From assembly GCF_000745975.1 (NCBI RefSeq), contig NZ_JQKJ01000023.1:1-61779 (forward strand): a DNA stretch of 61,779 nucleotides, read 5' to 3'. Positions within the stretch are counted from its first letter, which is position 1, and each line of letters opens with the position of its first letter. A program made the translations under genes and the position numbers. Below are positions 1 to 61,779 of the stretch, piece by piece. This stretch comes from Desulfobacter vibrioformis DSM 8776 (GTDB lineage: Bacteria; Desulfobacterota; Desulfobacteria; Desulfobacterales; Desulfobacteraceae). The notes under the pieces were generated by a model. It saw nothing but the letters and a program-made list of their open reading frames with translations. It was not told the origin of the DNA and did no database searches.

Positions 1-223
1 CAACCTTTTTATTTTTCACAATGCCCTGGTATAAATTTTTGTTGTGAAATGCCAGGTTAAACAGGGCTGTAAAAATGGCAAGCGGTGATGCCCCTTTCGT
101 TTTAACGATTCCTGATTGATTCAATAACGTACCGATTTTAAATTTTGAAAAGAAATCATTGAGTACGCCAATCTGTTCTGAATTTGTTATTTGATTTTGT
201 AGGTCGGTAAGGGTAGTATTCAT
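1..223 (-). CDS. IS4-like transposase, N-terminal part (cut by window edge)
   Basis: A minus-strand reading frame opens with ATG at 223-221 and stays open to the window edge, giving about 74 residues. It begins MNTTLTDLQNQITNSEQ and continues with a segment reading FFSKFKIGTLLNQSG, then IVKTKGASPLAIFTALFNL. The pattern of a short helical lead followed by a 'K-x-KG-x-P-x-x-IF-x-x-LFNL-x-F' block resembles the N-terminus of IS4-superfamily transposases as I know them. The DDE catalytic core would lie beyond the window, so neither activity nor family can be confirmed. Sequence just upstream (224-420) is AT-rich and should contain the element end. Confidence 0.55.
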   Translation of the reverse strand, partial: MNTTLTDLQNQITNSEQIGVLNDFFSKFKIGTLLNQSGIVKTKGASPLAIFTALFNLAFHNKNLYQGIVKNKKV

Positions 224-361
224 TTTGACGAATTTCCTTTGTCTGAAATGTTTGTTTAGTGGTAAATGAAGCATATCATATAAAGCAGAATTCGTCAATT
301 TAAATTGTAAATTCAATTGGTTATAATTTTATTCACTGTTGTTTTTAAGCACCGAAAGTTG

Positions 362-403
362 AGTTACTACTATTTCAAATAACTATTTGAAATAGTAGTA
401 ACT
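362..403. repeat. Perfect 19-bp inverted repeat, 4-nt loop
   Basis: Positions 362-380 are the exact reverse complement of 385-403, separated by AACT. The stem is AT-rich and has no T-tract after it, so it is a poor intrinsic terminator. It lies between the truncated transposase and the capsule-type dehydratase gene. It may be a transposon-associated end structure or a cruciform. Apart from this stem I see nothing else convincing in the 224-529 gap. Confidence 0.6.
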
Positions 404-529
404 GTCCCGGCTTAAAACGATAGCCGGAGCATCCATGACCACCCAAAATTCAGGCCGTGTCATCCATACCATATTGGGGACATGTTTTTCGTCTTGTCAT
501 AGAAAATAGAATCAACAGGCTGGAAAAGA

Positions 530-2425
530 ATGGAACAGAAATTATCAAAATATACGAATTTAGCGACCATTATTCTTATTGATGCTGTATTGATTAGTAT
601 GTCGTGGTACAGCGCTTTTTTGCTGCGGTTTAATTTTGATATTCCTATTGAAAGTTCCGGCATGGTCTTTCGGATGATGCCGGGGGTCGTCATGGTTAAG
701 CTGATTATTTTTTATTTTTTCCATGCATACCAGGGGATGTGGCGGTACACGAGCATCACTGATTTGCTCAATGTCATCAAGGGGGCTGTTTTAAGCAGTT
801 TGATTATTTTATCCCTTATGCTTTATACCCATTATCTGAGAGGATGGCCCCGATCTGTTTTTGTGGCAGATGTAGTGCTTACAATACTCTTTGTCTCCGG
901 GGCAAGGGTCTGCCTGCGCCTGTATTTCGAGATGACAGGAGAAGACCACCTGAATGATAAAGTTGCAAGGTGGTTTACGGATAAAGCTAAAAAAAGAAAA
1001 AACAGCGTCAATTTGTTGATTATCGGTGCCGGAGACAGTGGAGAAAAATTATTCAGGGAGATCCGGGATAATCCGAGACTGAATTTCCATATTGTTGGAT
1101 TTATTGATGATGACTATTTAAAACAGAATAAAATGATCCACGGAGTTCGGGTGTTGGGCCGGGTTGAAGAGTTGCCAGAGTTGGCAAAGAAAGTCAATGC
1201 TCAGGAACTTCTCATTGCCGTTCCTTCTGCAACTTCAGAGCAGATGCGAACCATTGTGGAATGCTGCAAAAAAACAAAACTTCCCTTTAAAACCCTGCCC
1301 GGGTTAGGGGAGCTGATTAATGGGAAAGTAACCCTTAATGCGGTCAGGGACGTGGCATACAGGGATCTGTTGGGCCGGGAGACGGTCCATCTTGAAGAAA
1401 ATCTGATCGGTGAATATATCCGCCGTAAAACTGTTTTGGTCACCGGAGCCGGGGGGTCCATCGGTTCTGAACTATGTCGTCAGATCTGCCGGTTTAATCC
1501 GGAAAGACTTGTTTTGTTTGAACAGGCTGAAAGCCCTTTATATGATATTGATCTGGAGCTGAAGCGGGCCTTTCCTTATATTGAAATTGTTCCGGTGTTG
1601 GGTGATATCCGGAGCCTGAAACGGTTAACGAAAACATTTAAGTGGTTTAAGCCCCATAACGTATTTCATGCTGCCGCATACAAGCATGTCCCCATGCTGG
1701 AGATTCAGCCGTGGGAAGCGATTCTTAACAATATCGGCGGGACCCGGAATGTAGTTAATACAGCGTTGGCGTCCGGTGTGGAAAGATTTGTCATGGTGTC
1801 TACGGACAAGGCGGTCAGGCCGACAAATATCATGGGGACGACAAAACGTGTGGCAGAGCTTCTGGTTCAGGGTCAGAACTGCGATGACAGGGTGTCTACA
1901 AGGTTTATTACCGTCAGATTCGGAAACGTGGTCGGCAGTGTCGGCAGTGTTGTTCCTCTGTTCAAAAAGCAGATTGAGCAGGGCGGGCCTGTTACCATTA
2001 CCCATCCTGAAGTGACCCGTTATTTTATGACCATACCCGAGGCCAGTCAGCTGATTCTCCAGGCAGGTGCCATGGGAAAGGGAGGCGAGACATTCATTCT
2101 TGAAATGGGGACTTCCGTAAAAATTTTAGACATGGCCAAAGATCTGATCAGGCTTTCCGGATTTGAGCCTGAAAAAGATATCCCCATTGAGTTCATCGGC
2201 CTGAGGCCGGGTGAAAAACTTTACGAGGAATTGATTACCCAAGGGGAAGATATTGTTCCGACAGCCCACAAAAAAATTATGGTGTTGTCCGGTACCAGCT
2301 GTGAGTTAGATCAATTGAATGAGGATATTGATCATATCCTTGATATGGCAAAAAAACAGGATGACAAGAAAATCAGAGTCATGTTAAAAAAAATTGTCCC
2401 GGAATATCAGCCCGCAGACAATTAA
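530..2425 (+). CDS. Membrane-anchored nucleoside-diphosphate-sugar 4,6-dehydratase/epimerase (CapD/WbpM/PglF family)
   Basis: 631 residues, the usual size of the long, membrane-bound CapD-like proteins. About four hydrophobic helices occupy residues 10-130. A first Rossmann segment carries GAGDSGEK near residue 166 and a second carries TGAGGSIGSE near residue 303, the NAD(P)-binding site of the extended SDR catalytic domain. The segment VSTDKAVRPTNIMGTTKR near 422-440 has Met where classical SDRs have the catalytic Tyr, as in the WbpM/FlaA1 branch; Lys is kept. Family members convert UDP-GlcNAc-type sugars to 4-keto-6-deoxy forms for O-antigen, capsule or glycan synthesis. The exact substrate cannot be read from sequence. 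It heads a surface-sugar region with gmd and fcl downstream. Confidence 0.88.
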   Translation: MEQKLSKYTNLATIILIDAVLISMSWYSAFLLRFNFDIPIESSGMVFRMMPGVVMVKLIIFYFFHAYQGMWRYTSITDLLNVIKGAVLSSLIILSLMLYTHYLRGWPRSVFVADVVLTILFVSGARVCLRLYFEMTGEDHLNDKVARWFTDKAKKRKNSVNLLIIGAGDSGEKLFREIRDNPRLNFHIVGFIDDDYLKQNKMIHGVRVLGRVEELPELAKKVNAQELLIAVPSATSEQMRTIVECCKKTKLPFKTLPGLGELINGKVTLNAVRDVAYRDLLGRETVHLEENLIGEYIRRKTVLVTGAGGSIGSELCRQICRFNPERLVLFEQAESPLYDIDLELKRAFPYIEIVPVLGDIRSLKRLTKTFKWFKPHNVFHAAAYKHVPMLEIQPWEAILNNIGGTRNVVNTALASGVERFVMVSTDKAVRPTNIMGTTKRVAELLVQGQNCDDRVSTRFITVRFGNVVGSVGSVVPLFKKQIEQGGPVTITHPEVTRYFMTIPEASQLILQAGAMGKGGETFILEMGTSVKILDMAKDLIRLSGFEPEKDIPIEFIGLRPGEKLYEELITQGEDIVPTAHKKIMVLSGTSCELDQLNEDIDHILDMAKKQDDKKIRVMLKKIVPEYQPADN

Positions 2426-2443
2426 CCAGGAGAATACAAAATC

Positions 2444-2854
2444 ATGCTTCAGGCTAAAAAACATTTTGGGGTTGGACTGGTTGCAGGAATTATTTTAGCG
2501 ACCTTGTTTTTTCAATTCTTTGCCCCACGGTATGAAATTCTTAAATTGGACCAGATGGTTATTAAACAGGATAAGTGGTCCGGGGATTCGTGGCGGCAGG
2601 AGGGGCACAAGTGGATAGAAATTGAAGATTCGGACCAGGACTGGAAACCGCTTGATATGGTGTTGATTGAAGCATTGAAACTATCCGATAATCATCAGTT
2701 AAATCCAATCGCATCTTTAAAAAAGAAATATCCTGTGTTAAAGGAATTCTCCGATCAAGATATTATGGAAAGGATTAAAACGATATACGCCCAGAAAATT
2801 ATGGTGGATCTTTATTTTGACAAGATTGGGTCAGGGAGTACTGTTGAAAACTGA
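2444..2854 (+). CDS. Small single-span membrane protein, unknown function
   Basis: 136 residues. The start is supported by CCAGGAG a few bases upstream. An N-terminal hydrophobic helix (about residues 9-26, VGLVAGIILATLFFQFF) is followed by a charged soluble part ending ...KIGSGSTVEN. I recognise no domain. It lies 18 nt after the CapD-like gene on the same strand and is probably co-transcribed with it. Its stop codon abuts the ACCACGG-type repeat that precedes the next gene, so the 3' end may have been altered by insertion of that repeat. Confidence 0.6.
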   Translation: MLQAKKHFGVGLVAGIILATLFFQFFAPRYEILKLDQMVIKQDKWSGDSWRQEGHKWIEIEDSDQDWKPLDMVLIEALKLSDNHQLNPIASLKKKYPVLKEFSDQDIMERIKTIYAQKIMVDLYFDKIGSGSTVEN

Positions 2855-2883
2855 ACCACGGAAAACACGGAAGAACACGGAAA
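2855..2883. repeat. Left ACCACGGAA-type repeat flanking the GxxExxY gene
   Basis: The sequence reads ACCACGGAAAACACGGAAG followed by AACACGGAAA, that is CACGGAANN units of about 9 bp. The reverse complement of 3265-3292 begins AACCACGGAAGATACGG, so the two repeats are inverted around the gene. Similar 9-bp units build the hairpin elements near 6.3, 26.0, 37.6 and 38.9 kb. Confidence 0.6.
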
Positions 2884-3257
2884 TGAGTTTACTTTTTGAA
2901 GAAGAAACTTATTTGATTCGTGGTGCTGTCTTTGAGGTCTACAAAGAAATGGACTGCGGGTTCCTGGAAGCAGTTTACCAGGAGTGTCTGGAAAAGGAGC
3001 TAAGCAAACGGGGCATCCCATTTGTTGCTCAGCAGGAGATCCAGTTGATGTACAAAGGCGAACCGCTTCATCAGACCTACAAGCCGGATTTGATTTGTTA
3101 CAACAAAATCATAATGGAGTTGAAAGCGGTTAAGAATATTGTTCCCGAACATAAAGCACAGGTTATCAACTACCTGAAAGTAACGAACTTGAAATTAGGA
3201 TTACTGATCAACTTTGGCAGTCACCCCAAAGTTGAGCTTGAGCGCTTTGCGCTCTAA
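2883..3257 (+). CDS. GxxExxY family protein (PD-(D/E)XK nuclease-like fold)
   Basis: 124 residues from ATG 2883; an upstream extension in the same frame would overlap the previous gene and read through the repeat. The diagnostic motif is GFLEAVYQECL (G-x-x-E-x-x-Y) near residue 27. A nuclease-like core follows: KPDLICYNKIIMELKAVK (D...E-x-K) near 70-87, then a region ending GLLINFG as in the family consensus. Known members are small, often multicopy, and their biochemical role is not established. The gene is bracketed by inverted ACCACGGAA repeats and separates a sugar-region gene from a toxin-antitoxin pair, which suggests it arrived as a compact insertion. Confidence 0.85.
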   Translation: MSLLFEEETYLIRGAVFEVYKEMDCGFLEAVYQECLEKELSKRGIPFVAQQEIQLMYKGEPLHQTYKPDLICYNKIIMELKAVKNIVPEHKAQVINYLKVTNLKLGLLINFGSHPKVELERFAL

Positions 3258-3264
3258 CTTTCAG

Positions 3265-3292
3265 TGCGTTCCGTATCTTCCGTGGTTAAAAG
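3265..3292. repeat. Right, inverted copy of the ACCACGGAA repeat
   Basis: The plus strand shows GTGCGTTCCGTATCTTCCG then TGGTTAAAA. Its complement matches the repeat at 2855-2883 in the ACCACGGAA core, so the GxxExxY gene lies inside an inverted pair about 430 bp across. Confidence 0.55.
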
Positions 3293-3340
3293 CCTGTTTA
3301 CTTCCACCATGCCGGCACTGGACAGGAACTTGTATTTGAA

Positions 3341-3634
3341 GTGAGATTTGACGAAATTGTCGAACATGTTGCAGGGATAGTAAAAGAAGAATTGGACAGC
3401 AATTATAAACTGTTTTTATTCGGATCCCGCGCAAAAAATAAACATGATGAAAAATCAGATATAGACATTGGGATACTATCAGACAAACCGATCACAGCAA
3501 AGCAGATGCTGACGATACAGGAAAAACTGGAACAGATACCTACCTTATTAAAAATTGATTTTCTTGATTTTAATTCAGTAGGAGATGATTTCAAAAAAAC
3601 AGCACTCAAACATATTCAGGAAATAAAAGGGTGA
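3341..3634 (+). CDS. mntA: MntA-type minimal nucleotidyltransferase, antitoxin of a HepT/MntA pair
   Basis: 97 residues from a GTG start. The polymerase-beta-type nucleotidyltransferase signature is seen as FGSRAKNKHDEKSDIDIGI (GSxxx...SDxDxxI) near residues 27-46, with a further acidic residue in KIDFLDF near 78-82. In characterised HepT/MntA systems MntA transfers AMP to a tyrosine on HepT and blocks its RNase activity. The stop overlaps the GTG start of the HEPN gene by four bases (3631-3634), the usual arrangement for these pairs. Start choice rests on the absence of a better in-frame codon. Confidence 0.85.
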   Translation: MRFDEIVEHVAGIVKEELDSNYKLFLFGSRAKNKHDEKSDIDIGILSDKPITAKQMLTIQEKLEQIPTLLKIDFLDFNSVGDDFKKTALKHIQEIKG

Positions 3635-4035
3635 GTTCAGATAAACTGAATAGAAATCTAATAAATCTTAAAAAAGCGCTGAATCGTTTTGAAGAGGCAA
3701 TACAGGAGTCTGAATCATCAATTGTCATGGATGCGACTGTCCAGCGGTTTGAATTTACATATGAATTGACATGGAAAACTTTAAAGACCTTTTTAGAAGA
3801 TGTCCATGGAATTCGAACAGTTTCCCCAAGACAGGTGTTTAAAGAAGCATATGCACTTGACCTGATCAAAAAAGAAGAAGTATTTCTGGAAATGATTCAA
3901 TCAAGAAATTTATTATCCCATACATATAATGAAGAGCAGGCAAAAGTTATATACGAAAAATGCCCGGCATATTTAATAGCCATGAAAAATCTATTTAAGC
4001 AAATTTACATTGATGACCCCGGACAATACAGCTAA
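3631..4035 (+). CDS. hepT: HepT-type HEPN toxin (nucleotidyltransferase substrate-binding family)
   Basis: 134 residues, GTG start overlapping the mntA stop. The protein is all-helical. It has the HEPN motif RNLLSHTY near residues 91-98, fitting R-x4-H-x-Y; Arg and His form the ribonuclease site and the Tyr is the residue that MntA adenylylates in characterised systems. The family is also known as HI0074-like substrate-binding protein. All key residues are present, so the pair looks functional. The stop is followed six bases later by a 40-bp sequence that also follows brnA at 55.16 kb. The last 38 nt of this gene region recur at 6429-6466. Confidence 0.85.
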   Translation: MSSDKLNRNLINLKKALNRFEEAIQESESSIVMDATVQRFEFTYELTWKTLKTFLEDVHGIRTVSPRQVFKEAYALDLIKKEEVFLEMIQSRNLLSHTYNEEQAKVIYEKCPAYLIAMKNLFKQIYIDDPGQYS

Positions 4036-4040
4036 AAATA

Positions 4041-4080
4041 TTTATAAGAAACTAGAGACAAGATACAGGAAACAAGAAGG
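4041..4080. repeat. 40-bp repeat, copy A, after hepT
   Basis: These 40 bases, beginning TTTATAAGAAACTAGAGAC and ending AACAAGAAGG, are identical to 55164-55203. Both copies start 1-5 bases after the stop codon of a toxin-antitoxin operon. Confidence 0.85.
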
Positions 4081-4084
4081 AGAA

Positions 4085-4105
4085 GCGCCTAGGGGCGCCC
4101 TTTTT
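4085..4105 (+). terminator. Possible terminator after the HepT/MntA pair
   Basis: GCGCC-TAGG-GGCGC stem-loop followed by CC and TTTTT. The stem is only five G-C pairs, so strength is uncertain. The downstream gap to gmd (4106-4218) also contains a decayed copy of the lipoprotein leader at 4167-4204. Confidence 0.45.
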
Positions 4106-4218
4106 AGCCCTGCATTGTTGCTGTTTTTAGTTTCATTGTTCGTTGTGGGCCTTACGCCCATGACTGTTATTAGGTATTTTCCTGCTTTGTGCGTTGTCTG
4201 TAACAGGAGGAGTAACCA

Positions 4219-5304
4219 TTGAAACGAGCATTAATAACAGGAATAACAGGTCAGGATGGCGCATATCTGGCTGAATTTCTTTTAAAAAAAGGATATGAAG
4301 TCCACGGTATCAAGAGAAGAGCCTCTCTTTTTAATACCGACAGGATAGATCATCTGTATCAAGACCCCCATGATCCGGATAGGAGGTTTTTTCTCCATTA
4401 TGGGGATTTAACAGACTCCACAAATTTGATCAGGATTATTCAACAGGTTCAACCGGATGAAATTTACAACCTGGCTGCCCAGAGCCATGTGGCGGTTTCT
4501 TTTGAATCTCCGGAATACACAGCAGATACCGATGCACTTGGAACCCTGCGTATTCTTGAAGGCATTCGCCTGCTGGGGTTGGAAAGAAAAACCCGTTTTT
4601 ACCAGGCATCCACCTCTGAGTTATTTGGCGAGGTGCAGGAAATTCCCCAGACAGAACAGACGCCGTTTTATCCCAGAAGCCCTTATGCTGTTGCCAAGAT
4701 GTATGCGTACTGGATAACGGTTAATTACCGGGAAGCCTATGGGATTTATGCCTGTAACGGGATTCTGTTCAACCATGAATCTCCCCTGCGGGGTGAAACC
4801 TTTGTGACACGTAAGATAACAAGGGCCATGGCAAGAATAAGCCTTAATCTTCAGGACTGTCTCTATCTTGGGAATTTAGATGCAAAACGGGACTGGGGCC
4901 ATGCAAAGGATTATGTCAAAATGCAGTGGCTGATGCTCCAGCAGGAAGAGCCGGATGATTTTGTCATTGCAACGGGTGAGCAGCATTCTGTAAGGGAATT
5001 TGTAACACTGGCAGCAAAGGAACTTGGTATTGAGATTGTATGGAAAGGCAGCGGTATTGATGAAAAAGGCTATGATGCAGCATCCGGTAAGGTGATCGTT
5101 GTAGTTGATCCTAAATATTTCAGGCCCACAGAGGTTGAAACGCTCCTGGGTGATCCGTCAAAAGCTGAAAGAATACTGGGCTGGACACCTAAGATACCAT
5201 TTGAGAAACTTGTTGCTGAAATGGTACGCCAGGATTTGACGGAAGCTCAAAAAGATGATCTATGCAAAAAAGCTGGATTTGAAATATTTGATTATAATGA
5301 ATAG
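4219..5304 (+). CDS. gmd: GDP-mannose 4,6-dehydratase
   Basis: 361 residues, full length. It converts GDP-D-mannose to GDP-4-keto-6-deoxy-mannose, the first step to GDP-L-fucose and related sugars. The SDR glycine motif [11 protein letters not shown] lies at residues 7-17. STSELFGE near 130-138 and [12 protein letters not shown] near 154-165 hold the catalytic Thr/Ser, Glu and Tyr-x3-Lys. The start is TTG at 4219 with a strong GGAGGAG site 7-13 bases upstream. fcl follows after nine bases, so the two form a pathway pair. The two genes are bracketed by duplicated fragments (3999-4036/6429-6466 and 4167-4204/6583-6620), suggesting insertion as a cassette. Confidence 0.95.
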
Positions 5305-5313
5305 GCAGCACTA

Positions 5314-6267
5314 ATGGATACGCATTCAAAAATATTGATCACAGGCCCACGTGGACTTGTGGGGTCGGCTATTGTTCGCAGATTGAAAAAGGAAGGATAT
5401 GCCAATCTTCTTACACCGGTCCATTCAGATTTGGAGCTGTTGGATCAAGGGGCTGTGAGTGATTATTTTGAAAGTGAAAAACCGGAATATGTTTTTCTTG
5501 CAGCCGCAAAGGTGGGGGGGATCCTGGCCAACAATACCTATCCGGCGGATTTTATATATGAAAATCTGATGATTCAGAATAATATCCTGCATCAGAGTTA
5601 TCTCCACCAGGTAAAAAAATTAATCTTTCTTGGATCCTCCTGTATTTATCCTAAGCTTTGTCCCCAGCCCATGAAAGAAGCGTATTTAATGACAGGGCCG
5701 TTGGAACCTACCAATTCTGCCTATGCAGTTGCCAAAATCGCAGGCATTGAAATGTGCTGGGCCTATAACAGACAATATGGAACCTGTTTCCTTCCGGTGA
5801 TGCCCACAAACTTATATGGTCCCAATGATAATTTTGATCTGGATACCTCCCATGTTCTCCCTGCCCTGCTCAGGAAATTCCATGAGGCAAAATTGGAGAA
5901 CAGAAATTCTGTAACCATTTGGGGGACGGGTCATCCAAAAAGAGAATTTCTCCATGTGGATGATCTGGCTGATGCCTGTGTGTTCCTTGCAAACAGCGAT
6001 TCCGGACAGGTGGATTATGCTGAAAAGCCATTGTTCAATATTGGAACAGGTAAGGATTTGAGTATATTTGAGCTTTCTCAATTGATAAAAGATATCACAG
6101 GATTCAATGGAAAGATTGTTTTTGATCCTTCAAAACCAGATGGTACACCAAGGAAGTTACTCGATATTTCAAAAGTGAATACTTTGGGCTGGAATGCGGA
6201 TATCTCGTTGAAAGATGGATTGGAAAGCGTTTATCAGTGGTACATAAAAGAACATTGCCAATCATGA
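5314..6267 (+). CDS. fcl: GDP-L-fucose synthase (epimerase/reductase)
   Basis: 317 residues. It takes the Gmd product to GDP-L-fucose by 3,5-epimerisation and NADPH reduction. The nucleotide motif GPRGLVGSAIV lies near residues 10-20. GSSCIYPKLCPQP near 106-118 and NSAYAVAKIAG near 134-144 provide the Ser and Tyr-x3-Lys of the active site; the family's conserved Cys and His positions (SSCIYP, LHVDDLAD) are present. ATG start nine bases after gmd. Downstream, after four bases and a 10-bp target duplication, a short inverted-repeat element begins at 6282, so the operon appears to end here. Confidence 0.95.
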   Translation: MDTHSKILITGPRGLVGSAIVRRLKKEGYANLLTPVHSDLELLDQGAVSDYFESEKPEYVFLAAAKVGGILANNTYPADFIYENLMIQNNILHQSYLHQVKKLIFLGSSCIYPKLCPQPMKEAYLMTGPLEPTNSAYAVAKIAGIEMCWAYNRQYGTCFLPVMPTNLYGPNDNFDLDTSHVLPALLRKFHEAKLENRNSVTIWGTGHPKREFLHVDDLADACVFLANSDSGQVDYAEKPLFNIGTGKDLSIFELSQLIKDITGFNGKIVFDPSKPDGTPRKLLDISKVNTLGWNADISLKDGLESVYQWYIKEHCQS

Positions 6268-6281
6268 AAGGCGTCCTGAGT

Positions 6282-6412
6282 CAATGCCATAAACTTAAGT
6301 ATTCAGATTTTATTTTACCACGAAGAACACGAAGTTCACGAAGATATTAGAGAACTAAACTTCGTGAACTTCGTGGTTTTAATCTGAAAAGTTTCTTAAC
6401 TTTATGACATTG
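6282..6412. mobile_element. 131-bp MITE-like element with 10-bp target duplication (copy 1)
   Basis: The left end reads CAATGCCATAAACTTAAG; the reverse complement of the right end is CAATGTCATAAAGTTAAG (16 of 18 match). Inner arms carry CACGAAGAA-CACGAAGTT-CACGAAG units on the left and their complement on the right. The element is flanked by exact direct repeats CGTCCTGAGT at 6272-6281 and 6413-6422. It encodes no protein. Copies 2 and 3 are at 37521-37665 and about 38813-38927. Confidence 0.88.
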
Positions 6413-6570
6413 CGTCCTGAGTGTATAGGCAAATTTATATTGATGACCCCGGACAAAACAGCTAAATTGGATTTTGCTGTGAGTAACCGAAAAAAAACTC
6501 CCTGTCGGCATACAGGAGGAGAACTATCTATACGCGATTTTTTAAAACTCAGGTACATTAAGAGGGAATA

Positions 6571-7410
6571 GTGTCTAAAATATTATTAGGTGTTTTCATG
6601 CTTTTTGCGTTGTCTGTAACGGGATGCAGTTCTTCAAAGGTAACCTGGTATAAAGCCGGATCCGGACAGGCTGATTTTAATGTTGATCATGCAGAATGCA
6701 GGATCATAGCCGAACAGATGGGAAGGGACGCAACCCTTACGGGGAAAAAAATCAGCATCAAAGCTTATGCAGAAGCGTATGAAGAATGTATTTATAACCG
6801 GGGATGGTCAAAGGAACCGCCTGCCGTAAAAAAAAATAACACTGCAGCGGAAAAAATAACACTGCTGGCTGAATTGGAGGATGACAGGGTTTCAGCGTTT
6901 AACAGACAGTTTGCAGTTCCGGAAGGATTTTTTAACACAGGCAACACAATTGCAGCAGCACAAGGTCTGAAAAATCAATTTCTGACATTCCGGAACAGTC
7001 AGGGGATGGCGTTGAATCTAACGTTCCAGCAGACTGAGAATAGAATGTTTAAAAAAAACGATTTCCCTGTGAATGATCCTTTCTTTATTTATGATAAGGG
7101 GGGAGAGCCCAAAGAAGGGGAAAAAATCAGATGGACTGTTTTTGCCGGTGAATTTCAAAACAGCTGGTTAACTGGAATCGGCTGCTATTTATTACTTGAT
7201 CCGGCAAATCGCGTCACGATAATTTTAACTTCTGAAATAAGTGGTCCTGATGGTATTCCGCCCGAAGGGTTGAGGCTGACTGAAAATCAGAAAAATGACG
7301 TGAATGCATTTCAGGAAAAATGGATTCACAATTTTAAAACAGCTTTTGGCGGATGTCCGGACTGTGAAAAGAAACATACAAAATTCTGGTGGAATATGTT
7401 TCTGAGATGA
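6571..7410 (+). CDS. Predicted outer-membrane or periplasmic lipoprotein, unknown function
   Basis: 279 residues from GTG 6571 with AGAGGGA upstream. A lipoprotein signal peptide is clear: MSKILLGVFMLFALSVTGC, with Cys19 as the lipidation site. The first mature segment (about residues 25-75) has a W...D...C...C-x-x-R-GW spacing seen in many small Gram-negative lipoproteins (AECRIIAEQ, EECIYNRGW), probably one disulfide. The rest has no domain I recognise; CPDC lies near the C-terminus. Its coding start at 6583-6620 recurs in decayed form at 4167-4204, upstream of gmd, so this gene may once have followed hepT directly. It is isolated on the plus strand and ends before a strong terminator. Confidence 0.72.
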   Translation: MSKILLGVFMLFALSVTGCSSSKVTWYKAGSGQADFNVDHAECRIIAEQMGRDATLTGKKISIKAYAEAYEECIYNRGWSKEPPAVKKNNTAAEKITLLAELEDDRVSAFNRQFAVPEGFFNTGNTIAAAQGLKNQFLTFRNSQGMALNLTFQQTENRMFKKNDFPVNDPFFIYDKGGEPKEGEKIRWTVFAGEFQNSWLTGIGCYLLLDPANRVTIILTSEISGPDGIPPEGLRLTENQKNDVNAFQEKWIHNFKTAFGGCPDCEKKHTKFWWNMFLR

Positions 7411-7527
7411 ACAGCCCATCGAATTTTGTCATGAATTCAAATAAAAAAGCCGCTGTAAACCACTAACTCCATGTGCTTCAATGCGTTGACCACGAGTTCG
7501 GAATTAGAGGTCATGCAGACCGAATTG

Positions 7528-7568
7528 ACCGCCGTTACGCAAACCATGCGAATCGGCGGTTTTTTTTT
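7528..7568 (+). terminator. Intrinsic terminator downstream of the lipoprotein region
   Basis: ACCGCCG (7528-7534) pairs with CGGCGGT (7554-7560), with GCA/TGC pairs extending the stem inward, followed by eight T residues (7561-7568). The 120 nt before it hold no gene; a short untranslated tail or an uncharacterised small RNA cannot be excluded. Confidence 0.8.
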
Positions 7569-7667
7569 GCGTTTAAAATGTCTTTCCCACACAGGGCATC
7601 AGGTTGGAAATTAAATTCCAATTCCATTAGCTTTTAAATAGCCGCCGCTCTGCCTGTTACAATTTTC

Positions 7668-7697
7668 TTGACAAATCGGAAAAACAGCATGTACATA
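7668..7697 (+). promoter_or_regulatory. Candidate sigma-70 promoter for the hydrogenase-4-like operon
   Basis: TTGACA at 7668-7673, 18-bp spacer, TACATA at 7692-7697, about 70 nt upstream of the first start codon. An 18-bp near-palindrome (TTGGAA...TTCCAA, 7604-7621) lies upstream and could be an operator; no regulator is implicated. Confidence 0.45.
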
Positions 7698-7769
7698 TCA
7701 ATGGTTTTTTCCCGGCAGGGACCTTGACGATCGAAATCTGAAATTCGAATAGAAAAAATTGGGGAAAGT

Positions 7770-9743
7770 ATGTGTCAATTATTTAGTTCCACATGCATCA
7801 TTCTGCTCGGCGGTTTTTTATCTTTGTTTTTTGCCCGGCAGAAGAAATTTTCAAAGGGCATTGCCGTGTTGTTTCTTAGCGGGGGATGTCTTTTAGGGCT
7901 GATTGATGCCGCAGGCAAACTTTTAGATCCAGCAGGGGCCGGGGCCTCGGCCTCTTTCAGGTATTTGGATCTGTTTTCTCTTTCCTTTCATGTTGACGGC
8001 CTTGCCGCCTTTTTCCTGACCGCCATATTTGCCGTTTCCCTGATGGCCGCCATTTACAGTTTCCACTACATGGGAAATGAAGAGAACGGCATTAAAACCG
8101 GTGTTAATTACTTTTTCTTCAGTGTCCTGATCGCCGCCATGGCCCTGGTAGTAACCGCCGCCAATATCCTTACCTTCATGATTTCATGGGAAATCATGTC
8201 CCTGTCCTCCTTTTTTCTGGTGATTTACAGCCATGAGTCAGCCGAAAACAGAAAGGCCGGTTATCTTTATTTTGTCTTTTCCCATGTGGGTGCCATGTTT
8301 ATCCTTGCCGCATTTGGGTTGATCTATGGTCACACCGGCAATTTTGACTTCGCGTCCCTGGCTGATGTGCCTGAAACAGTGAAAATATTGATCTTCGTGT
8401 TCTCCTTTATCGGATTCGGCTCCAAGGCCGGCGTGTTTCCCTTTCATGTCTGGTTGCCCCATGCCCATCCGGCGGCCCCCAGCCATATCTCAGCGGTGAT
8501 GTCCGGGGTGATGATCAAAACCGGCATTTACGGGATACTGCGGATTTACGCGATTCTGGATTTCCACACCCCTGTTTTCGGGTATATCACCCTGATTGCC
8601 GGCGTGATTTCCGGGATTCTGGGGGTGGTTTATGCCCTGGGCCAGCACGATATCAAGCGGCTTTTAGCCTACCACAGTGTGGAGAATATCGGAATTATCC
8701 TCATCGGCCTGGGCGTCGGGATGATTGGTGCGGCAACCGGCAATCCTCTGGTAGCTGTCCTGGGCTTTGCCGGCGGCATTCTCCATGTTCTCAACCACTC
8801 GGTGTTTAAATCCCTGCTGTTCATGGGGGCGGGCATGGTGCTGCACCAGACCGGCACCCGGTCCATTGACGCCCTGGGCGGACTGCTCAAAGGCATGAAG
8901 ATTACCGGAACAACATTTATCATGGGCTCTTTGGCCATCTGCGGCCTGCCGCCCTTTAATGGATTTGTCAGTGAATTCTTCATATATATGGGCAGTTTCA
9001 AGACCATCGCCCTGGGGTCGTCCATCAGCTTTTCCATGAGTGTGTTTGCAATTATCAGCCTGGCCGTTATCGGCGGACTGGCCCTGGCCTGTTTTACCAA
9101 GGTGGTGGGGGTGGTTTTCCAGGGAGAACCCCGGACCCTGGCCGCCGAAAATGTCAAAGAAAAAGGCTGGGCCATGATGGTTCCCATGGGGCTACTTGCC
9201 GCAGCCTGCGTGATCATCGGTGTATTCCCAAAGATGTTCATCCATATGGCCCTGAAGGCAGTGCAGGCTTTGGGCCTCGACTACGGCCGGGTTCCTGTTG
9301 AGCCCTTTGGCCAGATATCCTGTAACATCACCTTTGCGGCCCTGCTGTTCCTTGTTATGGCCCTGATTATCATGGGTATCCGGTCAACCTGCTACAAGAA
9401 CAAGACCGATAAGAACACAACATCCGGAACATGGGGATGCGGCTTTTCCCAGCCAACGGTTAAGATGCAGTATACAGGATCATCCTATGCCGGGTCCATT
9501 TTGGCGTTTTTCAGTGCTGCAGCCCCGCTTTCCGAGGATCATCCACCCATCAAGGGACGGTTCCCCCTAAAAACCCATTACCACAGCCATGTCAACGATA
9601 TTGCGGAACTTTACATGAAAAATGTGGTTGTCCGTCCTGTTTTTTACCTGTTTGACAAGCTCAGGTGGATGCAGCACGGAGATATTCATCTTTACATCGG
9701 ATATATTTTGCTGGCAATTGTGTTGCTGCTGTTTTTTATATGA
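7770..9743 (+). CDS. hyfB: HyfB-like antiporter subunit of a hydrogenase-4/complex I-type membrane complex
   Basis: 657 residues, some 15 or more hydrophobic helices, NuoL/MrpA superfamily. Proton-channel residues typical of the family are visible: Glu in ISWEIMSL, Lys in GSKAGVFPFHVWLPHAHPAA, Lys in HDIKRLLAYHSVEN and Lys in LNHSVFKSLLFMG. The start has GGGGAA immediately upstream. It is the first gene of six, consistent with a redox-driven ion pump. The subunit most resembles HyfB of hydrogenase-4. Because the large subunit of this operon lacks Ni ligands, the complex is probably not a hydrogenase, and the symbol marks homology only. Confidence 0.85.
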   Translation: MCQLFSSTCIILLGGFLSLFFARQKKFSKGIAVLFLSGGCLLGLIDAAGKLLDPAGAGASASFRYLDLFSLSFHVDGLAAFFLTAIFAVSLMAAIYSFHYMGNEENGIKTGVNYFFFSVLIAAMALVVTAANILTFMISWEIMSLSSFFLVIYSHESAENRKAGYLYFVFSHVGAMFILAAFGLIYGHTGNFDFASLADVPETVKILIFVFSFIGFGSKAGVFPFHVWLPHAHPAAPSHISAVMSGVMIKTGIYGILRIYAILDFHTPVFGYITLIAGVISGILGVVYALGQHDIKRLLAYHSVENIGIILIGLGVGMIGAATGNPLVAVLGFAGGILHVLNHSVFKSLLFMGAGMVLHQTGTRSIDALGGLLKGMKITGTTFIMGSLAICGLPPFNGFVSEFFIYMGSFKTIALGSSISFSMSVFAIISLAVIGGLALACFTKVVGVVFQGEPRTLAAENVKEKGWAMMVPMGLLAAACVIIGVFPKMFIHMALKAVQALGLDYGRVPVEPFGQISCNITFAALLFLVMALIIMGIRSTCYKNKTDKNTTSGTWGCGFSQPTVKMQYTGSSYAGSILAFFSAAAPLSEDHPPIKGRFPLKTHYHSHVNDIAELYMKNVVVRPVFYLFDKLRWMQHGDIHLYIGYILLAIVLLLFFI

Positions 9744-9779
9744 AAGCAACCAGAAGCTAATAGCTTTAAGGACTATTCC

Positions 9780-10700
9780 ATGATTCAATCCATTTTACTC
9801 TGGCTTGCAGCCATTCTGGCGGCACCGTTTTTTTCGGGCCTGATTCTCAAAATCAAGGCGTTTTTCGGTGGAAAAAAGGGGCCGCCCATTTTGATCAATT
9901 ACTACACCCTGATCAAGCTGTTTAAAAAGGGATCGGTTTACAGCAACAGCACCACCATTGTGTTTAAGCTGGGTCCGGTCATCTCCCTTGCCGCGTCAAT
10001 TACGGTTCTCATGTTTCTGCCCATTGCAGGGTTCAATCCTGTGTTCTCCTTTAACGGGGATGTGATTTTTGTCCTGTATGTTCTGGGACTTGGCCGGTTT
10101 TTCACCATTGCGGCGGCCATGGATACGGCATCTCCCTTTGAAGGCATGGGCGCGGCCAGGGAAGCGTATTTCCCCATTATCTGCGAGGCGGCCATGTTCA
10201 TGATCCTGATCTTTTTTTACCGGATCACCGGAGAACTGCAATTGTCCGCCTATTTTACGGGCAGCAACACCCTGAACATGTGGAGTTTAGCAGGCGCGCC
10301 GCTGCTGTTCATTGTGATCTCGTTTTTTATCATCCTGTTGACCGAAAATTCCAGGGTCCCGGTGGATGACCCGGCCACCCACCTTGAACTGACCATGATC
10401 CATGAAGTCATGGTCCTGGATCACAGCGGCCCGGATTTTGCGCTTATTGAACTTGGCTCTTTCTGCAAACTCATGTTCTATTCCACCATTATTTCAAGGA
10501 TGATTCTTCCCTTTGAATCCGCCATTTTCGGATTCCCGATAGTGATGTATCTGGCAGGTCTTCTGGCCGTCTACGTTGCCGTGGGCGTCACAGAGTCGGT
10601 GACTGCCAGGTATAGAATGGACAAGGTGCCCCAGTTTGTGCTGACATCCTTTGCCCTGGCTTTTTTTGCAACCATCATCACCTTGGAGTTTGTAAAATGA
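9780..10700 (+). CDS. hyfC: HyfC-like membrane anchor subunit (NuoH/HycD family)
   Basis: 306 residues with about eight membrane helices. The family signature SRVPVDDPATHLELTMIHEV near residues 190-210, followed by DHSGPDFALIE, is typical of HyfC/HycD, which anchor the hydrophilic arm and form the quinone- or ion-coupling interface. An ATG with AAGGA upstream lies 36 nt after the HyfB-like gene. The stop overlaps the next start (ATGATG at 10697), indicating translational coupling. Function is inferred from family membership and from its place in the six-gene set. Confidence 0.88.
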   Translation: MIQSILLWLAAILAAPFFSGLILKIKAFFGGKKGPPILINYYTLIKLFKKGSVYSNSTTIVFKLGPVISLAASITVLMFLPIAGFNPVFSFNGDVIFVLYVLGLGRFFTIAAAMDTASPFEGMGAAREAYFPIICEAAMFMILIFFYRITGELQLSAYFTGSNTLNMWSLAGAPLLFIVISFFIILLTENSRVPVDDPATHLELTMIHEVMVLDHSGPDFALIELGSFCKLMFYSTIISRMILPFESAIFGFPIVMYLAGLLAVYVAVGVTESVTARYRMDKVPQFVLTSFALAFFATIITLEFVK

Positions 10701-11350
10701 TGTTCAATCCCGTTGACATAATTCTATCCTTTGTGCTGTTGTCGGTTCTGTTTTCATTCGGTGCCGACCGGGTACTGACATTGATCAAACTGGTGGGGTT
10801 CCAGGGCGTCGTAGTTTCCATTATTCCCTTTTTCATCGGTGATCATATGAGTACCGGCGGCACGGTGTTTACCCTGGCCACCCTGGTCATCCGGGGGGTT
10901 ATTATCCCTTTGAGTATTTTTGTGGCCATCAGAAAGGGGGCTATCCGGAGGGTGGTTGAACCCATTGTGGGGTATCATGCCTCCATTTTGTGCGGCCTGG
11001 CAGTGATCATCGGCACGACCTATCTGTCCGGACGCCTGGATATCGGTTCCGTGAGCGGGTTTAAACTCCTGGAGCCTACGGCCATTGCCCTTCTGGCAAC
11101 GGGAATGTTTCTGCTTATGGCCCGGAGAAACGCCATTGCCATGGTTATCGGCTACATCATGATGGAAAACGGGATTTACTTAGTCGGATCAGGCTTGTCC
11201 GTCAGTACCCGCCATATTGTTGAATTCGGTATTTTGCTGGACGTACTGGCCGGAGTCATGATCATGATGATCATGGCCGTGATCCTCCGTAATATTAAAC
11301 AGACCTTTGACGACGTGGATACGGCGTTGCTCAGAACCTTAAAGGATTAG
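10697..11350 (+). CDS. hyfE: HyfE-like membrane subunit (NuoK-related)
   Basis: 217 residues, about seven hydrophobic helices, with no soluble domain. Length and placement between HyfC- and HyfF-like genes match HyfE, whose C-terminal half resembles NuoK (for example the segment AIVIG-like AIAMVIGYIMMENGIYLVG, with a buried Glu). In complex I the NuoK glutamates take part in proton transfer. The start overlaps the hyfC-like stop by four bases; the stop is three bases before the hyfF-like ATG. Assignment is mainly by context and helix pattern. Confidence 0.82.
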   Translation: MMFNPVDIILSFVLLSVLFSFGADRVLTLIKLVGFQGVVVSIIPFFIGDHMSTGGTVFTLATLVIRGVIIPLSIFVAIRKGAIRRVVEPIVGYHASILCGLAVIIGTTYLSGRLDIGSVSGFKLLEPTAIALLATGMFLLMARRNAIAMVIGYIMMENGIYLVGSGLSVSTRHIVEFGILLDVLAGVMIMMIMAVILRNIKQTFDDVDTALLRTLKD

Positions 11351-11353
11351 GGT

Positions 11354-12796
11354 ATGGTTGAAATAATAATTCTGACCCCGTTTATTGCCGGTCTTATCGT
11401 ATTTTTCGTATTTTCAGCATTTTCCCTGCCAAAAAGTATTGGCCGGTTCCTGCTGGTGCTGACCGGAGCAGTTCACCTGACACTTTCGTTTATGCTGTGG
11501 AGGAATCATCCCCAGGCGATTTTCGATCAATATTTTGCAGTGACACCCGAAGGCATGCTTTCCCTGCTGGTGATTTCCCTGCTCTTCTTTTTGATCTCCG
11601 TTTACACCGTGGGCTTTCTCAAAGAAAGCCAGATCCCGTCCGAAAGCCTTTTTACCGGCTCCATGCTGGTGTTCCTGTCCACCATGACCATGGTCACCCT
11701 GTCCAACCATATCATGGTCATGTGGATCGCCATTGAAGCCACCACCCTGGCAAGCGCCCCTTTGATTTACACCCATCGCTCCGCCGCCTCCCTTGAGGCG
11801 ACCTGGAAATATGTTCTCATCTGTTCGGTGGGTATTGCCATGGCCCTTCTGGGGTCTGTTCTGGTGGTCTTTTCCATGGGCCAGGCAAATGCAGGCACGC
11901 CCATCTCTTTTTCCGCCCTGACCGGGGTGGCCAAAACCCTGGATCCCCTGTGGCTCAAGGCCGGCTTCGTCTTTATCCTGGTGGGATACGGTACAAAAAT
12001 GGGGCTTGCGCCCATGCACACCTGGCTGCCAGATGCCCACAGTGAGGCCCCAAGTCCTGCATCTGCCCTTTTATCAGGGGTCTTGCTCAACTGCGCTTAT
12101 CTTGGGATTTTCAAAACCAATAAAATTATGGTGGCGGCAGGGCTGCAGGATTTTTCAGGCGGGATTCTCATGGTGTTTGGCCTGTTATCCATTCTGGCCG
12201 CAGCCACCTTTATCCTTAAACAAAACGAATACAAACGGATGCTGGCCTACTCCAGCATCGAAAATATGGGCATTATTGCATTTGGAACCGGTGTGGGCGG
12301 CTTAGGGGTATACGGCGCGGTGATCTGCATGATCCACCACAGCCTGATCAAATCCTCTTTGTTTCTTTCATCGGGAAACATTCTTCTGGGATACGGAGAC
12401 CGGCTGATCAAGAATACCGGGAACCTGGTCAAGGGCATGCCCCGGACCTTTGTGGCCTTTTTTGCAGGATTTGCCGGGATTGCCGGGTTTCCCCCTTTCG
12501 GCCTTTTTATCGGGGAACTTTGCATTATTCTCGCGGCGTTCAGGGCCGGTTTCCACGTGGCTGTCACTGTTTTCATCCTGAGCCTGTGCGTCATTTTTGC
12601 AGGGTTTGGCAACCAGGTCATGAAAATTTGTTTTGAAGACTGTAATACCGCTATCAAAATTAAAGAAAAGGCCTGTATGGTCTGGCCCCAGTATCTATTA
12701 CTCCTGACTTCACTGATCTTGTGTTTCTATATCCCGGATTCATTGAATCAAACCATATCCGATGCAGTAACAGCCATTGGCGGAGGACTTAGATGA
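11354..12796 (+). CDS. hyfF: HyfF-like antiporter subunit (NuoN/NuoL superfamily)
   Basis: 480 residues, about 14 membrane helices. Family features are Glu in WIAIEATTLASAPLIY, Lys in GTKMGLAPMHTWLPDAHSEA, Lys in NEYKRMLAYSSIENMG and HHSLIKSSLFLSSGNILLG. These mark a second antiporter-like module in the same operon, as in hydrogenase-4. The complex would thus have two such channels besides the HyfC/HyfE-like part. The stop overlaps the next start (ATGA at 12793-12796). It is well conserved, with no sign of decay. Confidence 0.87.
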   Translation: MVEIIILTPFIAGLIVFFVFSAFSLPKSIGRFLLVLTGAVHLTLSFMLWRNHPQAIFDQYFAVTPEGMLSLLVISLLFFLISVYTVGFLKESQIPSESLFTGSMLVFLSTMTMVTLSNHIMVMWIAIEATTLASAPLIYTHRSAASLEATWKYVLICSVGIAMALLGSVLVVFSMGQANAGTPISFSALTGVAKTLDPLWLKAGFVFILVGYGTKMGLAPMHTWLPDAHSEAPSPASALLSGVLLNCAYLGIFKTNKIMVAAGLQDFSGGILMVFGLLSILAAATFILKQNEYKRMLAYSSIENMGIIAFGTGVGGLGVYGAVICMIHHSLIKSSLFLSSGNILLGYGDRLIKNTGNLVKGMPRTFVAFFAGFAGIAGFPPFGLFIGELCIILAAFRAGFHVAVTVFILSLCVIFAGFGNQVMKICFEDCNTAIKIKEKACMVWPQYLLLLTSLILCFYIPDSLNQTISDAVTAIGGGLR

Positions 12797-14307
12797 GCAA
12801 CGCTTTTTTACAGATTTCAAATGCCGAAAAAGTCTCTCGTGAGGCCATTCCCCACCTTTCTTTTGATGAATTCCGAAGCCAGGCCCTGGGATTGGTAACC
12901 GACGGAGGCAAAATTGTCCACTATTTTGCCTACCCGGACAAGGACCGTTTAAAACTTCTGGCGGTGTTGCGCACCGACAAACTTTTTGTGGCCGGCTGTG
13001 ATGTGCCGGACCCCTACCCTTCATTCACCCGAATCTGCGAACCCTTTCATCTGTTTGAGCGGGAAATGGCAGAGCAGTACGGTATCCGTCCCCATGGCCA
13101 TCCCTGGCTGAAAATGGTCCGATATCATCCCAGCTACGCTGAAGGGGCAGCGGACGTGTTCGGCAATGACTATTCCCAGGACATCCCGGGAAATTATAAG
13201 TATTACCAGGTGGAAGGCGAGGAAATCCACGAGGTGGCTGTAGGGCCGGTCCATGCCGGGGTAATTGAGCCGGGCCATTTCAGGTTCAACTGCATCGGAG
13301 AGCGAGTCCTGCACCTGGAAATCCAACTGGGATACCAGCACCGGGGCATTGAAAAACAGCTTCTGGAGGTCCCGGCCAAGCGGCTTTCCATCCTTGGTGA
13401 AAATATTGCAGGCGATACGACCATCGGCCACAGCCTGTGTATGGCCCAGAACCTGGAAGCACTGACCGGGGTTCAACCGGACCAAGGTGCCCGGGTTATC
13501 CGGACCATTGCCCTGGAACTGGAGCGTCTGGCCAACCACATCGGTGATCTCGGGGCCCTGAGCGGCGACGTTGCATTTCTGCCGCCGGCCAACTATTTTG
13601 GCAGGATCAGAGGAGATTTTCTCAACCTTTCCCTCTTGATTTGCGGCAACCGGTTCGGCAAGGGTCTGGTCAGGCCCGGCGGGGTCCGGTTTTCCCTGTC
13701 CGATGATATTAGAACAGTATTCAATGAACGCCTGGCAGCGCTTCGGCCCGAAGTGACACACGTCCTGGCGCTTCTGTTCAACGCCGTCACCGTCCGGGCC
13801 CGGTTTGATGGATGCGGGGCGGTGAGCCATGAAGATGCCGATCATCTCGGACTGGTGGGCCCGGCTGGCCGGGCCAGCGGAATGGCCTATGACGTGAGAC
13901 GGTGTTTCCCCACGGAACACTACCCGCACCTGGACATCCCGGAAAATAAAAAAGCCACGGGGGACGTCTATGCCAGGGCCCGGGTCAGGTATGACGAGAT
14001 CCTCCAGTCCCTCCAGATTGTTGAATCCCTGGCCGCCACCCCTGTGGAAACCCGGTGTGTAACTGAAGGCATGGCCTACGACCTGCCGGCTTCAAGCTTT
14101 TCCGTGGCCCTGAACGAAGCCTGGCGGGGGGAAGTCTCCCATGCCGTCCTGACCGATGAAAAGGGGAAAATACTAAGGTACAAGATCAAGGATCCCTCTT
14201 TTCACAACTGGAATGGGCTGGCCATGGCGCTCAGAGATACCGAAATATCGGATTTCCCCCTGAATAACAAGAGTTTCAATCTATCCTATTGCGGATTTGA
14301 TCTATAG
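12793..14307 (+). CDS. HyfG-like large subunit (NuoC-NuoD fusion) lacking NiFe ligands
   Basis: 504 residues. The first about 140 residues are NuoC-like (FEREMAEQYGIRPHGHPWLK near 88-107); the rest is NuoD/hydrogenase large-subunit-like. In true hydrogenase-4 enzymes the first metal motif is R-x-C-G-x-C; here residues 202-214 read GENIAGDTTIGHS, without cysteine. The C-terminal DPCxxC motif is replaced by DPSFHNWNG. So all four Ni-binding cysteines are absent. This fits the energy-converting hydrogenase-related (Ehr) type of complex, whose substrate is unknown, rather than an H2 enzyme. The gene is intact and within a tightly packed operon, so loss of metal ligands looks ancestral rather than decay. 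Confidence 0.85.
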   Translation: MSNAFLQISNAEKVSREAIPHLSFDEFRSQALGLVTDGGKIVHYFAYPDKDRLKLLAVLRTDKLFVAGCDVPDPYPSFTRICEPFHLFEREMAEQYGIRPHGHPWLKMVRYHPSYAEGAADVFGNDYSQDIPGNYKYYQVEGEEIHEVAVGPVHAGVIEPGHFRFNCIGERVLHLEIQLGYQHRGIEKQLLEVPAKRLSILGENIAGDTTIGHSLCMAQNLEALTGVQPDQGARVIRTIALELERLANHIGDLGALSGDVAFLPPANYFGRIRGDFLNLSLLICGNRFGKGLVRPGGVRFSLSDDIRTVFNERLAALRPEVTHVLALLFNAVTVRARFDGCGAVSHEDADHLGLVGPAGRASGMAYDVRRCFPTEHYPHLDIPENKKATGDVYARARVRYDEILQSLQIVESLAATPVETRCVTEGMAYDLPASSFSVALNEAWRGEVSHAVLTDEKGKILRYKIKDPSFHNWNGLAMALRDTEISDFPLNNKSFNLSYCGFDL

Positions 14308-14325
14308 AAAAGCGGAGAATATCAT

Positions 14326-15066
14326 ATGCTCAGTATACTGAAAAACAGATTTGAACAAGGATACAAGACCAACCGGTATCCCGAAGAACAGGTCAAGATA
14401 TTTCCCCGCTACCGAGGCAAACCCGTTATCCAGAATAATATTCATAGGGAGACCCTTGAAACCTGTGCCGCATCCTGCCCCCAGGATGCCATAGATGTGC
14501 AGAATCAAAAGATCGACATGGGTCGGTGCGTATTTTGCGGGACCTGCGAGAATATCTCCAACGGGCAGATCCGGTTTACCAATGACTATGAAATTGCCAC
14601 ATCCAAGCGGGCAGACCTGATAACATCAGGCGATCTTCCGGCCCTGGCCGAGCACGCCAAACAGCACTTCAAAAAACTGTTTGGACGCTCCCTGCAATTG
14701 CGCCAGGTGTCGGCGGCTGGCTGCAATGCCTGTGAAGCAGACCTCAACGTTCTGGCTACCCCGTTTTTTGACCTGGCCAGATTTGGCATCAACTTTGTCG
14801 CCTCCCCCCGTCATGCCGACGGGATTGTGGTCACAGGCCCGGTATCCAGGAACATGAAAACAGCCCTGCTCCAGACCTATGAGGCCACACCGGCGCCAAA
14901 GGTGGTCATTGCCGTGGGCTCATGCACCATCAGCGGCGGTCCTTTCACCGGAAGCCCTGAGATCACCGAAGGTCTGGACAAAATCCTGCCGGTAGATCTG
15001 TTTATCCCGGGGTGCCCGCCCCACCCCATGACCAACCTTCACGCGCTGCTTTCCTTTTTTAAATAA
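14326..15066 (+). CDS. HyfI-like small subunit fused to a one-cluster ferredoxin domain
   Basis: 246 residues. Residues 1-95 are ferredoxin-like but reduced. The first motif keeps only C-x3-C-P (ETCAASCPQDAI) and the second keeps C-x2-C-x2-C without the final Cys-Pro (GRCVFCGTCENIS). Together they supply four ligands in the right places for a single [4Fe-4S] cluster plus one spare cysteine. Residues 120-246 are the NuoB/hydrogenase small-subunit fold, with CNACE, VGSCTISGG and PGCPPHP giving four ligands for the proximal cluster. ATG start with GCGGAGAA upstream. It is last in the six-gene operon, 18 nt after the large subunit. Electrons would pass between an unknown carrier and the ion-pumping arm. 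Confidence 0.85.
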   Translation: MLSILKNRFEQGYKTNRYPEEQVKIFPRYRGKPVIQNNIHRETLETCAASCPQDAIDVQNQKIDMGRCVFCGTCENISNGQIRFTNDYEIATSKRADLITSGDLPALAEHAKQHFKKLFGRSLQLRQVSAAGCNACEADLNVLATPFFDLARFGINFVASPRHADGIVVTGPVSRNMKTALLQTYEATPAPKVVIAVGSCTISGGPFTGSPEITEGLDKILPVDLFIPGCPPHPMTNLHALLSFFK

Positions 15067-15142
15067 TTCGAGGGGGGATGAACCACAAAATTTCTTCTAT
15101 GCTTTTTGCTCGTTCTCATACTGTTTTCCTGTTTCAGGAGAA

Positions 15143-15910
15143 TTAAGCCCTGGCCAGAACAAGGACGGATACACTGGCAGCCCCGGCATCCACAAGGGTC
15201 TGGGCCGCGGCATTGCAGGTAGATCCAGTGGTGAACACATCATCCACCAAAAGGATGTTTTTACCTTTGATAAGGCCAGGCTCAGGGCAGGCAAAGGCCC
15301 GGGCCAGATTCTTTTTCCGGGCCGTGTGGTCAAGGCCGGTCTGGCTGACCGTTGCCCGGACCCTGGCAAGACAGCGGATGTCAATGCGCCATGGTGCTGG
15401 CCGGCCACAGGCATCCTTGTACAGCCGGGAAAAATTTCGGACAAGGAGATAGGACTGGTTGAATCCGCGCTTTCTGGCCTTTGAGATATGAAGGGGAATG
15501 GGCAGGACCAGATGAAAACGATTCATGTCAAAATGGGTGGCAAAGGCCTGGAACAGGTGGCGTTCAAGGGGACGGGCCAGGCTGAGCTTTGACTGGTATT
15601 TAAACAATCCCAGGGCTTTTTGTATTAAATCCTTATAGATAAATGCGGCCCGGACCCTCTCCATGACCATGGGGGTTTTCAGGCAGGCTTCACACAGATG
15701 GTCAGGCCCGGATTCAAAACCCCGGCCGCAGGCAGGGCAGAAGGGATGATCAAACACCGGCAGCGTCTGCCCCAGGCACCCGTGGCAAAAGCATACGCTT
15801 AACGGGTTATCAGTGTTTTTTTTAATATATTTGCCGCATCCCAGGCATTTGTCCGGAAATACCAGGGCGCAAAACCTCAGCCCCATGGCTTTGACCAATT
15901 TTTTTATCAT
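15143..15910 (-). CDS. comF: ComF-family phosphoribosyltransferase-like protein
   Basis: 255 residues. The N-terminal zinc-finger-like part has CLGCGKYI, CFCHGCL, CPACGRGF and CEACL (residues 17-75). The C-terminal part has the PRPP-binding motif ILLVDDVFTTGSTC near 222-235, typical of type I phosphoribosyltransferases. Family members are linked to DNA uptake in competent bacteria and to helicase partners, but most such genes in Desulfobacterota are untested. It is last in a minus-strand group; its ATG meets the rlmB stop (TGATG). It is convergent with the hydrogenase-4-like operon across a 76-nt gap in which I see no clear terminator. Confidence 0.88.
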   Translation of the reverse strand: MIKKLVKAMGLRFCALVFPDKCLGCGKYIKKNTDNPLSVCFCHGCLGQTLPVFDHPFCPACGRGFESGPDHLCEACLKTPMVMERVRAAFIYKDLIQKALGLFKYQSKLSLARPLERHLFQAFATHFDMNRFHLVLPIPLHISKARKRGFNQSYLLVRNFSRLYKDACGRPAPWRIDIRCLARVRATVSQTGLDHTARKKNLARAFACPEPGLIKGKNILLVDDVFTTGSTCNAAAQTLVDAGAASVSVLVLARA

Positions 15911-16737
15911 CAGGCATTGAGACCCAGGCGCTGGCGCCGGGCCTCGAACATGGCAATACCGCCTGCCACAGACGCATTCAGGGAGGTAATATGGGTTTCC
16001 ATGGGAATGGACAAAATAAAATCACAGGCTTTTCTGACCCCGGGCCGCAGCCCGGTGTGCTCCCCCCCCACCACAAGGACCAGGTTACCGGTAAGATCTG
16101 CCTCAAAAAGGCCTTTATCCGCACCGGCATCCAGGCCGGACACCCAGGCCCCATATTTTTGAAGGTCCCGGATCAGAACGGAAATATTGGTGGTTAAAAA
16201 AATGGGAGCATGCTCCATGGCCCCGGCTGAACTGCGCGAGACACCCGCAGACGGCAGGGCACAGCGGTCTTTTGGCATCACAATGTAATCAACACCGGCA
16301 CACAGGGCCGTGCGGATCAATGCACCGGTATTCTGGGGATCTTCAATGCTTTCAAGAATAAGCGCAAAAAACGGATCTGTCCGGGTTTCAATCTGTGTGA
16401 GCAGGGTGGATGCCGGTTGAACCGGAAAGGAAGAGGCCCTGGCGGCAATGCCCTGGTGACGGCCCAAACCCGCCAGCCGGTCCAGTTCCCCACCGGCCAG
16501 GGTTTGGATTGGCACTCGTTTTTCACCGGCCAGGTCTGCCACGGCTTGTACACGTTTATCAGACCGGTTTTCATGCACCATGATGGATTCAAATTTGCGG
16601 CGGCCGGCTTTCAGGGCTTCAAATACCGAATGATATCCGTAAAGGATCTCTTTGTCCCCGGAATTCCGGTTTTCACTTTTTCGGCCCTGGCCACGGGGGG
16701 TGCGGCCCCGGCCCTGGGAATCGGGTTTGCCGGCCAT
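15910..16737 (-). CDS. rlmB: 23S rRNA (guanosine-2'-O)-methyltransferase, TrmH/SpoU family
   Basis: 275 residues. A basic leader (about 30 residues) precedes a SpoU substrate-binding domain (ILYGYHSVFEALKAGRRKFE) and a knotted methyltransferase domain. The three SpoU motifs are visible: SIEDPQNTGALIRTA near 145, LVVGGEHTGLRP near 225 and SLNASVAGGIAMFEARRQR near the C-terminus. RlmB methylates G2251 of 23S rRNA in E. coli; the assignment to that exact site is by similarity. It lies directly after gmk, with the two genes touching, so they are probably co-transcribed. Confidence 0.9.
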   Translation of the reverse strand: MAGKPDSQGRGRTPRGQGRKSENRNSGDKEILYGYHSVFEALKAGRRKFESIMVHENRSDKRVQAVADLAGEKRVPIQTLAGGELDRLAGLGRHQGIAARASSFPVQPASTLLTQIETRTDPFFALILESIEDPQNTGALIRTALCAGVDYIVMPKDRCALPSAGVSRSSAGAMEHAPIFLTTNISVLIRDLQKYGAWVSGLDAGADKGLFEADLTGNLVLVVGGEHTGLRPGVRKACDFILSIPMETHITSLNASVAGGIAMFEARRQRLGLNA

Positions 16738-17297
16738 CAGTTTGCAGTCTCCCTGTCAATAATGTCAATGAGTTCGGCAACCGCCTCATCCAGTACATCA
16801 TTGACCACCACATGGGCGTAAAAGGATTTCTGGTCTATTTCCCCTTTTGCGTTATCCAAGCGCTTGCGGATCACCTCTTCGGCATCGGTTCCCCTGCCCC
16901 GCAGCCGCTGCTCAAGAATCTCTAAAGACGGAGGCATAATGAATATGGAAACCGGATTCAGGCCGGAATCCATAATCTGACGTCCCCCCTGGACATCGAT
17001 ATCCAATAGAACGCTTTGGCCTGCGGCAAGCTGGTTTTGAACAAAAAGTCCGGAAGTGCCGTAACAATTTTCGTGGACTTGTGCCCATTCCAGCATCTGG
17101 CCGGATGCCACCATTTCCATGAACTGTGCCTTATCCGTAAAAAAATAATCTCTTCCGTGGACCTCGCCCTGCCGGGGTTTCCGGGTGGTATGGGAAATGG
17201 AATATACCAGGCCGTGACACCGTTTCAGAACTGCGTTGACAAGGGTTGTTTTACCGGCTCCGGACGGTGCGGAAACAATGAAAAGTTTTGCCGCCAT
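16737..17297 (-). CDS. gmk: Guanylate kinase
   Basis: 186 residues, standard length. It phosphorylates GMP to GDP with ATP. The P-loop APSGAGKTTL lies at residues 10-19, with SHTTRKPRQGEVHGRDYFF near 34-53 (GMP-binding Arg/Tyr/Glu) and the lid segment with RLRGRGTDAEEVIRKRL near 134-150. Gene order yicC-DUF370-gmk is widely conserved in bacteria and supports the call. Start ATG, four bases from the end of the DUF370 gene. Confidence 0.95.
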   Translation of the reverse strand: MAAKLFIVSAPSGAGKTTLVNAVLKRCHGLVYSISHTTRKPRQGEVHGRDYFFTDKAQFMEMVASGQMLEWAQVHENCYGTSGLFVQNQLAAGQSVLLDIDVQGGRQIMDSGLNPVSIFIMPPSLEILEQRLRGRGTDAEEVIRKRLDNAKGEIDQKSFYAHVVVNDVLDEAVAELIDIIDRETAN

Positions 17298-17300
17298 GTA

Positions 17301-17573
17301 CTATTCCTCCTGGGGTGCTCCGGGATTTTGAATCAGGGATTCAAAGCGTGCGGAAACAGTTTCCGCCTGGATCGCGGACAGAATCACGTGGTTGGAGTCT
17401 GTCACAATGATGGCCCGGGTTTTTCTGCCATGGGTCGCGTCAATGAGGCGCCGGTCCTCCCGGGCTTCATCCTTGATCCGTTTCATGGGCGCCGAGTTCG
17501 GGGATAAAATCGCCACCACCCGGTCAGCCACCACAGTATTGCCAAAACCGATGCTTAAAAGTGGCTGTTCCAT
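17301..17573 (-). CDS. DUF370 / RemA-like regulatory protein
   Basis: 90 residues. The block [20 protein letters not shown] near the N-terminus and [26 protein letters not shown] in the middle are the signature of the DUF370 (UPF0296) family. Bacillus RemA of this family is a DNA-binding activator of matrix genes; the role in Gram-negative anaerobes is not known. Placement between yicC and gmk is the classic neighbourhood. The ATG is preceded by a purine-rich stretch. The short C-terminal tail ending GAPQEE is charged and probably disordered. Confidence 0.85.
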
Positions 17574-17591
17574 AGTTTTCCTTTTTTAATT

Positions 17592-18476
17592 TTATTCGAT
17601 GTTCTGCACCTGCTCCCGTATTTTTTCCAACTCGGATTTCAGGTCTACCACGGCATGGGACAGGGTTGCATTACCGGCTTTGGAACCAATGGTGTTAAAT
17701 TCCCGGTTAAACTCCTGGATCAGGAAATTAAGCTTTCTGCCCTGGGACTCATTTTCATCCATGACTTCCCGGAACATTTTAATGTGGCTGTGTACCCGGA
17801 CAATCTCCTCGGACACATCACTTCTGTCCGCAAGAAGCGCTGTTTCCTGGGCCAGACGGACCGGATCAAAGCACTCCCCGTCCTCGGAGGTCAGCACGGC
17901 CAGGCGTTCCTTAAGCCGGGCCTTGTAAACTTCCGGTATGGTTCTGGCCTGTTCTTCAACGCCTTGCATGCGCTGTTCAATTCCTGAAATACGACGGGCT
18001 AAATCCTGGTACAGATTTTCCCCCTCGCTTTTTCGCATGCGGTCAAGGGCCTCAGCTGCGGTCCGGGCCGTGTCACCCAGGGCGGAGCGGATAAGTTCCA
18101 GGTTGATTTCAGGTTTTGCAGCCACAATGACCTGCTTTGCCCCGAGTACGGTTTCCAAAGCAATGCCACCGGAAAGGGAGAGGGTCTCCTGGACCGTCTT
18201 CAATGCGTTATAATAGGCTTTGGCCTTGATAATGTCCACCTCAAACAGGTCCTGCTCCAGGGACTGGTCCTCCAGATTCACCCGGATCTCTATTCTGCCC
18301 CGGGTATGGAACTGCCCCATGATTTTCTTAATTTCCTCTTCAAAGGGCTGGCAGACCTCGGGCAGATAAATCGAAAAATCAAGGGAACGGGAATTATAGG
18401 CGCGAACGGTCATGTCCACGGTCAGGGCATCCAGAGAGTGAGACACTTTGGCAAAAGCGGTCATGCTTTTTATCAT
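17592..18476 (-). CDS. yicC: YicC-family endoribonuclease
   Basis: 294 residues. The N-terminal YicC domain starts IKSMTAFAKVS and includes VRAYNSRSLDFSIYLPEVCQPFEEEI, close to the family's 'E-x-x-x-N-x-R-x-L' consensus, here with Ala for Glu at one place. The C-terminal DUF1732 part has GECFDPVRLAQETALLADRSDVSEEIVR and KLNFLIQEFNREFNTIGSKA near 245-270. E. coli YicC is an endoribonuclease involved in small-RNA turnover; this function is assigned by family. It lies 18 nt upstream of the DUF370 gene in the same operon. Confidence 0.9.
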   Translation of the reverse strand: MIKSMTAFAKVSHSLDALTVDMTVRAYNSRSLDFSIYLPEVCQPFEEEIKKIMGQFHTRGRIEIRVNLEDQSLEQDLFEVDIIKAKAYYNALKTVQETLSLSGGIALETVLGAKQVIVAAKPEINLELIRSALGDTARTAAEALDRMRKSEGENLYQDLARRISGIEQRMQGVEEQARTIPEVYKARLKERLAVLTSEDGECFDPVRLAQETALLADRSDVSEEIVRVHSHIKMFREVMDENESQGRKLNFLIQEFNREFNTIGSKAGNATLSHAVVDLKSELEKIREQVQNIE

Positions 18477-18488
18477 ACAATTATCCTT

Positions 18489-19028
18489 TTATGGCGTTTG
18501 ATCATGCGCCTTAAGATCAACAAGATATTTCTGCCTCACCTGGCCTAAAAAATTCAGCACCGCATGGGAGGCATAATCCGGGTAAGTCCACTCCAGGGTT
18601 TTAAACCCCTTTTTGGTGTACATTAATGTCAAGTCTGCATAAATTTGCTGGCCAATGTAAATCCTGTGGGAATACTCCTTTCCCGTGGCCAGGATAAACC
18701 GGGAAGCCAGAAGATACCCCGGGTCAATGTTGATGGTTCTGTTGTTTTGCTCCAGGCAGTCGGATTCAATCCTGTTGGTGTCAAGTTTGATCGAAGCCAG
18801 GGCATCCTGTTCCATGAGCGGCTTGAATGCAATAAGTCTGCGAAACAAAGGTTCCCCCATTTCCCTGTAATAATAATCTGTGAAATCAAAATCCAGCCAG
18901 GGGGAGATCATGTCCACGGGACCGCCCACCCCTTCAAGGCGGGAAAAGACCGATTCGAAGACCCTCTTATCTTTCATGAAAACCGACATCACAAGCTTGG
19001 CCGGTGCAGGTTTTTTAGGCGTACTCAT
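18489..19028 (-). CDS. DUF4416 family protein
   Basis: 179 residues. It matches the DUF4416 pattern I know from Desulfobacterota: an AKLVMSVFMKD-like opening, PWLDFDFTDYYYREMG near 43-58, LIAFKPL, NIDPGYLLASRFILATGKEYSHRIYIG near 100-126 and a final YPDYASHAVLNFLGQVRQKY. No catalytic role is known. The family is almost always next to yicC/gmk genes. The start overlaps the Trm112-like stop by four bases (ATGA-type), and its stop is 12 nt from yicC. Confidence 0.82.
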   Translation of the reverse strand: MSTPKKPAPAKLVMSVFMKDKRVFESVFSRLEGVGGPVDMISPWLDFDFTDYYYREMGEPLFRRLIAFKPLMEQDALASIKLDTNRIESDCLEQNNRTINIDPGYLLASRFILATGKEYSHRIYIGQQIYADLTLMYTKKGFKTLEWTYPDYASHAVLNFLGQVRQKYLVDLKAHDQTP

Positions 19029-19213
19029 GGGTTAACGGGAATTTGTTTAACAGGGATTGCCTCGTCAATGAGCATAATGGGAATATCATCCCTGATTTCG
19101 TATTTAAGGGCACAGGCATTACAGACCAGCCCATCCTCGGCCGGAGTCAGTGCCACCGGGCCTTTGCATTTGGGGCAGACAAGAATTTCGAGCAGTTCCT
19201 TTGATACAGCCAT
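19025..19213 (-). CDS. Trm112/YcaR-family small zinc-ribbon protein
   Basis: 62 residues. KELLEILVCPKCKGPVAL at the N-terminus and LVCNACALKYEIRDDIPIML in the middle give two Cys-x2-Cys pairs for one zinc, the standard Trm112-like pattern. In Proteobacteria such proteins lie beside lpxK or kdsB and msbA; here msbA is 24 nt downstream on the same strand and waaA is divergent from it, a lipid A/Kdo setting. Function in bacteria is unproven. Start ATG with AAGGAAATACTGCC upstream. Confidence 0.88.
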   Translation of the reverse strand: MAVSKELLEILVCPKCKGPVALTPAEDGLVCNACALKYEIRDDIPIMLIDEAIPVKQIPVNP

Positions 19214-19237
19214 GGCAGTATTTCCTTAGAAAATATA

Positions 19238-20992
19238 TCAGATTTTTGAAGCCTGCATGGATTGCAGTTTATAATACGGGCCTTTTGCAGCCATCAGGTC
19301 ATCATGGCCACCTTGTTCAACAATGGTGCCGTTTTTGAGCACAATGATCCGGGAGGCGTAATTTATGGTGGACAGCCTGTGGGCAATGACAAAGGAAGTA
19401 CGGCCTGTCATCAGATTTTCCAAAGCCTTTTGCACAACTTGCTCTGCCTGGGAATCCAGGGCCGAGGTTGCCTCGTCCAGAATCAGCACCGGCGCATTTT
19501 TTAAAAGCGCCCTTGCAATGCAGATCCGCTGTTTTTCCCCCCCGGACAACCGGGAACCCAGCTCTCCGATTACGGTATCATATCCCCTGGGAAACCCGCA
19601 GATAAAATCATGGGCAAAGGCTGACTTTGCTGCCGCTTCAACAGCGTCATCATCTGCATCCATTTTTCCATACCGGATGTTGTCCCGCACGGTCTCGTTG
19701 AATAAAATAGGCTCCTGGGTCACAATGGAAATATGGTCCCTAAGGGAAGCTATGGTCAGGTCCCGGACATCGTGGCCGCCGACGGAAACACAGCCCCCGG
19801 TCACATCATAAAGCCTTGGGATCAGGTTCACCAGGCTGGTTTTTCCCCCCCCGCTCATGCCGACTAACGCCAGGGTCTCTCCGGGTGCAGCCTTTAAATT
19901 AATGTTCTTCAGGGCCAAAGACTCTTCAGGCCCGTAGGCAAAGGAGACGTTTTCAAACACCACCTCGCAGGATGATGCCTTAAGGGGCCGGGCATCGGCC
20001 TTGTCCACCACATCGTTCCGGGTTTCCAGCACATCAAACACCCTGGATGCGGCAGCCATCCCCTCCTGAATGGTATTATTCAGGGAGGACAATTTCTTCA
20101 CCGGATCATAAAGCATCATCACGGCAGTCAAAAAAGAGAAAAACACACCGGGTGTGGATGTGCCGTTGACCACCCGCATCCCGCCGAACCAGACAACAAA
20201 AGCAATGCCCAACCCGCCTAAAAATTCCATAACCGGGGAGGACAACGCCCGTGTGATCACCTTTTTCATCTCCAGGCGGAACAGTTCTCCGGTCTTTTCC
20301 CTGAACCTGGCCGTTTCAAAGGCCTGAAGATTGAATATTTTGATGATCTTTACCCCGGAAAAGGTTTCATGCAGAAAGGAATTCAGATCTGCCATGGTTT
20401 CCTGGGACCCTGTGGAAAACCGCCGGATTCTTTTACCAAACAGGACAATGGGATAAAAGGCAATGGGCAGTACAATAAAGGCGCCCAAGGCAAGTTTCCA
20501 GTCCCGGTAAAAAATAACAAACAAAAACGCCACAACGGAAAAAGAATCCCGGAACAAACTGATGACGGCAGTGGACACCATGCCTTTAATCACATTGACA
20601 TCATTGGTGATCCGGGACATGAGCACCCCGGTTTTTTCCTTGTGGATATATGCAATGGGCAAATTCATGATTTTTTCATAAAGGCGGTCCTGGAAATCGC
20701 GGATAATACGCTGTCCCACATGATTCATCAGGTATTCCGACCCGTATGAACCAGCACCTTTCAGAAAAAACACCAGGATGGCAAGACCTGGGATAAGCAA
20801 TAACTTGGTACTGTCCTTGGCAATGAAAATATCATCAAGCACCGGTTTAACCAGCAGGGCCATGGTACCGTTGGCGCCTGCCACCACCACCATGCAGAAC
20901 GCGGCCAGGGCAATTTTTTTCCAGTGTGCAGACACCATCCGGATAATCTTTTGCCTGCGTTCCTTGGACAATTCGTTTTTTATTGATTTCAT
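19238..20992 (-). CDS. msbA: Lipid A export ABC transporter, fused permease-ATPase (MsbA-like)
   Basis: 584 residues from ATG 20992; a TTG at 21028 in the same frame would add 12 residues, and neither has a clear ribosome site. Six membrane helices in the first about 320 residues are followed by an ATPase domain with Walker A GMSGGGKTSL near residue 378, signature LSGGEKQR near 485 and Walker B VLILDEATSALD. MsbA flips lipid A-core across the inner membrane. The neighbours (waaA divergent, Trm112-like gene after it) suit a lipid A role. A general multidrug half-transporter is the main alternative. Confidence 0.88.
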   Translation of the reverse strand: MKSIKNELSKERRQKIIRMVSAHWKKIALAAFCMVVVAGANGTMALLVKPVLDDIFIAKDSTKLLLIPGLAILVFFLKGAGSYGSEYLMNHVGQRIIRDFQDRLYEKIMNLPIAYIHKEKTGVLMSRITNDVNVIKGMVSTAVISLFRDSFSVVAFLFVIFYRDWKLALGAFIVLPIAFYPIVLFGKRIRRFSTGSQETMADLNSFLHETFSGVKIIKIFNLQAFETARFREKTGELFRLEMKKVITRALSSPVMEFLGGLGIAFVVWFGGMRVVNGTSTPGVFFSFLTAVMMLYDPVKKLSSLNNTIQEGMAAASRVFDVLETRNDVVDKADARPLKASSCEVVFENVSFAYGPEESLALKNINLKAAPGETLALVGMSGGGKTSLVNLIPRLYDVTGGCVSVGGHDVRDLTIASLRDHISIVTQEPILFNETVRDNIRYGKMDADDDAVEAAAKSAFAHDFICGFPRGYDTVIGELGSRLSGGEKQRICIARALLKNAPVLILDEATSALDSQAEQVVQKALENLMTGRTSFVIAHRLSTINYASRIIVLKNGTIVEQGGHDDLMAAKGPYYKLQSMQASKI

Positions 20993-21058
20993 GGGCAGGG
21001 ACAATTGCTTTACAGATTTTGTTGTCAAGTATCAAAAAACATGAGAGCATAGCCTCCC

Positions 21059-22402
21059 ATGACAAAGTGTGCTTTTATACCCAATATTTTCAGATTTTAC
21101 AATATCCTGTGGGATGCGGCCCTGCCTTTTTTAAAACAGCACCCAAGGCTTGCACCAACCTTTGACAGGCGCATCAATCCGGTTCACCTTCAACCGGCAG
21201 ATATCTGGATCCAGGCAGCATCGGCCGGGGAGGCTTACCTTGCCGTATCCATCATAAAGGCACTTAACCCGGACAGGCCGGTCACCATGCTTTTGACCAC
21301 AACCACGGATCAGGGCATGAAAATTCTGACACAAGAGCTGTTGCCAGAAGAATTTTCACACCATATCCGCCTGTGCTTTGATATATTCCCCTTTGACAGC
21401 CCAAAGGCCATGAACAACGCAGTGCAACGGGTTAATCCTGCGGTTATGGTTCTGCTGGAGACAGAATTGTGGCCGGCACATCTTTATGCCTTAAAAAGAA
21501 ATCACACCAGTGTATTGATCATCAACGGCAGGTTATCCAGGAAAAGCGGCCGGAATTACCGGCTCACCAAAGCGTTCTGGCAATCTTTTGCCCCGGAGCG
21601 CATCCTGGCCATCTCTGCCAAAGACGCCCAAAGATTTTCCCAGGTATTTCCCCACACCTGTATTGGGACCATGGACAACATCAAATTTGACCGTATGACG
21701 GTTCAAAAAACGCCCGGTAAAGTTTCCGCTTTAGCTGCAATTGTGCCCAGGGAACTGCCCCTGTCTGTTTTTGCCTCCTTCCGCCGCCAGGAAGAACCGC
21801 AGATCCTTGACATGGTAAAAACCTTGTTAGAAGAGGTGCCCAACCAGGTCATCGCCCTGTTTCCCCGGCATATGCACCGGATAGCCCCATTTTTAAAAAA
21901 ACTGAATAAAACCGGCCTCAATGTTTACCAAGGCTCACAGATATCATCGGTTCTAACCGGCCCGGCCATTATCCTGTGGGACAGATTCGGAGATCTTCAC
22001 CAGGCATACAGCCATGCCGACGTGGTCTTTGTCGGCGGAAGTCTTGCGCCCCTGGGGGGGCAGAATTTCATGGAACCCGCAGCCTTAGGCATTCCCACAA
22101 TCACAGGCCCCCACTGGCAGGATTTTGCCTGGGTGGGAAAAGAAATATTCAGGACTGGTGCCGTAACCCGGTGTAACAACTGGCAGCATGCGGTTAAAAC
22201 CATGTGCAGCCACCTGGTAAACTCCGGAAGCAGAAAAACCCGTATTGACGCGGTGAGCCGTTATATTTCACAAAAACAGGGCGGGGCACAGACCGCTGCA
22301 GACGCAATTCTGACGTCATGGGAGGCAAAACAGCCTGGCGCCGTGGCTGGCCGGAAAAAATCACGCCGGTCATCCGGGGATACTCTCCCCCTGACATACT
22401 GA
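21059..22402 (+). CDS. waaA: 3-deoxy-D-manno-octulosonic acid (Kdo) transferase
   Basis: 447 residues, GT30 family, about 20 longer than E. coli WaaA. IWIQAASAGEAYLAVSIIKAL near 52-72 matches the highly conserved 'H/QAxSxGE' acceptor-site motif. VNPAVMVLLETELWPAHL near 127-144 and FVGGSLAPLGGQNFMEPAALGIPTITGPH near 325-352 are the other hallmark blocks. The protein adds Kdo from CMP-Kdo to lipid IVA at the inner membrane face; a hydrophobic N-terminus could anchor it. It is divergent from msbA with a 66-nt gap that must hold both promoters. The tail beyond about residue 420 is basic and not conserved. Confidence 0.92.
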   Translation: MTKCAFIPNIFRFYNILWDAALPFLKQHPRLAPTFDRRINPVHLQPADIWIQAASAGEAYLAVSIIKALNPDRPVTMLLTTTTDQGMKILTQELLPEEFSHHIRLCFDIFPFDSPKAMNNAVQRVNPAVMVLLETELWPAHLYALKRNHTSVLIINGRLSRKSGRNYRLTKAFWQSFAPERILAISAKDAQRFSQVFPHTCIGTMDNIKFDRMTVQKTPGKVSALAAIVPRELPLSVFASFRRQEEPQILDMVKTLLEEVPNQVIALFPRHMHRIAPFLKKLNKTGLNVYQGSQISSVLTGPAIILWDRFGDLHQAYSHADVVFVGGSLAPLGGQNFMEPAALGIPTITGPHWQDFAWVGKEIFRTGAVTRCNNWQHAVKTMCSHLVNSGSRKTRIDAVSRYISQKQGGAQTAADAILTSWEAKQPGAVAGRKKSRRSSGDTLPLTY

Positions 22403-22465
22403 ATGAAGGCAGGGGCTGAAAAAAAGCTGCAATGCCCCGCACAGGCCAGAAAACCCGCTTTCGCC

Positions 22466-22567
22466 TTAAAGCTGTTTTTTCTTGATGGCGATGGCGATGC
22501 AGACACCGGCCCCGATCCAGGTAACACCGAGGCCCAGCACCATCATGACAATGGCGGAAGTCGTCAT
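22466..22567 (-). CDS. metS: MetS-type small subunit of an NSS transporter
   Basis: 33 residues, reading MTTSAIVMMVLGLGVTWIG then AGVCIAIAIKKKQL. One membrane helix with a lysine-rich end is exactly the form of MetS, the small partner of MetP in Corynebacterium. Its ATG overlaps the TGA of the large subunit (ATGA at 22564-22567), and the ribosome site AAGGAGGAG lies within the end of that gene, so translation is coupled. It is too short for routine gene callers. Necessity for transport is known only from the MetPS system. Confidence 0.85.
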   Translation of the reverse strand: MTTSAIVMMVLGLGVTWIGAGVCIAIAIKKKQL

Positions 22568-24036
22568 TTTTCTCCTCCTTGGACGGTAAGGTTGATAATG
22601 ATGCTGAGGAGGATGATACCGCCCACCATGCACCAGCCAAATACGAACAAGGCCAAAGACGGATATCCTCCGTATGGGGTTTTAATGTCCCCGATAAGAT
22701 TGGAGATGCTCATATAACCGAGAACGGCCGGGGTGATGATCTTAAGACAAAAGGCCCATAACGTCCCGACTTTGAAATCACTGGTCAGGTTGATGATTCC
22801 CTTAAACCCGTCAAGGCCGCAGATCCAGGCCAGGAATATGATCTCCACAAGCCCCCCGGCCAGCACACCGAAATTATTGATGAACCGGTCCACGATATCC
22901 AGAACCAGCAGTCCCGAATGTGAGGCAAACACGATCCCGCACAGGATGCCGATGCCGCAATAAAGACTGGCCGCAATTTTGCGGCTGATGCCAAAACGGT
23001 CAATGAGCGCTGAAACCGAGACCTCACAGACGGATACCATGGAACTTAAGCCTGCAAAAAGCAGGGCTGCAAAGAACAGGGTACCGAAAAATACCGGACC
23101 GGGCAGGCTGTTAATGGCCGTGGGAATGGTGACAAAAGCCAGGCCCACACCCGAGCTGACCACTTTATCAACCCCCACGCCCTGTTGGAAAGCCATGTTC
23201 CCCAGGACCGAGAAGACCATGATTCCGCAAAGGATGCTGAATCCGCAATTGCAGAACGCCGTGATAAAACCGTTGTTGGCCATGTCCGAATCCTCGGGCA
23301 GGTAGCTTGCATAGGTGAGCATGATGGCAAAGCCAATGGAAAGACTGAAAAAAAGCTGGCCATAGGCCGCGATCCATACCTTGAAGTTCAAAAGCGCCGA
23401 GAAATCGGGTTTAAACATCCAGTTCAAGCCTTCTTTCGCCCCGTCCAGGGTTACGGCCCGGGCTGTGATGATCAGAACCATGATAAAAAGCAGGGGCATA
23501 AAAATTTTGCTGGCCGATTCAATCCCTTTTTTCACACCACTGAAAAGCACCCCCCAACAAATAAACCAGGCGCAAAGAATAGCCCCGAATATGGGCCATC
23601 GGATGCCATTAAAGGCAAAGGGTGTGTCTGAAAGCTGAAGATAGGTTTTAAAAAAGAAATTTGCAGGATCCGCTCCCCAGCCCCGGGTAAAGGCCAGGAC
23701 AAAATAGGAGATAGACCAGCCCACGACCGCCACATAATAAATGGATATAATAAAGGCGACCAGAAGCTGCCACCAGCCCAGCCATTCCCAGCGACCTGAC
23801 AGGCTCCTGAAGATATTGGGAACCGAGGTCTTGAATTTATGCCCCACGCCGAATTCCAGAATCAGGAAAGGAATGCCTGCTGTGAGCATGGCAAAAAGAT
23901 AAGGGATAAAAAAGGCGCCGCCTCCGTTTTCATAAGCAACATAAGGAAACCGCCAGATATTCCCTAAACCGATGGCCGACCCGATAGCCGCGAGGATAAA
24001 GCCGGCCCGTGTTCCCCATTGTTCTCTTTTGTGCAT
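22564..24036 (-). CDS. metP: Sodium-dependent NSS-family transporter (MetP-like)
   Basis: 490 residues, about 12 membrane helices. The N-terminal block REQWGTRAGFILAAIGSAIGLGNIWRFPY is the NSS/SNF hallmark: unwound helix 1 with the Na+ and substrate sites, and the following Arg-Phe-Pro. A second block, AYGQLFFSLSIGFAIMLTYASYL near 222-244, is helix 6 with the substrate-binding Ser. The family moves amino acids with Na+; the paired MetS-like gene points to a MetPS-type transporter for methionine or alanine, but the substrate is not readable. It is convergent with waaA. Confidence 0.88.
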   Translation of the reverse strand: MHKREQWGTRAGFILAAIGSAIGLGNIWRFPYVAYENGGGAFFIPYLFAMLTAGIPFLILEFGVGHKFKTSVPNIFRSLSGRWEWLGWWQLLVAFIISIYYVAVVGWSISYFVLAFTRGWGADPANFFFKTYLQLSDTPFAFNGIRWPIFGAILCAWFICWGVLFSGVKKGIESASKIFMPLLFIMVLIITARAVTLDGAKEGLNWMFKPDFSALLNFKVWIAAYGQLFFSLSIGFAIMLTYASYLPEDSDMANNGFITAFCNCGFSILCGIMVFSVLGNMAFQQGVGVDKVVSSGVGLAFVTIPTAINSLPGPVFFGTLFFAALLFAGLSSMVSVCEVSVSALIDRFGISRKIAASLYCGIGILCGIVFASHSGLLVLDIVDRFINNFGVLAGGLVEIIFLAWICGLDGFKGIINLTSDFKVGTLWAFCLKIITPAVLGYMSISNLIGDIKTPYGGYPSLALFVFGWCMVGGIILLSIIINLTVQGGEK

Positions 24037-24515
24037 ACATCAACTTCTGTTTGTAAAATAATTAATTAATAAAACAAGTTAAAAGACTTGGGGTAAATAC
24101 AAATTTTAAACCCTGAAGTCAAAGAAAAATTCAGACCTTGAACTATTTTATCAAGTCCCAAATCCAGCACCTGGGAAATCTGGCTGATCCCCCCCTGGAA
24201 AAGAAGCGAAAAACGCTGGCACGTTATTTCACCAAGACGAAAAACGGGCTGAATTATGCGGAAACGCATCTTGACAAGCGCAGCCACAGTCCGTCCCGGC
24301 ATGACATGGCAATATCGCCTGTCTGAAATCCATTCGCGATCTTTTCGCAAAGCTTCCCGTCCTGACAAAAAAATTCAAGGCCGGGTACAGGCGCATGAAA
24401 AAAAGAATTGGGCTGGCCTTAGAGCTGCAATCTCATTATCATGAAATTTCGCTTCGATTCCCTAATTACCAAACAGGCTCTTAACCAACCCGCTGTCGAT
24501 TCCGGATCTTTCGTG
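24037..24515. other. Gap with no supported gene
   Basis: This 480-nt stretch separates the divergent transporter and FadL-type genes. Short open frames occur but have no ribosome site or recognisable product. I see no tRNA and no strong stem-loop. Some of the sequence may be decayed coding DNA. Confidence 0.5.
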
Positions 24516-24544
24516 TTGACAAGCGTTTAAACAAATCGTATGCA
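24516..24544 (+). promoter_or_regulatory. Candidate sigma-70 promoter of the FadL-type gene
   Basis: TTGACA (24516-24521), 17-bp spacer, TATGCA (24539-24544). The start codon is about 105 nt downstream, leaving a moderate 5' leader. Confidence 0.55.
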
Positions 24545-24649
24545 TTTGCCAAAATTAAAAATCGGTTTCCAGGTATATGGGCATAAAGCTGGGCAAAAAG
24601 CCGGTTTGGTAACCCTTGAAATCAATTAACCACAAAAGGAGAAACAGAG

Positions 24650-25872
24650 ATGATGAGAAGATGGTTTTTGGCCGTATTAATTCTGGGAACAACCGTTCCC
24701 GCATTTGGCGGCGGTATTGACAACAAGCAGAACTTTTCAGCGGCATATGTCGGCAGCCTCAGCCGCAATGCCGCAACAGACGGTGCGGATGCCGCAGCGT
24801 ACAACCCAGCCGGCCTGATGCAGCTCAAAAACGGGACCTACCTGGAAGTCGATCTCCAGCCATTTACCTTTGACTATGACCATGAATTCAACGGGGAAAC
24901 CCAAACCGCCAGTCCCAACCTGATCGCCCCCATGGCCTTCGGGGTTCACAAACGGGAAAAATGGGCCGTCTGGGGGGCTTTTACCATTAACGGCGGTGGC
25001 GGGGAGACCGAATACGAGCACGGTAATATCATCACCCAAACCGTTGAGAACCGCCTAGGAGGGACGATTTCCCAGCCCTATGCCTACGCCAAAAGCTATG
25101 ACTACACCTTCACGGCAGGCGTTTCCTACGATTTTCACCCCATGGTCTCCGTTGCCGCCGGGGCCAGGTATGTGATCACCGACAAGGAAGTGGAACTCCA
25201 CGGCACCCATTCCGGCTTAGGTTATATCCTGGCCAAATACGAGCAGGAAGCCGACGGTTTCGGCGGGGTGATCGGTATCGACATCCACCCTTCTGACAAG
25301 CTCAACATCGGTATCCGGTATGAATCAAAGGTCAAACTGGACTGGGACACGGATACGGGCGGATCAACCCCATTCGGTAGCGTCCTTCTCGGACAATTTG
25401 GCCGGGTAAACGGCCAAAGCTATGCCAGGGATCTTCCGGCTGTGCTGGCCCTCGGTCTTGAGTGGAAAATCCTTCCCAAGCTCACCCTCAAACCCTCATT
25501 CACCCTCTACTTTGAAAAAGATGCGGACTGGGATACCCAGAATGACGCCGTGGACGGCAACTCCTTTGATCTGGCCCTGGCCCTTCAATATGATGTCAAC
25601 GCGGACTGGTCCCTGACAGCGGGTTATTTTATATCGACGTGGACATGAAGCCTGAAAACTTCGGCATCATTGAGCAGATGAGTCCGCCCCTTGACTGCCA
25701 TGCCTTTGCCCTGGGGGCAAAATACAGGATGACGGAGCAAATCACCCTGACCCTGAGCGCTGCCGGATACTTCTACCAGGATGCCACCGCTCCCGCAACC
25801 CTTGTAAGGCCCGAAGTCACCTACGACAAAACCCTGTACCAGGGAGGTATCGGTATCCAGTATCGATTCTAA
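24650..25872 (+). pseudogene. OmpP1/FadL-family outer-membrane transport protein, frameshifted near the 3' end
   Basis: A signal peptide (MMRRWFLAVLILGTTVPAFG) is followed by LSRNAATDGADAAAYNPAGL, the FadL N-terminal hatch motif, and a beta-barrel ending GIGIQYRF with a C-terminal Phe. The reading frame is open to a TGA at 25646, then continues in another frame to 25872. At about 25622-25632 the text GGTTATTTTATATCGACG would restore the barrel sequence AGYFYIDVDMKPENF if one more T were present. So one base has been lost, either a real mutation or an assembly error. Restored length is about 407 residues. FadL proteins pass long-chain fatty acids or other hydrophobic molecules. The ribosome site is AAAGGAG. 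Confidence 0.85.
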
Positions 25873-25945
25873 TCGGCCGGGAGTCCACAGGAGGCCGTTG
25901 TCCTATAACGGCCATGACCTGGCGAACACAACAGACTATGAAAAA

Positions 25946-26032
25946 CATTTTAACCACAGAACACGCGGAAATCACAGAACTCTATCTTCAGTGCCTTCTG
26001 TGATTTTCGTGGTTAAAATTTTTCATACAAAA
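25946..26032. repeat. Inverted-repeat element of the ACCAC-A/G-GAA type
   Basis: ATTTTAACCACAGAACACG at the left pairs with CGTGGTTAAAATTTTTC at the right, with a second block (AATCACAGAA / TTCTGTGATTTT) inside. Outer bases ATGAAAAA and TTTTTCAT extend the pairing. It is non-coding and resembles the repeats bracketing the GxxExxY gene. The rest of the 25873-26287 gap shows nothing I can name. Confidence 0.65.
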
Positions 26033-26287
26033 AAACAAAAAAGCGACGGCCTCAACCTTCTGACGCAAGCCATCCCCAATTCACCCCTTGACCAGTATTT
26101 GACACGTCATGGCGTATGACAGTAAAAAACCACATGCGGTCCGGGTACGAACCATGACAAGATTAATAAATTGACAGGGTCGCTGAGACGGGTTAATTTC
26201 TATACAATTATAGTGGTTGAATTTAAGGCTTTCCGGAAACTGAAGGAAGCTTTTTTGTGAAGAATCAGAATCAAAACAAGGCAGCCT

Positions 26288-27073
26288 ATGAACATTACAA
26301 ATTCCATCGTCCAAAACAAGGTTCTGCTGATTACCGTTGCCATGCTGCTGGTTTTAGTAGAACTCGAAATTTTCTTCGTTTTTTCTGCAAAATCCGGAGC
26401 AAAACATACCCTGCAGGTTCTGAATGATTCGGGAGCAGTCATTTACGAAACTGATGGAAAGAATTTAACCCAGTTTAAAAAGTATTATTTTGAATCAACT
26501 TTCGGTCCCTTTGAAAATTATAAAAAAAAGCTGATCACCCGGACAGTGCCTTTTCCGTTCAGGGCCTGGTTTGCCACGGCTATTGGCCTCCCCTTGGGAT
26601 TTACGCTTTTGTTTGCCTTTATTATATCAGCCTTCACAACGCTTTTCGGCAAAAAGCAAAATGAGCCCCCGGAAACCAAGAAGGCGGACGATGCACCCAA
26701 GGGGAAAATGGATCAATTTTTAGCCCATATCAACCGTATGAATATTTTTATGATTGGTCTAGGCATTTTTTTGGTTGTTCTTGCCTCCTGGGTGCTGCCC
26801 AATCTGGTTTCCATCATCGGTAAAACCGGTCTTGAAATCATTGACCGGTACCGATGGTTTTTTGCCGTTTCCGGCATTGCAGTTCTTTTGATTTTTGCCT
26901 GGTTTCTTTACTTACGATATCTTCTGGCCAAAAAGGCCCTGGAAGCAGAAACCCATATCCGGGAGTATCAGTTAAACCTGAGCAGATTGCCCGGACCTGA
27001 ACCGTCCATCCTTGAAATCGAAAATAAATCTGATCCAGATATGCTGAAGAAGGTCTTTGATCCAGATGATTAA
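26288..27073 (+). CDS. Multi-span inner-membrane protein, unknown function
   Basis: 261 residues. Hydrophobic segments lie at about 11-32, 92-114, 153-176 and 192-211. A short periplasmic loop lies between the first and second, and a Lys/Glu/Pro-rich cytoplasmic loop (KKQNEPPETKKADDAPKGK) between the second and third. The C-terminal 50 residues are helical and charged (KKALEAETHIREYQLNLSRL). No family is recognised. The gene stands alone between the FadL-type locus and a convergent metallophosphoesterase. An imperfect stem (GATTAACAT / ATGTTAATC, 27067-27116) spans the convergent 3' ends. Confidence 0.6.
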   Translation: MNITNSIVQNKVLLITVAMLLVLVELEIFFVFSAKSGAKHTLQVLNDSGAVIYETDGKNLTQFKKYYFESTFGPFENYKKKLITRTVPFPFRAWFATAIGLPLGFTLLFAFIISAFTTLFGKKQNEPPETKKADDAPKGKMDQFLAHINRMNIFMIGLGIFLVVLASWVLPNLVSIIGKTGLEIIDRYRWFFAVSGIAVLLIFAWFLYLRYLLAKKALEAETHIREYQLNLSRLPGPEPSILEIENKSDPDMLKKVFDPDD

Positions 27074-27101
27074 CATATGATCTGTTTTGCTTTTAGCTTC
27101 T

Positions 27102-28400
27102 TCAAAGAATGTTAATCGGCGTTATTACCCCGCTTGTGGAAACCGCTAAAGGCACGGGATAATTGTATTCTCCAATATCGACCCATCCACCGGTATTATA
27201 TATTTCCATGTTTTCATCGATTTCTTTATTGATAAAAGGGGTTGATGCAGGTGCATGGGTATGGCCGAAGATAAGCTTGGAAAACCGCTCTACCGAGGGC
27301 TGTTCTTTTGCTATGGATGCCACTGACATGGCGATAAAATCTTTCAATTTATTTACACGCGCATTGATAAATTTTATGTCATAGTCAGGATAATATTGGT
27401 TGCTGAACGCTTTTTTCAAAATTACGTTGATAATCAAATCACATAATCCATCTGCTAAATCTTCCGTCCACCCTTTGACGCCAATTTTCGCAAACAACTC
27501 TTTAAGCAGTTTGTCTATCATAGGTTTAAGTCCGGTGAAAAGTTTGGCTTTCAATGAAGAGTCATAAAGCTTATCAACCAGGTTATATCTGCCCATCTGG
27601 GACCATTGGTAGTTCCAGAATTCCGTCACTGTTGAATTCAATTTTTCAAGGTCACCAAGATTCATCGTATATCCCACCGTCTCAAAGATGAATCCCATAT
27701 AATCCGTTACCAGCAGCCAATCGTCATCAAATAAATGGCCGTGGGTTGCCAGTATGGTTTCTCTATTGTTATCAACACCTTCTTCGTAGAAAAGATAAAG
27801 ATTGGGATAAACAGTGGAAATAGGTATGCGAGCCGATGCCGTCAGGCCTGAGACAATATCGTTTGGACCAGAAAAAATGGGATCGCCTCCCATCTTAAGC
27901 GTCGAGGAGGCAAGATCCAGATACCCGGGTATCACTTGCGGATAAGGTATAATCTTGTTCGGGATTGTTTCCGGTTGTTGAGCTTTTTCAAAAATTTTTT
28001 TTAAAGGTTCCTCAACACATTTATTGCTTTGAAGCATTCGCCATATATGATGATCATGGTTGCCCGGTATATAAATAATTTCCTCAAAATATTTCTCAAG
28101 TCCAATCGAATTGAAAAATTTAAAGGAAAGGTCGAAAGAATACTCCATGGGTTGAACAGCAAGATCCCAATTATCACCCATAATAATCAGGTATTTAATT
28201 TTATTGTCGCCGTTTTTAACGTCATATTGTTCTTCCAATTTGCCCAGGAAGGTTAAAAACTCCTTGCGAACATATACATTCTCAGCAATATTTTTATAAA
28301 ATCCTAAGTCATTGATATCAACTTTTCCACTCACGCCACCAAGATTCTCACCAATGTGAAAGTCAGAAATACAAACTGCAACGGCCTTGTTATTTCCCAT
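27102..28400 (-). CDS. Calcineurin-like metallophosphoesterase
   Basis: 432 residues. The five metal-binding blocks are in order: SDFHIGE (12-18), MGDNWDLA (about 94-101), PGNHDHHIW (about 149-157), THGHLFDDDW (about 249-258) and FGHTHAPA near 390. An extra run of helices (about 260-370) replaces a simple loop, as in larger, uncharacterised bacterial members. Substrate cannot be inferred. No signal peptide is seen, so it is probably cytoplasmic. The start has a strong AAGGAGGAG site. It is a single gene, 231 nt downstream of yejE on the same strand; that gap holds no other gene. Confidence 0.82.
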   Translation of the reverse strand: MGNNKAVAVCISDFHIGENLGGVSGKVDINDLGFYKNIAENVYVRKEFLTFLGKLEEQYDVKNGDNKIKYLIIMGDNWDLAVQPMEYSFDLSFKFFNSIGLEKYFEEIIYIPGNHDHHIWRMLQSNKCVEEPLKKIFEKAQQPETIPNKIIPYPQVIPGYLDLASSTLKMGGDPIFSGPNDIVSGLTASARIPISTVYPNLYLFYEEGVDNNRETILATHGHLFDDDWLLVTDYMGFIFETVGYTMNLGDLEKLNSTVTEFWNYQWSQMGRYNLVDKLYDSSLKAKLFTGLKPMIDKLLKELFAKIGVKGWTEDLADGLCDLIINVILKKAFSNQYYPDYDIKFINARVNKLKDFIAMSVASIAKEQPSVERFSKLIFGHTHAPASTPFINKEIDENMEIYNTGGWVDIGEYNYPVPLAVSTSGVITPINIL

Positions 28401-28631
28401 GATACTCCTCCTTTGTATTTAAAAGATTGGCTGAAAACCACATTGAGACGCGTTAACAGACGGATAATTAGGATAAGAAAACGAACAAGTTGATCTGTGA
28501 TTTTCGTTTATGTTTGTATCATTGAGCTGAACAGATATCTATCGGGGAAACCCTTAATTTTTGATGTTTTTTTTTATGTTGCTCAAGAATCAATTTAACA
28601 AGAGATCAAACATCCCGGGTCTTGTAGAGGG

Positions 28632-29678
28632 CTACTCATACACCGTATGGCGCCGGGGATCAAAGGCTTCCCGGATGCCTTCGCCGATAAAGGTGACAGC
28701 CATCAGCGTCACCACAAGGGCGGACACCACGGCAGCGGAAATCCACCAGGCATCCATGTTCTGCCAGCCCTGGGATAAAAGTTCTCCCCAGGAGGGCGTG
28801 GGCGCAGGCAGGCCGAACCCCAGGTAGTCCAGGGAGGTTAAGGCCACAATGCCGCCGGAAATGGCAAAGGGCGCATAGGTAACGATCACGGATATGGTGT
28901 TGGGAATAATATGCCTGAAAATAATTCTCATGTGCGAAGCGCCCAGGGACCGGACCGCAAGAATATATTCGCGTTCCTTTTCCCGGTAGGTCATGGTGCG
29001 CATTACCCAGGTAATGGAAATCCAGCCGAAAAAAGCCATGATCAGAATCAGGATCATGAAACTTGGCACCACAATGGAGGAGATGATGATGATCACGTAC
29101 AGAAACGGGATATTGCTCCAGATCTCAATGACCCGCTGGAAAAACAGGTCAAATTTTCCCCCGAAATAGCCCATGGCACAGCCCAGGGATATCCCCACAG
29201 TATAGTTAAAAAACAGCAGGCCCAGGGAAAAAAGAATGGCCGTGCGAAACCCGTACACAAGACGGGCCAGCACATCGCGGCCCACATTGTCCGTGCCCAG
29301 GAAATGCCGGAGGGAAAACGAAGGCGGAAACGGGGGGTATTCATTGAGGCGCAGGTCATTTTCATAGGGATTATACGGCACCGGCGGCATAATCACATAG
29401 CCTGCCCCCCCTTCCCTGTCCATTTTCTGTTTCAGTTCCCGGTAATTGGTCTCATAGGAATAATCCAGGCCAAAGGTTGTCCCCGGGATCATATCTCTAT
29501 AGGTGGGAAAATAAAACTCGCCCTGGTAACAGACAACGAGGGCTTTGGAATTAATAAACACTTCGGCAAAAAAAGAGATAAACATCAGGACCAGAAGAAT
29601 CACAAGGGACCAGAACCCCCTTTTAACACTGCAAAAGCGCCGGAACTGTGCCTTTGTCACCGGGTTCAATAATGCCAT
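28632..29678 (-). CDS. yejE: Peptide ABC transporter permease, YejE-like
   Basis: 348 residues from ATG 29678, preceded by TAAGG. A longer TTG start at 29768 would add 30 residues not shared with E. coli YejE, whose N-terminus aligns with MALLNPVTKAQFRRFCSVKRG. It has one N-terminal helix, a periplasmic domain with DYSYETNYRELKQ and a DppC-type permease core beginning FLGTDNVGRDVLARLVYG. The EAA loop lies around LAVRSLGASHMRIIFRHIIPN. With YejB it forms the membrane channel of a peptide or microcin C-type importer. The ATPase YejF and binding protein YejA are not in this window. Confidence 0.88.
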   Translation of the reverse strand: MALLNPVTKAQFRRFCSVKRGFWSLVILLVLMFISFFAEVFINSKALVVCYQGEFYFPTYRDMIPGTTFGLDYSYETNYRELKQKMDREGGAGYVIMPPVPYNPYENDLRLNEYPPFPPSFSLRHFLGTDNVGRDVLARLVYGFRTAILFSLGLLFFNYTVGISLGCAMGYFGGKFDLFFQRVIEIWSNIPFLYVIIIISSIVVPSFMILILIMAFFGWISITWVMRTMTYREKEREYILAVRSLGASHMRIIFRHIIPNTISVIVTYAPFAISGGIVALTSLDYLGFGLPAPTPSWGELLSQGWQNMDAWWISAAVVSALVVTLMAVTFIGEGIREAFDPRRHTVYE

Positions 29679-29698
29679 ACCATACGCCTTAAGTTCGT

Positions 29699-29724
29699 GC
29701 CTGAGTGAAAACCCGTGTTCAGGC
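29699..29724. repeat. Small hairpin between yejB and yejE
   Basis: GCCTGA (29699-29704) pairs with TCAGGC (29719-29724). It lies just upstream of the yejE start on the transcribed strand, next to the larger hairpin at 29740-29799. Confidence 0.45.
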
Positions 29725-29739
29725 GGCTCGTTAGATAGA

Positions 29740-29799
29740 TGTTTGGACGAAAAGTTGCCCAGATGCAACGCGGCAGATGGGTGACTTTTCGTTCAAACA
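29740..29799. repeat. 21-bp imperfect inverted repeat right after yejB
   Basis: 29740-29760 and 29779-29799 are complementary at 19 of 21 positions, loop 18 nt. The stem begins one base after the yejB stop (minus strand) and is not followed by a T-tract. In the yejBE transcript it would form a strong stem between the two permease genes. It looks REP-like rather than like a terminator. Confidence 0.65.
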
Positions 29800-30828
29800 C
29801 TATTTAAATCTAACCCGTGGGTCTACCAGGGCCACACACACATCAGACAAAATATTTCCCACCATGAACAGCAGGGATGAAATCACAAGTATCCCCATCA
29901 CCACCGGGTAATCCCGGTCCAGAATGGACTCATACCCGAGAAGGCCCATGCCGTCGATATTAAACACCTTTTCAATGAGAAACGATCCCATCAGAAGAAT
30001 GGAAATATTGTTGCCGAAACTGGTGGCAACGGGGATCAGGCTGTTGCGGAGGGCATGGCGGAAGATGGCCTGTTTAAAGCTCAAGCCCTTGGCAATGGCC
30101 GTGCGCACATAATCGGCAGACAGGTTGTCCATGAGCGTATTTTTCATCAAAAGGGTCATCACGGTAAAGGAGCCCATCACATAGGAGAGAAGCGGCAACA
30201 CAGTATGCCATGCCACATCCCTTATTTTTTCCCCAAGCGTCATATCGGTGAAATAATCGGAGGCCAGCCCGCCCAGGGGAAACAGATCCATGCGGGAGGC
30301 AAAAAGCACCAGCATGATGACACCGGCCACCCAGCCCGGGATGGCGTAGCCTGTAAAAATAATCCCCGAGGTTATATTGTCAAACCCGCTGTTGTGGCGC
30401 ACAGCCTTGGCCACACCCAGGGGAATACAGACGCCGTAGATGAGTACCATGCTCAATACCCCGAAATAAAGTGATATGGGAATGCGCACTTTAATCATGT
30501 CCCACACCGGGTCCTGGTACCGGGTGGACCGGCCCAGATCTCCCTTGAGCACCTTGAAAAGCCAGAGCCCATAGCTTTGGAGCACAGGCTTGTCAAATCC
30601 GTAATAGGCTTCAAGTTTTTTGATCTGGTCATCGGACAAAGGCTGGCCCTGGCCCACCATGGCCCTGGAACGGCCCCCCTGCTCACCTGTCTGCATGGCC
30701 CTGGTTTCGGCAATGATGCGATCAATGGGACCGCCGGGCACAAAGCGGGTGATGGTGAACACCATAATGGTGATGCCGATGAAGGTGGGGATCACTAAAA
30801 GGAGCCGTCTGATAAAATACGCTGTCAC
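29800..30828 (-). CDS. yejB: Peptide ABC transporter permease, YejB-like
   Basis: 342 residues from GTG 30828. The N-terminus (M)TAYFIRRLLLVIPTFIGI lines up with E. coli YejB (MGAYLIRRLLLVIPT). A longer frame would run back into alaS and read a non-homologous leader. Six helices; after PGGPIDRII comes a YejB-type insert with QTGEQGG and LSDDQIKKLEAYYGFDKP, then the permease EAA region (YVRTAIAKGLSFKQAIFRHALRN). It is partner of YejE. It starts 17 nt after the alaS stop on the same strand, so it may be read from the recA/alaS region unless a promoter lies inside alaS. Confidence 0.88.
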   Translation of the reverse strand: MTAYFIRRLLLVIPTFIGITIMVFTITRFVPGGPIDRIIAETRAMQTGEQGGRSRAMVGQGQPLSDDQIKKLEAYYGFDKPVLQSYGLWLFKVLKGDLGRSTRYQDPVWDMIKVRIPISLYFGVLSMVLIYGVCIPLGVAKAVRHNSGFDNITSGIIFTGYAIPGWVAGVIMLVLFASRMDLFPLGGLASDYFTDMTLGEKIRDVAWHTVLPLLSYVMGSFTVMTLLMKNTLMDNLSADYVRTAIAKGLSFKQAIFRHALRNSLIPVATSFGNNISILLMGSFLIEKVFNIDGMGLLGYESILDRDYPVVMGILVISSLLFMVGNILSDVCVALVDPRVRFK

Positions 30829-30844
30829 AGAATAGAAACACCCT

Positions 30845-33490
30845 CTATTTTCCAGTTTCCAGGTGCTTGCCCGACACCGTGTCAAAAACAGATGCCAGGG
30901 CCTTGTCCAGAAACTCGGGGTTGGTGCCGCCGGCCTGGGCCATGTCCGGCCGCCCGCCGCCACCGCCACCCACGATACCGGCAGCGGTTTTAACAATATC
31001 ACCGGCCTTGAAGGTCTTGGTCAAATCGCTGGTGACCATGGAAATAAGCAATGCCTTGCCGTTGGATTCAGTACCCAGCAGCAGCACGCCCGAGCCCAGT
31101 CTGGTTTTGAATTTGTCCGCCAGATCCCGAAGCTGGGATGGATTTTCAATGTCCACCCGTTTGGACAGAACCTTGACCCCGTTGATCTCCTTGATATTGT
31201 CATCAATGTCTTCAACGGATTTAGACGCAATTTTGGCCTTGAGCGCAGCCAGCTCCTTTTCCACGGCCTTTTTCTCAGCCACAAAAGTTTCAAGCCGCTC
31301 CGCCACATCGTCCCTGGCACTTTTCAGGACACCTGCCACCTTTTCCAAGGCAGATTGATCGGCATGGACTGTTTCAAGGGCAGCAAGCCCTGTCACCGCC
31401 TCAATACGGCGCACACCCGAGGCAATCCCCCCCTCGGACAGGATGCGGAACAACCCGATGTCGCCGGTGGCGCGGGTATGGGTTCCCCCGCACAGTTCCT
31501 GGGAAAAATCCCCCTGGGAAACCACCCGGACCACATCCCCGTATTTTTCCTCAAACAGGGCTGTAGCACCGGCCCGGACCGCTTCGTCCATGCCCATCTC
31601 CTTTGTTGTGACCGCATGGTTCTCAATGATATGGGTGTTGACGTATGTTTCAATGGCAGCAAGCTCTTCGGGCGTAACAGCGCTGAAATGGGTGAAGTCG
31701 AACCGCAGCCTGTCCGGCGTCACCAGGGAGCCTGCCTGCTTGACGTGGTCGCCTAAAACATTGCGAAGCGCTGCATGCAGGATATGGGTGGCTGAATGGT
31801 TTGCAGCCGTGGTCCGGCGAAGTCCTGCATCCACCTTGAGGGTAAATGTATCGCCTTTTTTGCAGGTCCCCTTGACGACCTTTCCCTTGTGGATAAAAAG
31901 ACCTGAAGGATCTTTGACCGTATCTGTGATCTCAATGGTGCAGGCTTCATTTTCAAACAGGCCCCGGTCCCCTGCCTGGCCCCCGGATTCAGCATAAAAT
32001 ACGGTTTCAGGGGTGACCACTTCAATTTCGTCACCGGCATTTGCCGTCTCAAGTTCAGCATCATTCTTGACCATGATGAGCAGATCGCTTTGCATCTCAA
32101 TGGCGTCATAGCCTTTGAATACGGTTTTCACACCTGCCGAGGTCAAGGGTTTATAGGCTTCGCCCACACCTGCAAATTTTTTCTTGGACTTGGACCTGGC
32201 TTTCTGTTCAGCCATGGCCGCATCAAACCCGTCCAGATCCAGGCCAAGATCCATCTCCTTGACATGGTCCTGGATAATGTCCACAGGAAACCCAAAAGTA
32301 TCGTAAAGCTTGAAGATCACCCCGCCCGGGATAATTTTCTCATTTTTCTTTCCAAGATCCTCAATCGTTGCCTCCAAAAGCTTCATGCCGGTTTCAAGGG
32401 TTTCAAGGAATTTTTCCTCTTCGTTTTTCACCACGTTGAGGATAAAGGCGGCAGAGTCTTTCAGTTCCGGATAGGCTTGGTCCATAATGGAGAACACGGT
32501 CTGAACGGTTTTGTGTAAAAAGGGTTGGGTCAGCCCGATGCTGCGCCCGTACCGGATGGCCCGGCGCATGATCCGGCGAAGCACATAACCGCGGCCCTCG
32601 TTGGAAGGCAGCACCCCGTCACAGATCAAAAAAGCACAAGATCTTGAGTGGTCGGCAATCACCTTCATGGCCACTTCCACTTCCTTGGATTCCCCCCGTT
32701 TTTTACCTGCCAGCTCCCCTACCCGCTCCATGATGGGAACAAAAAGGTCAGTATCATAATTTGTGGGTACGTTCTGGAGTACGGAGATAATGCGCTCAAG
32801 GCCCATGCCCGTATCAATACTGGGTTGGGGCAACGCCGTCCTGGTGCCGTCTTCACTTCTGTCAAACTGCATGAACACCAGGTTCCACAACTCCAGCCAC
32901 CGGTCGCAGTCACAGCCCACAGCGCAGTTGGGATCATCACACCCGAATTCTTTGCCCCGGTCAATGTGGATCTCGGAACAGGGGCCGCAGGGCCCGGTGT
33001 CACCCATGGCCCAGAAATTATCCTCGTCACCTAACCGGGAGATACGTTCGGCAGGCACGCCAACCTGCTTATGCCAGATTTCAAAGGCCTGGTCATCATC
33101 TTTATAAATAGATACATGGAGTTTATCCGCATCAAACCCATACCCGTTGGTGAGCAGGTCCCAGGCAAAGGCAATGGCCTTTTCCTTGAAATATTCGCCA
33201 AAGGAAAAATTGCCCAGCATCTCAAAAAAGGTATGGTGGCGCGCCGTGTATCCCACATTCTCAAGGTCATTGTGCTTGCCCCCGGCCCGCACGCATTTCT
33301 GGGCAGTGACCGCCGTTGAATAATCGCGTTTTTCATCGCCTGTAAAAACACGCTTGAACTGCACCATACCGGCGTTGACGAACAACAGGGTGGGATCATC
33401 CTGGGGTACCAGGGACGACGAGCGCACATGGCGGTGGTTATGTTTTTTAAAATATTCAAGGAAAAGTTTCCTGGCTTCATTACCTGTCAT
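30845..33490 (-). CDS. alaS: Alanyl-tRNA synthetase
   Basis: 881 residues, full length. The class II catalytic core opens KLFLEYFKKHNHRHVRSSSLVPQDDPTLLFVNAGM. The editing domain has NHSATHILHAALR (H-x3-H) and ELCGGTHTRATGDIG, giving the zinc/editing residues. The C-terminal DHHA1 domain ends with GGGGGGRPDMAQAGG. No key motif is missing. recA lies 30 nt upstream on the same strand; recA-alaS adjacency is common in Proteobacteria and Desulfobacterota. The start is ATG in TATGACAGGTAATG context, without a strong ribosome site. Confidence 0.97.
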   Translation of the reverse strand: MTGNEARKLFLEYFKKHNHRHVRSSSLVPQDDPTLLFVNAGMVQFKRVFTGDEKRDYSTAVTAQKCVRAGGKHNDLENVGYTARHHTFFEMLGNFSFGEYFKEKAIAFAWDLLTNGYGFDADKLHVSIYKDDDQAFEIWHKQVGVPAERISRLGDEDNFWAMGDTGPCGPCSEIHIDRGKEFGCDDPNCAVGCDCDRWLELWNLVFMQFDRSEDGTRTALPQPSIDTGMGLERIISVLQNVPTNYDTDLFVPIMERVGELAGKKRGESKEVEVAMKVIADHSRSCAFLICDGVLPSNEGRGYVLRRIMRRAIRYGRSIGLTQPFLHKTVQTVFSIMDQAYPELKDSAAFILNVVKNEEEKFLETLETGMKLLEATIEDLGKKNEKIIPGGVIFKLYDTFGFPVDIIQDHVKEMDLGLDLDGFDAAMAEQKARSKSKKKFAGVGEAYKPLTSAGVKTVFKGYDAIEMQSDLLIMVKNDAELETANAGDEIEVVTPETVFYAESGGQAGDRGLFENEACTIEITDTVKDPSGLFIHKGKVVKGTCKKGDTFTLKVDAGLRRTTAANHSATHILHAALRNVLGDHVKQAGSLVTPDRLRFDFTHFSAVTPEELAAIETYVNTHIIENHAVTTKEMGMDEAVRAGATALFEEKYGDVVRVVSQGDFSQELCGGTHTRATGDIGLFRILSEGGIASGVRRIEAVTGLAALETVHADQSALEKVAGVLKSARDDVAERLETFVAEKKAVEKELAALKAKIASKSVEDIDDNIKEINGVKVLSKRVDIENPSQLRDLADKFKTRLGSGVLLLGTESNGKALLISMVTSDLTKTFKAGDIVKTAAGIVGGGGGGRPDMAQAGGTNPEFLDKALASVFDTVSGKHLETGK

Positions 33491-33520
33491 AGTAGTATTG
33501 GCTCCTGCTAACTGTACCGG

Positions 33521-34573
33521 TTAGGCTTCCGGCACACTGTCCTTTCCGGTGTCGGCTGCAGTTTTGGCTGCATCGGATCCGGCAATTCCAAGTTCGGTTC
33601 TCACCTTAAGTTCAATGGCATCAAAAATATCGGGATTATCAATTAAAAAGGCCTTTACGTTTTCCCGTCCCTGTCCGATGCGTTCTCCGTCAAAAGAATA
33701 CCAGGACCCGCTCTTGTTCACGATATTCAGATCAACCCCCATGTCCAGAAGGTCACCGGTCCTGGAAATACCCTCCCCGTACATGAGGTCGAATTCAACA
33801 TTTTTAAACGGGGGGGCCAGTTTATTTTTCACCACCTTGACCTTGGTCCGGGAGCCGATCACATCCTCGCCGTTTTTGATTGCAGTGGCCCTTCTGATCT
33901 CAAGGCGCATGGATGCGTAAAATTTCAAGGCATTGCCGCCGGTGGTGGTTTCCGGGTTCCCGTAGACCACGCCGATCTTCATACGGATCTGGTTGATAAA
34001 GATCAGGGTGGTGGCGGTTCTTCCTATTGTTGCGGTCAATTTACGCAATGCCTGGGACATCAGCCTTGCCTGCAGTCCCATGTGGGAGTCGCCCATTTCG
34101 CCTTCGATTTCCGATCTGGGCACAAGGGCGGCCACCGAATCCACGACCATGATATCAATGCCGCCGCTTCGCACCATCATATCGACAATTTCAAGGGCCT
34201 GCTCACCGTTATCGGGCTGGGAAACCAGAAGCTCGTCACAGTCCACACCCAGCCGCTTGGCATAGGCCACATCCAGGGCGTGCTCGGCATCGATGAACGC
34301 GGCAATACCGCCCTTTTTCTGGGCCTGGGCCACGGCATGGAGCGCAAGGGTTGTTTTGCCGGAAGATTCCGGGCCGTAAATCTCAATGACCCGGCCCCTG
34401 GGATATCCGCCCACACCCAGAGCCTTGTCCAGGGCAAGGGAACCGGACCGGATCACAGGCACGGCTTCCACCTCCCGGCCACCCAGCTTCATGATTGAGC
34501 CTTTGCCGAACTGGCGCTCAATCTGAGTCATGACGGTCTGGACAGCTTTTTCCTTTTCCTTGTTTTTTTCCAT
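33521..34573 (-). CDS. recA: Recombinase RecA
   Basis: 350 residues. The Walker A GPESSGKT is at residues 67-74, with Walker [16 protein letters not shown] near 138-152 and the loop L2 region [35 protein letters not shown] near 190-225. It forms filaments on single-stranded DNA for repair and LexA cleavage. The ribosome site AGGAGG is clear. No recX gene lies between it and alaS. I did not find a convincing LexA box upstream, but the promoter would lie in or before the pgpA gene, 17 nt away. Confidence 0.97.
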
Positions 34574-34590
34574 CGCGTTTTCCTCCTAAA

Positions 34591-35055
34591 TCACACCATA
34601 AGGCAGATTGCTTTAAGCAGGAAAGCAGCCAGCACTCCTGCCATTAAATCATCCAGCACAATACCGGCCCCGCCGGAAAAAGTTTTTTCAAACCAGCGGA
34701 CCGGAAAAGGCTTTACTATATCAAAACATCTGAAGGCGATAAAGCCTGCGGTCAACGTGAACAGGGTCACAGGCACCAGGGTCATGGTCACACAAAAACC
34801 GGCCATCTCATCAATGACCACAGCACCCGGATCTTTACCGCCAATCAGGATTTCAGCCTCCTGGGAGATCCAGACCGAGAAAAGTATCACGCCCACCAGA
34901 AACAGGGCCGCAGCACCGGGCGGACACACCGTTGCCAGCCACGCCGTGATGCCGATCAGCGGCAGGCCCCCAAGGGTGCCAAAGGTCCCGGGGGCAACAG
35001 ATATACGTCCCAGGCCAAACCCCGTGGCAATGAAAAGTATGACTTTTTTCCCCAT
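34591..35055 (-). CDS. pgpA: Phosphatidylglycerophosphatase A
   Basis: 154 residues. It removes the phosphate of phosphatidylglycerophosphate to give phosphatidylglycerol. Family blocks are present: GLGRISVAPGTFGTLGGLPL at 14-33, KDPGAVVIDEMAGFC near 74-88 (Asp/Glu metal site), FRCFDIVKPFPVRWFE near 108-123 and GGAGIVLDDLMAGV near 127-140. About four hydrophobic helices place it in the inner membrane. It lies 23 nt downstream of larC and 17 nt before recA on the minus strand, so the three may be transcribed together. Confidence 0.93.
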   Translation of the reverse strand: MGKKVILFIATGFGLGRISVAPGTFGTLGGLPLIGITAWLATVCPPGAAALFLVGVILFSVWISQEAEILIGGKDPGAVVIDEMAGFCVTMTLVPVTLFTLTAGFIAFRCFDIVKPFPVRWFEKTFSGGAGIVLDDLMAGVLAAFLLKAICLMV

Positions 35056-35078
35056 CAGATGTATCCTTTCCCGGTCTT

Positions 35079-36287
35079 TTATAACCGCCCTGTTTGTCTG
35101 TCAAGGGGATTTGATTCAGCCAGGATCCGCTCATATACCTGATAAAAGGGCAATTCATGTTCCCGGGCAATGCGTTTGCAGTCATCGTATTCCGGCATGA
35201 TCCGGGCCTGGCCGTCCGGATCTGTGATCTTTTTGGCGGCAATTTTGCCAAGACTTGTCTCAACCACCACAGGTTCGCGTCTTAAAATCATCCGGTCGCA
35301 AAGATGGTACCGCACCCCGATGGTTGTGGTCTCGGACAGCAGGACAGCTGCAAGCGCCTGGTGCTGCTTCTCTCGGCAAATCACCTCAATGCGGGTGGCG
35401 GGCCGGTTTTTTTTCATGAATGCCGGTGTAAAACTGACATCCAGCGCCCCTTTGTCCATGAGGAGGTCCATGACAAAGCCAAGACTCTCCGGACTCATGT
35501 CATCCACATTGGTATACAGCACATAAACCTGGTCTGACAGGATGTTCTCCCCGCAATTTTTTACGGCAGCAACACAGGGAGCGCCCAGCACCAGGCGCAG
35601 AAGATTGGGAACAGATGCGCCGGTGTCGCGTTTGCCGGCCCCGTACCCGACCTTTTCAATCTGCATGTCCGGCATAGCCCCGAACTGCGGGGCCAGGGTT
35701 GCCACAATGGCTGCGCCCGTGGGCGTGACAATCTCGGTTTTGGCGTCAGATCCTGTCACTTCAAGGCCCTTGAGTATGGCCACCGTGGCCGGAACCGGCA
35801 CGGGAATGGTGCCATGGGCGCATGTAATGGTCCCTGATCCCAGGGGAACCGGCGTTGCCGCCACCTGGTCCACCCCCAGGTAATCCAGGGCCAGAAAGCT
35901 GCCAATGATGTCCACCAGACTGTCAATACCGCCGATTTCATGGAAATGGACGGTTTCAATGTCCTTTCCGTGGATATGGGCTTCGGCCCGGGCAATGTGT
36001 TGAAAGGCTGTCAGGGCATTGGCCCGGACAGGTTCCGGCAGGTCCGCAGATTCGATCATCTGCCGGATGTGGGTATAATGGCGATGGGTGACATGATCGG
36101 TCACATCCACATACAGGTTGACGGCCCGCAGATGGTGCCGGAACACAATTTCAGTACGCAGGTCAAACCCGTCCAGAACAACTGACAGTTTTTTCTTGAG
36201 CCAGTCCACGGGCACACCAAGATCCACCATGGCCCCTAAAAACATGTCCCCGGCAATGCCTGCCATCATATCAAGATAAAGAATCAT
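35079..36287 (-). CDS. larC: LarC: nickel insertion enzyme for the nickel-pincer nucleotide cofactor
   Basis: 402 residues, a single intact frame. The N-terminus YLDMMAGIAGDMFLGAMVDLG is the LarC/DUF111 hallmark. The His-rich segment (THRHYTHIRQMIE) and FHEIGGIDSLVDIIGSF near 115-130, then GAAIVATLAPQFGAMP and VLYTNVDDMSPESLGFV near 254-270, are as in the family. LarC uses CTP to put Ni into the pincer cofactor of lactate racemase-type enzymes. In some lactobacilli the gene needs a ribosomal frameshift; here it does not. larB, larE and larA are not in the window. The peptidase gene upstream overlaps it by four bases. Confidence 0.92.
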   Translation of the reverse strand: MILYLDMMAGIAGDMFLGAMVDLGVPVDWLKKKLSVVLDGFDLRTEIVFRHHLRAVNLYVDVTDHVTHRHYTHIRQMIESADLPEPVRANALTAFQHIARAEAHIHGKDIETVHFHEIGGIDSLVDIIGSFLALDYLGVDQVAATPVPLGSGTITCAHGTIPVPVPATVAILKGLEVTGSDAKTEIVTPTGAAIVATLAPQFGAMPDMQIEKVGYGAGKRDTGASVPNLLRLVLGAPCVAAVKNCGENILSDQVYVLYTNVDDMSPESLGFVMDLLMDKGALDVSFTPAFMKKNRPATRIEVICREKQHQALAAVLLSETTTIGVRYHLCDRMILRREPVVVETSLGKIAAKKITDPDGQARIMPEYDDCKRIAREHELPFYQVYERILAESNPLDRQTGRL

Positions 36288-37429
36288 TTCGCCGCCTTTC
36301 CCGTTGCATGGATTTGAAGGATCTCAAGGACCAGTTCGGCACAACTGACCATATCTTTAAGTGCAATGGATTCTTTAAGGGTGTGCACATCTGTCATGCC
36401 TGTGCCGATAACGCCTGCGGCAATACCTTTGCCGAAAAAGACATTGGCATCAGCCGCACCGCCGCTTGTTTTACAGGCCAGGTTTCGGCCCAGGTTTTCA
36501 GCAGCTTTCTGGGCAAGCTTGATCATCACATGATCTTCGGGGATGTTGGTATGGGGAAAGTCATTTTCCACAATCATTTCCACCCGGGGGAGTGCGTCTC
36601 CATCGGCCTGAAGTTCAGCCATGGTATTTTTAAAGGTGGAGACAATGGTGTGTGTGACCTTGTCGAGTTTTCCAGGATCATGGGACCGGGCTTCGCCGTG
36701 AATTTCCACATATTCAGGCACGATATTGGTGGCAGCCCCGCCGGAAATAAGCCCAAGGTTGCAGGTGGTTTCCCCGTCAATGCGGCCAAGCTCAAGTTTG
36801 GCAATGGCGCAGGAAGCCGCATAAATGGCAGAGATTCCGTTTTCCGGAGAACTTCCGGCATGGGCGGCCCGGCCGTAAATTTTTGCACTGATCTTGTTGG
36901 CCGCAGGTGCCCGGTTCACAATACCCTGGGTGTCCACGGCATCCAGAATGTATCCGAATTTTGATTTGAGCAGGGTGCAGTCAAGGTGCTTGGCCCCTAA
37001 AAGCCCCTGCTCCTCACCCACCGTCATGACCACCTCAACAGGGGGGCACGGCAGGTTATTCTCTTTGACAACCTGCATCACCTCAAGGATGATGGCAAGG
37101 GCGGACTTATCATCGGAACCCAGGATGGTGGTGCCGTCACTTCTGAACACCCCGTCCTCAAACATGACGTTAACCCCTTTGCCCGGCACCACCGTGTCCA
37201 TATGTCCGGAGAGCATCACCGGATCAACCTCTGTATTGCCTTGAAATGCAGCCAAAAGGTTGCCGCAGTCACCGTTGACTTTAGCACCAGCGTCATCAAA
37301 CACCACGATTGCCCCAAGGTCTGTCAGTTCCTTTTCAAGCACCCTTGCGATCAGGGCCTCGCTGCCGGATTCGGAATCAATCCGGGCAAAGGCTTCAAAC
37401 CGCTGCCCCAGTCGTTCTTCATCAATCAT
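36284..37429 (-). CDS. M20-family metallopeptidase, PepT-like
   Basis: 381 residues. Zinc ligands and catalytic residues of the M20 clan are visible: SGHMDTV near residue 75 (His), GSDDKSALA near 103 (bridging Asp), GEEQGLLGA near 137 (catalytic Glu-Glu) and the final His in TGMTDVHTLKES near 350. A dimerisation domain with GRAAHAGSSPENGISA lies between. The closest type I know is the PepT-like tripeptidase group; true substrate uncertain. It overlaps larC by four bases, so it heads the peptidase-larC-pgpA set. Confidence 0.87.
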   Translation of the reverse strand: MIDEERLGQRFEAFARIDSESGSEALIARVLEKELTDLGAIVVFDDAGAKVNGDCGNLLAAFQGNTEVDPVMLSGHMDTVVPGKGVNVMFEDGVFRSDGTTILGSDDKSALAIILEVMQVVKENNLPCPPVEVVMTVGEEQGLLGAKHLDCTLLKSKFGYILDAVDTQGIVNRAPAANKISAKIYGRAAHAGSSPENGISAIYAASCAIAKLELGRIDGETTCNLGLISGGAATNIVPEYVEIHGEARSHDPGKLDKVTHTIVSTFKNTMAELQADGDALPRVEMIVENDFPHTNIPEDHVMIKLAQKAAENLGRNLACKTSGGAADANVFFGKGIAAGVIGTGMTDVHTLKESIALKDMVSCAELVLEILQIHATGKAAK

Positions 37430-37520
37430 CTTTCATCCTTTATAGATTTAAGGCCCACCAAGACCATTTAAACAAATGGGGTAATATACTAGAATTTATT
37501 AGGGAATGCCAGTCCCTGTT

Positions 37521-37665
37521 CAATGTCATAAACTTAAGCATTGCGTATTTTATTTCACCATGAAGGACATGAAGAGCATGAAGAATATATGCCGGGAAAT
37601 CAATCTTCATGTCCTTCATGCTCTTCATGGTTTTAATTCGGAAGCATCTTAACTTTATGACATTG
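37521..37665. mobile_element. 145-bp MITE-like element with 10-bp target duplication (copy 2)
   Basis: The left end is CAATGTCATAAACTTAAG; the right end complement is CAATGTCATAAAGTTAAG. Arms are built from CATGAAGNN units, with T in place of the C of copy 1 on both arms, so pairing is kept. The element is flanked by exact direct repeats AGTCCCTGTT at 37511-37520 and 37666-37675. No coding capacity. Confidence 0.9.
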
Positions 37666-37675
37666 AGTCCCTGTT

Positions 37676-37855
37676 AACAGATCCCCGGGGCTAACGCATG
37701 TAAGCATTCTGAATTTTTCGTCGGGATCCAGGGCATCAGGAACAATATGATTACGGAGCCCTGCCTTGAATACGAACAAAAATCCGGCGCACAATTCTGT
37801 GGCATTTATTTCTTCCGGGCTCCTATCGATTAAGCCATATTAATCAAAACACAAC
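37676..37855. other. Gap between MITE copy 2 and the DUF2975 promoter
   Basis: No open frame with a ribosome site and no recognisable product. It may be decayed coding sequence. Confidence 0.4.
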
Positions 37856-37902
37856 GATAATCGATAAATTTTTATTGACAAAACAGAACATTCTTATAGT
37901 AT
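37856..37902 (+). promoter_or_regulatory. Promoter and putative operator of the DUF2975-xre pair
   Basis: GATAATCGATAAA (37856-37868) is followed by TTGACA (37875-37880), a 16-bp spacer and TAGTAT (37897-37902). The same arrangement recurs at 39180-39225 upstream of pagL, including the GATAATCGATAA block. The shared block is a good candidate operator, for the XRE protein encoded here or for a Fur-type regulator. Confidence 0.55.
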
Positions 37903-37956
37903 TGTCAGCAGCTATGGAAATGAACCTTCCGGTACTAGAGTCTGTGGAGTAAAACA

Positions 37957-38493
37957 ATGAATAAAAATGATTCAACATATATCCGGCAACTCACTTTCTG
38001 GTTGCGCTTTTTAATTCTGGCAGCGAGCATCATGACAGTAGCCGAGGATACACTGAGTTTTTTCACTGATAAACCGATTGCCCTTTTTATCGATGACACG
38101 TTGTGGACCAAGCCGATTTCAAGTTTCGCCATCCAAGACCGATTGGTGCTTTTCGGCATCCTGAATGTAAAAACAATGATGTGGCTGATCGCTCTCTATC
38201 AAATCTGGAAGTTATGTCAGCTCTATCGCCACACCATTTTTTTCACGGTTCAAAATGCCCGTTGCTTCGCCAATATCGGCAGAGCACTGGTCGGAATGGC
38301 GGTATTGGACACACTGATTGTTCCCCTGTGTGGTGTTTTTATGAAATCCCAAGGTATTATAGCAAAAATGCCGGATATAAATATATTCATGCCAGAGATT
38401 GACCTGCTGGCCGCTGGCATTTTTTTTGGGTTAGTCTCTAAAATTATGGAACGTGCAGCTGTCATGCGGGAAGAGGCTGATTTTACAATTTGA
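37957..38493 (+). CDS. DUF2975 membrane protein
   Basis: 178 residues, four membrane helices (about 14-32, 68-86, 112-130, 145-163). Spacing and the cytoplasmic segment YQIWKLCQLYRHTIFFTVQNARCFANIGRALVG near 82-115 match the DUF2975 family, in which an 'F...N...l..iG' block precedes the third helix. Such genes are nearly always paired with a small XRE regulator, as here (36 nt downstream). The function is unknown; a sensor or inhibitor of the partner regulator is often supposed. The ribosome site is weak (GTGGAG). Confidence 0.82.
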   Translation: MNKNDSTYIRQLTFWLRFLILAASIMTVAEDTLSFFTDKPIALFIDDTLWTKPISSFAIQDRLVLFGILNVKTMMWLIALYQIWKLCQLYRHTIFFTVQNARCFANIGRALVGMAVLDTLIVPLCGVFMKSQGIIAKMPDINIFMPEIDLLAAGIFFGLVSKIMERAAVMREEADFTI

Positions 38494-38529
38494 CGATGAA
38501 CAGTAGATTGACAAGCTAAGGGGGCAGGC

Positions 38530-38757
38530 GTGCCGATTGTAGTCAATTTAGATATTATCTTGGCAAAAAGGAAAATGCGTGTTTCACAGTTGGCGGAACG
38601 GATCGGGATCGCTTTACCAAACCTTTCAATTTTAAAAACAGGGAAAGCAAAAGCCATTCGGTTTTCAACCCTTGAGGCCATATGCGAGGCCTTGGAATGT
38701 CAACCCGGAGATATCCTGGAATATGCCGGTAATGATTCTCTCCCGGATAAAAACTAA
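38530..38757 (+). CDS. Small XRE/Cro-type transcriptional regulator (YozG-like)
   Basis: 75 residues from a GTG start with GGGGGCAGG upstream. The helix-turn-helix covers nearly the whole protein: LDIILAKRKMRVSQLAERIGI (helices 1-2), ALPNLSILKTGKAKAIRFSTL (recognition helix) and EAICEALECQPGDILEY (helices 4-5). This is the size and sequence type of regulators partnered with DUF2975. It probably controls its own promoter at about 37.88 kb. A decayed copy of its last codons lies at 39293-39340, just before pagL. Confidence 0.88.
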   Translation: MPIVVNLDIILAKRKMRVSQLAERIGIALPNLSILKTGKAKAIRFSTLEAICEALECQPGDILEYAGNDSLPDKN

Positions 38758-38779
38758 ACAAAAAAATCAATTTTACAGG

Positions 38780-38806
38780 ATGGGTACCTTGCCCCGGTAT
38801 TTTTAA
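38780..38806 (+). pseudogene. Remnant of a pagL 3' end
   Basis: These 27 bases match the last 27 bases of pagL (39869-39895) at 25 positions, including the stop codon. The sequence before them, 38716-38777, matches the pagL upstream leader (39293-39354). So this is an internally deleted pagL copy. Confidence 0.7.
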
Positions 38807-38812
38807 ACGTGG

Positions 38813-38927
38813 TTAAAGTGAAGAAACGTTCAGATTAAAACCACGAAATATAGTACTCTAATATCTTCGTGAACTTCGTGTTCTTCGTGGTAAAATAAAA
38901 TCTCAATGCTTAAAGTTTATGGCATTG
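38813..38927. repeat. Decayed third MITE-like copy, opposite orientation
   Basis: The reverse complement of 38861-38927 runs CAATGCCATAAACTTTAAG ... CACGAAGAACACGAAGTT, nearly identical to the left half of copy 1. The other half lacks the terminal repeat and starts at about GTGAAGAAACGTTCAG. No target duplication is seen. From here to 39179 I see no supported gene. Confidence 0.75.
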
Positions 38928-39179
38928 CCTAATGAGGCTTCATGCAGATGTTTGTCCCGCCACATCACTTGATCAAAGCGATTTACGTCAAAGACTCCAG
39001 CGAATAGATGGCTTTATGACCTTCTTTTCCTGAACAGCATCCTGTCCCGTATTTCTGCATTCGACACCCTGAATTTAGTAATCAATGAGGTCAGTAAAGC
39101 CTTCCGAACCATATCCCAATCAGGATAAGCCATCTTGATCACCATCGTTCTGCCTATTGAGCCCATTAAAAAACATAAT

Positions 39180-39225
39180 GATAATCGATAATTTTTTATT
39201 GACAAGCATAATATTTTTATAGTAT
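39180..39225 (+). promoter_or_regulatory. Promoter and putative operator of pagL
   Basis: GATAATCGATAAT (39180-39192), TTGACA (39199-39204), 15-bp spacer, TAGTAT (39220-39225). The longer string ATAATGATAATCGAT (from 39175) also resembles half of a Fur box. It is a duplicate of the DUF2975 promoter at 37856-37902. Confidence 0.55.
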
Positions 39226-39370
39226 TTTCCGCAGCTATAAAAAAGACAGCCCCTATGATTAGCGTATTTAGAATATCAACCGGGGGGCTCTAATGGAATT
39301 GCCGGCGATGATTTTCTCCCGGATAAACCCTGAACAGAAAAATTAATTTTAACAGAAGAGGAAAACACTG

Positions 39371-39895
39371 ATGAAACATATGATACGGATACTGACTATG
39401 CTTATTCTGCTCAGCAGCGCTGCAGCGGCTAATGATCTGTCCGGATACGGCGTATCACTGGGATATGGCCCGTCCAAGGATGATATTGATATCTACAGGA
39501 TCGGACTGCTGAAGGCGTGGGATGTCAGGTGGCTTGAAAATCCAACAGGATGTGTGACAGGCTATTTCGAGGTGTCTTACAACCGTTGGGAAGCCGACGG
39601 AGAAACAACCAACGGCGTCGCTTTTTCCCCTGTGTTGCAGTACACCTTCAACACCCGTATTTCACAATTTCATCCCTATGTGGAAGGTGGTATCGGCATC
39701 GCGTATATTGACGATTACGTCATAAAAAACAGGAATCTGTCTTCCAACCTGCATTTTGAGGACCGAATCGGGGCAGGGATCAGGTTTCGCCACCTGGACC
39801 TCAACTTCAGGTATCTGCACTATTCCAATGCAAGCCTCAAAGAACCCAATGATGGAATCGATATTTTTATGGGTACCTTGTCCTGGTATTTTTAA
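39371..39895 (+). CDS. pagL: Lipid A 3-O-deacylase, PagL family
   Basis: 174 residues. A signal peptide (MKHMIRILTMLILLSSAAAA) is followed by an eight-strand barrel ending LSWYF with the C-terminal Phe used for outer-membrane insertion. The catalytic His-x-Ser is in LHYSNASLKEPNDGID near residues 148-163, the PagL signature with the later acidic partner. PagL removes the 3-O-linked acyl chain of lipid A and alters envelope properties. The ribosome site is AGAGGAAAA. The upstream region is a rearranged copy of the DUF2975-xre promoter, so it was probably once in the same operon and regulon. Confidence 0.85.
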   Translation: MKHMIRILTMLILLSSAAAANDLSGYGVSLGYGPSKDDIDIYRIGLLKAWDVRWLENPTGCVTGYFEVSYNRWEADGETTNGVAFSPVLQYTFNTRISQFHPYVEGGIGIAYIDDYVIKNRNLSSNLHFEDRIGAGIRFRHLDLNFRYLHYSNASLKEPNDGIDIFMGTLSWYF

Positions 39896-39917
39896 CGTGA
39901 TTAAGGCCCTGGACCGG

Positions 39918-39974
39918 AATAAAACCGTCCAAAATATAGCGCCGGATTTTAAGCCCTATGGACGGTTTTATTTA
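39918..39974 (+). terminator. Stem-loop after pagL
   Basis: AATAAAACCGTCC (39918-39930) pairs perfectly with GGACGGTTTTATT (39960-39972), loop 29 nt. The A- and T-rich stem ends suit a bidirectional terminator. Confidence 0.6.
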
Positions 39975-40002
39975 AATTGAAGTGATCAATATGCCCCCAT
40001 AA

Positions 40003-40089
40003 TATCTAAACGGTATCTAACCGGCAGAAACCACACGTTTGTTCTTCACACTTTCTTCATAATACCGATGCTATCGTGTCGCATAGCAT
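40003..40089 (+). promoter_or_regulatory. Direct-repeat array and palindrome upstream of the LtaS-like/two-component operon
   Basis: TATCTAAACGG (40003-40013) and TATCTAACCGG (40014-40024) form an 11-bp-period direct repeat. TTCTTCA at 40042-40048 and 40053-40059 forms a second, also with 11-bp period. ATGCTAT/ATAGCAT (40068-40089) is an inverted repeat. Eleven-bp direct repeats are typical sites for OmpR/PhoB-type regulators, and one is encoded downstream. Confidence 0.4.
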
Positions 40090-40224
40090 ATGAACGCATC
40101 AGAAAAGACGCCTTAACAAAAAGAAATACCGCAGACTTAAATCGGTTTGCCATGGTCATCAGCCGGTATTTCCACATGTTATTTTACGATCTGTTTTACC
40201 CCGATTGATGGAGCATATTATTCA

Positions 40225-42237
40225 ATGGCACGTATAACTAATAAATCTGCCGGAACACGATTCATGATCGTGCTTCAATTGTCTTTAGTTTCTATTATCT
40301 GTTTTGCTTTAATACGTGGGGGGCTGCTGGTCCGGGCCTGGCCCCACATTGATCATTTTTCATCGGCCTGGCTCTACATTTTCGGCCAGGGCTTAATATA
40401 TGATGTCTCTTTTATCAGTTATTTTTCTATTCCCTTTGTCCTTTTCTTCCTTTTTCTGCCCAATAGATGGTTACACTCAGGCACCGCAAGATATCTGACC
40501 CAGGGCGGTGTTTTTCTGATTCTTTATGGCCTTGGTTTTTGCATGGTTGCCGAATGGTATTTCTGGAGCGAATTTGGTGTGCGGTTCAATTTTATCTCCG
40601 TGGACTACCTGGTATACAGACGGGAAGTTACTGACAATATTTTACAATCCTATCCGGTTTTTACCATTCTGGCGGTTCTTTTCATCCTCACAGGCTTTGT
40701 GTTTTATTTCATTCGCCCTGCAATTGTAAAAAATCTCAGCGTAACAGAATCCTTTAAAAAAAGAGTGATCATCGCAGGGGGCCTGCTCATGCTTCCCTTG
40801 TTGTCCTTTTGCCTGATTGGCCAGTCCCTGCGGTGTGTTTCCGGCAACAACTATGTGAATGAACTGGCTTCCAACGGGCCCTACCAGCTCTTTGCCGCAT
40901 TCCGGAACAACCGGTTGGATTACCGGCAGTTTTATGTGACCGGAAACGATCATGATCTGTCTGCACGATTGAAAAAACAAGTCATCAAGGCGGGTGAAAA
41001 AACCCAAAAGGACGACTATGACATCGGCAGATACATCAAGGCACAAGGTGCTGCCAATAAACTCAATGTCATGCTGGTAACCGTTGAAAGTCTGAGCGCA
41101 AAATTTCTGACCCGGTTCGGGCAGGCAAACAACATCACACCGTTCATGGACAAGTGGTTTGAACAGGGAATGCTTTTTACCCGTTTTTATGCTACGGGCA
41201 CCCGCACCACCAGGGGGCTGGAGGCCATTACCCTGTCCATCCCCCCCACGCCGGGAAGATCCATTGTCAAACGCCCGAATAACAGCCGGATGTACAGTCT
41301 TGGAAAAGTATTCGAAGATTCAGGATATGATACGGCCTTTTTTTACGGTGGACGGGGCTTTTTTGACAACATGAACGCCTTTTTTTCGGGAAATGGCTAT
41401 CGAATTGTGGATGAGCCGTGCCTGGGCAGCGAAGAAATCACATTTAAAAACGCCTGGGGGGTGTGCGACGAAGATATCTTCAACCGGGCCGTCCGCGAGG
41501 CCAACCAGGCATACACAGCACGAAAACCCTTTTTCTTTCATATCATGACAACCAGCAACCACCAGCCGTTCACTTTCCCTGAAGGCAAAATTGACCTGGC
41601 GCCCGGAGAAGGCCGGGGCGGCAGCGGGCGGTTCGGCGGGGTGAAATATACCGATTATGCCCTGGGACAGTTCATGAACCAGGCAAAACAACAGCCCTGG
41701 TTTGATAACACCATATTTATTGTTGTGGCGGATCACTGCGCCTCCAGCGCCGGCAAAGTCGGCCTGCCTGTGGAAAAATACCATATCCCGCTGTTTATCT
41801 ATTCGCCAAAGCATATCCGGGCGATGGAGATCGATACCCTGGCCAGTCAGATAGACCTGGCGCCAACGCTTCTGGCCCTGTTAAATATCTCCTACCAGAG
41901 CTACTTTTTCGGAAAAAATATCCTTGGATCTGATTTCAAATTCAAAGGCCGTGCCCTGATCGCCAATTACCAGAAACTTGGGTTGCTGAAAAAAAATGAG
42001 TTGCTGTTTTTATCTCCAGGGAAACAGATTAACCGGGTTTTGCTTAATGATGAAGCGCCGGTCCTTGAAAAGGTTTCCATGGACTATCCCGGGGTCAGCG
42101 ATTTAATGGCATATTACCAGGGGGCAGATTACGTATTTACACATCAGTTGAACCGGTGGGCGTTGCCTTCCAGTGAACGCAATATTTGTTATTTGTCTGA
42201 TATCAGGTTATTCTCAAAAGCATCACACCGTAAATGA
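40225..42237 (+). CDS. LtaS/OpgB-type sulfatase-fold transferase (alkaline phosphatase superfamily)
   Basis: 670 residues from ATG 40225; a TTG 26 codons earlier is less likely. Five helices lie within about residues 10-215, then a periplasmic sulfatase-fold domain: NVMLVTVESLSAKFLTRFG (metal Glu), ATGTRTTRGLEA near 325-336 with the nucleophile Thr, NHQPFTFPEGK and IFIVVADHCASSAG (Asp-His metal site). Such enzymes transfer glycerol-phosphate or phosphoethanolamine to lipid or glycan acceptors in the envelope. It precedes a response regulator and sensor kinase by only 13 nt, so it probably belongs to a single envelope-stress operon. The exact product is unknown. Confidence 0.85.
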   Translation: MARITNKSAGTRFMIVLQLSLVSIICFALIRGGLLVRAWPHIDHFSSAWLYIFGQGLIYDVSFISYFSIPFVLFFLFLPNRWLHSGTARYLTQGGVFLILYGLGFCMVAEWYFWSEFGVRFNFISVDYLVYRREVTDNILQSYPVFTILAVLFILTGFVFYFIRPAIVKNLSVTESFKKRVIIAGGLLMLPLLSFCLIGQSLRCVSGNNYVNELASNGPYQLFAAFRNNRLDYRQFYVTGNDHDLSARLKKQVIKAGEKTQKDDYDIGRYIKAQGAANKLNVMLVTVESLSAKFLTRFGQANNITPFMDKWFEQGMLFTRFYATGTRTTRGLEAITLSIPPTPGRSIVKRPNNSRMYSLGKVFEDSGYDTAFFYGGRGFFDNMNAFFSGNGYRIVDEPCLGSEEITFKNAWGVCDEDIFNRAVREANQAYTARKPFFFHIMTTSNHQPFTFPEGKIDLAPGEGRGGSGRFGGVKYTDYALGQFMNQAKQQPWFDNTIFIVVADHCASSAGKVGLPVEKYHIPLFIYSPKHIRAMEIDTLASQIDLAPTLLALLNISYQSYFFGKNILGSDFKFKGRALIANYQKLGLLKKNELLFLSPGKQINRVLLNDEAPVLEKVSMDYPGVSDLMAYYQGADYVFTHQLNRWALPSSERNICYLSDIRLFSKASHRK

Positions 42238-42250
42238 AAGAAAATTTGGG

Positions 42251-42928
42251 ATGAACATACTCATTGTTGACGATGATACAGGGCTTTTAGCCCAGTTGAA
42301 AACCACCCTTCAAAGAAAGCATTATGGGGTAGATATCGCTGAAAATGGCGAGCAGGCCCTGGACAAGGTCTTTGATATCCCCTATGACCTTATCCTTTTG
42401 GATATCATGCTGCCCCGCATGGACGGCTTAAGCGTTCTCCAGGAAATCCGAAAAGCCGGGCTGGATATGCCCATACTTATGCTGACAGCACGAAGCGATG
42501 TTCAGGACAGGGTAAAAGGATTGGATTACGGTGCTGATGACTACCTTGCCAAGCCCTTTTCCATGGCAGAACTCATGGCCCGGATCAGGGCCATGCTGCG
42601 AAGAAAAGGAAATAAAACCCCCATCCTTGAAGTGGGGCCAGTTCGCCTGGATACGGTCAAACGAAGCGTGTTTGTGGATGGCGAGCAGATCCATTTAACC
42701 GCCAAAGAGTTTTCAATCCTTGAATTTCTTTTGCATAACAAGGGCAGTGTCGTTTCACGGTTCAATCTTGCCGAGCATATATGGGGGGAGGAGTTCGATC
42801 CATTTTCCATGTCCAATTACGTGGATGTCCATATTAAAAATCTTAGGAAGAAGCTTACGGCACACGAGGATGAACCCGTAATTAAAACCATCCGGGGCAT
42901 CGGATTTATCATTGAAGAGCAGGTATGA
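42251..42928 (+). CDS. OmpR/PhoB-family response regulator
   Basis: 225 residues from ATG 42251 (MNILIVDDDTGLLAQL). Receiver residues are the acidic pair DDD at 7-9, the phospho-acceptor Asp in LILLDIMLPRMDG near 51, Thr in MLTARSD and Lys in AKPFSMAEL. The C-terminal winged helix has HLTAKEFSILEFLLHNKGSVVSR and VDVHIKNLRKKLT. It would be phosphorylated by the kinase encoded next; their frames overlap by four bases (ATGA). Probable targets include its own operon, given the 11-bp direct repeats at 40.0 kb. Confidence 0.94.
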   Translation: MNILIVDDDTGLLAQLKTTLQRKHYGVDIAENGEQALDKVFDIPYDLILLDIMLPRMDGLSVLQEIRKAGLDMPILMLTARSDVQDRVKGLDYGADDYLAKPFSMAELMARIRAMLRRKGNKTPILEVGPVRLDTVKRSVFVDGEQIHLTAKEFSILEFLLHNKGSVVSRFNLAEHIWGEEFDPFSMSNYVDVHIKNLRKKLTAHEDEPVIKTIRGIGFIIEEQV

Positions 42929-44310
42929 AGATCCGCAAAAAAATAACCCTCTGGATTTCCGGGGCCGCCCTTTTTTCCACCATGGTCTTTTCATCTATTA
43001 TTTTCTTTGAACTGACCCAGGAACCGTTCAAACTCATCGACAAAGAAATTCAGCATATGGCCACTGTTCTGGCCAAAAGGATAACAAAAGACACAAATAG
43101 AGGAGACGCGTTTGATCCGGACGGTATGCCGTATAATCCCGACGGATACTGGATTGTGGCCAAAGATGATCAAAAAAAAGTGATTTACCGGTCAAGGCTG
43201 ACAAAATTTACCGATCTTTCCACACCAGCCGGAAAGACCAGGTTCCTGATCGAAAAACATATCCCAAGATCCGGTATCTGGCTGAAACAGGATCGCAATG
43301 ATGATGTGATGTTCAGGGGAATGGTCGTCCAGCAAGAGATAAACGGCCGTTTTGTGGAAATTCGTATTGCAAAACCCATTGAAGACTTTGAGGAAGAATT
43401 GATCCGGCTTGGCATTAATATCGGGGTCAGTCTTTTTCTTTGTGCGCTGGTTATTTTTATTTTGAGTTATGTCCTGGCAGGCAGGATATTAAGGCCGATT
43501 TCAGCCATCATAAATCAATCCAGGGAGATCAGCGAAAAATCCCTGGATAAACGGATTCCTTTGGGTAAGACCCGGGATGAGCTCTATGAGTTGTCTGTGG
43601 CATTAAATAAGATGTTTGACAGAATCCAGCACTCTTTTATCCGCCAAAAGGAATTTATAGGCAATGCGGCCCACGAATTAAAGAGCCCCATCACCCTTCT
43701 GATGCTGGCCCAGGAGGATATGCTCATCAATGAGAATTTGTCTTTATCAGCAGAAGAAAGCCTGATAAAACAGCTTGAAACAAGCCGCCGCATGAGCCAT
43801 CTGGTTAAAAACCTGCTGGACCTTTCCAGGATGGAACAGCAGGATATATTACACAGAGAAAAAACAGATCTGTCCGTACTGATCAAAAGGGTTCTTGATG
43901 ATTATGGCGATGTGCTGGCTGAAAAACAGATTCATGTCCACAATCAAATTGACGCCCCCTGTCCGATTATAGGTGATCCTGAGAAATTATTTCGCCTTTT
44001 TGTCAATCTTGTTGATAACGCCATCCGGTACAACCTGCCTGAAAACGGCCTTATAAAAATCAGTCTGGCCCAATCCAGGACAACGGTCTGCATTGAAATT
44101 CTGAACGCCGGTCTTCAAATCCCGGAACAGGATCTTTCCCGCCTGTTTGAGCAGTTCTATCGTGTTGAAAAGTCGAGATCCCAGGCCCTGGGAGGATCAG
44201 GACTTGGCCTGGCCATTGCCAGAAAAATTGTCAGTCTCCATCACGGTACCATCTCTATCCGTAATGCCCCGAACCAAATGATTCAAACAAGGGTTGAACT
44301 GCCGGCTTAA
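42925..44310 (+). CDS. Sensor histidine kinase
   Basis: 461 residues. Two membrane helices (about 9-28 and 168-190) border a 140-residue periplasmic sensor domain. A HAMP linker follows, then HisKA with FIGNAAHELKSPITLLM (phospho-His near 250) and HATPase_c with the N box LVDNAIRYN and G box GGSGLGLAIARKIV. The topology is of the EnvZ/CpxA kind. Overlap with the response regulator supports a cognate pair. The signal is unknown; proximity to an envelope-lipid transferase suggests envelope state or divalent ions. Confidence 0.93.
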   Translation: MKIRKKITLWISGAALFSTMVFSSIIFFELTQEPFKLIDKEIQHMATVLAKRITKDTNRGDAFDPDGMPYNPDGYWIVAKDDQKKVIYRSRLTKFTDLSTPAGKTRFLIEKHIPRSGIWLKQDRNDDVMFRGMVVQQEINGRFVEIRIAKPIEDFEEELIRLGINIGVSLFLCALVIFILSYVLAGRILRPISAIINQSREISEKSLDKRIPLGKTRDELYELSVALNKMFDRIQHSFIRQKEFIGNAAHELKSPITLLMLAQEDMLINENLSLSAEESLIKQLETSRRMSHLVKNLLDLSRMEQQDILHREKTDLSVLIKRVLDDYGDVLAEKQIHVHNQIDAPCPIIGDPEKLFRLFVNLVDNAIRYNLPENGLIKISLAQSRTTVCIEILNAGLQIPEQDLSRLFEQFYRVEKSRSQALGGSGLGLAIARKIVSLHHGTISIRNAPNQMIQTRVELPA

Positions 44311-44505
44311 ATGTTAATAAGCGGATAAGATAATATGAACAATTATAAAAAAAACGATTGCCCCATGAATGCCATTCCAATAATGGGACGATACAATGGA
44401 CACCCGGGCAAAGGGTTTGCCTTTGGCTTGTGAATTGACCTTCCGGAAATCTGTACTATTTTAAATATATTAATTCAGCATTTCACTTGGGAAGGGGGCT
44501 GCGGT

Positions 44506-44733
44506 ATGGGAAAAAAGCTCAGGGCCTGTAAGGCGTGTAAAAAGAAAAAAGACCATTTGCGCAAATCATCTGGTGCATCGAAAGCGTTTGTCTGTAAAAA
44601 TTGCGGTGCATCGGCAACTGAAGCCAAGCTGGTTTGCAAACCTGTCATGCAGAAATTGACCTATTCATGCCAAAAATGCAAACGGTTATCAAATAAGTCC
44701 GAACAGTTATGCCAGCCGGAAAAAATCATATAA
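44506..44733 (+). CDS. Small multi-cysteine zinc-ribbon-like protein
   Basis: 75 residues, strongly basic. Cysteine pairs CKACKKKK (8-11), CKNCGAS (30-33) and CQKCKRLS (55-58), with single cysteines in LVCKP and QLCQP, suggest two or more zinc ribbons in tandem. AAGGGGGCTGCGGT before the ATG is a good ribosome site. I recognise no named family. Nucleic-acid binding is plausible from charge alone. It converges on modC with an eight-base gap. The 195-nt leader upstream holds a short GGCAAA-GGG-TTTGCC-like stem. Confidence 0.6.
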   Translation: MGKKLRACKACKKKKDHLRKSSGASKAFVCKNCGASATEAKLVCKPVMQKLTYSCQKCKRLSNKSEQLCQPEKII

Positions 44734-44741
44734 TGATTTGT

Positions 44742-45476
44742 TTAATTAGAGGACAGCACCGTAAAAGGAAGGTGTTCCTGCCGGCCCACAACCGCCTTGA
44801 AATCCTTGCGGATGGCCACAGTTTCCACAGGCCCTGATGCCCGGGTGGAACCGTCCACAAGGAAGACCAGGTTGTCGGCCAGGCTCCGGATTTCATCCAC
44901 AGAGTGGCTGACGTAGAGAATGGGAATATCAAACTGCCCGGGCAGTTTGTTTATAAAAGGAAGCACTTCGGCTTTTCTGGCCGCATCAAGGGAGGCCAAT
45001 GGCTCATCCATGAGCAGGAGTCTCGGGCTTGCCAGAAGGGCCCGGCCAATGGCGACCCGCTGTTTTTCCCCGCCGGAAAGGGTGGCCGGGCGCCGGTCCA
45101 GAAGGTGGCCGATCCCTAGAAGGTCCACCACTTTGTTAAAATCAATATAACGCCTGGCACCCTTTATCCGTTTCATTCCATAGGTCAGATTGGATTTCAC
45201 GCTGAAATGGGGAAAAAGCCGGCCCTCCTGGAACACATACCCCACCCGGCGTTTGTAAGGACGCAGGTTGATGCGTTTTTCGGAATCAAACAGGATTGTA
45301 TCGTGAATGCGAATCAATCCGGTGTCAGGCCGGGACAGCCCTGCAATCATATTGATCACCGAGGTTTTTCCGGCACCGGACCGCCCGAACAATGCGGTTA
45401 TCCCGGTCGTATGTGTGCTGAAGGCCGTATCCACCAGGAAATCCCCCTGTTTTTTCTTTAGCTTGACTTCAAACAT
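44742..45476 (-). CDS. modC: Molybdate ABC transporter ATPase ModC, short form without TOBE domain
   Basis: 244 residues from ATG 45476 (MFEVKLKKKQGDFLVDTAF), which overlaps the modB stop; a longer frame would extend into modB. Walker A FGRSGAGKTSV near 30-40, signature LSGGEKQRVAIGRALL near 130 and Walker B LLLMDEPLASLD are intact. Typical ModC is about 350 residues with a C-terminal molybdate-binding TOBE (Mop) domain; here the protein stops shortly after the ATPase core at PFTVLSSN. So the regulatory domain is absent, by evolution or by deletion at the junction with the convergent zinc-ribbon gene. Confidence 0.88.
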   Translation of the reverse strand: MFEVKLKKKQGDFLVDTAFSTHTTGITALFGRSGAGKTSVINMIAGLSRPDTGLIRIHDTILFDSEKRINLRPYKRRVGYVFQEGRLFPHFSVKSNLTYGMKRIKGARRYIDFNKVVDLLGIGHLLDRRPATLSGGEKQRVAIGRALLASPRLLLMDEPLASLDAARKAEVLPFINKLPGQFDIPILYVSHSVDEIRSLADNLVFLVDGSTRASGPVETVAIRKDFKAVVGRQEHLPFTVLSSN

Positions 45477-46174
45477 CAGTGGTCTCCTTTCAGGGTGCGG
45501 TTCAATCTGCGGCTCATCATTTCCGAGGCCACCAAGGCAGCCAGGGCAACCGTTGCACAGATGATGCACAGCCGCAGGGCACCTGCCTCACCATCAGGCA
45601 TCTGGGTCAGGGTATAAAGAGCCAGGGGCAAGGTCCGGGTTTCCCCGGGAATATTGGATACAAAGGTGATGGTGGCCCCGAATTCACTTAAGCTTCTGGC
45701 AAAGGCCAGGATAATGCCGGTGAGAATACCGGGCAGGGTCAAAGGCAGGGTCACGGTGAAAAACTGGTCCAAAGGAGAGGCCCCAAGGGTCTGGGCCGCC
45801 TGTTCCAGGCGATGGTCCACGCTTTCCATGGAGAGCCGTATGGCCCGGACCAGCAAGGGAAACGCCATTATGGCCGAGGCCAGAGCCGCCCCTTTCCAGT
45901 TAAAGGCAAAACACAAACCCGTATGTTCAAATAACCAGTGCCCCACCACCCCCTGCTTGCCCATGACCAGCAGCAACATATAGCCGGTCACCACAGGGGG
46001 CATCACCAGGGGCAGATGGATCAGACCGTCCACCAGGGTTTTGCCCCAGAAATTTTTCCGGGCCAGCAGCCAGGCCACCAAGATACCTGGACCAATACTG
46101 CCGGTTACAGCCCAGAAGCCCACCCACAGGCTGAGCTTCAGGGCTTCAATTTCAATGGGAGTCAGATTCAGCAT
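45476..46174 (-). CDS. modB: Molybdate ABC transporter permease ModB
   Basis: 232 residues, about six membrane helices. The EAA loop is clear in LEQAAQTLGASPLDQFFTVTLPLTLPGILTG near 141-170, and ARSLSEFGATITFVSNIPGETRTLPLALY is the ModB/CysW-type block. It forms the channel of the molybdate importer. The stop overlaps the modC start (TGATG), and modA ends six bases upstream, so modABC is one tight operon. Confidence 0.94.
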   Translation of the reverse strand: MLNLTPIEIEALKLSLWVGFWAVTGSIGPGILVAWLLARKNFWGKTLVDGLIHLPLVMPPVVTGYMLLLVMGKQGVVGHWLFEHTGLCFAFNWKGAALASAIMAFPLLVRAIRLSMESVDHRLEQAAQTLGASPLDQFFTVTLPLTLPGILTGIILAFARSLSEFGATITFVSNIPGETRTLPLALYTLTQMPDGEAGALRLCIICATVALAALVASEMMSRRLNRTLKGDH

Positions 46175-46180
46175 AAAAGA

Positions 46181-46960
46181 CTATCTGATGGAAAACCCAT
46201 AGGTTTTAAAAATTTCTGCCGCTTTCGGGCTTTTAAGGAATTCAAAAAAGGCCTTGGCATCGTCATTGGCTTTGCCCTTGATGATGCAGGCCGGATAGAT
46301 GATGGGCGGATGGGTATGTTCAGGGAAAACAGCCACAACCTTAATTTTTTTGGAAATGGCTGCGTCCGTGGCATAGACAATGCCCAGAGGGGCTTCGGCC
46401 CGTTCAACCAGGGCCAGGGCAGCACGCACATCCTTAGCCCGGGCAACCTTGGGAGAGACGGACTCCCAAAGCCCCAGGGACTCAAGGGCCTTGCGGCCAT
46501 AAATACCTGCAGGCACATGATCCGGGTCCCCCATGGCCAGCTTGTCATCACCCAGAATCCCGGCCAGATCCATATCCTTGGAAATTTCAATGTCCAGTTC
46601 TCCGGACAGGGGCTGAATCAGGGTGATCCGGTTACCCAGCAAATTGGTGCGGGTACCGGGTTCCACCAGGTCTTTTCCCTCAATAAAATCCATCCATTTG
46701 GGGTTTGCGGACAGGTACATGTCCGCAGGTGCGCCCTGGTCGATCTGCTTGGCCAGGGTGGAGGACGAGGCAAATGAGGGAACAACCGCTTTGCCTGTTT
46801 CAGCCGTGTACGCGTTGATAATGTCGCCCACGGCATTGGTGGTGGACGCTGCGGCAAAAATCCGGATGGACTCAGCCTGGGCCAAAGCCAGGGGGCTTAA
46901 CATAAGGGCTGAAAAAATAAGGCAGAAAAAAACTGACCAGCGGGTGTGTTTCATTTTCAT
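46181..46960 (-). CDS. modA: Periplasmic molybdate-binding protein ModA
   Basis: 259 residues. A signal peptide (residues 1-29, ending SPLALAQA) precedes the mature part ESIRIFAAASTTNAVGDI, the ModA N-terminus in which Ser/Thr near AASTT binds the oxyanion. SSSTLAKQIDQGAPADMYLSANPKWMD near 65-91 is the family's second hallmark. It delivers molybdate or tungstate to ModBC. Start ATG with AAAGGATC upstream. It is divergent from an HTH-binding-protein regulator with a 224-nt gap. Confidence 0.94.
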   Translation of the reverse strand: MKMKHTRWSVFFCLIFSALMLSPLALAQAESIRIFAAASTTNAVGDIINAYTAETGKAVVPSFASSSTLAKQIDQGAPADMYLSANPKWMDFIEGKDLVEPGTRTNLLGNRITLIQPLSGELDIEISKDMDLAGILGDDKLAMGDPDHVPAGIYGRKALESLGLWESVSPKVARAKDVRAALALVERAEAPLGIVYATDAAISKKIKVVAVFPEHTHPPIIYPACIIKGKANDDAKAFFEFLKSPKAAEIFKTYGFSIR

Positions 46961-47124
46961 AATTTAGATCCTTTACGTATGTTCAATTTGTTTTCAAAGC
47001 CGGTCAGGTTCGGATTGGGTTGAATTGCCACCGGACCGGTAAAGTTCCCTCATAATAAATAATCCCATACACGTCAATATAATTTTACTAACGACATCAA
47101 TGTTCTATTTTTTTCATTTATATT

Positions 47125-47136
47125 CTATGGTATAGT
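47125..47136 (+). promoter_or_regulatory. Possible -10/operator in the modA-regulator divergent gap
   Basis: CTAT-GGT-ATAG is a small palindrome overlapping TATAGT, a fair -10 for the regulator gene. The gap also has ACCGGACCGGT near 47031. No clear ModE box or molybdenum-cofactor riboswitch was found. Confidence 0.25.
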
Positions 47137-47184
47137 GCGTGAGCCTAAAATAATCTTATGAAGCAATCTTAAGTGAGTCATACC

Positions 47185-48309
47185 ATGGCCAAAACATCAG
47201 ACAGTACATTAAACATTTCCTGCCGTCTCAAGGAGCTGCGTACACAAAAAAAAATGACCCAGTCCGAACTTGCCGGTCTTGTGGGCATTAAGCGCCAGGC
47301 TGTTTACGATATTGAAACCGGTCGTTATCTGCCCAATACCGGCGTTGCCCTTGCAATGGCCCAGATACTGGGCTGCCGGGTGGAGGATATCTTTTACCAG
47401 ACCCCGGACCAGGCCAGGGACGTGGTCCTGGTGGACAAGGAATTTGCCTGGGGGCAGCGGGTCAACATCGCCAAGGTGCGGGAGCGGCACTTTGCCTATC
47501 CCCTTGTGGGCACCCATGCCAGGATGGAGGACATGGGGGCTGCGGACGGCCTGCTCGAACCGTGTCAGTCCCGGGCTAAAATATTAATGTCCGAGGAACG
47601 GGTTGCTTCCACGGCCCTGCTTCTGGGCTGTGATCCTGCCTTTTCCATCCTGGGCTACCGGGTCCGTGAAACCCCCGGACATGCAGGCCTGAATGTCAGG
47701 TTTGCGTCCAGTCAAACAGCGGTCACTCGGGTGGCCCTGGGCCAGGCCCATATCGCAGGGACCCACATGCATAACCGGGGAGATGGTGACGGAAACAAAT
47801 TTCTGGTCACCCAGAAAATGAAAGATATCTCAGGGGTCCTGATTGCGTTCTCCTCCTTTGAGGAAGGACTGCTGGTGGCCCCCGGCAACCCCAAGGGGAT
47901 TAAGGGCGTTGCCGACCTGGCACGCAGGGATGTCCGGCTTGCCAACCGGGAGGAAGGCGCTGCCCTTCGCAGTCTTCTGGATGATCTGCTCAAAGAGGGC
48001 AAAATTCCTGCAACGGCAATCCTGGGATACGAATACCTGGTCCACAGCCATGCCCAGGGTGCCCAGGCCGTATGCCATCACGTCTGCGATGTTGCCCTGG
48101 GGCTACGGACCGTGGCTGTGACCTATGGGTTGGATTTCCTCCCCCTTTCCCATGTCCGCTGCGATCTTGTCATCCCTTCGGACCTGATGACCCATCCCGG
48201 TGTTGCAACAGCCCTGGATATTATCCAGACCCGGGCATTCAGGGAGGAACTTGCCTGCCTGCCCGGCTATGACACCTCGGACACCGGCCGAATTGTTGCG
48301 GAATTGTAA
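47185..48309 (+). CDS. XRE-type regulator with periplasmic-binding-protein-like sensor domain, likely molybdate-responsive
   Basis: 374 residues from ATG 47185; a GTG four codons upstream is an alternative. Residues 12-65 form an XRE helix-turn-helix (MTQSELAGLVGIKRQAVYDIE). Residues about 135-370 resemble the PBP-like domain found fused to HTH or MoeA-type proteins in molybdenum metabolism: LLLGCDPAFSILG, HIAGTHMHNRGDG near 193-205, NREEGAALRSLLDDLL and a final VATALDIIQTRAFREELACLPGYD. Divergent placement next to modABC suggests that it controls molybdate uptake and replaces ModE. The ligand is inferred from context only. Confidence 0.8.
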   Translation: MAKTSDSTLNISCRLKELRTQKKMTQSELAGLVGIKRQAVYDIETGRYLPNTGVALAMAQILGCRVEDIFYQTPDQARDVVLVDKEFAWGQRVNIAKVRERHFAYPLVGTHARMEDMGAADGLLEPCQSRAKILMSEERVASTALLLGCDPAFSILGYRVRETPGHAGLNVRFASSQTAVTRVALGQAHIAGTHMHNRGDGDGNKFLVTQKMKDISGVLIAFSSFEEGLLVAPGNPKGIKGVADLARRDVRLANREEGAALRSLLDDLLKEGKIPATAILGYEYLVHSHAQGAQAVCHHVCDVALGLRTVAVTYGLDFLPLSHVRCDLVIPSDLMTHPGVATALDIIQTRAFREELACLPGYDTSDTGRIVAEL

Positions 48310-48627
48310 CACCTGCGATTGATTAACTTTTAAATATTTTTTTTCGGATCCTAATAATTACGTTTTTGATTCTATCTTCTTACAAAAAAACACAAAAATG
48401 TCATCCGTTTCAATTCAGGTTGTATCTGGACCATCTTTATTCCTTGCGTTTGCTTAATAAACAACCCTTTGTTTTTTAAATGAGTTTTTGAAGCGGTTGT
48501 TAAAATTATTTTAAAGGGCACGTTTTATGCTTTGGCATAGCGCAGACAAACAGGATAAAAATCCCGGTCCGTAAATGCTGCGCCGGTATTTCCATAACAG
48601 ATGGCAAAAAGAGTGTTGGAGCTGATC
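48310..48627. other. AT-rich gap before the ATP-grasp operon
   Basis: No gene, tRNA or strong terminator is seen. It should contain the promoter of the downstream three-gene operon, but no single -35/-10 pair stands out. Confidence 0.4.
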
Positions 48628-50067
48628 ATGAAATTTTCAAATTATAATCCAGCAGAATACTATGACGAACTCTTCCACAAGGACGGCAGCGTCAGAGATG
48701 GTGCCAGAAAGCTGATCGACAAAATTGAATCCCTGCCGGAAGATGCGCTGCTGATCAAGCAGCAGTCTGCGGAAACCTCTCTTCTACAGTTGGGCAACAC
48801 ATTTAATGTCTATGGCAGCGAGGAAGGAACGGAAAAAATCCTGCCCTTTGATATTATCCCCAGGATCATTGAGGACAGGGAGTGGCAGCGCATTGAAAAG
48901 GGGCTGCAGCAGCGCATCCATGCCCTGAATCTGTTTCTTGAAGATATCTATCATGATAAAAAAATCATTAAGGACAAGGTGATTCCCAAAGACCTGATCA
49001 TGTCCTGCACCGCTTACCGCAAGCAGATGGAAGGGTTTACCCCGCCCAAAGGCATCTGGTGCCATGTCACGGGCACGGACCTGATCCGGGATGCCAGCGG
49101 CGAGTTTTATGTGCTTGAGGACAATCTGCGCTGCCCGTCCGGTGTTTCCTATGTGCTTGAAAACCGCCAGGTCCTGAAACGCACCTTTCCCGAAGTTTTT
49201 GTCAGCTCCCGGGTCCGGGCCGTGGATGAATATCCCCACAAGCTTCTGGCCACCCTTGAACATCTTTTGCCTGCCACAGCCTCCAACCCCAAAATCGGCG
49301 TACTGACCCCGGGCCGGTACAATTCCGCCTATTTTGAGCATTCATTCCTTGCCCAGCAGATGGGCATTGAACTGGTGGAGGGCCAGGACCTCGTAGTATC
49401 CAGTGACCGGCTGTATATGCGGACCACCAAGGGTCTTTGCCCCATTGACGTCCTTTACCGCCGCATTGATGATGATTTCATCGATCCAAACGTGTTCCGG
49501 CCCGATTCCATGCTCGGGATTCCGGGTATTATGTCTGCCTATTTCAAGGGCCGGGTGGCCATGGCCAATGCACCGGGCACAGGCGTGGCTGACGACAAGG
49601 CCGTATACGCCTATGTGCCGAAAATTATTTCATACTACCTGGGGGAAGATCCCATTTTGCCCAATGTACCCACCTATGTGTGCTGGGATGACAAGGACCG
49701 GGCCCATGTGCTTGACAACCTGGACAAATTTGTGGTCAAGGCAGCCAATGAAAGCGGCGGATACGGCATGATGATCGGCCCCCATGCAGACCAGGCCGAG
49801 CGCGAGGAGTTTGCCCGGCGGATCAAGGCCAGTCCCAGGACCTATATTGCCCAGCCCACCATCAGTCTTTCCCAGGTTCCCACCATTGTCGGGGATCATT
49901 TTGAAGGGCGGCATGTGGACCTTCGGCCCTACATCCTGTACGGCGAGGATATCTATGTGCTTCCCGGCGGGCTGACACGGGTGGCCTTGAGAAAAGGCTC
50001 CCTGGTGGTGAACTCGTCCCAGGGCGGCGGAACAAAGGACACATGGGTGCTAAATGGAACAGATTAA
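48628..50067 (+). CDS. Circularly permuted ATP-grasp type 2 protein (DUF407)
   Basis: 479 residues from ATG 48628, chosen for the GGAGCTGATC site just upstream; an ATG at 48601 in frame would add nine residues. Family hallmarks are YDELFHKDGSVRDGARKL near the N-terminus, FDIIPRIIEDREWQRIEKGLQQRIHALNLFLEDIYHD near 70-107, YVLEDNLRCPSGVSYVLENR near 158-177 and KAANESGGYGMMIGPHA near 372-388. ATP-grasp enzymes join a carboxylate to an amine using ATP, so peptide-like ligation is expected. It is always linked with alpha-E and transglutaminase-like genes, as here. The real substrate is unknown. Confidence 0.9.
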   Translation: MKFSNYNPAEYYDELFHKDGSVRDGARKLIDKIESLPEDALLIKQQSAETSLLQLGNTFNVYGSEEGTEKILPFDIIPRIIEDREWQRIEKGLQQRIHALNLFLEDIYHDKKIIKDKVIPKDLIMSCTAYRKQMEGFTPPKGIWCHVTGTDLIRDASGEFYVLEDNLRCPSGVSYVLENRQVLKRTFPEVFVSSRVRAVDEYPHKLLATLEHLLPATASNPKIGVLTPGRYNSAYFEHSFLAQQMGIELVEGQDLVVSSDRLYMRTTKGLCPIDVLYRRIDDDFIDPNVFRPDSMLGIPGIMSAYFKGRVAMANAPGTGVADDKAVYAYVPKIISYYLGEDPILPNVPTYVCWDDKDRAHVLDNLDKFVVKAANESGGYGMMIGPHADQAEREEFARRIKASPRTYIAQPTISLSQVPTIVGDHFEGRHVDLRPYILYGEDIYVLPGGLTRVALRKGSLVVNSSQGGGTKDTWVLNGTD

Positions 50068-50123
50068 CTTGAAAGTACAGGAATTCCCATTTCCTAAAAC
50101 CTAACACCTAAAACTGAACAACC

Positions 50124-50136
50124 CGCCCAAAGGGCG
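50124..50136. repeat. Short hairpin and heptamer repeats in the ATP-grasp/alpha-E gap
   Basis: CGCCC-AAA-GGGCG forms a short stem. Just upstream, CCTAAAACCTAACACCTAAAA (50093-50113) is a 7-bp tandem repeat. Confidence 0.4.
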
Positions 50137-50171
50137 ATAAGTTCTGTTCGGACAAAAATTAGGGAGATACC

Positions 50172-51155
50172 ATGCTTAGCCGCGTTGCAGATTCCATCTA
50201 CTGGATGACCCGATATATTGAAAGGGCAGAAAACATAGCCCGTTTTATTAATGTAAACCTTAACCTTTCCCTGGACATGACCTCGGGAATGGCCGGGGCA
50301 TGGCAACCTCTGGTGATGACCACAGGCGACCATGAAGTGTTTGAAAAACGCTACGGGATGGATTATTCCAGGGAGAATGTAATCCAGTTCCTGGCTCTGG
50401 ACAGGGAGTACGGCAACTCCATTATCTCCTGTGTGGCCGCTGCCAGGGAAAACGCCCGAAGCGTCAGGGAGATTATTCCATCGGTCATGTGGGAACAGAT
50501 TAACCGCTCCTATCTTCTGCTCAAGGATGCAGCCCAAAACCGCCTGGCCAGCAGGGAACCCCACCGCTTTTTTAAAGACATCACCATGCTCAGCCACATG
50601 TTTACAGGTCTTTTGCATACCACCATGTCCCGGGGGGAGGCCTGTCATTTTGCCTTGCTCGGCCAGCTTTTGGAACGGGCGGATAAGACCTCCCGGATTC
50701 TGGACGTAAAATACTTTATGCTGTTGCCCAAGCCCGAAGATGTAAACTCCCCCTACGATGTGATCCAGTGGGGCGCTGTGCTTAAATCCACCTCGGGATT
50801 TGAAACCTATCGAAAACAATTTCACCGGATTGTTCCCAAACAGGTCTGCAATTTTCTTATTTTTGACTCCAACTTCCCAAGAGCCATCCGCTGTTGCCTG
50901 ACAAGTGCCCAATGCGCCCTGCACAAAATTACAGGCACCCCCAGGGGCACGGTGTCCAACCAGGCGGAAAAAAGCCTGGGCCGGCTGTGTGCGGACCTGG
51001 ATTATTCGGATATTGATGACGTGATTTCCGCAGGCATGCACGAGTACCTTGATGATCTGCAGACAAAGATTAACCTGGTGGGGCTTGACATCCGCGAGGC
51101 ATTTTTCAGAATCCCGGACAATCTGACGGAACAGGTGTCTGTATCAGTCCAGTAA
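50172..51155 (+). CDS. Alpha-E domain protein (DUF403)
   Basis: 327 residues, mostly helical. The opening LSRVADSIYWMTRYIERAENIARFINVNLNLSLD is the alpha-E signature. SVRENA-like ENARSVREIIPSVMWEQIN near 95-113, FALLGQLLERADKTSRILDVKYF near 160-182 and FPRAIRCCLTSAQCALHKI near 236-254 are further family blocks. The domain has no proven activity and is predicted to work with the ATP-grasp and transglutaminase-like partners in making or modifying a peptide. AGGGAG lies eight bases upstream of the ATG. It is the second gene of the operon. Confidence 0.9.
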   Translation: MLSRVADSIYWMTRYIERAENIARFINVNLNLSLDMTSGMAGAWQPLVMTTGDHEVFEKRYGMDYSRENVIQFLALDREYGNSIISCVAAARENARSVREIIPSVMWEQINRSYLLLKDAAQNRLASREPHRFFKDITMLSHMFTGLLHTTMSRGEACHFALLGQLLERADKTSRILDVKYFMLLPKPEDVNSPYDVIQWGAVLKSTSGFETYRKQFHRIVPKQVCNFLIFDSNFPRAIRCCLTSAQCALHKITGTPRGTVSNQAEKSLGRLCADLDYSDIDDVISAGMHEYLDDLQTKINLVGLDIREAFFRIPDNLTEQVSVSVQ

Positions 51156-51193
51156 AACTTACCTGACCTATCCTTTAAGGAGCATTTTTATCC

Positions 51194-54100
51194 ATGGCAA
51201 TTCAAGTGGCCTTGTATCACAAGACCGATTATACATATGACCGCAAAATCCAGTTAGGCCCCCAGGTCATCCGGCTGCGGCCTGCCCCCCACTGCCGGAC
51301 CCCGATTTTGAGCTACAATCAGACCGTTTCACCGGACGACCACTGGATCAACTGGCAGCAGGACCCTTTTTCCAACTATCTGTCCAGGCTTAATTTCCAT
51401 GAAAAAACCGATCATTTTTCCATCGTGGTGGATCTTGTGGCGGAAATGGTCACCATCAACCCCTTTGATTTTTTTCTGGAGGAATATGCCCGGGAGTATC
51501 CATTTAACTATTCATCGGAAGTCAGAAAAGACCTGGGCCCCTTTTTACAGAAAAACCGCGTGGGGAGCAAATTTACTGCCTATCTTTCCCGCATCAGCCG
51601 CAAAAAGGAGAACACCATTGATTTCCTGGTCCGCGTGAACCAGGATCTGCAAAGGGCCATTCGCTATAACATCCGCATGGAGCCCAACGTCCAGTCCTGT
51701 GAGGAGACACTGACCAAACAATCCGGTTCCTGCAGGGATTCGGCCTGGCTGCTGGTCAATATTCTGCGTCATCTGGGACTGGCGGCGCGGTTTGTCTCCG
51801 GATACCTGATTCAGCTCACCGCTGATGTCAAATCCCTTGAAGGGCCTTCCGGACCGGAACAGGATTTCACGGATCTGCATGCCTGGGTGGAGGTGTTCCT
51901 GCCCGGGGCCGGCTGGGTGGGGCTCGACCCCACATCCGGACTTTTAGCCGGTGAAGGCCATATCCCCCTTGCCTGCACCCCGTTTCCCAAAAGCGCGGCA
52001 CCTGTCACAGGGGGACTTGAAATGTGCGAGGTCACGTTTTCCCACACAATGCAGGTTACACGCATCCACGAAGACCCCCGGTCCACTAAGCCCTATCCCG
52101 AGGAGATCTGGACAAAAATTCATGATCTTGGATTCCGGGTGGATGAAGAGATTAAAAAGGAAAACATCACCCTGACCATGGGCGGAGAACCCACATTTGT
52201 GTCAGCCACGGACATGGACGCCGATGAATGGAACACCGCAGCCGTGGGGCCCACCAAAAAAATCAAGGCCATGGAACTGCTCCAGCGCCTGCGCGGCAAA
52301 TGGGCCCCGGGCAGCCTTGTGCATATTGGCCAGGGCAAATGGTACCCGGGCGAGTCCCTGCCCCGCTGGGCCCTGGGCTGTTACTGGCGAAAGGACGGCA
52401 AGCCCCTTTGGCAGGATCCGTCCCTTCTGGCGGACGACACCCTGGACTACGGATTTGGCCCGGCCCAGGCAAACGCCTTGATGCAGACCATCACCCGGGT
52501 CCTGGGCGTGGATGAAACATACATCATACCTGCCTATGAAGATGTATTCCACTGGCTGTTAAAGGAACAACGCCTGCCGGCGAACGTTACCCCCGAAGAC
52601 TCCCGGCTGAAAGACCCCGAAGAGCGCGCCCGGATGGCCCGGGTATTTGAGCAGGGCATCGGTGCGGTCACAGGCTTTGTGCTGCCCATCAAAAAAGGGT
52701 CATGGAAAAGCTGTGTCTGGGAATTGCGCGCCGGCAATTTGTTTCTGGTTCCGGGAGATTCGCCCATGGGGCTTCGCCTGCCCCTGGACAGCCTGCCCTG
52801 GGTATCATCCAGGCAATATCCCCATGTGGTGGAAGAGGATCCCATGGGCATCCACGGCCCGTTCCCGGACCCGCTGACCCCGGATCCGGACAAGGAACGG
52901 TTGCGCCGGACGGAAGAGGCAAAGGAAAGTCAATTTCATATCCCGGGACAACCCGAGACAGAAACCCGGGATGATGTTGTATCACAGCGTCTTGGTCCCG
53001 CCTCCCCTGGGGCGTATTCCACCAGCATCCCCGAACCGGTCATCCGTACAGCACTGTGTATCCAGCCCAGGGACGGACGGCTGTATGTGTTCATGCCCCC
53101 CATGGCCAGTGCGTCCGATTATTTCGAACTGATTGCCGCTGTGGAACAGGCTGCCCGGGCCACAGGCTTTCCCGTGGTCATTGAAGGCTACACCCCGCCC
53201 TTTGACCACCGGATCAATGTTCTCAATATTACCCCGGATCCCGGGGTGATTGAAGTGAACATCCACCCGGCCGCCACCTGGGGCCAGATGGTGGCAGTGA
53301 CCTGTGATCTTTACGAAGAGGCAAGACTGTCAGGCCTTGGCACGGAAAAATTCATGCTGGACGGCCGGCATTCCGGCACCGGCGGCGGCAACCACATTGT
53401 CATGGGCGGTCCCAGCCCCGGCCAAAGCCCCTGGCTTGCCCGGCCAGACCTGCTGCGCAGTTTTTTAACGTTCTGGAATAACCATCCATCCCTGTCTTTT
53501 CTTTTTTCAGGGTTGTTCATGGGGCCCACCAGCCAGTCCCCGAGAATTGATGAAGCCCGCCACGACACCCTGGATGAACTGGACATTGCCTTTGCCGAAC
53601 TTGACAACCAGACCGCATCCTGTCAATCCTGCTTCCTGCCCGGATCAGGTCCTGAATCAGACAAAGGACTGCCATGTCCGCCCTGGCTGGTGGACCGGTT
53701 GTTCCGCCACCTGCTCACGGATCTCACCGGCAACACCCACCGGGCTGAATTCTGCATTGATAAATTGTACTCCCCGGACTCTGCCTCCGGGCGGCTGGGG
53801 CTGCTGGAGTTCCGTTCCTTTGAGATGCCGCCCCATGCCCGGATGAGCCTTGCCCAGCAGCTGCTGCTGCGCATATTCATGCTCAAATTCTGGAAAACAC
53901 CATACCGGGAAAAGCTGGTGCGTTGGGGCACGGCCCTGCACGACAAGTTCATGCTTCCCTTTTATGTGTGGCAGGATTTCTGCGATGTGCTGGATATTCT
54001 GGGCCGGGACGGATATGACCTGACGCCTGCGTGTTTTCATCCCCACTTTGAGTTCCGGTTTCCCTTTATCGGAAAAGTCTGCCATGCGGGTATGGAAATG

Positions 54101-54604
54101 GAACTGCGCACAGCCATTGAACCCTGGCATGTCCTGGGTGAAGAGCCCGGCGGCGGCGGTACGGCCAGGTATGTGGACTCATCGCTGGAACGCATCCAGA
54201 TCAAGGTGAGCGGCATGGCAGATGTCCGCTACCAGGTGCTTTGCAATGGACGGCCCCTGCCCTTACATCCCACAGATGTCAATACCCGGTTTGTGGCCGG
54301 CATCCGGTACCGGGCCTGGCAGCCCCCGTCCTGCCTGCACCCCACCATTGGCGTGCATACCCCGCTGGTCTTTGATCTGGTGGATACCTGGAGCATGCGA
54401 TCCGTGGGCGGATGCACCTATCATGCAGCCCATCCGGGGGGCCGGAATTACGAGACCTTTCCGATTAATTCCCTGGAAGCAGAAGGCCGGCGAATTTCCC
54501 GGTTCAGGGATATCGGCCACACCCCCGGTCCCATGAAGCAGATACCCCATGAACCCTTGAACCCGAGGTTTCCACACACCTTGGACTTAAGAACCCGGCC
54601 TTGA
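51194..54604 (+). CDS. Transglutaminase-like/DUF2126 fusion protein
   Basis: 1136 residues. Residues 1-90 are the bacterial transglutaminase N-terminal domain (HKTDYTYDRKIQLGPQVIRLRPAP). The papain-like core has Cys in KQSGSCRDSAWLL near 180, His in DLHAWVEVFLPG near 229 and Asp in GLDPTSGL near 246, so the triad is complete. From about residue 310 the long DUF2126 part begins (LTMGGEPTFVSATDMD) and includes LDGRHSGTGGGNHIVMGG and LEFRSFEMPPHARMSLAQQLLLRI; its fold suggests an amidoligase-like role. No signal peptide is visible. The gene is last in the ATP-grasp/alpha-E operon, and the product is likely cytoplasmic. The natural substrate is not known. Confidence 0.92.
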   Translation: MAIQVALYHKTDYTYDRKIQLGPQVIRLRPAPHCRTPILSYNQTVSPDDHWINWQQDPFSNYLSRLNFHEKTDHFSIVVDLVAEMVTINPFDFFLEEYAREYPFNYSSEVRKDLGPFLQKNRVGSKFTAYLSRISRKKENTIDFLVRVNQDLQRAIRYNIRMEPNVQSCEETLTKQSGSCRDSAWLLVNILRHLGLAARFVSGYLIQLTADVKSLEGPSGPEQDFTDLHAWVEVFLPGAGWVGLDPTSGLLAGEGHIPLACTPFPKSAAPVTGGLEMCEVTFSHTMQVTRIHEDPRSTKPYPEEIWTKIHDLGFRVDEEIKKENITLTMGGEPTFVSATDMDADEWNTAAVGPTKKIKAMELLQRLRGKWAPGSLVHIGQGKWYPGESLPRWALGCYWRKDGKPLWQDPSLLADDTLDYGFGPAQANALMQTITRVLGVDETYIIPAYEDVFHWLLKEQRLPANVTPEDSRLKDPEERARMARVFEQGIGAVTGFVLPIKKGSWKSCVWELRAGNLFLVPGDSPMGLRLPLDSLPWVSSRQYPHVVEEDPMGIHGPFPDPLTPDPDKERLRRTEEAKESQFHIPGQPETETRDDVVSQRLGPASPGAYSTSIPEPVIRTALCIQPRDGRLYVFMPPMASASDYFELIAAVEQAARATGFPVVIEGYTPPFDHRINVLNITPDPGVIEVNIHPAATWGQMVAVTCDLYEEARLSGLGTEKFMLDGRHSGTGGGNHIVMGGPSPGQSPWLARPDLLRSFLTFWNNHPSLSFLFSGLFMGPTSQSPRIDEARHDTLDELDIAFAELDNQTASCQSCFLPGSGPESDKGLPCPPWLVDRLFRHLLTDLTGNTHRAEFCIDKLYSPDSASGRLGLLEFRSFEMPPHARMSLAQQLLLRIFMLKFWKTPYREKLVRWGTALHDKFMLPFYVWQDFCDVLDILGRDGYDLTPACFHPHFEFRFPFIGKVCHAGMEMELRTAIEPWHVLGEEPGGGGTARYVDSSLERIQIKVSGMADVRYQVLCNGRPLPLHPTDVNTRFVAGIRYRAWQPPSCLHPTIGVHTPLVFDLVDTWSMRSVGGCTYHAAHPGGRNYETFPINSLEAEGRRISRFRDIGHTPGPMKQIPHEPLNPRFPHTLDLRTRP

Positions 54605-54631
54605 TTCCATATATTTAGCCATATCATTATA

Positions 54632-54660
54632 TTGACATTCAAAAGGAATGGATCTACCAT
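54632..54660 (+). promoter_or_regulatory. Candidate promoter of brnTA
   Basis: TTGACA (54632-54637), 17-bp spacer, TACCAT (54655-54660). The start ATG at 54667 would fall about at the transcription start, implying a leaderless or nearly leaderless mRNA; no ribosome site is seen before that ATG. Confidence 0.35.
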
Positions 54661-54666
54661 ATCAAC

Positions 54667-54957
54667 ATGATTAATGATTCAAATTTTGAGTGGGATGACA
54701 ATAAGGACAAAATCAACCAAAAGAAACACGGTGTGTCATTTGCACTATCTCAATTGGCTTTTTTAGACCACAATCGTATCATTTTAAAAGACTTGAATCA
54801 TAGCACGGAAGAGGAACGATTCTATTGCTTAGGCAAAGTTTCCGGAGAAATCCTTACTGTAAGATTTACATACCGCTTAAACAAAATCAGAATATTTGGC
54901 GCTGGTTACTGGCGGAAAGGTAAAAAGATCTATGAAACAGAAAATAGAATATACTGA
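54667..54957 (+). CDS. brnT: BrnT-family toxin (RelE-like ribonuclease fold)
   Basis: 96 residues. FEWDDNKDKINQKKHGVSFALSQLAFLD at 8-35 is the BrnT signature (W-D-x2-K...N-x2-KHG-V-x-F). HSTEEERFYCLGKVSGEILTVRFTYRLNKIRIFGAGYWRKGKKIYE follows the family order; the final 'R-x-I-S-A-R' is here RIFGAGYWR, a variant of the catalytic region. BrnT toxins cleave RNA and stop translation. The antitoxin gene overlaps its 3' end by 26 bases. The gene lies between two long unrelated operons, typical of a mobile toxin-antitoxin locus. Confidence 0.85.
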   Translation: MINDSNFEWDDNKDKINQKKHGVSFALSQLAFLDHNRIILKDLNHSTEEERFYCLGKVSGEILTVRFTYRLNKIRIFGAGYWRKGKKIYETENRIY

Positions 54958-55162
54958 TGAGCCAATGGGAGAGGTAAAAATCGTTTCTGATTTTCTTCCT
55001 TCTCCTGAAGAGTTGGTTTTAAAAGACGAAACCGTCAAGGTCACCATTGCACTTAGCAAAGTAAGTGTAGATTTTTTTAAAAAAGAAGCAAAAAAGCACA
55101 ATACCCAATACCAAAAGATGATACGCCGCCTTTTGGATGAATATGCAGCTCATCAGGCATAA
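54932..55162 (+). CDS. brnA: BrnA-family antitoxin (CopG/ribbon-helix-helix type)
   Basis: 76 residues from ATG 54932, inside the end of brnT. A charged N-terminus (MKQKIEYTDEPMGEVKIVSDFLPSP) precedes a ribbon-helix-helix region: ETVKVTIALSKVSVDFFKKEAKKHNTQYQKMIRRLLDEYA. This is the BrnA/CopG pattern, where the strand binds DNA for autoregulation and the rest neutralises BrnT. The stop is followed one base later by the 40-bp sequence shared with the hepT tail. Confidence 0.83.
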   Translation: MKQKIEYTDEPMGEVKIVSDFLPSPEELVLKDETVKVTIALSKVSVDFFKKEAKKHNTQYQKMIRRLLDEYAAHQA

Positions 55163-55163
55163 T

Positions 55164-55203
55164 TTTATAAGAAACTAGAGACAAGATACAGGAAACAAGA
55201 AGG
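55164..55203. repeat. 40-bp repeat, copy B, after brnA
   Basis: Identical over 40 bases to 4041-4080. It begins two bases after the brnA stop codon and lies between brnA and the convergent priA gene. Confidence 0.85.
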
Positions 55204-55233
55204 TGATGCGCATGGGGAAGAACCCGGCCCTGA

Positions 55234-57663
55234 TTAAAGCAGGGAATAGGGATCCACATCTATGGCAATGGAGACGGATTTCACCTTGTGAATGGCCGGG
55301 TCCTGAACCATGGCCGATACCATTCTGCTCAAATTGCCCGATGAAACCCCTTTGATAAGAATCTGCCACCTGTACCGGGAGGAAATCTTCTGGATGGCCG
55401 CTTCAATGGGCCCCAGGATCCGGGCTTTGGGTTCCCGGGTATTGAGCTGTTCAAGGATATCTGCGGCAAGCCGGGCATGGTCCCTTGTCTTATCTGCATT
55501 TTTTCCTGAAATCTTAAGCTGGATCATCCGGGAATACGGCGGATACATCAGGGCCTTTCTAAAAGGGGTTTCCTGATTGAAAAATTCCACGTAATCCTGG
55601 TTGCGGGCCGCTTTTATGGTGAAGTGATCCGGGCTAAAGGTCTGCATGATCACCCGGCCCGGGGCCTCTCCCCTGCCGGCCCGGCCCGCCACCTGGGCCA
55701 GCAGCTGGAAGGTGCGTTCACTTGCCCTGAAATCGGGCAGGCTTAAACTTAAATCCGCACAGATCACCCCCACCAGGGTAATGGCCGGGAAATCATGGCC
55801 CTTGGCCAGCATCTGGGTGCCCACGATAATATCCACGGTACGGTTGCGGATCTGGCGCAAAATTGCCAGGGTGCTGCCCTTTTTCGCCGTGGAGTCCTGG
55901 TCCATCCTGGCCACCCGGGCATCGGGAAACAGGGTTTTGAGCATGGATTCAATCTTTTCCGTACCAAACCCAAGGTTCTTGATTTTTCCGGTGCCACAGT
56001 CAGGGCAGCGAATGCCGGAATTCAGGACATGACCACACAAATGGCACTTATAATGATCTGCGCCCTTATGCAGGGTCATGGTCACATCACAATGGGGACA
56101 GCCCAGGGTTTTGCCGCAGGAGGCACATACGGGAAAGGTGGAAAATCCCCGGCGGTTTAAAAAGATCAGGGCCTGGTTACCCTTTTCCAGGCAGGCACGG
56201 ATGGCCCGGCCAAGCTCCGGGGTAATGATGCTGTCTGTTCCCCAGGTTCCCTGGTACTTTTTCATATCCACCAGGGTGATGTCCGGCAACCTCTGGTTCT
56301 TCACCCGCCGGGTCAGTTCCAGTTTAAAAAATTTTTCCGACACCACATTCAGGCAGGACTGCACCGAAGGCGTGGCAGAGCCCAGCACCACAGGACAGTT
56401 GTGCATTTTTGCCCGGACCACGGCAAGGTCCCGGGCATTATAGCGCAGGCCCGATTCCTGTTTGTAGGAATAGTCATGTTCCTCATCCACAATGATGAGG
56501 CCGATGTTCCGGACCGGCGCAAAAATTGCGGACCGGGCACCAATGACGATATGAACCTTGCCAAGGCCGATTTTCCGCCACTGATCCAGGCGCTCGCCCT
56601 GGGACAGCATGGAGTGGATCACGGCAATTTTGTCACCAAACCTTGCCCTGAAACGCCGTTCGGTCTGGGAAATCAGGGCAATTTCCGGCACCAGGACAAT
56701 GGCTCCCCTGCCCTTTTCCACGGCATCCGCCACCAGGCGCATGTACACCTCGGTCTTGCCGGAACCGGTCACGCCCACCAGCAGACAGGGAGAGAACACA
56801 TCCCGGCGGTCCTGGATCTCTTTGACAACGGCAGCCTGTTCACCGGTAAGTTCAGGCGGGGTATCCGGTGTCACCGGGTCTCCTAAAGGGTCTCTGAACA
56901 CCCGGCGGCTGGCCACCTTCAGCCACCCGGCTTCGGCCATGGGTTTGATCAGACTGGGTGCGGTGGGCACATGACGCTTAAGGCTTGTCAAAGAAATTTC
57001 CCCTGCCTCCCGGACAATGGCAAGGATTTTCTGGCGTTTGGCTGACATCCGGATCTGGTGGGCCGGAGTCTGCCCGGGCAGGGAGATAAATTTTTCGGTT
57101 TTAATCCCGGCGGTTTCCTTTTGGAGCACGGCGGCCACCTGGACCAGGTCTTTTTTTTCAAGCCGGCGCAGGACTGCCGCGCCGGCAGGATCCCGGCGGG
57201 AAAGGGCTTTTAAAGCGATCCCGTCCTTTTCAGCGGCCAGGCCCAGGACCCTGGCCTCTTCATGGGGCAGGTCCCCGGTTTCAAGGGCCTGGGCCCCCGT
57301 AACTGTGACAAAGGCCCGGGAGACATCCATGCAGTCCAGACCGGCGGGCATTGCCGCTTTAATGGTCTCCCCCAAAGGATAAATATAATAGCCTGCCACC
57401 CATTTGAAAAACGCAATGTCAGATTCGGGAAACAGGGGGTAATCATCCAGCAGATCCAGCACATCTTTGGTCTTATATGGACCGCTTTCCGTTTTTGCCG
57501 CCAGAATATAGCCGGTGACCCTGCGCCGTCCAAAGGGCACCAGCACGCGCATGCCGGGACAGGCATCAGCCCGGAACGCATCGGGAATTGCGTAAACATA
57601 AGTCTGGTTCACAGGCAGGGTAACAGCAACCTCAATGTAGTCCGTGGAAATCATGGGGGGCAT
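55234..57663 (-). CDS. priA: Primosomal protein N' (replication restart helicase PriA)
   Basis: 809 residues from ATG 57663; ATG 57654 and TTG 57690 are alternatives, none with a good ribosome site. The N-terminal 3'-DNA-binding domain is EVAVTLPVNQTYVYAIPD...VPFGRRRVTGYI. Helicase motifs are LLVGVTGSGKTEVYMRL (Walker A), VDEEHDYSYKQE (DEEH) and LGSATPSVQS. The zinc-binding insert has CASCGKTLGCPHCDVT and CHLCGHVLNSGIRCPDCG. PriA reloads replisomes at stalled forks. A decayed copy of its first about 75 bases lies at 59320-59395, on the far side of the Fic gene, so the region upstream of the start has been rearranged. Confidence 0.95.
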   Translation of the reverse strand: MPPMISTDYIEVAVTLPVNQTYVYAIPDAFRADACPGMRVLVPFGRRRVTGYILAAKTESGPYKTKDVLDLLDDYPLFPESDIAFFKWVAGYYIYPLGETIKAAMPAGLDCMDVSRAFVTVTGAQALETGDLPHEEARVLGLAAEKDGIALKALSRRDPAGAAVLRRLEKKDLVQVAAVLQKETAGIKTEKFISLPGQTPAHQIRMSAKRQKILAIVREAGEISLTSLKRHVPTAPSLIKPMAEAGWLKVASRRVFRDPLGDPVTPDTPPELTGEQAAVVKEIQDRRDVFSPCLLVGVTGSGKTEVYMRLVADAVEKGRGAIVLVPEIALISQTERRFRARFGDKIAVIHSMLSQGERLDQWRKIGLGKVHIVIGARSAIFAPVRNIGLIIVDEEHDYSYKQESGLRYNARDLAVVRAKMHNCPVVLGSATPSVQSCLNVVSEKFFKLELTRRVKNQRLPDITLVDMKKYQGTWGTDSIITPELGRAIRACLEKGNQALIFLNRRGFSTFPVCASCGKTLGCPHCDVTMTLHKGADHYKCHLCGHVLNSGIRCPDCGTGKIKNLGFGTEKIESMLKTLFPDARVARMDQDSTAKKGSTLAILRQIRNRTVDIIVGTQMLAKGHDFPAITLVGVICADLSLSLPDFRASERTFQLLAQVAGRAGRGEAPGRVIMQTFSPDHFTIKAARNQDYVEFFNQETPFRKALMYPPYSRMIQLKISGKNADKTRDHARLAADILEQLNTREPKARILGPIEAAIQKISSRYRWQILIKGVSSGNLSRMVSAMVQDPAIHKVKSVSIAIDVDPYSLL

Positions 57664-57726
57664 TGTGCAGGATAAACTTGTGAATTTCAATATCCAGTCA
57701 ATATAGTGCTTTCAATTTTTCTTAAC

Positions 57727-57810
57727 TGCGCATAAACAAACTGTCACTGCGCATAACCCTTGACTTATTGCGCATAACATGTTCTTTTGGGGAGTCATTC
57801 TTGCGCAAAA
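57727..57810. promoter_or_regulatory. Four TGCGCA repeats upstream of the Fic gene, candidate operator
   Basis: TGCGCATAA occurs at 57727-57735, 57748-57756 and 57769-57777, spaced exactly 21 bp. A fourth, TGCGCAAAA, is at 57802-57810, 33 bp further. Spacings of two and three helical turns put all copies on one face of the DNA. The Fic protein has an N-terminal winged-helix that could bind here. Confidence 0.65.
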
Positions 57811-57831
57811 TAAGGCGAAGGGAAACAATAA

Positions 57832-59238
57832 ATGACAAAACGTATTCCGGCATCTGAACTTGAAATGATTATAGACGCAATAAGGCACCGTGCGGATGGA
57901 GCAGCTTTCAGCGACATCGCAGCTATCTGCACCGGTCTTCCACGCCGAACACTTCAAGCCAGGGTTAAGAAGCTTGTTGACGCCGGACACCTTGTTCGAA
58001 AGGGAGAACGGCGCGGTGCGCGTTATTTTGTGCCCGGCACAGGGCTCGACGGGATGACACAGCCGATTGCCTCAGAGACATCTCCGCCGGCACGCAAAAC
58101 AGACCTGCTCGTAGCACTTTCGGAAGCGGGCAGAGATATTCAAAAACTTGTTTCCCGCCCCCTTTCATCCCGGCAACCCGTTGGCTATGATCGCACTTTT
58201 CTTGATGAATATTCTCCCAACCACACGTTTTACCTTACAGAATCCGAGCGCCGGCATTTGCACCACAAAGGCAGGGGGGAGACGCCCCCCATCCCCGCTG
58301 GTACTTATGCCCGGGATATCCTGAATCGCCTCCTCATTGATCTTTCCTGGAATTCAAGCCGCCTTGAAGGAAACACCTATTCTCTTCTCGACACGGACCG
58401 TTTAATAAATTTCGGCCAGGCAGCCGAAGGCAAGGACGCCCGGGAAACAGCAATGATCCTGAACCACAAAGCCGCGATTGAATTTGTGGTAGAAAATATT
58501 AATGACGTCGATATTGAACCCATTACCGTTCTCAACGTGCATGCAATTTTGTCAACAGATCTTTTGCCTGATTTAGATGCACCCGGAAGGCTGCGGCGAA
58601 TACCGGTGAATATTAGCGGATCGGCATTTCAACCGGTGGCGATACCGCAATTGATTGAAGAATGCTTCCAAATGCTGCTGGCAAAAGCCGCGGCTATTGA
58701 AGACCCTTTTGAGCAGGCTTTTTTTGTAATGGTTCAACTTCCGTACCTGCAACCGTTTGATGATGTGAACAAACGCGTCTCACGCCTTGTGGCAAACATT
58801 CCTCTTGTTGGACGCAACCTTGCCCCGATTTCTTTTACGGACGTACCCAGAAATGTCTATGTCCAAGGGATGATCGGCGTTTACGAATTCAAGCGTACCG
58901 AACTTTTGCGTGATCTGTTTGTGTGGGCCTATGAACGTTCGGCTGCCAAGTATGCGGCACAACGTCAATCCATGGGCCAACCAGATCCCTTCCGTTTGAA
59001 ATGGCGAGCTGGGTTGCAAGCGGTGGTCGGAGAAATAATCCGCCGGGAGATGACTCGTACCGGCGCCCGACACCACATAATGGTCTGGTCAGGTAATCAT
59101 GTTAACGAACATGAACGAGAGCGGTTTACAAACATGGCGGAAGCCGAACTGCTAAGCGTCCGTGAAAGCAACTTTGCGCGCTACCGCGTGCGGCCTTCGG
59201 AGTACCACGCCTGGAAGCGCAGGTGGATTGAGGGGTAA
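57832..59238 (+). CDS. Fic-family protein with winged-helix N-terminus and degenerate active site
   Basis: 468 residues; AAGGGA upstream of ATG. Residues 5-65 look like a winged helix (FSDIAAICTGLPRRTLQARVKKLVDAGHLVRKG). The Fic core has the N-terminal inhibitory motif SSRLEGN near 178-184. The active-site loop should read H-x-F-x-D/E-G-N-G-R-x2-R; here it is LQPFDDVNKRVSR near 310-322. So catalytic His is Gln, and both glycines are replaced, while Asp, Asn and Arg are kept. Classical AMP transfer is therefore unlikely; a different chemistry or a regulatory role is possible. Four phased TGCGCA repeats precede it. It may be a recent insertion next to priA. Confidence 0.82.
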   Translation: MTKRIPASELEMIIDAIRHRADGAAFSDIAAICTGLPRRTLQARVKKLVDAGHLVRKGERRGARYFVPGTGLDGMTQPIASETSPPARKTDLLVALSEAGRDIQKLVSRPLSSRQPVGYDRTFLDEYSPNHTFYLTESERRHLHHKGRGETPPIPAGTYARDILNRLLIDLSWNSSRLEGNTYSLLDTDRLINFGQAAEGKDARETAMILNHKAAIEFVVENINDVDIEPITVLNVHAILSTDLLPDLDAPGRLRRIPVNISGSAFQPVAIPQLIEECFQMLLAKAAAIEDPFEQAFFVMVQLPYLQPFDDVNKRVSRLVANIPLVGRNLAPISFTDVPRNVYVQGMIGVYEFKRTELLRDLFVWAYERSAAKYAAQRQSMGQPDPFRLKWRAGLQAVVGEIIRREMTRTGARHHIMVWSGNHVNEHERERFTNMAEAELLSVRESNFARYRVRPSEYHAWKRRWIEG

Positions 59239-59319
59239 TCCCGTACGATAGATCTACCCCTAAGCAAGAATAGATTTATAATCAATGATATCAGTGTGTC
59301 GATAATACAGGATGGGGTC

Positions 59320-59395
59320 CGGGAATCCTGTAAACATAAGTCTGATTTACAGGCAGGGTAACAGCAATCTAAATGTAGTCCGTAGAAATTATGAG
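59320..59395 (-). pseudogene. Decayed copy of the priA 5' end
   Basis: 76 bases match 57582-57657 at about 66 positions, in the same orientation. The minus-strand reading has a stop (ACATTTAGATT) and its start codon is ATA, so it is not functional. It shows that about 1.66 kb holding the Fic gene now lies between two copies of the priA start. Confidence 0.75.
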
Positions 59396-59402
59396 GCAAG
59401 TC

Positions 59403-60190
59403 ATGCAATTTGGTTATTTGAATCCTGATAAATTCCCCGGGAATTTAAAAATACGCTATACATATAAAAAACAGGAGCGGATCTTTGTCGTGCCTGAGAA
59501 TCTAAAGGCCGTGAAAGCCAAGGACCTGTTTCTGCTAACCTCCGGGGAAGAAATAGTCATCAAAAAAATTCTCCGGGAAGTCATGAAAAAACAATTCCCG
59601 GGGCAGGATATAACGAATTTGAAGCCAAGGGATTTTGTTAATGTCGTCAATTTTGACGCCGTGGCCCCACAACTGGAAAACGCCCCAATTGAACTGGGGC
59701 GTAACGCCAGCAAAGACTTTGATGATTTTACGGATGTTCTGGACAGGCAAATCAACGCGTTCAAAAAAAAGAATAAAGATATATACAAAATCGCCATTGT
59801 GCAGGGGTTCGGCACGGGGCTGGGCGATTCCTTCACCGGTTTGAACGCCTATTGCCGGGAAGTTCTTCCCAGGTTGTACAAGGAACTTGGAACACCAATT
59901 GAAACCACCATCATACTCTCCCCCAGGTACAGGCCGGATGCGCTGGACCTGTATGATATGTTTAACTTTAAAACTTATATAATACCCACACCATCGCGAC
60001 ATTGCCGGAGGTAGATAAGTTGCCGTTTTTCCAATTCAGTAAACCCCCGAACCCGGAGGCCTGGGAAAAACATAGGGAAACTTACCACAAGGCCTGGAAA
60101 CGCCTGAACTTGGAAAAAATCCTGAAAAAATGGGATATTGATGAAAAGGTCATAACCATAAAAAATAAGAAAACTGTCTGCATCCCTTAA
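59403..60190 (+). pseudogene. GT9-like glycosyltransferase N-domain or unknown protein, frameshifted
   Basis: The frame from ATG 59403 (GAGGCAAGTC before it) runs to a stop at 60014, ending TYIIPTPSRHCRR. Shifting frame near 59990-60005 continues with TLPEVDKLPFFQFSKPPNPEAWEKHR to 60190, which reads as natural protein sequence, so one or two bases are probably missing or extra. The segment KIAIVQGFGTGLGDSFTGLNAYCREVLPRLY resembles the start of heptosyltransferase-type GT-B domains, but no C-terminal nucleotide-binding half is present. Total about 262 residues. Function cannot be given; it could be a degraded glycan gene. Confidence 0.5.
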
Positions 60191-60292
60191 TCATAGAAAA
60201 ACGCAACTTGACAAACTAGCAATTTCCGAATTATTCTCTTTAAAATTTATGTCAAAAAAAGACGCTATCCAAATTCTGGTATTATTCAAAAT

Positions 60293-61453
60293 ATGAAGCT
60301 GCAAGAGATATTCTTAGAAGGATATGGTCACCCCATCCTCGTCAAATTGATTCAAACCAAAGAGTTGGAAACTTTGTCCTCAGAGGTTGTCCTCTCCTGT
60401 GAAGCAAATGGGAGAAAACCTGCCTTGCCTGTGAAAATGACCTGCTTTGTGCCGTCCAGGGAGGCGAAGATGACTCTCAGGCATACGATCAAGGCCCATG
60501 AAAAGCTGTCTGCAATCCCGGCTACCATCGTTGTTCAGCCGCCTTTGGGCGCGTATGGCGTATCGGCATTGGTCTGGTATATCACCGAAATACCGGCAAG
60601 AAAGGCCCATAACAATAATTGCATGGCCGTTGAATTGAAAACCGGCAGCCAATGGCTCTTTATTAGCCAGGATATTGACGCCGGGCAAACAATTGAGACG
60701 GATGAAACAGCGTGTGAAAAATCCGCCGAACGGTCTTTAACGGCACTTTTCAACGACCTGGAACATTTTGGTTTCAATTTTCACGATCTTTTGCACGCCT
60801 GGTATTATATTCCGCAAATCACCGGCTATGCCAACCAAAAAGAACGGTATCAAATTTTTAATAAATACCGTAAAAAGATATATACAGAACGATCGGATCC
60901 TGATCGTCCAGTTGCTTTTTTCCCGGCCAGCACGGGAATCGGGTGTGACAATCTTTGCGTACGGACATCTGCGGTTGCATTTAAATCCAACGCCCCTGTT
61001 TCAGCCCATGCCATGGAAAATGAGCACCAGGTCCCGGCCTATGAATATCCCCAACTGGAAAGCATTGAACCCCCTCTGTTTTCACGGGGAATGTGCCTGC
61101 GCTCAAAAAAGTCAGCCATGATATTTGTTTCAGGTACGGCCAGCATCCTGGACGCGAAAACGGTGTGTGAGAATGATATTGCAGGCCAAACCCGCCAAAC
61201 CATCAAAAACATTCACGGCCTGCTGCTGCAAAACGCCATAAAACACAGGCTGTCATCACCCGTAAAAATCGGGGAATCCATACAATACGCCACAGTCTAT
61301 ATCAAGCAGGAGGCAGACTACCCGGTAGTGAAAGAGATTTGCCGCAAATTTTTTGGAAATATACCCATACTATTCGTTAAGGCGGATATATGCCGCAGCA
61401 ACCTGTTGGTTGAAATCGAATGTATCTGCTGCATGTATGCCAGCCAAGTATGA
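60293..61453 (+). CDS. Chorismatase-family protein (FkbO/Hyg5/XanB2-like)
   Basis: 386 residues. The second half follows the chorismatase layout: DLLHAWYYIPQITGYANQKERYQIFNKYR near 165-193, FFPASTGIGCDN near 209-220, PVSAHAMENEHQVPAYEYPQ, FSRGMCLRSKKSAMIFVSGTASIL near 263-286 and a final ICRSNLLVEIECIC. The Glu of LLVEIE corresponds to the active-site Glu of FkbO/Hyg5. These RidA-fold enzymes split chorismate to dihydroxycyclohexadienoate or hydroxybenzoate starters for pigments and polyketides. Which product is made here is open. The 59.4-61.7 kb genes may be the edge of a biosynthetic cluster that continues outside the window. Confidence 0.72.
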   Translation: MKLQEIFLEGYGHPILVKLIQTKELETLSSEVVLSCEANGRKPALPVKMTCFVPSREAKMTLRHTIKAHEKLSAIPATIVVQPPLGAYGVSALVWYITEIPARKAHNNNCMAVELKTGSQWLFISQDIDAGQTIETDETACEKSAERSLTALFNDLEHFGFNFHDLLHAWYYIPQITGYANQKERYQIFNKYRKKIYTERSDPDRPVAFFPASTGIGCDNLCVRTSAVAFKSNAPVSAHAMENEHQVPAYEYPQLESIEPPLFSRGMCLRSKKSAMIFVSGTASILDAKTVCENDIAGQTRQTIKNIHGLLLQNAIKHRLSSPVKIGESIQYATVYIKQEADYPVVKEICRKFFGNIPILFVKADICRSNLLVEIECICCMYASQV

Positions 61454-61653
61454 TACCTCCCTCTCTGATAGAAGAACGGATCTGTCAAAATCAGCCCGGG
61501 TCACTTCCGGCAAAAAAATTAGAGGCCTCTCCCCGGGCGATCAACGGGCGTATTCCCATTTTCCCGGTCATGCCGCTGGCACTGGATTGTGCGTATTTGC
61601 CATCTGTTTCAGGCAGTTCCAACGCCCTGCTTTATAATATGATCGTAACATAA
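61450..61653 (+). CDS. Small ORF coupled to the chorismatase gene
   Basis: 67 residues, beginning MIPPSLIEERICQNQPG. Its ATG overlaps the chorismatase TGA (ATGA), so coupled translation is likely. It contains a mildly hydrophobic middle (IPIFPVMPLALDCAYLP) and no motif I know. It could be a truncated N-terminus of a biosynthetic enzyme or a chance frame. Nothing further is supported in 61654-61779. Confidence 0.4.
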   Translation: MIPPSLIEERICQNQPGSLPAKKLEASPRAINGRIPIFPVMPLALDCAYLPSVSGSSNALLYNMIVT

Positions 61654-61779
61654 TCGTAAGCGCTTAATAAACCACACCTTGGCAAGTACGGTTCGTTATG
61701 CGATATAAAGAGGACCTGCAAGACTGGGCATATCGAGATAGTGAGGCAACAAGGTTTTGTAATCATCCTTGATTATAAG

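Follow-up and report, generated by a model that had tools for sequence, protein, structure and literature searches.

A variant Ehr complex without nickel ligands in Desulfobacter vibrioformis and its gene neighborhood in related bacteria

The six-gene locus and its membrane arm

The analyzed stretch of DNA (hereafter the window; 61,779 nucleotides of Desulfobacter vibrioformis DSM 8776) contains six co-directional genes, found by ORF calling, all of them intact and strongly conserved:

7770..9743, forward strand: EhrA, HyfB/NuoL-like antiporter subunit, 657 aa (ORF; Pfam Proton_antipo_M/N; NCBIfam)
9780..10700, forward strand: EhrB, HyfC/NuoH-like anchor subunit, 306 aa (ORF; Pfam NADHdh)
10697..11350, forward strand: EhrC, HyfE-like subunit with a NuoK-like C-terminal half, 217 aa (ORF; Pfam Oxidored_q2)
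11354..12796, forward strand: HyfF/NuoN-like antiporter subunit, 480 aa (ORF; Pfam Proton_antipo_M; channel charges)
12793..14307, forward strand: EhrL, NuoC-NuoD/HyfG-like large subunit without Ni ligands, 504 aa (ORF; Pfam Complex1_30kDa and Complex1_49kDa fusion; alignment; tree; AlphaFold)
14326..15066, forward strand: EhrS, small subunit of the HyfI/NuoB type with a fused HyfH/NuoI-like ferredoxin domain, 246 aa (ORF; Pfam Oxidored_q6; Cys sets)

The preliminary description of this DNA had proposed four HyfB/C/E/F-like membrane subunits and a NuoC-NuoD fusion in an intact operon with a clear promoter. The ORFs and Pfam matches agree with the composition and integrity of the operon, but the promoter was not recovered: no sigma-70-like site was listed by the promoter scan at 7410–7770, and the eight such sites over 7300–15300 equal chance expectation (mean 7.4, sd 2.4). 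A TTGACA hexamer is present at 7668–7673, where a good −10 element is missing. EhrA scores 583.5 bits against the NCBIfam hydrogenase 4 subunit B model, short of the 667 bits that this model requires. Pfam detected no genes for an NADH module (NuoEFG), a HyfA/HycB-like connector, or formate dehydrogenase in the six ORFs or the four adjoining ones. The gene order HyfB-C-E-F-L-S is identical in most Ehr loci inspected, where the stretch is complete, and full-length copies from congeneric genomes are 92–93% identical. Ehr complexes are widespread: one genome scan yielded at least 585 pattern matches, of which at least 577 were confirmed as relatives.

Both antiporter-like subunits retain the channel Lys and Glu residues attributed to them earlier. 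In the HyfB-like EhrA, Glu141, Lys219, Lys250, Lys347, and Glu402 are kept in 65 of 65 sequences, window included. The HyfF-like subunit of the window has Glu128, Lys215, Lys333, and Glu388, with Asn instead of the TM8 Lys, the same as in E. coli HyfF; across 77 sequences, again including the window, Lys215 and Lys333 are invariant, and Glu128 and Glu388 are found in 75 and 71, respectively. The HyfC-like subunit carries one further feature, in which R, P, DDP, and THLELT are unchanged in 72 of 72 sequences:

10353..10394, forward strand: HyfC-like subunit motif RVPVDDPATHLELT, equivalent to RHPFDQPEAEQEL in NuoH and KIPFDVAEAEQEL in HyfC (alignment)

Large subunit, class assignment, and iron-sulfur clusters

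Four features of EhrL were placed by alignment:

13267..13269, forward strand: Glu159, counterpart of HycE Glu193, the proton donor according to the excerpted text of PMC9474812
13408..13419, forward strand: Ala206-Gly-Asp-Thr209, in place of HycE Cys241-Gly-Ile-Cys244
14191..14211, forward strand: conserved DPSFHNW (residues 467–473), which pairs with HycE AATYANW and not with DPCxxC
14278..14304, forward strand: Asn496-Leu-Ser498-Tyr-Cys500-Gly501-Phe-Asp-Leu504, the true counterpart of HycE DPCYSCTDR, at the end of the protein and without a maturation tail

The Cys quartet of group 4 [NiFe] hydrogenases (RxCGxC and DPCxxC) is missing from EhrL, which has Ala206, Thr209, Ser498, and Gly501 instead. 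The reading of NIAGDTTIGHS as the replacement of the first Ni motif is confirmed, HycE Cys241/Cys244 aligning with Ala206/Thr209. DPSFHNWNG (467–475), previously taken to replace DPCxxC, was rejected in that capacity; the counterpart is NLSYCGFDL, in which HycE Cys531/Cys534 correspond to Ser498/Gly501 and a Cys occurs at position 500. None of the 46 EhrL relatives, drawn from many phyla, retains a Ni ligand at any of the four positions; restored Ni cysteines occur in none of these members of the Ehr clade. The replacements are themselves conserved: position 206 is Ala in 44 sequences and Ser in 2, position 209 is Thr in 44, Ala in 1, and Ser in 1, and Ser498, Gly501, and many residues around the Ni positions are invariant. 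Large subunits of group 4 [NiFe] hydrogenases have a C-terminal tail that is cut off by a maturation protease; HycE and HyfG extend past their DPCxxC motif, and this tail is absent from EhrL.

In a tree of 67 sequences and 356 columns, the window's class is monophyletic (support 100) and joins two other Ni-less classes, also with support 100, leaving HycE/HyfG outside; Ehr therefore does not fall within true hydrogenase-4. The Ehr clade includes Geomonas/Geobacteraceae loci (L102 and L109), in a tree that does not contain the G. sulfurreducens GSU0739-45 proteins themselves. No second, Cys-bearing large-subunit gene lies beside the operon, PF00374 matches in the window's own genome (95.4% complete) being confined to contigs C13 and C1 and PF00346 matches to the EhrL gene. 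The six-gene cluster, the loss of Ni ligands in all 46 relatives, the separate clade, and the ten ORFs free of NADH-module, HyfA, and formate dehydrogenase genes argue for the Ehr assignment made in the preliminary description, and the window complex is almost certainly an Ehr complex, not a hydrogenase. As judged from sequence, Ehr is a predicted redox pump of the complex I superfamily, with a different and strongly conserved pocket standing in for the NiFe site.

Such Ehr (Ech/energy-converting-hydrogenase-related) complexes were reportedly the subject of earlier studies by Coppi in 2005 and Marreiros in 2013, and as late as 2025 they were described as having an unknown function (excerpted text of PMC12342949). 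The window complex resembles known Ehr in its six-gene composition, absent Ni ligands, and complex-I-type membrane arm. It is called a variant because of its EhrS, whose ferredoxin domain has one complete [4Fe-4S] ligand set (Cys51, Cys68, Cys71, and Cys74) next to an N2-type set (Cys133, Cys136, Cys200, and Cys230). In 78 sequences, each ligand of the former is kept in 76 and those of the latter in 75–77. The first of two ferredoxin-domain cluster sets is lost in all 21 members of the window's subclade, whereas both are present in 43 of 57 other Ehr, so that this loss marks the subclade and not all Ehr. The sequences thus show a shortened Fe-S wire in the subclade, with a single ferredoxin-domain cluster beside the N2-type one.

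The AlphaFold model of EhrL (pLDDT 87.9) has HycE as its top PDB fold match (7z0s_E, TM 0.88); its low-confidence loops (153–158, 180–182, 259–262, and 500–504) are the pocket loops, and the pocket was judged from alignment only. Glu159, His249, Glu402, and Arg445 are each invariant in the 46 sequences, and Arg360 is found in 45. The Glu193 and Arg478 relay of HycE is kept in EhrL, where canopy Asp529 has become Asn; by these correspondences, the hydrogenase-type proton relay is retained. Complex I has a His in the beta1-beta2 loop where EhrL has Glu159. Its 49-kDa subunit also has a quinone-binding Tyr, and Gly207 occupies this column in EhrL. The quinone-binding His of the same subunit (excerpted text of PMC9474812) is likewise absent from EhrL, with Ile158 in its place. 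With both positions changed, the pocket itself does not favor quinone. It would represent a third solution on the fold common to hydrogenases and complex I, neither a NiFe site nor a canonical quinone site.

Compared with E. coli hydrogenase-4/formate hydrogenlyase (HyfA-I, HycA-I), Ehr likewise has HyfB, C, E, F, G, and I-type subunits but lacks HyfA and HyfD in addition to the Ni ligands and maturation tail, and its small subunit carries the ferredoxin domain, which is not fused in the E. coli enzyme. With complex I, it shares NuoB/CD/H/I/L-N-like parts, and EhrL ends at the C-terminal position of NuoCD; in contrast to complex I, NuoEFG are missing from the operon and adjoining genes. Pyrococcus Mbx/Mbs likewise lack Ni, are related to group 4 hydrogenases, and have ion-pumping arms. 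EhrL is far closer to HycE than to Mbs, which we take to be chain 6u8y_L (3.6e-41 versus 3.7e-19).

Gene neighborhood of Ehr in relatives

In 35 of 81 loci, some of them cut off upstream by a contig end, the first Ehr gene on its strand is directly preceded, at a distance of no more than 361 bp, by a gene encoding an HTH domain plus PTS-EIIA (PtsN-like). Of the 32 strongest HTH-EIIA copies in a phylum sample of 297 genomes, 30 are found no more than 15 kb away from a gene for the Ehr large subunit; HTH-EIIA is absent within 15 kb in 28 of the 61 Ehr-bearing genomes. TrkH (at least 64% identity) and Ehr occur together in 48 genomes, at a distance of up to 15 kb in 15 and up to 25 kb in 19, the 15-kb limit being exceeded in 33. 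These distances refer to large subunits of classes A and B (class C and a 33% match of G171 were excluded), to 32 HTH-EIIA matches at E ≤5.5e-57 plus 20 further full-length ones, and to one TrkH match per genome. In Desulfobacter latus, the order TrkA-TrkH-HEX-Ehr is found on a single strand. EIIANtr of E. coli regulates TrkA, according to the title of a reference in PMC9239096. In the window's own genome, homologs of the hexapeptide protein described below (62%) and TrkH (70%) are located on contig C23 and that of HTH-EIIA (55%) on C5, with none on the Ehr contig, and no LCIB-like gene was found.

A CcmM-like hexapeptide protein and Ehr are both encoded in 52 family genomes, on the same contig in 40 and within 12 kb in 35, in three arrangements. 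This count covers 57 family genomes with EhrL at ≥65% identity, including fragments of G075, G044, G047, G051, G034, and G032, and 72 of 73 hexapeptide genomes (the G005 fragment was excluded); it leaves aside 47–48% EhrL copies (G012 second copy and G057) and matches of about 30%. Of the three His of the gamma-carbonic anhydrase pattern, only one is in place in the hexapeptide protein by alignment reading; its closest solved relative is named a putative acetyltransferase, and hhalign pairs it with CaiE at a probability of 67.7. Its identification as a gamma-carbonic anhydrase was dropped, the alignment and the hhalign comparison with CaiE giving no three-His site, and the protein is best described, provisionally, as CcmM/gamma-CA-like only.

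An LCIB-like gene heads the order LCIB-HTH/EIIA-HyfB..S in two loci (L167 and L210) and adjoins Ehr in others. Its motifs CSDE, SHVG, and SCG compare with CRDE, HIA, and ACGA of true LCIB. Pfam LCIB matches alone were not accepted, because this 393-aa family scores 18–27 bits (cut-off 25), whereas true LCIB genes, located elsewhere in 8 genomes, exceed 170 bits; hence, profiles were compared. Strong LCIB-like genes adjoin Ehr in only 4 of 14 cases in two genome samples, and the AlphaFold model of the protein is poor (pLDDT 48). SulP permeases are encoded near a few Ehr loci. Twelve neighbor clusters recur in at least 4 of the 81 loci, five of them annotated by Pfam and the rest by eye or as antisense frames.

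This neighborhood evidence amounts to guilt by association and partly tracks lineage, and the samples are not independent, since named loci and sampled genomes overlap (L060 = G048, L068 = G226, L088 = G380, and L092 = G013). The apparent link of Ehr in relatives to HTH-EIIA, TrkAH, the hexapeptide protein, and sometimes an LCIB-like gene appears to be new: the excerpted Ehr literature makes no mention of these neighbors, and titles and abstract openings, a scope outside which bioRxiv and most subscription journals fall, contain no report linking Ehr to carbonic anhydrase or EIIA. A regulator family located almost exclusively beside Ehr, together with recurrent transport and carbonic-anhydrase-like neighbors, narrows the search for the function of Ehr to a few growth and vesicle assays.

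Predicted role and alternative explanations

In the proposed mechanism, a soluble low-potential donor, most simply ferredoxin, would hand electrons to EhrS, from which they would reach, by way of the N2-type cluster, an acceptor in the Glu159/Arg445/Asn496-Ser498-Cys500 pocket. The acceptor would most simply be menaquinone, entering beside HyfC, and the energy released would move H+ or Na+ via the HyfB- and HyfF-like subunits, ion pumping being predicted from their conserved antiporter charges. A ferredoxin-fed pump with quinone as acceptor has about an even chance of being correct. The likeliest role, proposed tentatively and at slightly less than even likelihood, is the balancing of ions and pH (K+/H+/HCO3−) under phosphotransferase control, because the Ehr genes of relatives sit with HTH-EIIA, TrkA/TrkH, the hexapeptide protein, and, in some, LCIB-like genes. 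The location of the homologs on other contigs in the window's own genome, and the Ehr-bearing genomes without HTH-EIIA or TrkH nearby, speak against it.

Alternatively, Ehr might substitute for complex I as the ferredoxin:menaquinone oxidoreductase of sulfate reducers without Nuo, serving energy conservation and not ion balance. The single PF00346 gene of the window's genome and a fold and electron path like those of complex I are consistent with this, but the missing quinone His/Tyr pair, the changed HyfC cavity motif, and the presence of Ehr in genomes with additional large-subunit homologs make it unlikely. A link to formate, with formate dehydrogenase feeding EhrS and the membrane arm conserving energy (in effect, a formate hydrogenlyase without the hydrogenase), was put forward as FDH-Ehr for other lineages from fdhA and nuoE/F-like genes (excerpted text of PMC6349859), and Ehr subunits are abundant in the proteomics of formate-grown Geobacter (excerpted text of PMC7894505). 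It is improbable here, as the twelve recurring neighbor clusters include no formate dehydrogenase, the six ORFs no HyfA/HycB-like connector, and the window's EhrS is short of one ferredoxin-domain cluster. A degenerate or misassembled hydrogenase-4 is suggested by the homology itself, and Geobacter Ehr is viewed as non-functional and drifting in a 2026 paper (excerpted text of PMC13194489). However, sequencing error or a decayed hydrogenase was rejected, given the separate clade and replacement residues that are (nearly) invariant across 46 sequences spanning many phyla; the full-length congeneric copies, 92–93% identical, point the same way, leaving this explanation a very slim chance.

Redox-driven proton removal might instead drive an associated carbonic anhydrase to hydrate CO2, as in cyanobacterial NDH-1MS/CupA or in MpsAB/DAB. 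Precedents exist among inorganic-carbon systems (excerpted texts of PMC6981117 and PMC8552792), an LCIB-like gene with catalytic motifs stands first in two Ehr operons, the hexapeptide gene is close to Ehr in 35 of 52 genomes, and SulP permeases accompany a few loci. The borderline LCIB scores, the poor model, the single His of the hexapeptide protein and its acetyltransferase relative, and the small share of LCIB-like genes beside Ehr, with none in the window's genome, render such a carbon pump doubtful. In a broader version of the preferred ion-balance reading, which is offered as a speculation with a small chance of being right, Ehr would act as a redox pump under phosphotransferase gating, keeping K+/pH and inorganic carbon in balance, with PtsN-like HTH-EIIA as its switch and TrkAH and carbonic-anhydrase-like (LCIB-type/CcmM-like) proteins as partners, and in some lineages it would drive CO2 hydration or bicarbonate retention. 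If so, Ehr would be the anaerobe's counterpart of NDH-1MS. DAB is an inorganic-carbon system. As far as the excerpted accounts of MpsAB and NDH-1MS describe them, some Ehr operons likewise tie a complex-I-type ion subunit to a carbonic-anhydrase-like gene, whereas Ehr differs from MpsAB/DAB in having a full Q module and Fe-S clusters, and the carbonic-anhydrase-like gene accompanies a minority of Ehr.

Operon architecture and the large-subunit pocket

The six ORFs of the Ehr operon, encoding HyfB-, HyfC-, HyfE- and HyfF-like proteins, a large subunit (EhrL) and a small subunit (EhrS), are all located on the + strand of contig C22 of the 4.47-Mb genome (G000; 86 contigs, 95.4% complete), overlapping or separated by short gaps, and Pfam agrees with the subunit assignments made in the preliminary description. 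An inverted repeat identified by eye between the upstream gene and the operon is likely the terminator of that upstream gene:

7520-7570: inverted repeat ACCGCCG...CGGCGGT, then nine T
7770-15066, + strand: six-gene Ehr operon

EhrL shares 92% identity with its Desulfobacter latus counterpart (locus L092), which marks the host as a sulfate reducer of the Desulfobacter type, and matches both Complex1_30kDa and Complex1_49kDa in Pfam. Among solved structures, HycE is the closest in sequence (E 3.6e-41), and the AlphaFold model of EhrL (pLDDT 87.9) is nearest in fold to HycE (TM 0.88), followed by NuoCD. Loss of the first Ni motif, as previously described, was confirmed by alignment, in which HycE C241 and C244 correspond to A206 and T209. 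The proposal that DPSFHNW replaces the DPCxxC motif was wrong: aligned with HycE, HyfG and NuoCD, this segment sits under AATYANW, and the counterpart of HycE DPCYSCTDR is NLSYCGFDL at the extreme C-terminal end, with C531 and C534 replaced by S498 and G501. EhrL ends at the same position as NuoCD, whereas HycE and HyfG extend past it as a tail. None of 46 EhrL homologues has Cys at any of the four Ni-ligand positions; Cys500, one residue ahead of the last of these, is present in 45, the exception being locus L129.

An excerpt on the FHL structure (PMC9474812) identifies Glu193 of HycE as the proton donor and R478, D529, S283, H284, E437 and R395 as the canopy and relay. Their respective EhrL counterparts are E159, R445, N496, N248, H249, E402 and R360, of which E159, R445, H249 and E402 are found in all 46 sequences and R360 in 45, while the canopy Asp position (HycE D529) is Asn in 44 of 46. 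Compared with complex I, the loop His is replaced by I158 and the quinone Tyr by G207. Because the proton relay is hydrogenase-like while the metal ligands and the quinone pair are both absent, the EhrL site is, judging from sequence, a third kind of pocket on the hydrogenase/complex I fold.

EhrS is a fusion of HyfH/NuoI-like and HyfI/NuoB-like domains. A ferredoxin-domain ligand set (C51, C68, C71 and C74; each in 76/78 homologues) and the N2-type set (C133, C136, C200 and C230; 75-77/78) are conserved, and the ferredoxin domain's other set is disrupted in the window's EhrS; by complex I analogy, the retained ferredoxin-domain cluster is presumably the one adjoining N2. In a motif recount, the first ferredoxin-domain set was absent from all 21 close EhrS sequences, at the motif level a loss characteristic of the window's subclade; the remaining 57 comprised 43 with both full motifs, five with the first only, two with the second only and seven with neither full. 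The HyfC-like subunit carries an invariant RxPxDDPxTHLELT (72/72) at the site of (R/K)xPFDxxEAEQEL in NuoH, HyfC and HycD.

Large-subunit classes and their distribution

An unrooted large-subunit tree (67 sequences, LG+G4, 356 columns) contains three Ni-less classes, with A (the window's class), A+B and A+B+C each at support 100 and with HycE/HyfG and other cysteine-bearing sequences outside. The window's large subunit thus falls outside true hydrogenase-4, and a search of the window's own genome found no cysteine-bearing second large subunit adjoining the operon, so neither alternative to the Ehr reading raised in the preliminary description was borne out.

Class B (L192-L197) has an RVSGDST-type motif and NQSYSGHDL-type ends, with Ser, Ser/Thr, Ser and Gly at the ligand positions and Ser at the class A Cys500 site. 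At L192, a gene for an HTH-PTS-EIIA protein (HTH-EIIA) precedes Ehr and HyfB is present in two copies; in genomes G148 and G238, the class B large subunit lies ~14 kb from a class A one. Class C (L198-L201), with an RF(S/T)GTS-type motif and FGLSNAECDR-type ends, differs in gene order, HyfC-(HyfE)-HyfF-L-S-HyfB (L, EhrL; S, EhrS). Two HyfB copies were also observed in class A operons L087, L095, L103, L112, L130, L136, L167 and L210, and such seven-gene operons resemble Geobacter EhrA-1/EhrA-2.

Window-type EhrL (at least 65% identity) occurs in 57 of 86 family genomes, and large-subunit matches of any kind in 67, counting distant hydrogenase or NuoD-like matches. A 297-genome phylum sample includes class A in 52 genomes, class B in 11 and either in 61. 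Among the matches listed, class A tree members also come from Planctomycetota, Verrucomicrobia, Omnitrophota, Lentisphaerae, Acidobacteria and Treponema.

Genomic neighbors and proposed role

HTH-EIIA proteins (223-293 aa) combine an excisionase/MerR-type HTH with a PTS EIIA-2 (PtsN/fructose-type) domain. Their genes lie immediately 5′ of the strand's first Ehr gene at 35 of 81 loci, all within 361 bp, preceding HyfB in 33 and EhrL in two. In the phylum sample, 30 of the 32 strongest homologues have a class A or B large subunit no more than 15 kb away, and the two that do not are in G090 (Ehr fragment on a separate contig) and G329; four of the next 20 full-length homologues are near Ehr, and 33 of 61 Ehr genomes have HTH-EIIA within 15 kb.

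The CcmM-like hexapeptide protein (HEX; 470 aa) is a homologue of PDB 3c8v, 'putative acetyltransferase' (E 2.5e-163), with a weak match to CcmM. Of the 52 family genomes having both HEX and EhrL, 35 encode them no more than 12 kb apart (HEX downstream in 22 and upstream in 10 on the same strand, and downstream on the opposite strand in three), against an arithmetical chance expectation of ~0.5% per genome for 12 kb either side in a 5-Mb genome. Locus L164 reads HyfB-C-E-F-L-S-HEX-EIIA on one strand. At L168 (G021), a single Ehr operon stands between two HEX paralogues (76% and 64% to the query). TrkH is located within 15 kb of Ehr in 15 of 48 genomes, and the D. latus order (L092) is TrkA-TrkH-HEX-HyfB...S.

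An LCIB-like protein (393 aa) scores close to or under the Pfam cut-off for LCIB-type beta-carbonic anhydrases; when its profile was compared with that of true LCIB (E 1.2e-6, probability 90.7), the Cys-x-Asp-Glu, His and Cys-Gly motifs lined up. Across two genome samples, four of 14 strong copies are beside Ehr, as are three further copies (L065, L066 and L075); at L167 and L210, the gene comes first in LCIB-HTH/EIIA-HyfB-... on one strand, with gaps <70 bp. SulP permeases are found near a few Ehr loci. In planctomycete L118, a SulP permease fused to a P-II-like domain (10383-12368, + strand) is near the EhrL/EhrS genes, with another Proton_antipo_M gene at 7060-8448.

In G000, contig C23 holds both a HEX homologue (33273-34679; 62%) and TrkH (23441-24889; 70%), an HTH-EIIA homologue is on contig C5 (55%), and no LCIB-like gene was found. 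None of the four is on the Ehr contig, whose left end is 7.8 kb from the operon, and the functional inference therefore rests on relatives.

A low-potential, soluble donor would deliver electrons to EhrS; ferredoxin is the probable one, as the operon encodes neither an NADH nor a formate module. The N2-type cluster would then pass the electrons to a substrate in the altered pocket, and proton uptake through the retained Glu-Arg-His-Glu-Arg relay would be coupled to both antiporter-like subunits and to the HyfC cavity. The PtsN-like and DNA-binding fusion beside Ehr, the proximity of TrkAH to Ehr in the window's family, and the precedent of E. coli EIIANtr, which regulates the K+ transporter TrkA (reference cited in an excerpt of PMC9239096), suggest a role for Ehr in K+/pH balance, controlled by the phosphotransferase system. 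Ehr may also have a CO2/HCO3- role, which the carbonic-anhydrase-like partners permit. Excerpts of previous reports call Ehr function unknown (PMC12342949, PMC10284858, PMC6728331), propose an FDH-Ehr complex (PMC6349859), describe Ehr proteins as abundant in Geobacter on formate (PMC7894505), or regard Ehr as non-functional (PMC13194489). Among the papers listed by literature searches, mostly as titles and abstract beginnings, there was no report of Ehr association with HTH-EIIA, TrkAH, hexapeptide or LCIB-like proteins.

HycE-like hydrogenases with in-frame TGA codons

HycE-like hydrogenases (L205, L206 and L207; genomes G170, G096 and G245) each contain a pair of in-frame TGA codons that fall precisely on the two Ni-ligand Cys residues of the first motif (ERI-U-GI-U-G), with the C-terminal DPCFSCTER intact. 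In L205, these are:

3524-3526, - strand: TGA codon
3515-3517, - strand: TGA codon

A 19-base stem-loop (CACAGTA-CGTGT-TACTGTG), nine bases past the second TGA and identical at the three loci, appears in five of six minimum-energy folds. This type is likely a double-selenocysteine group 4 hydrogenase. In-frame TGA was also observed in matches from G134, G267 and G094.
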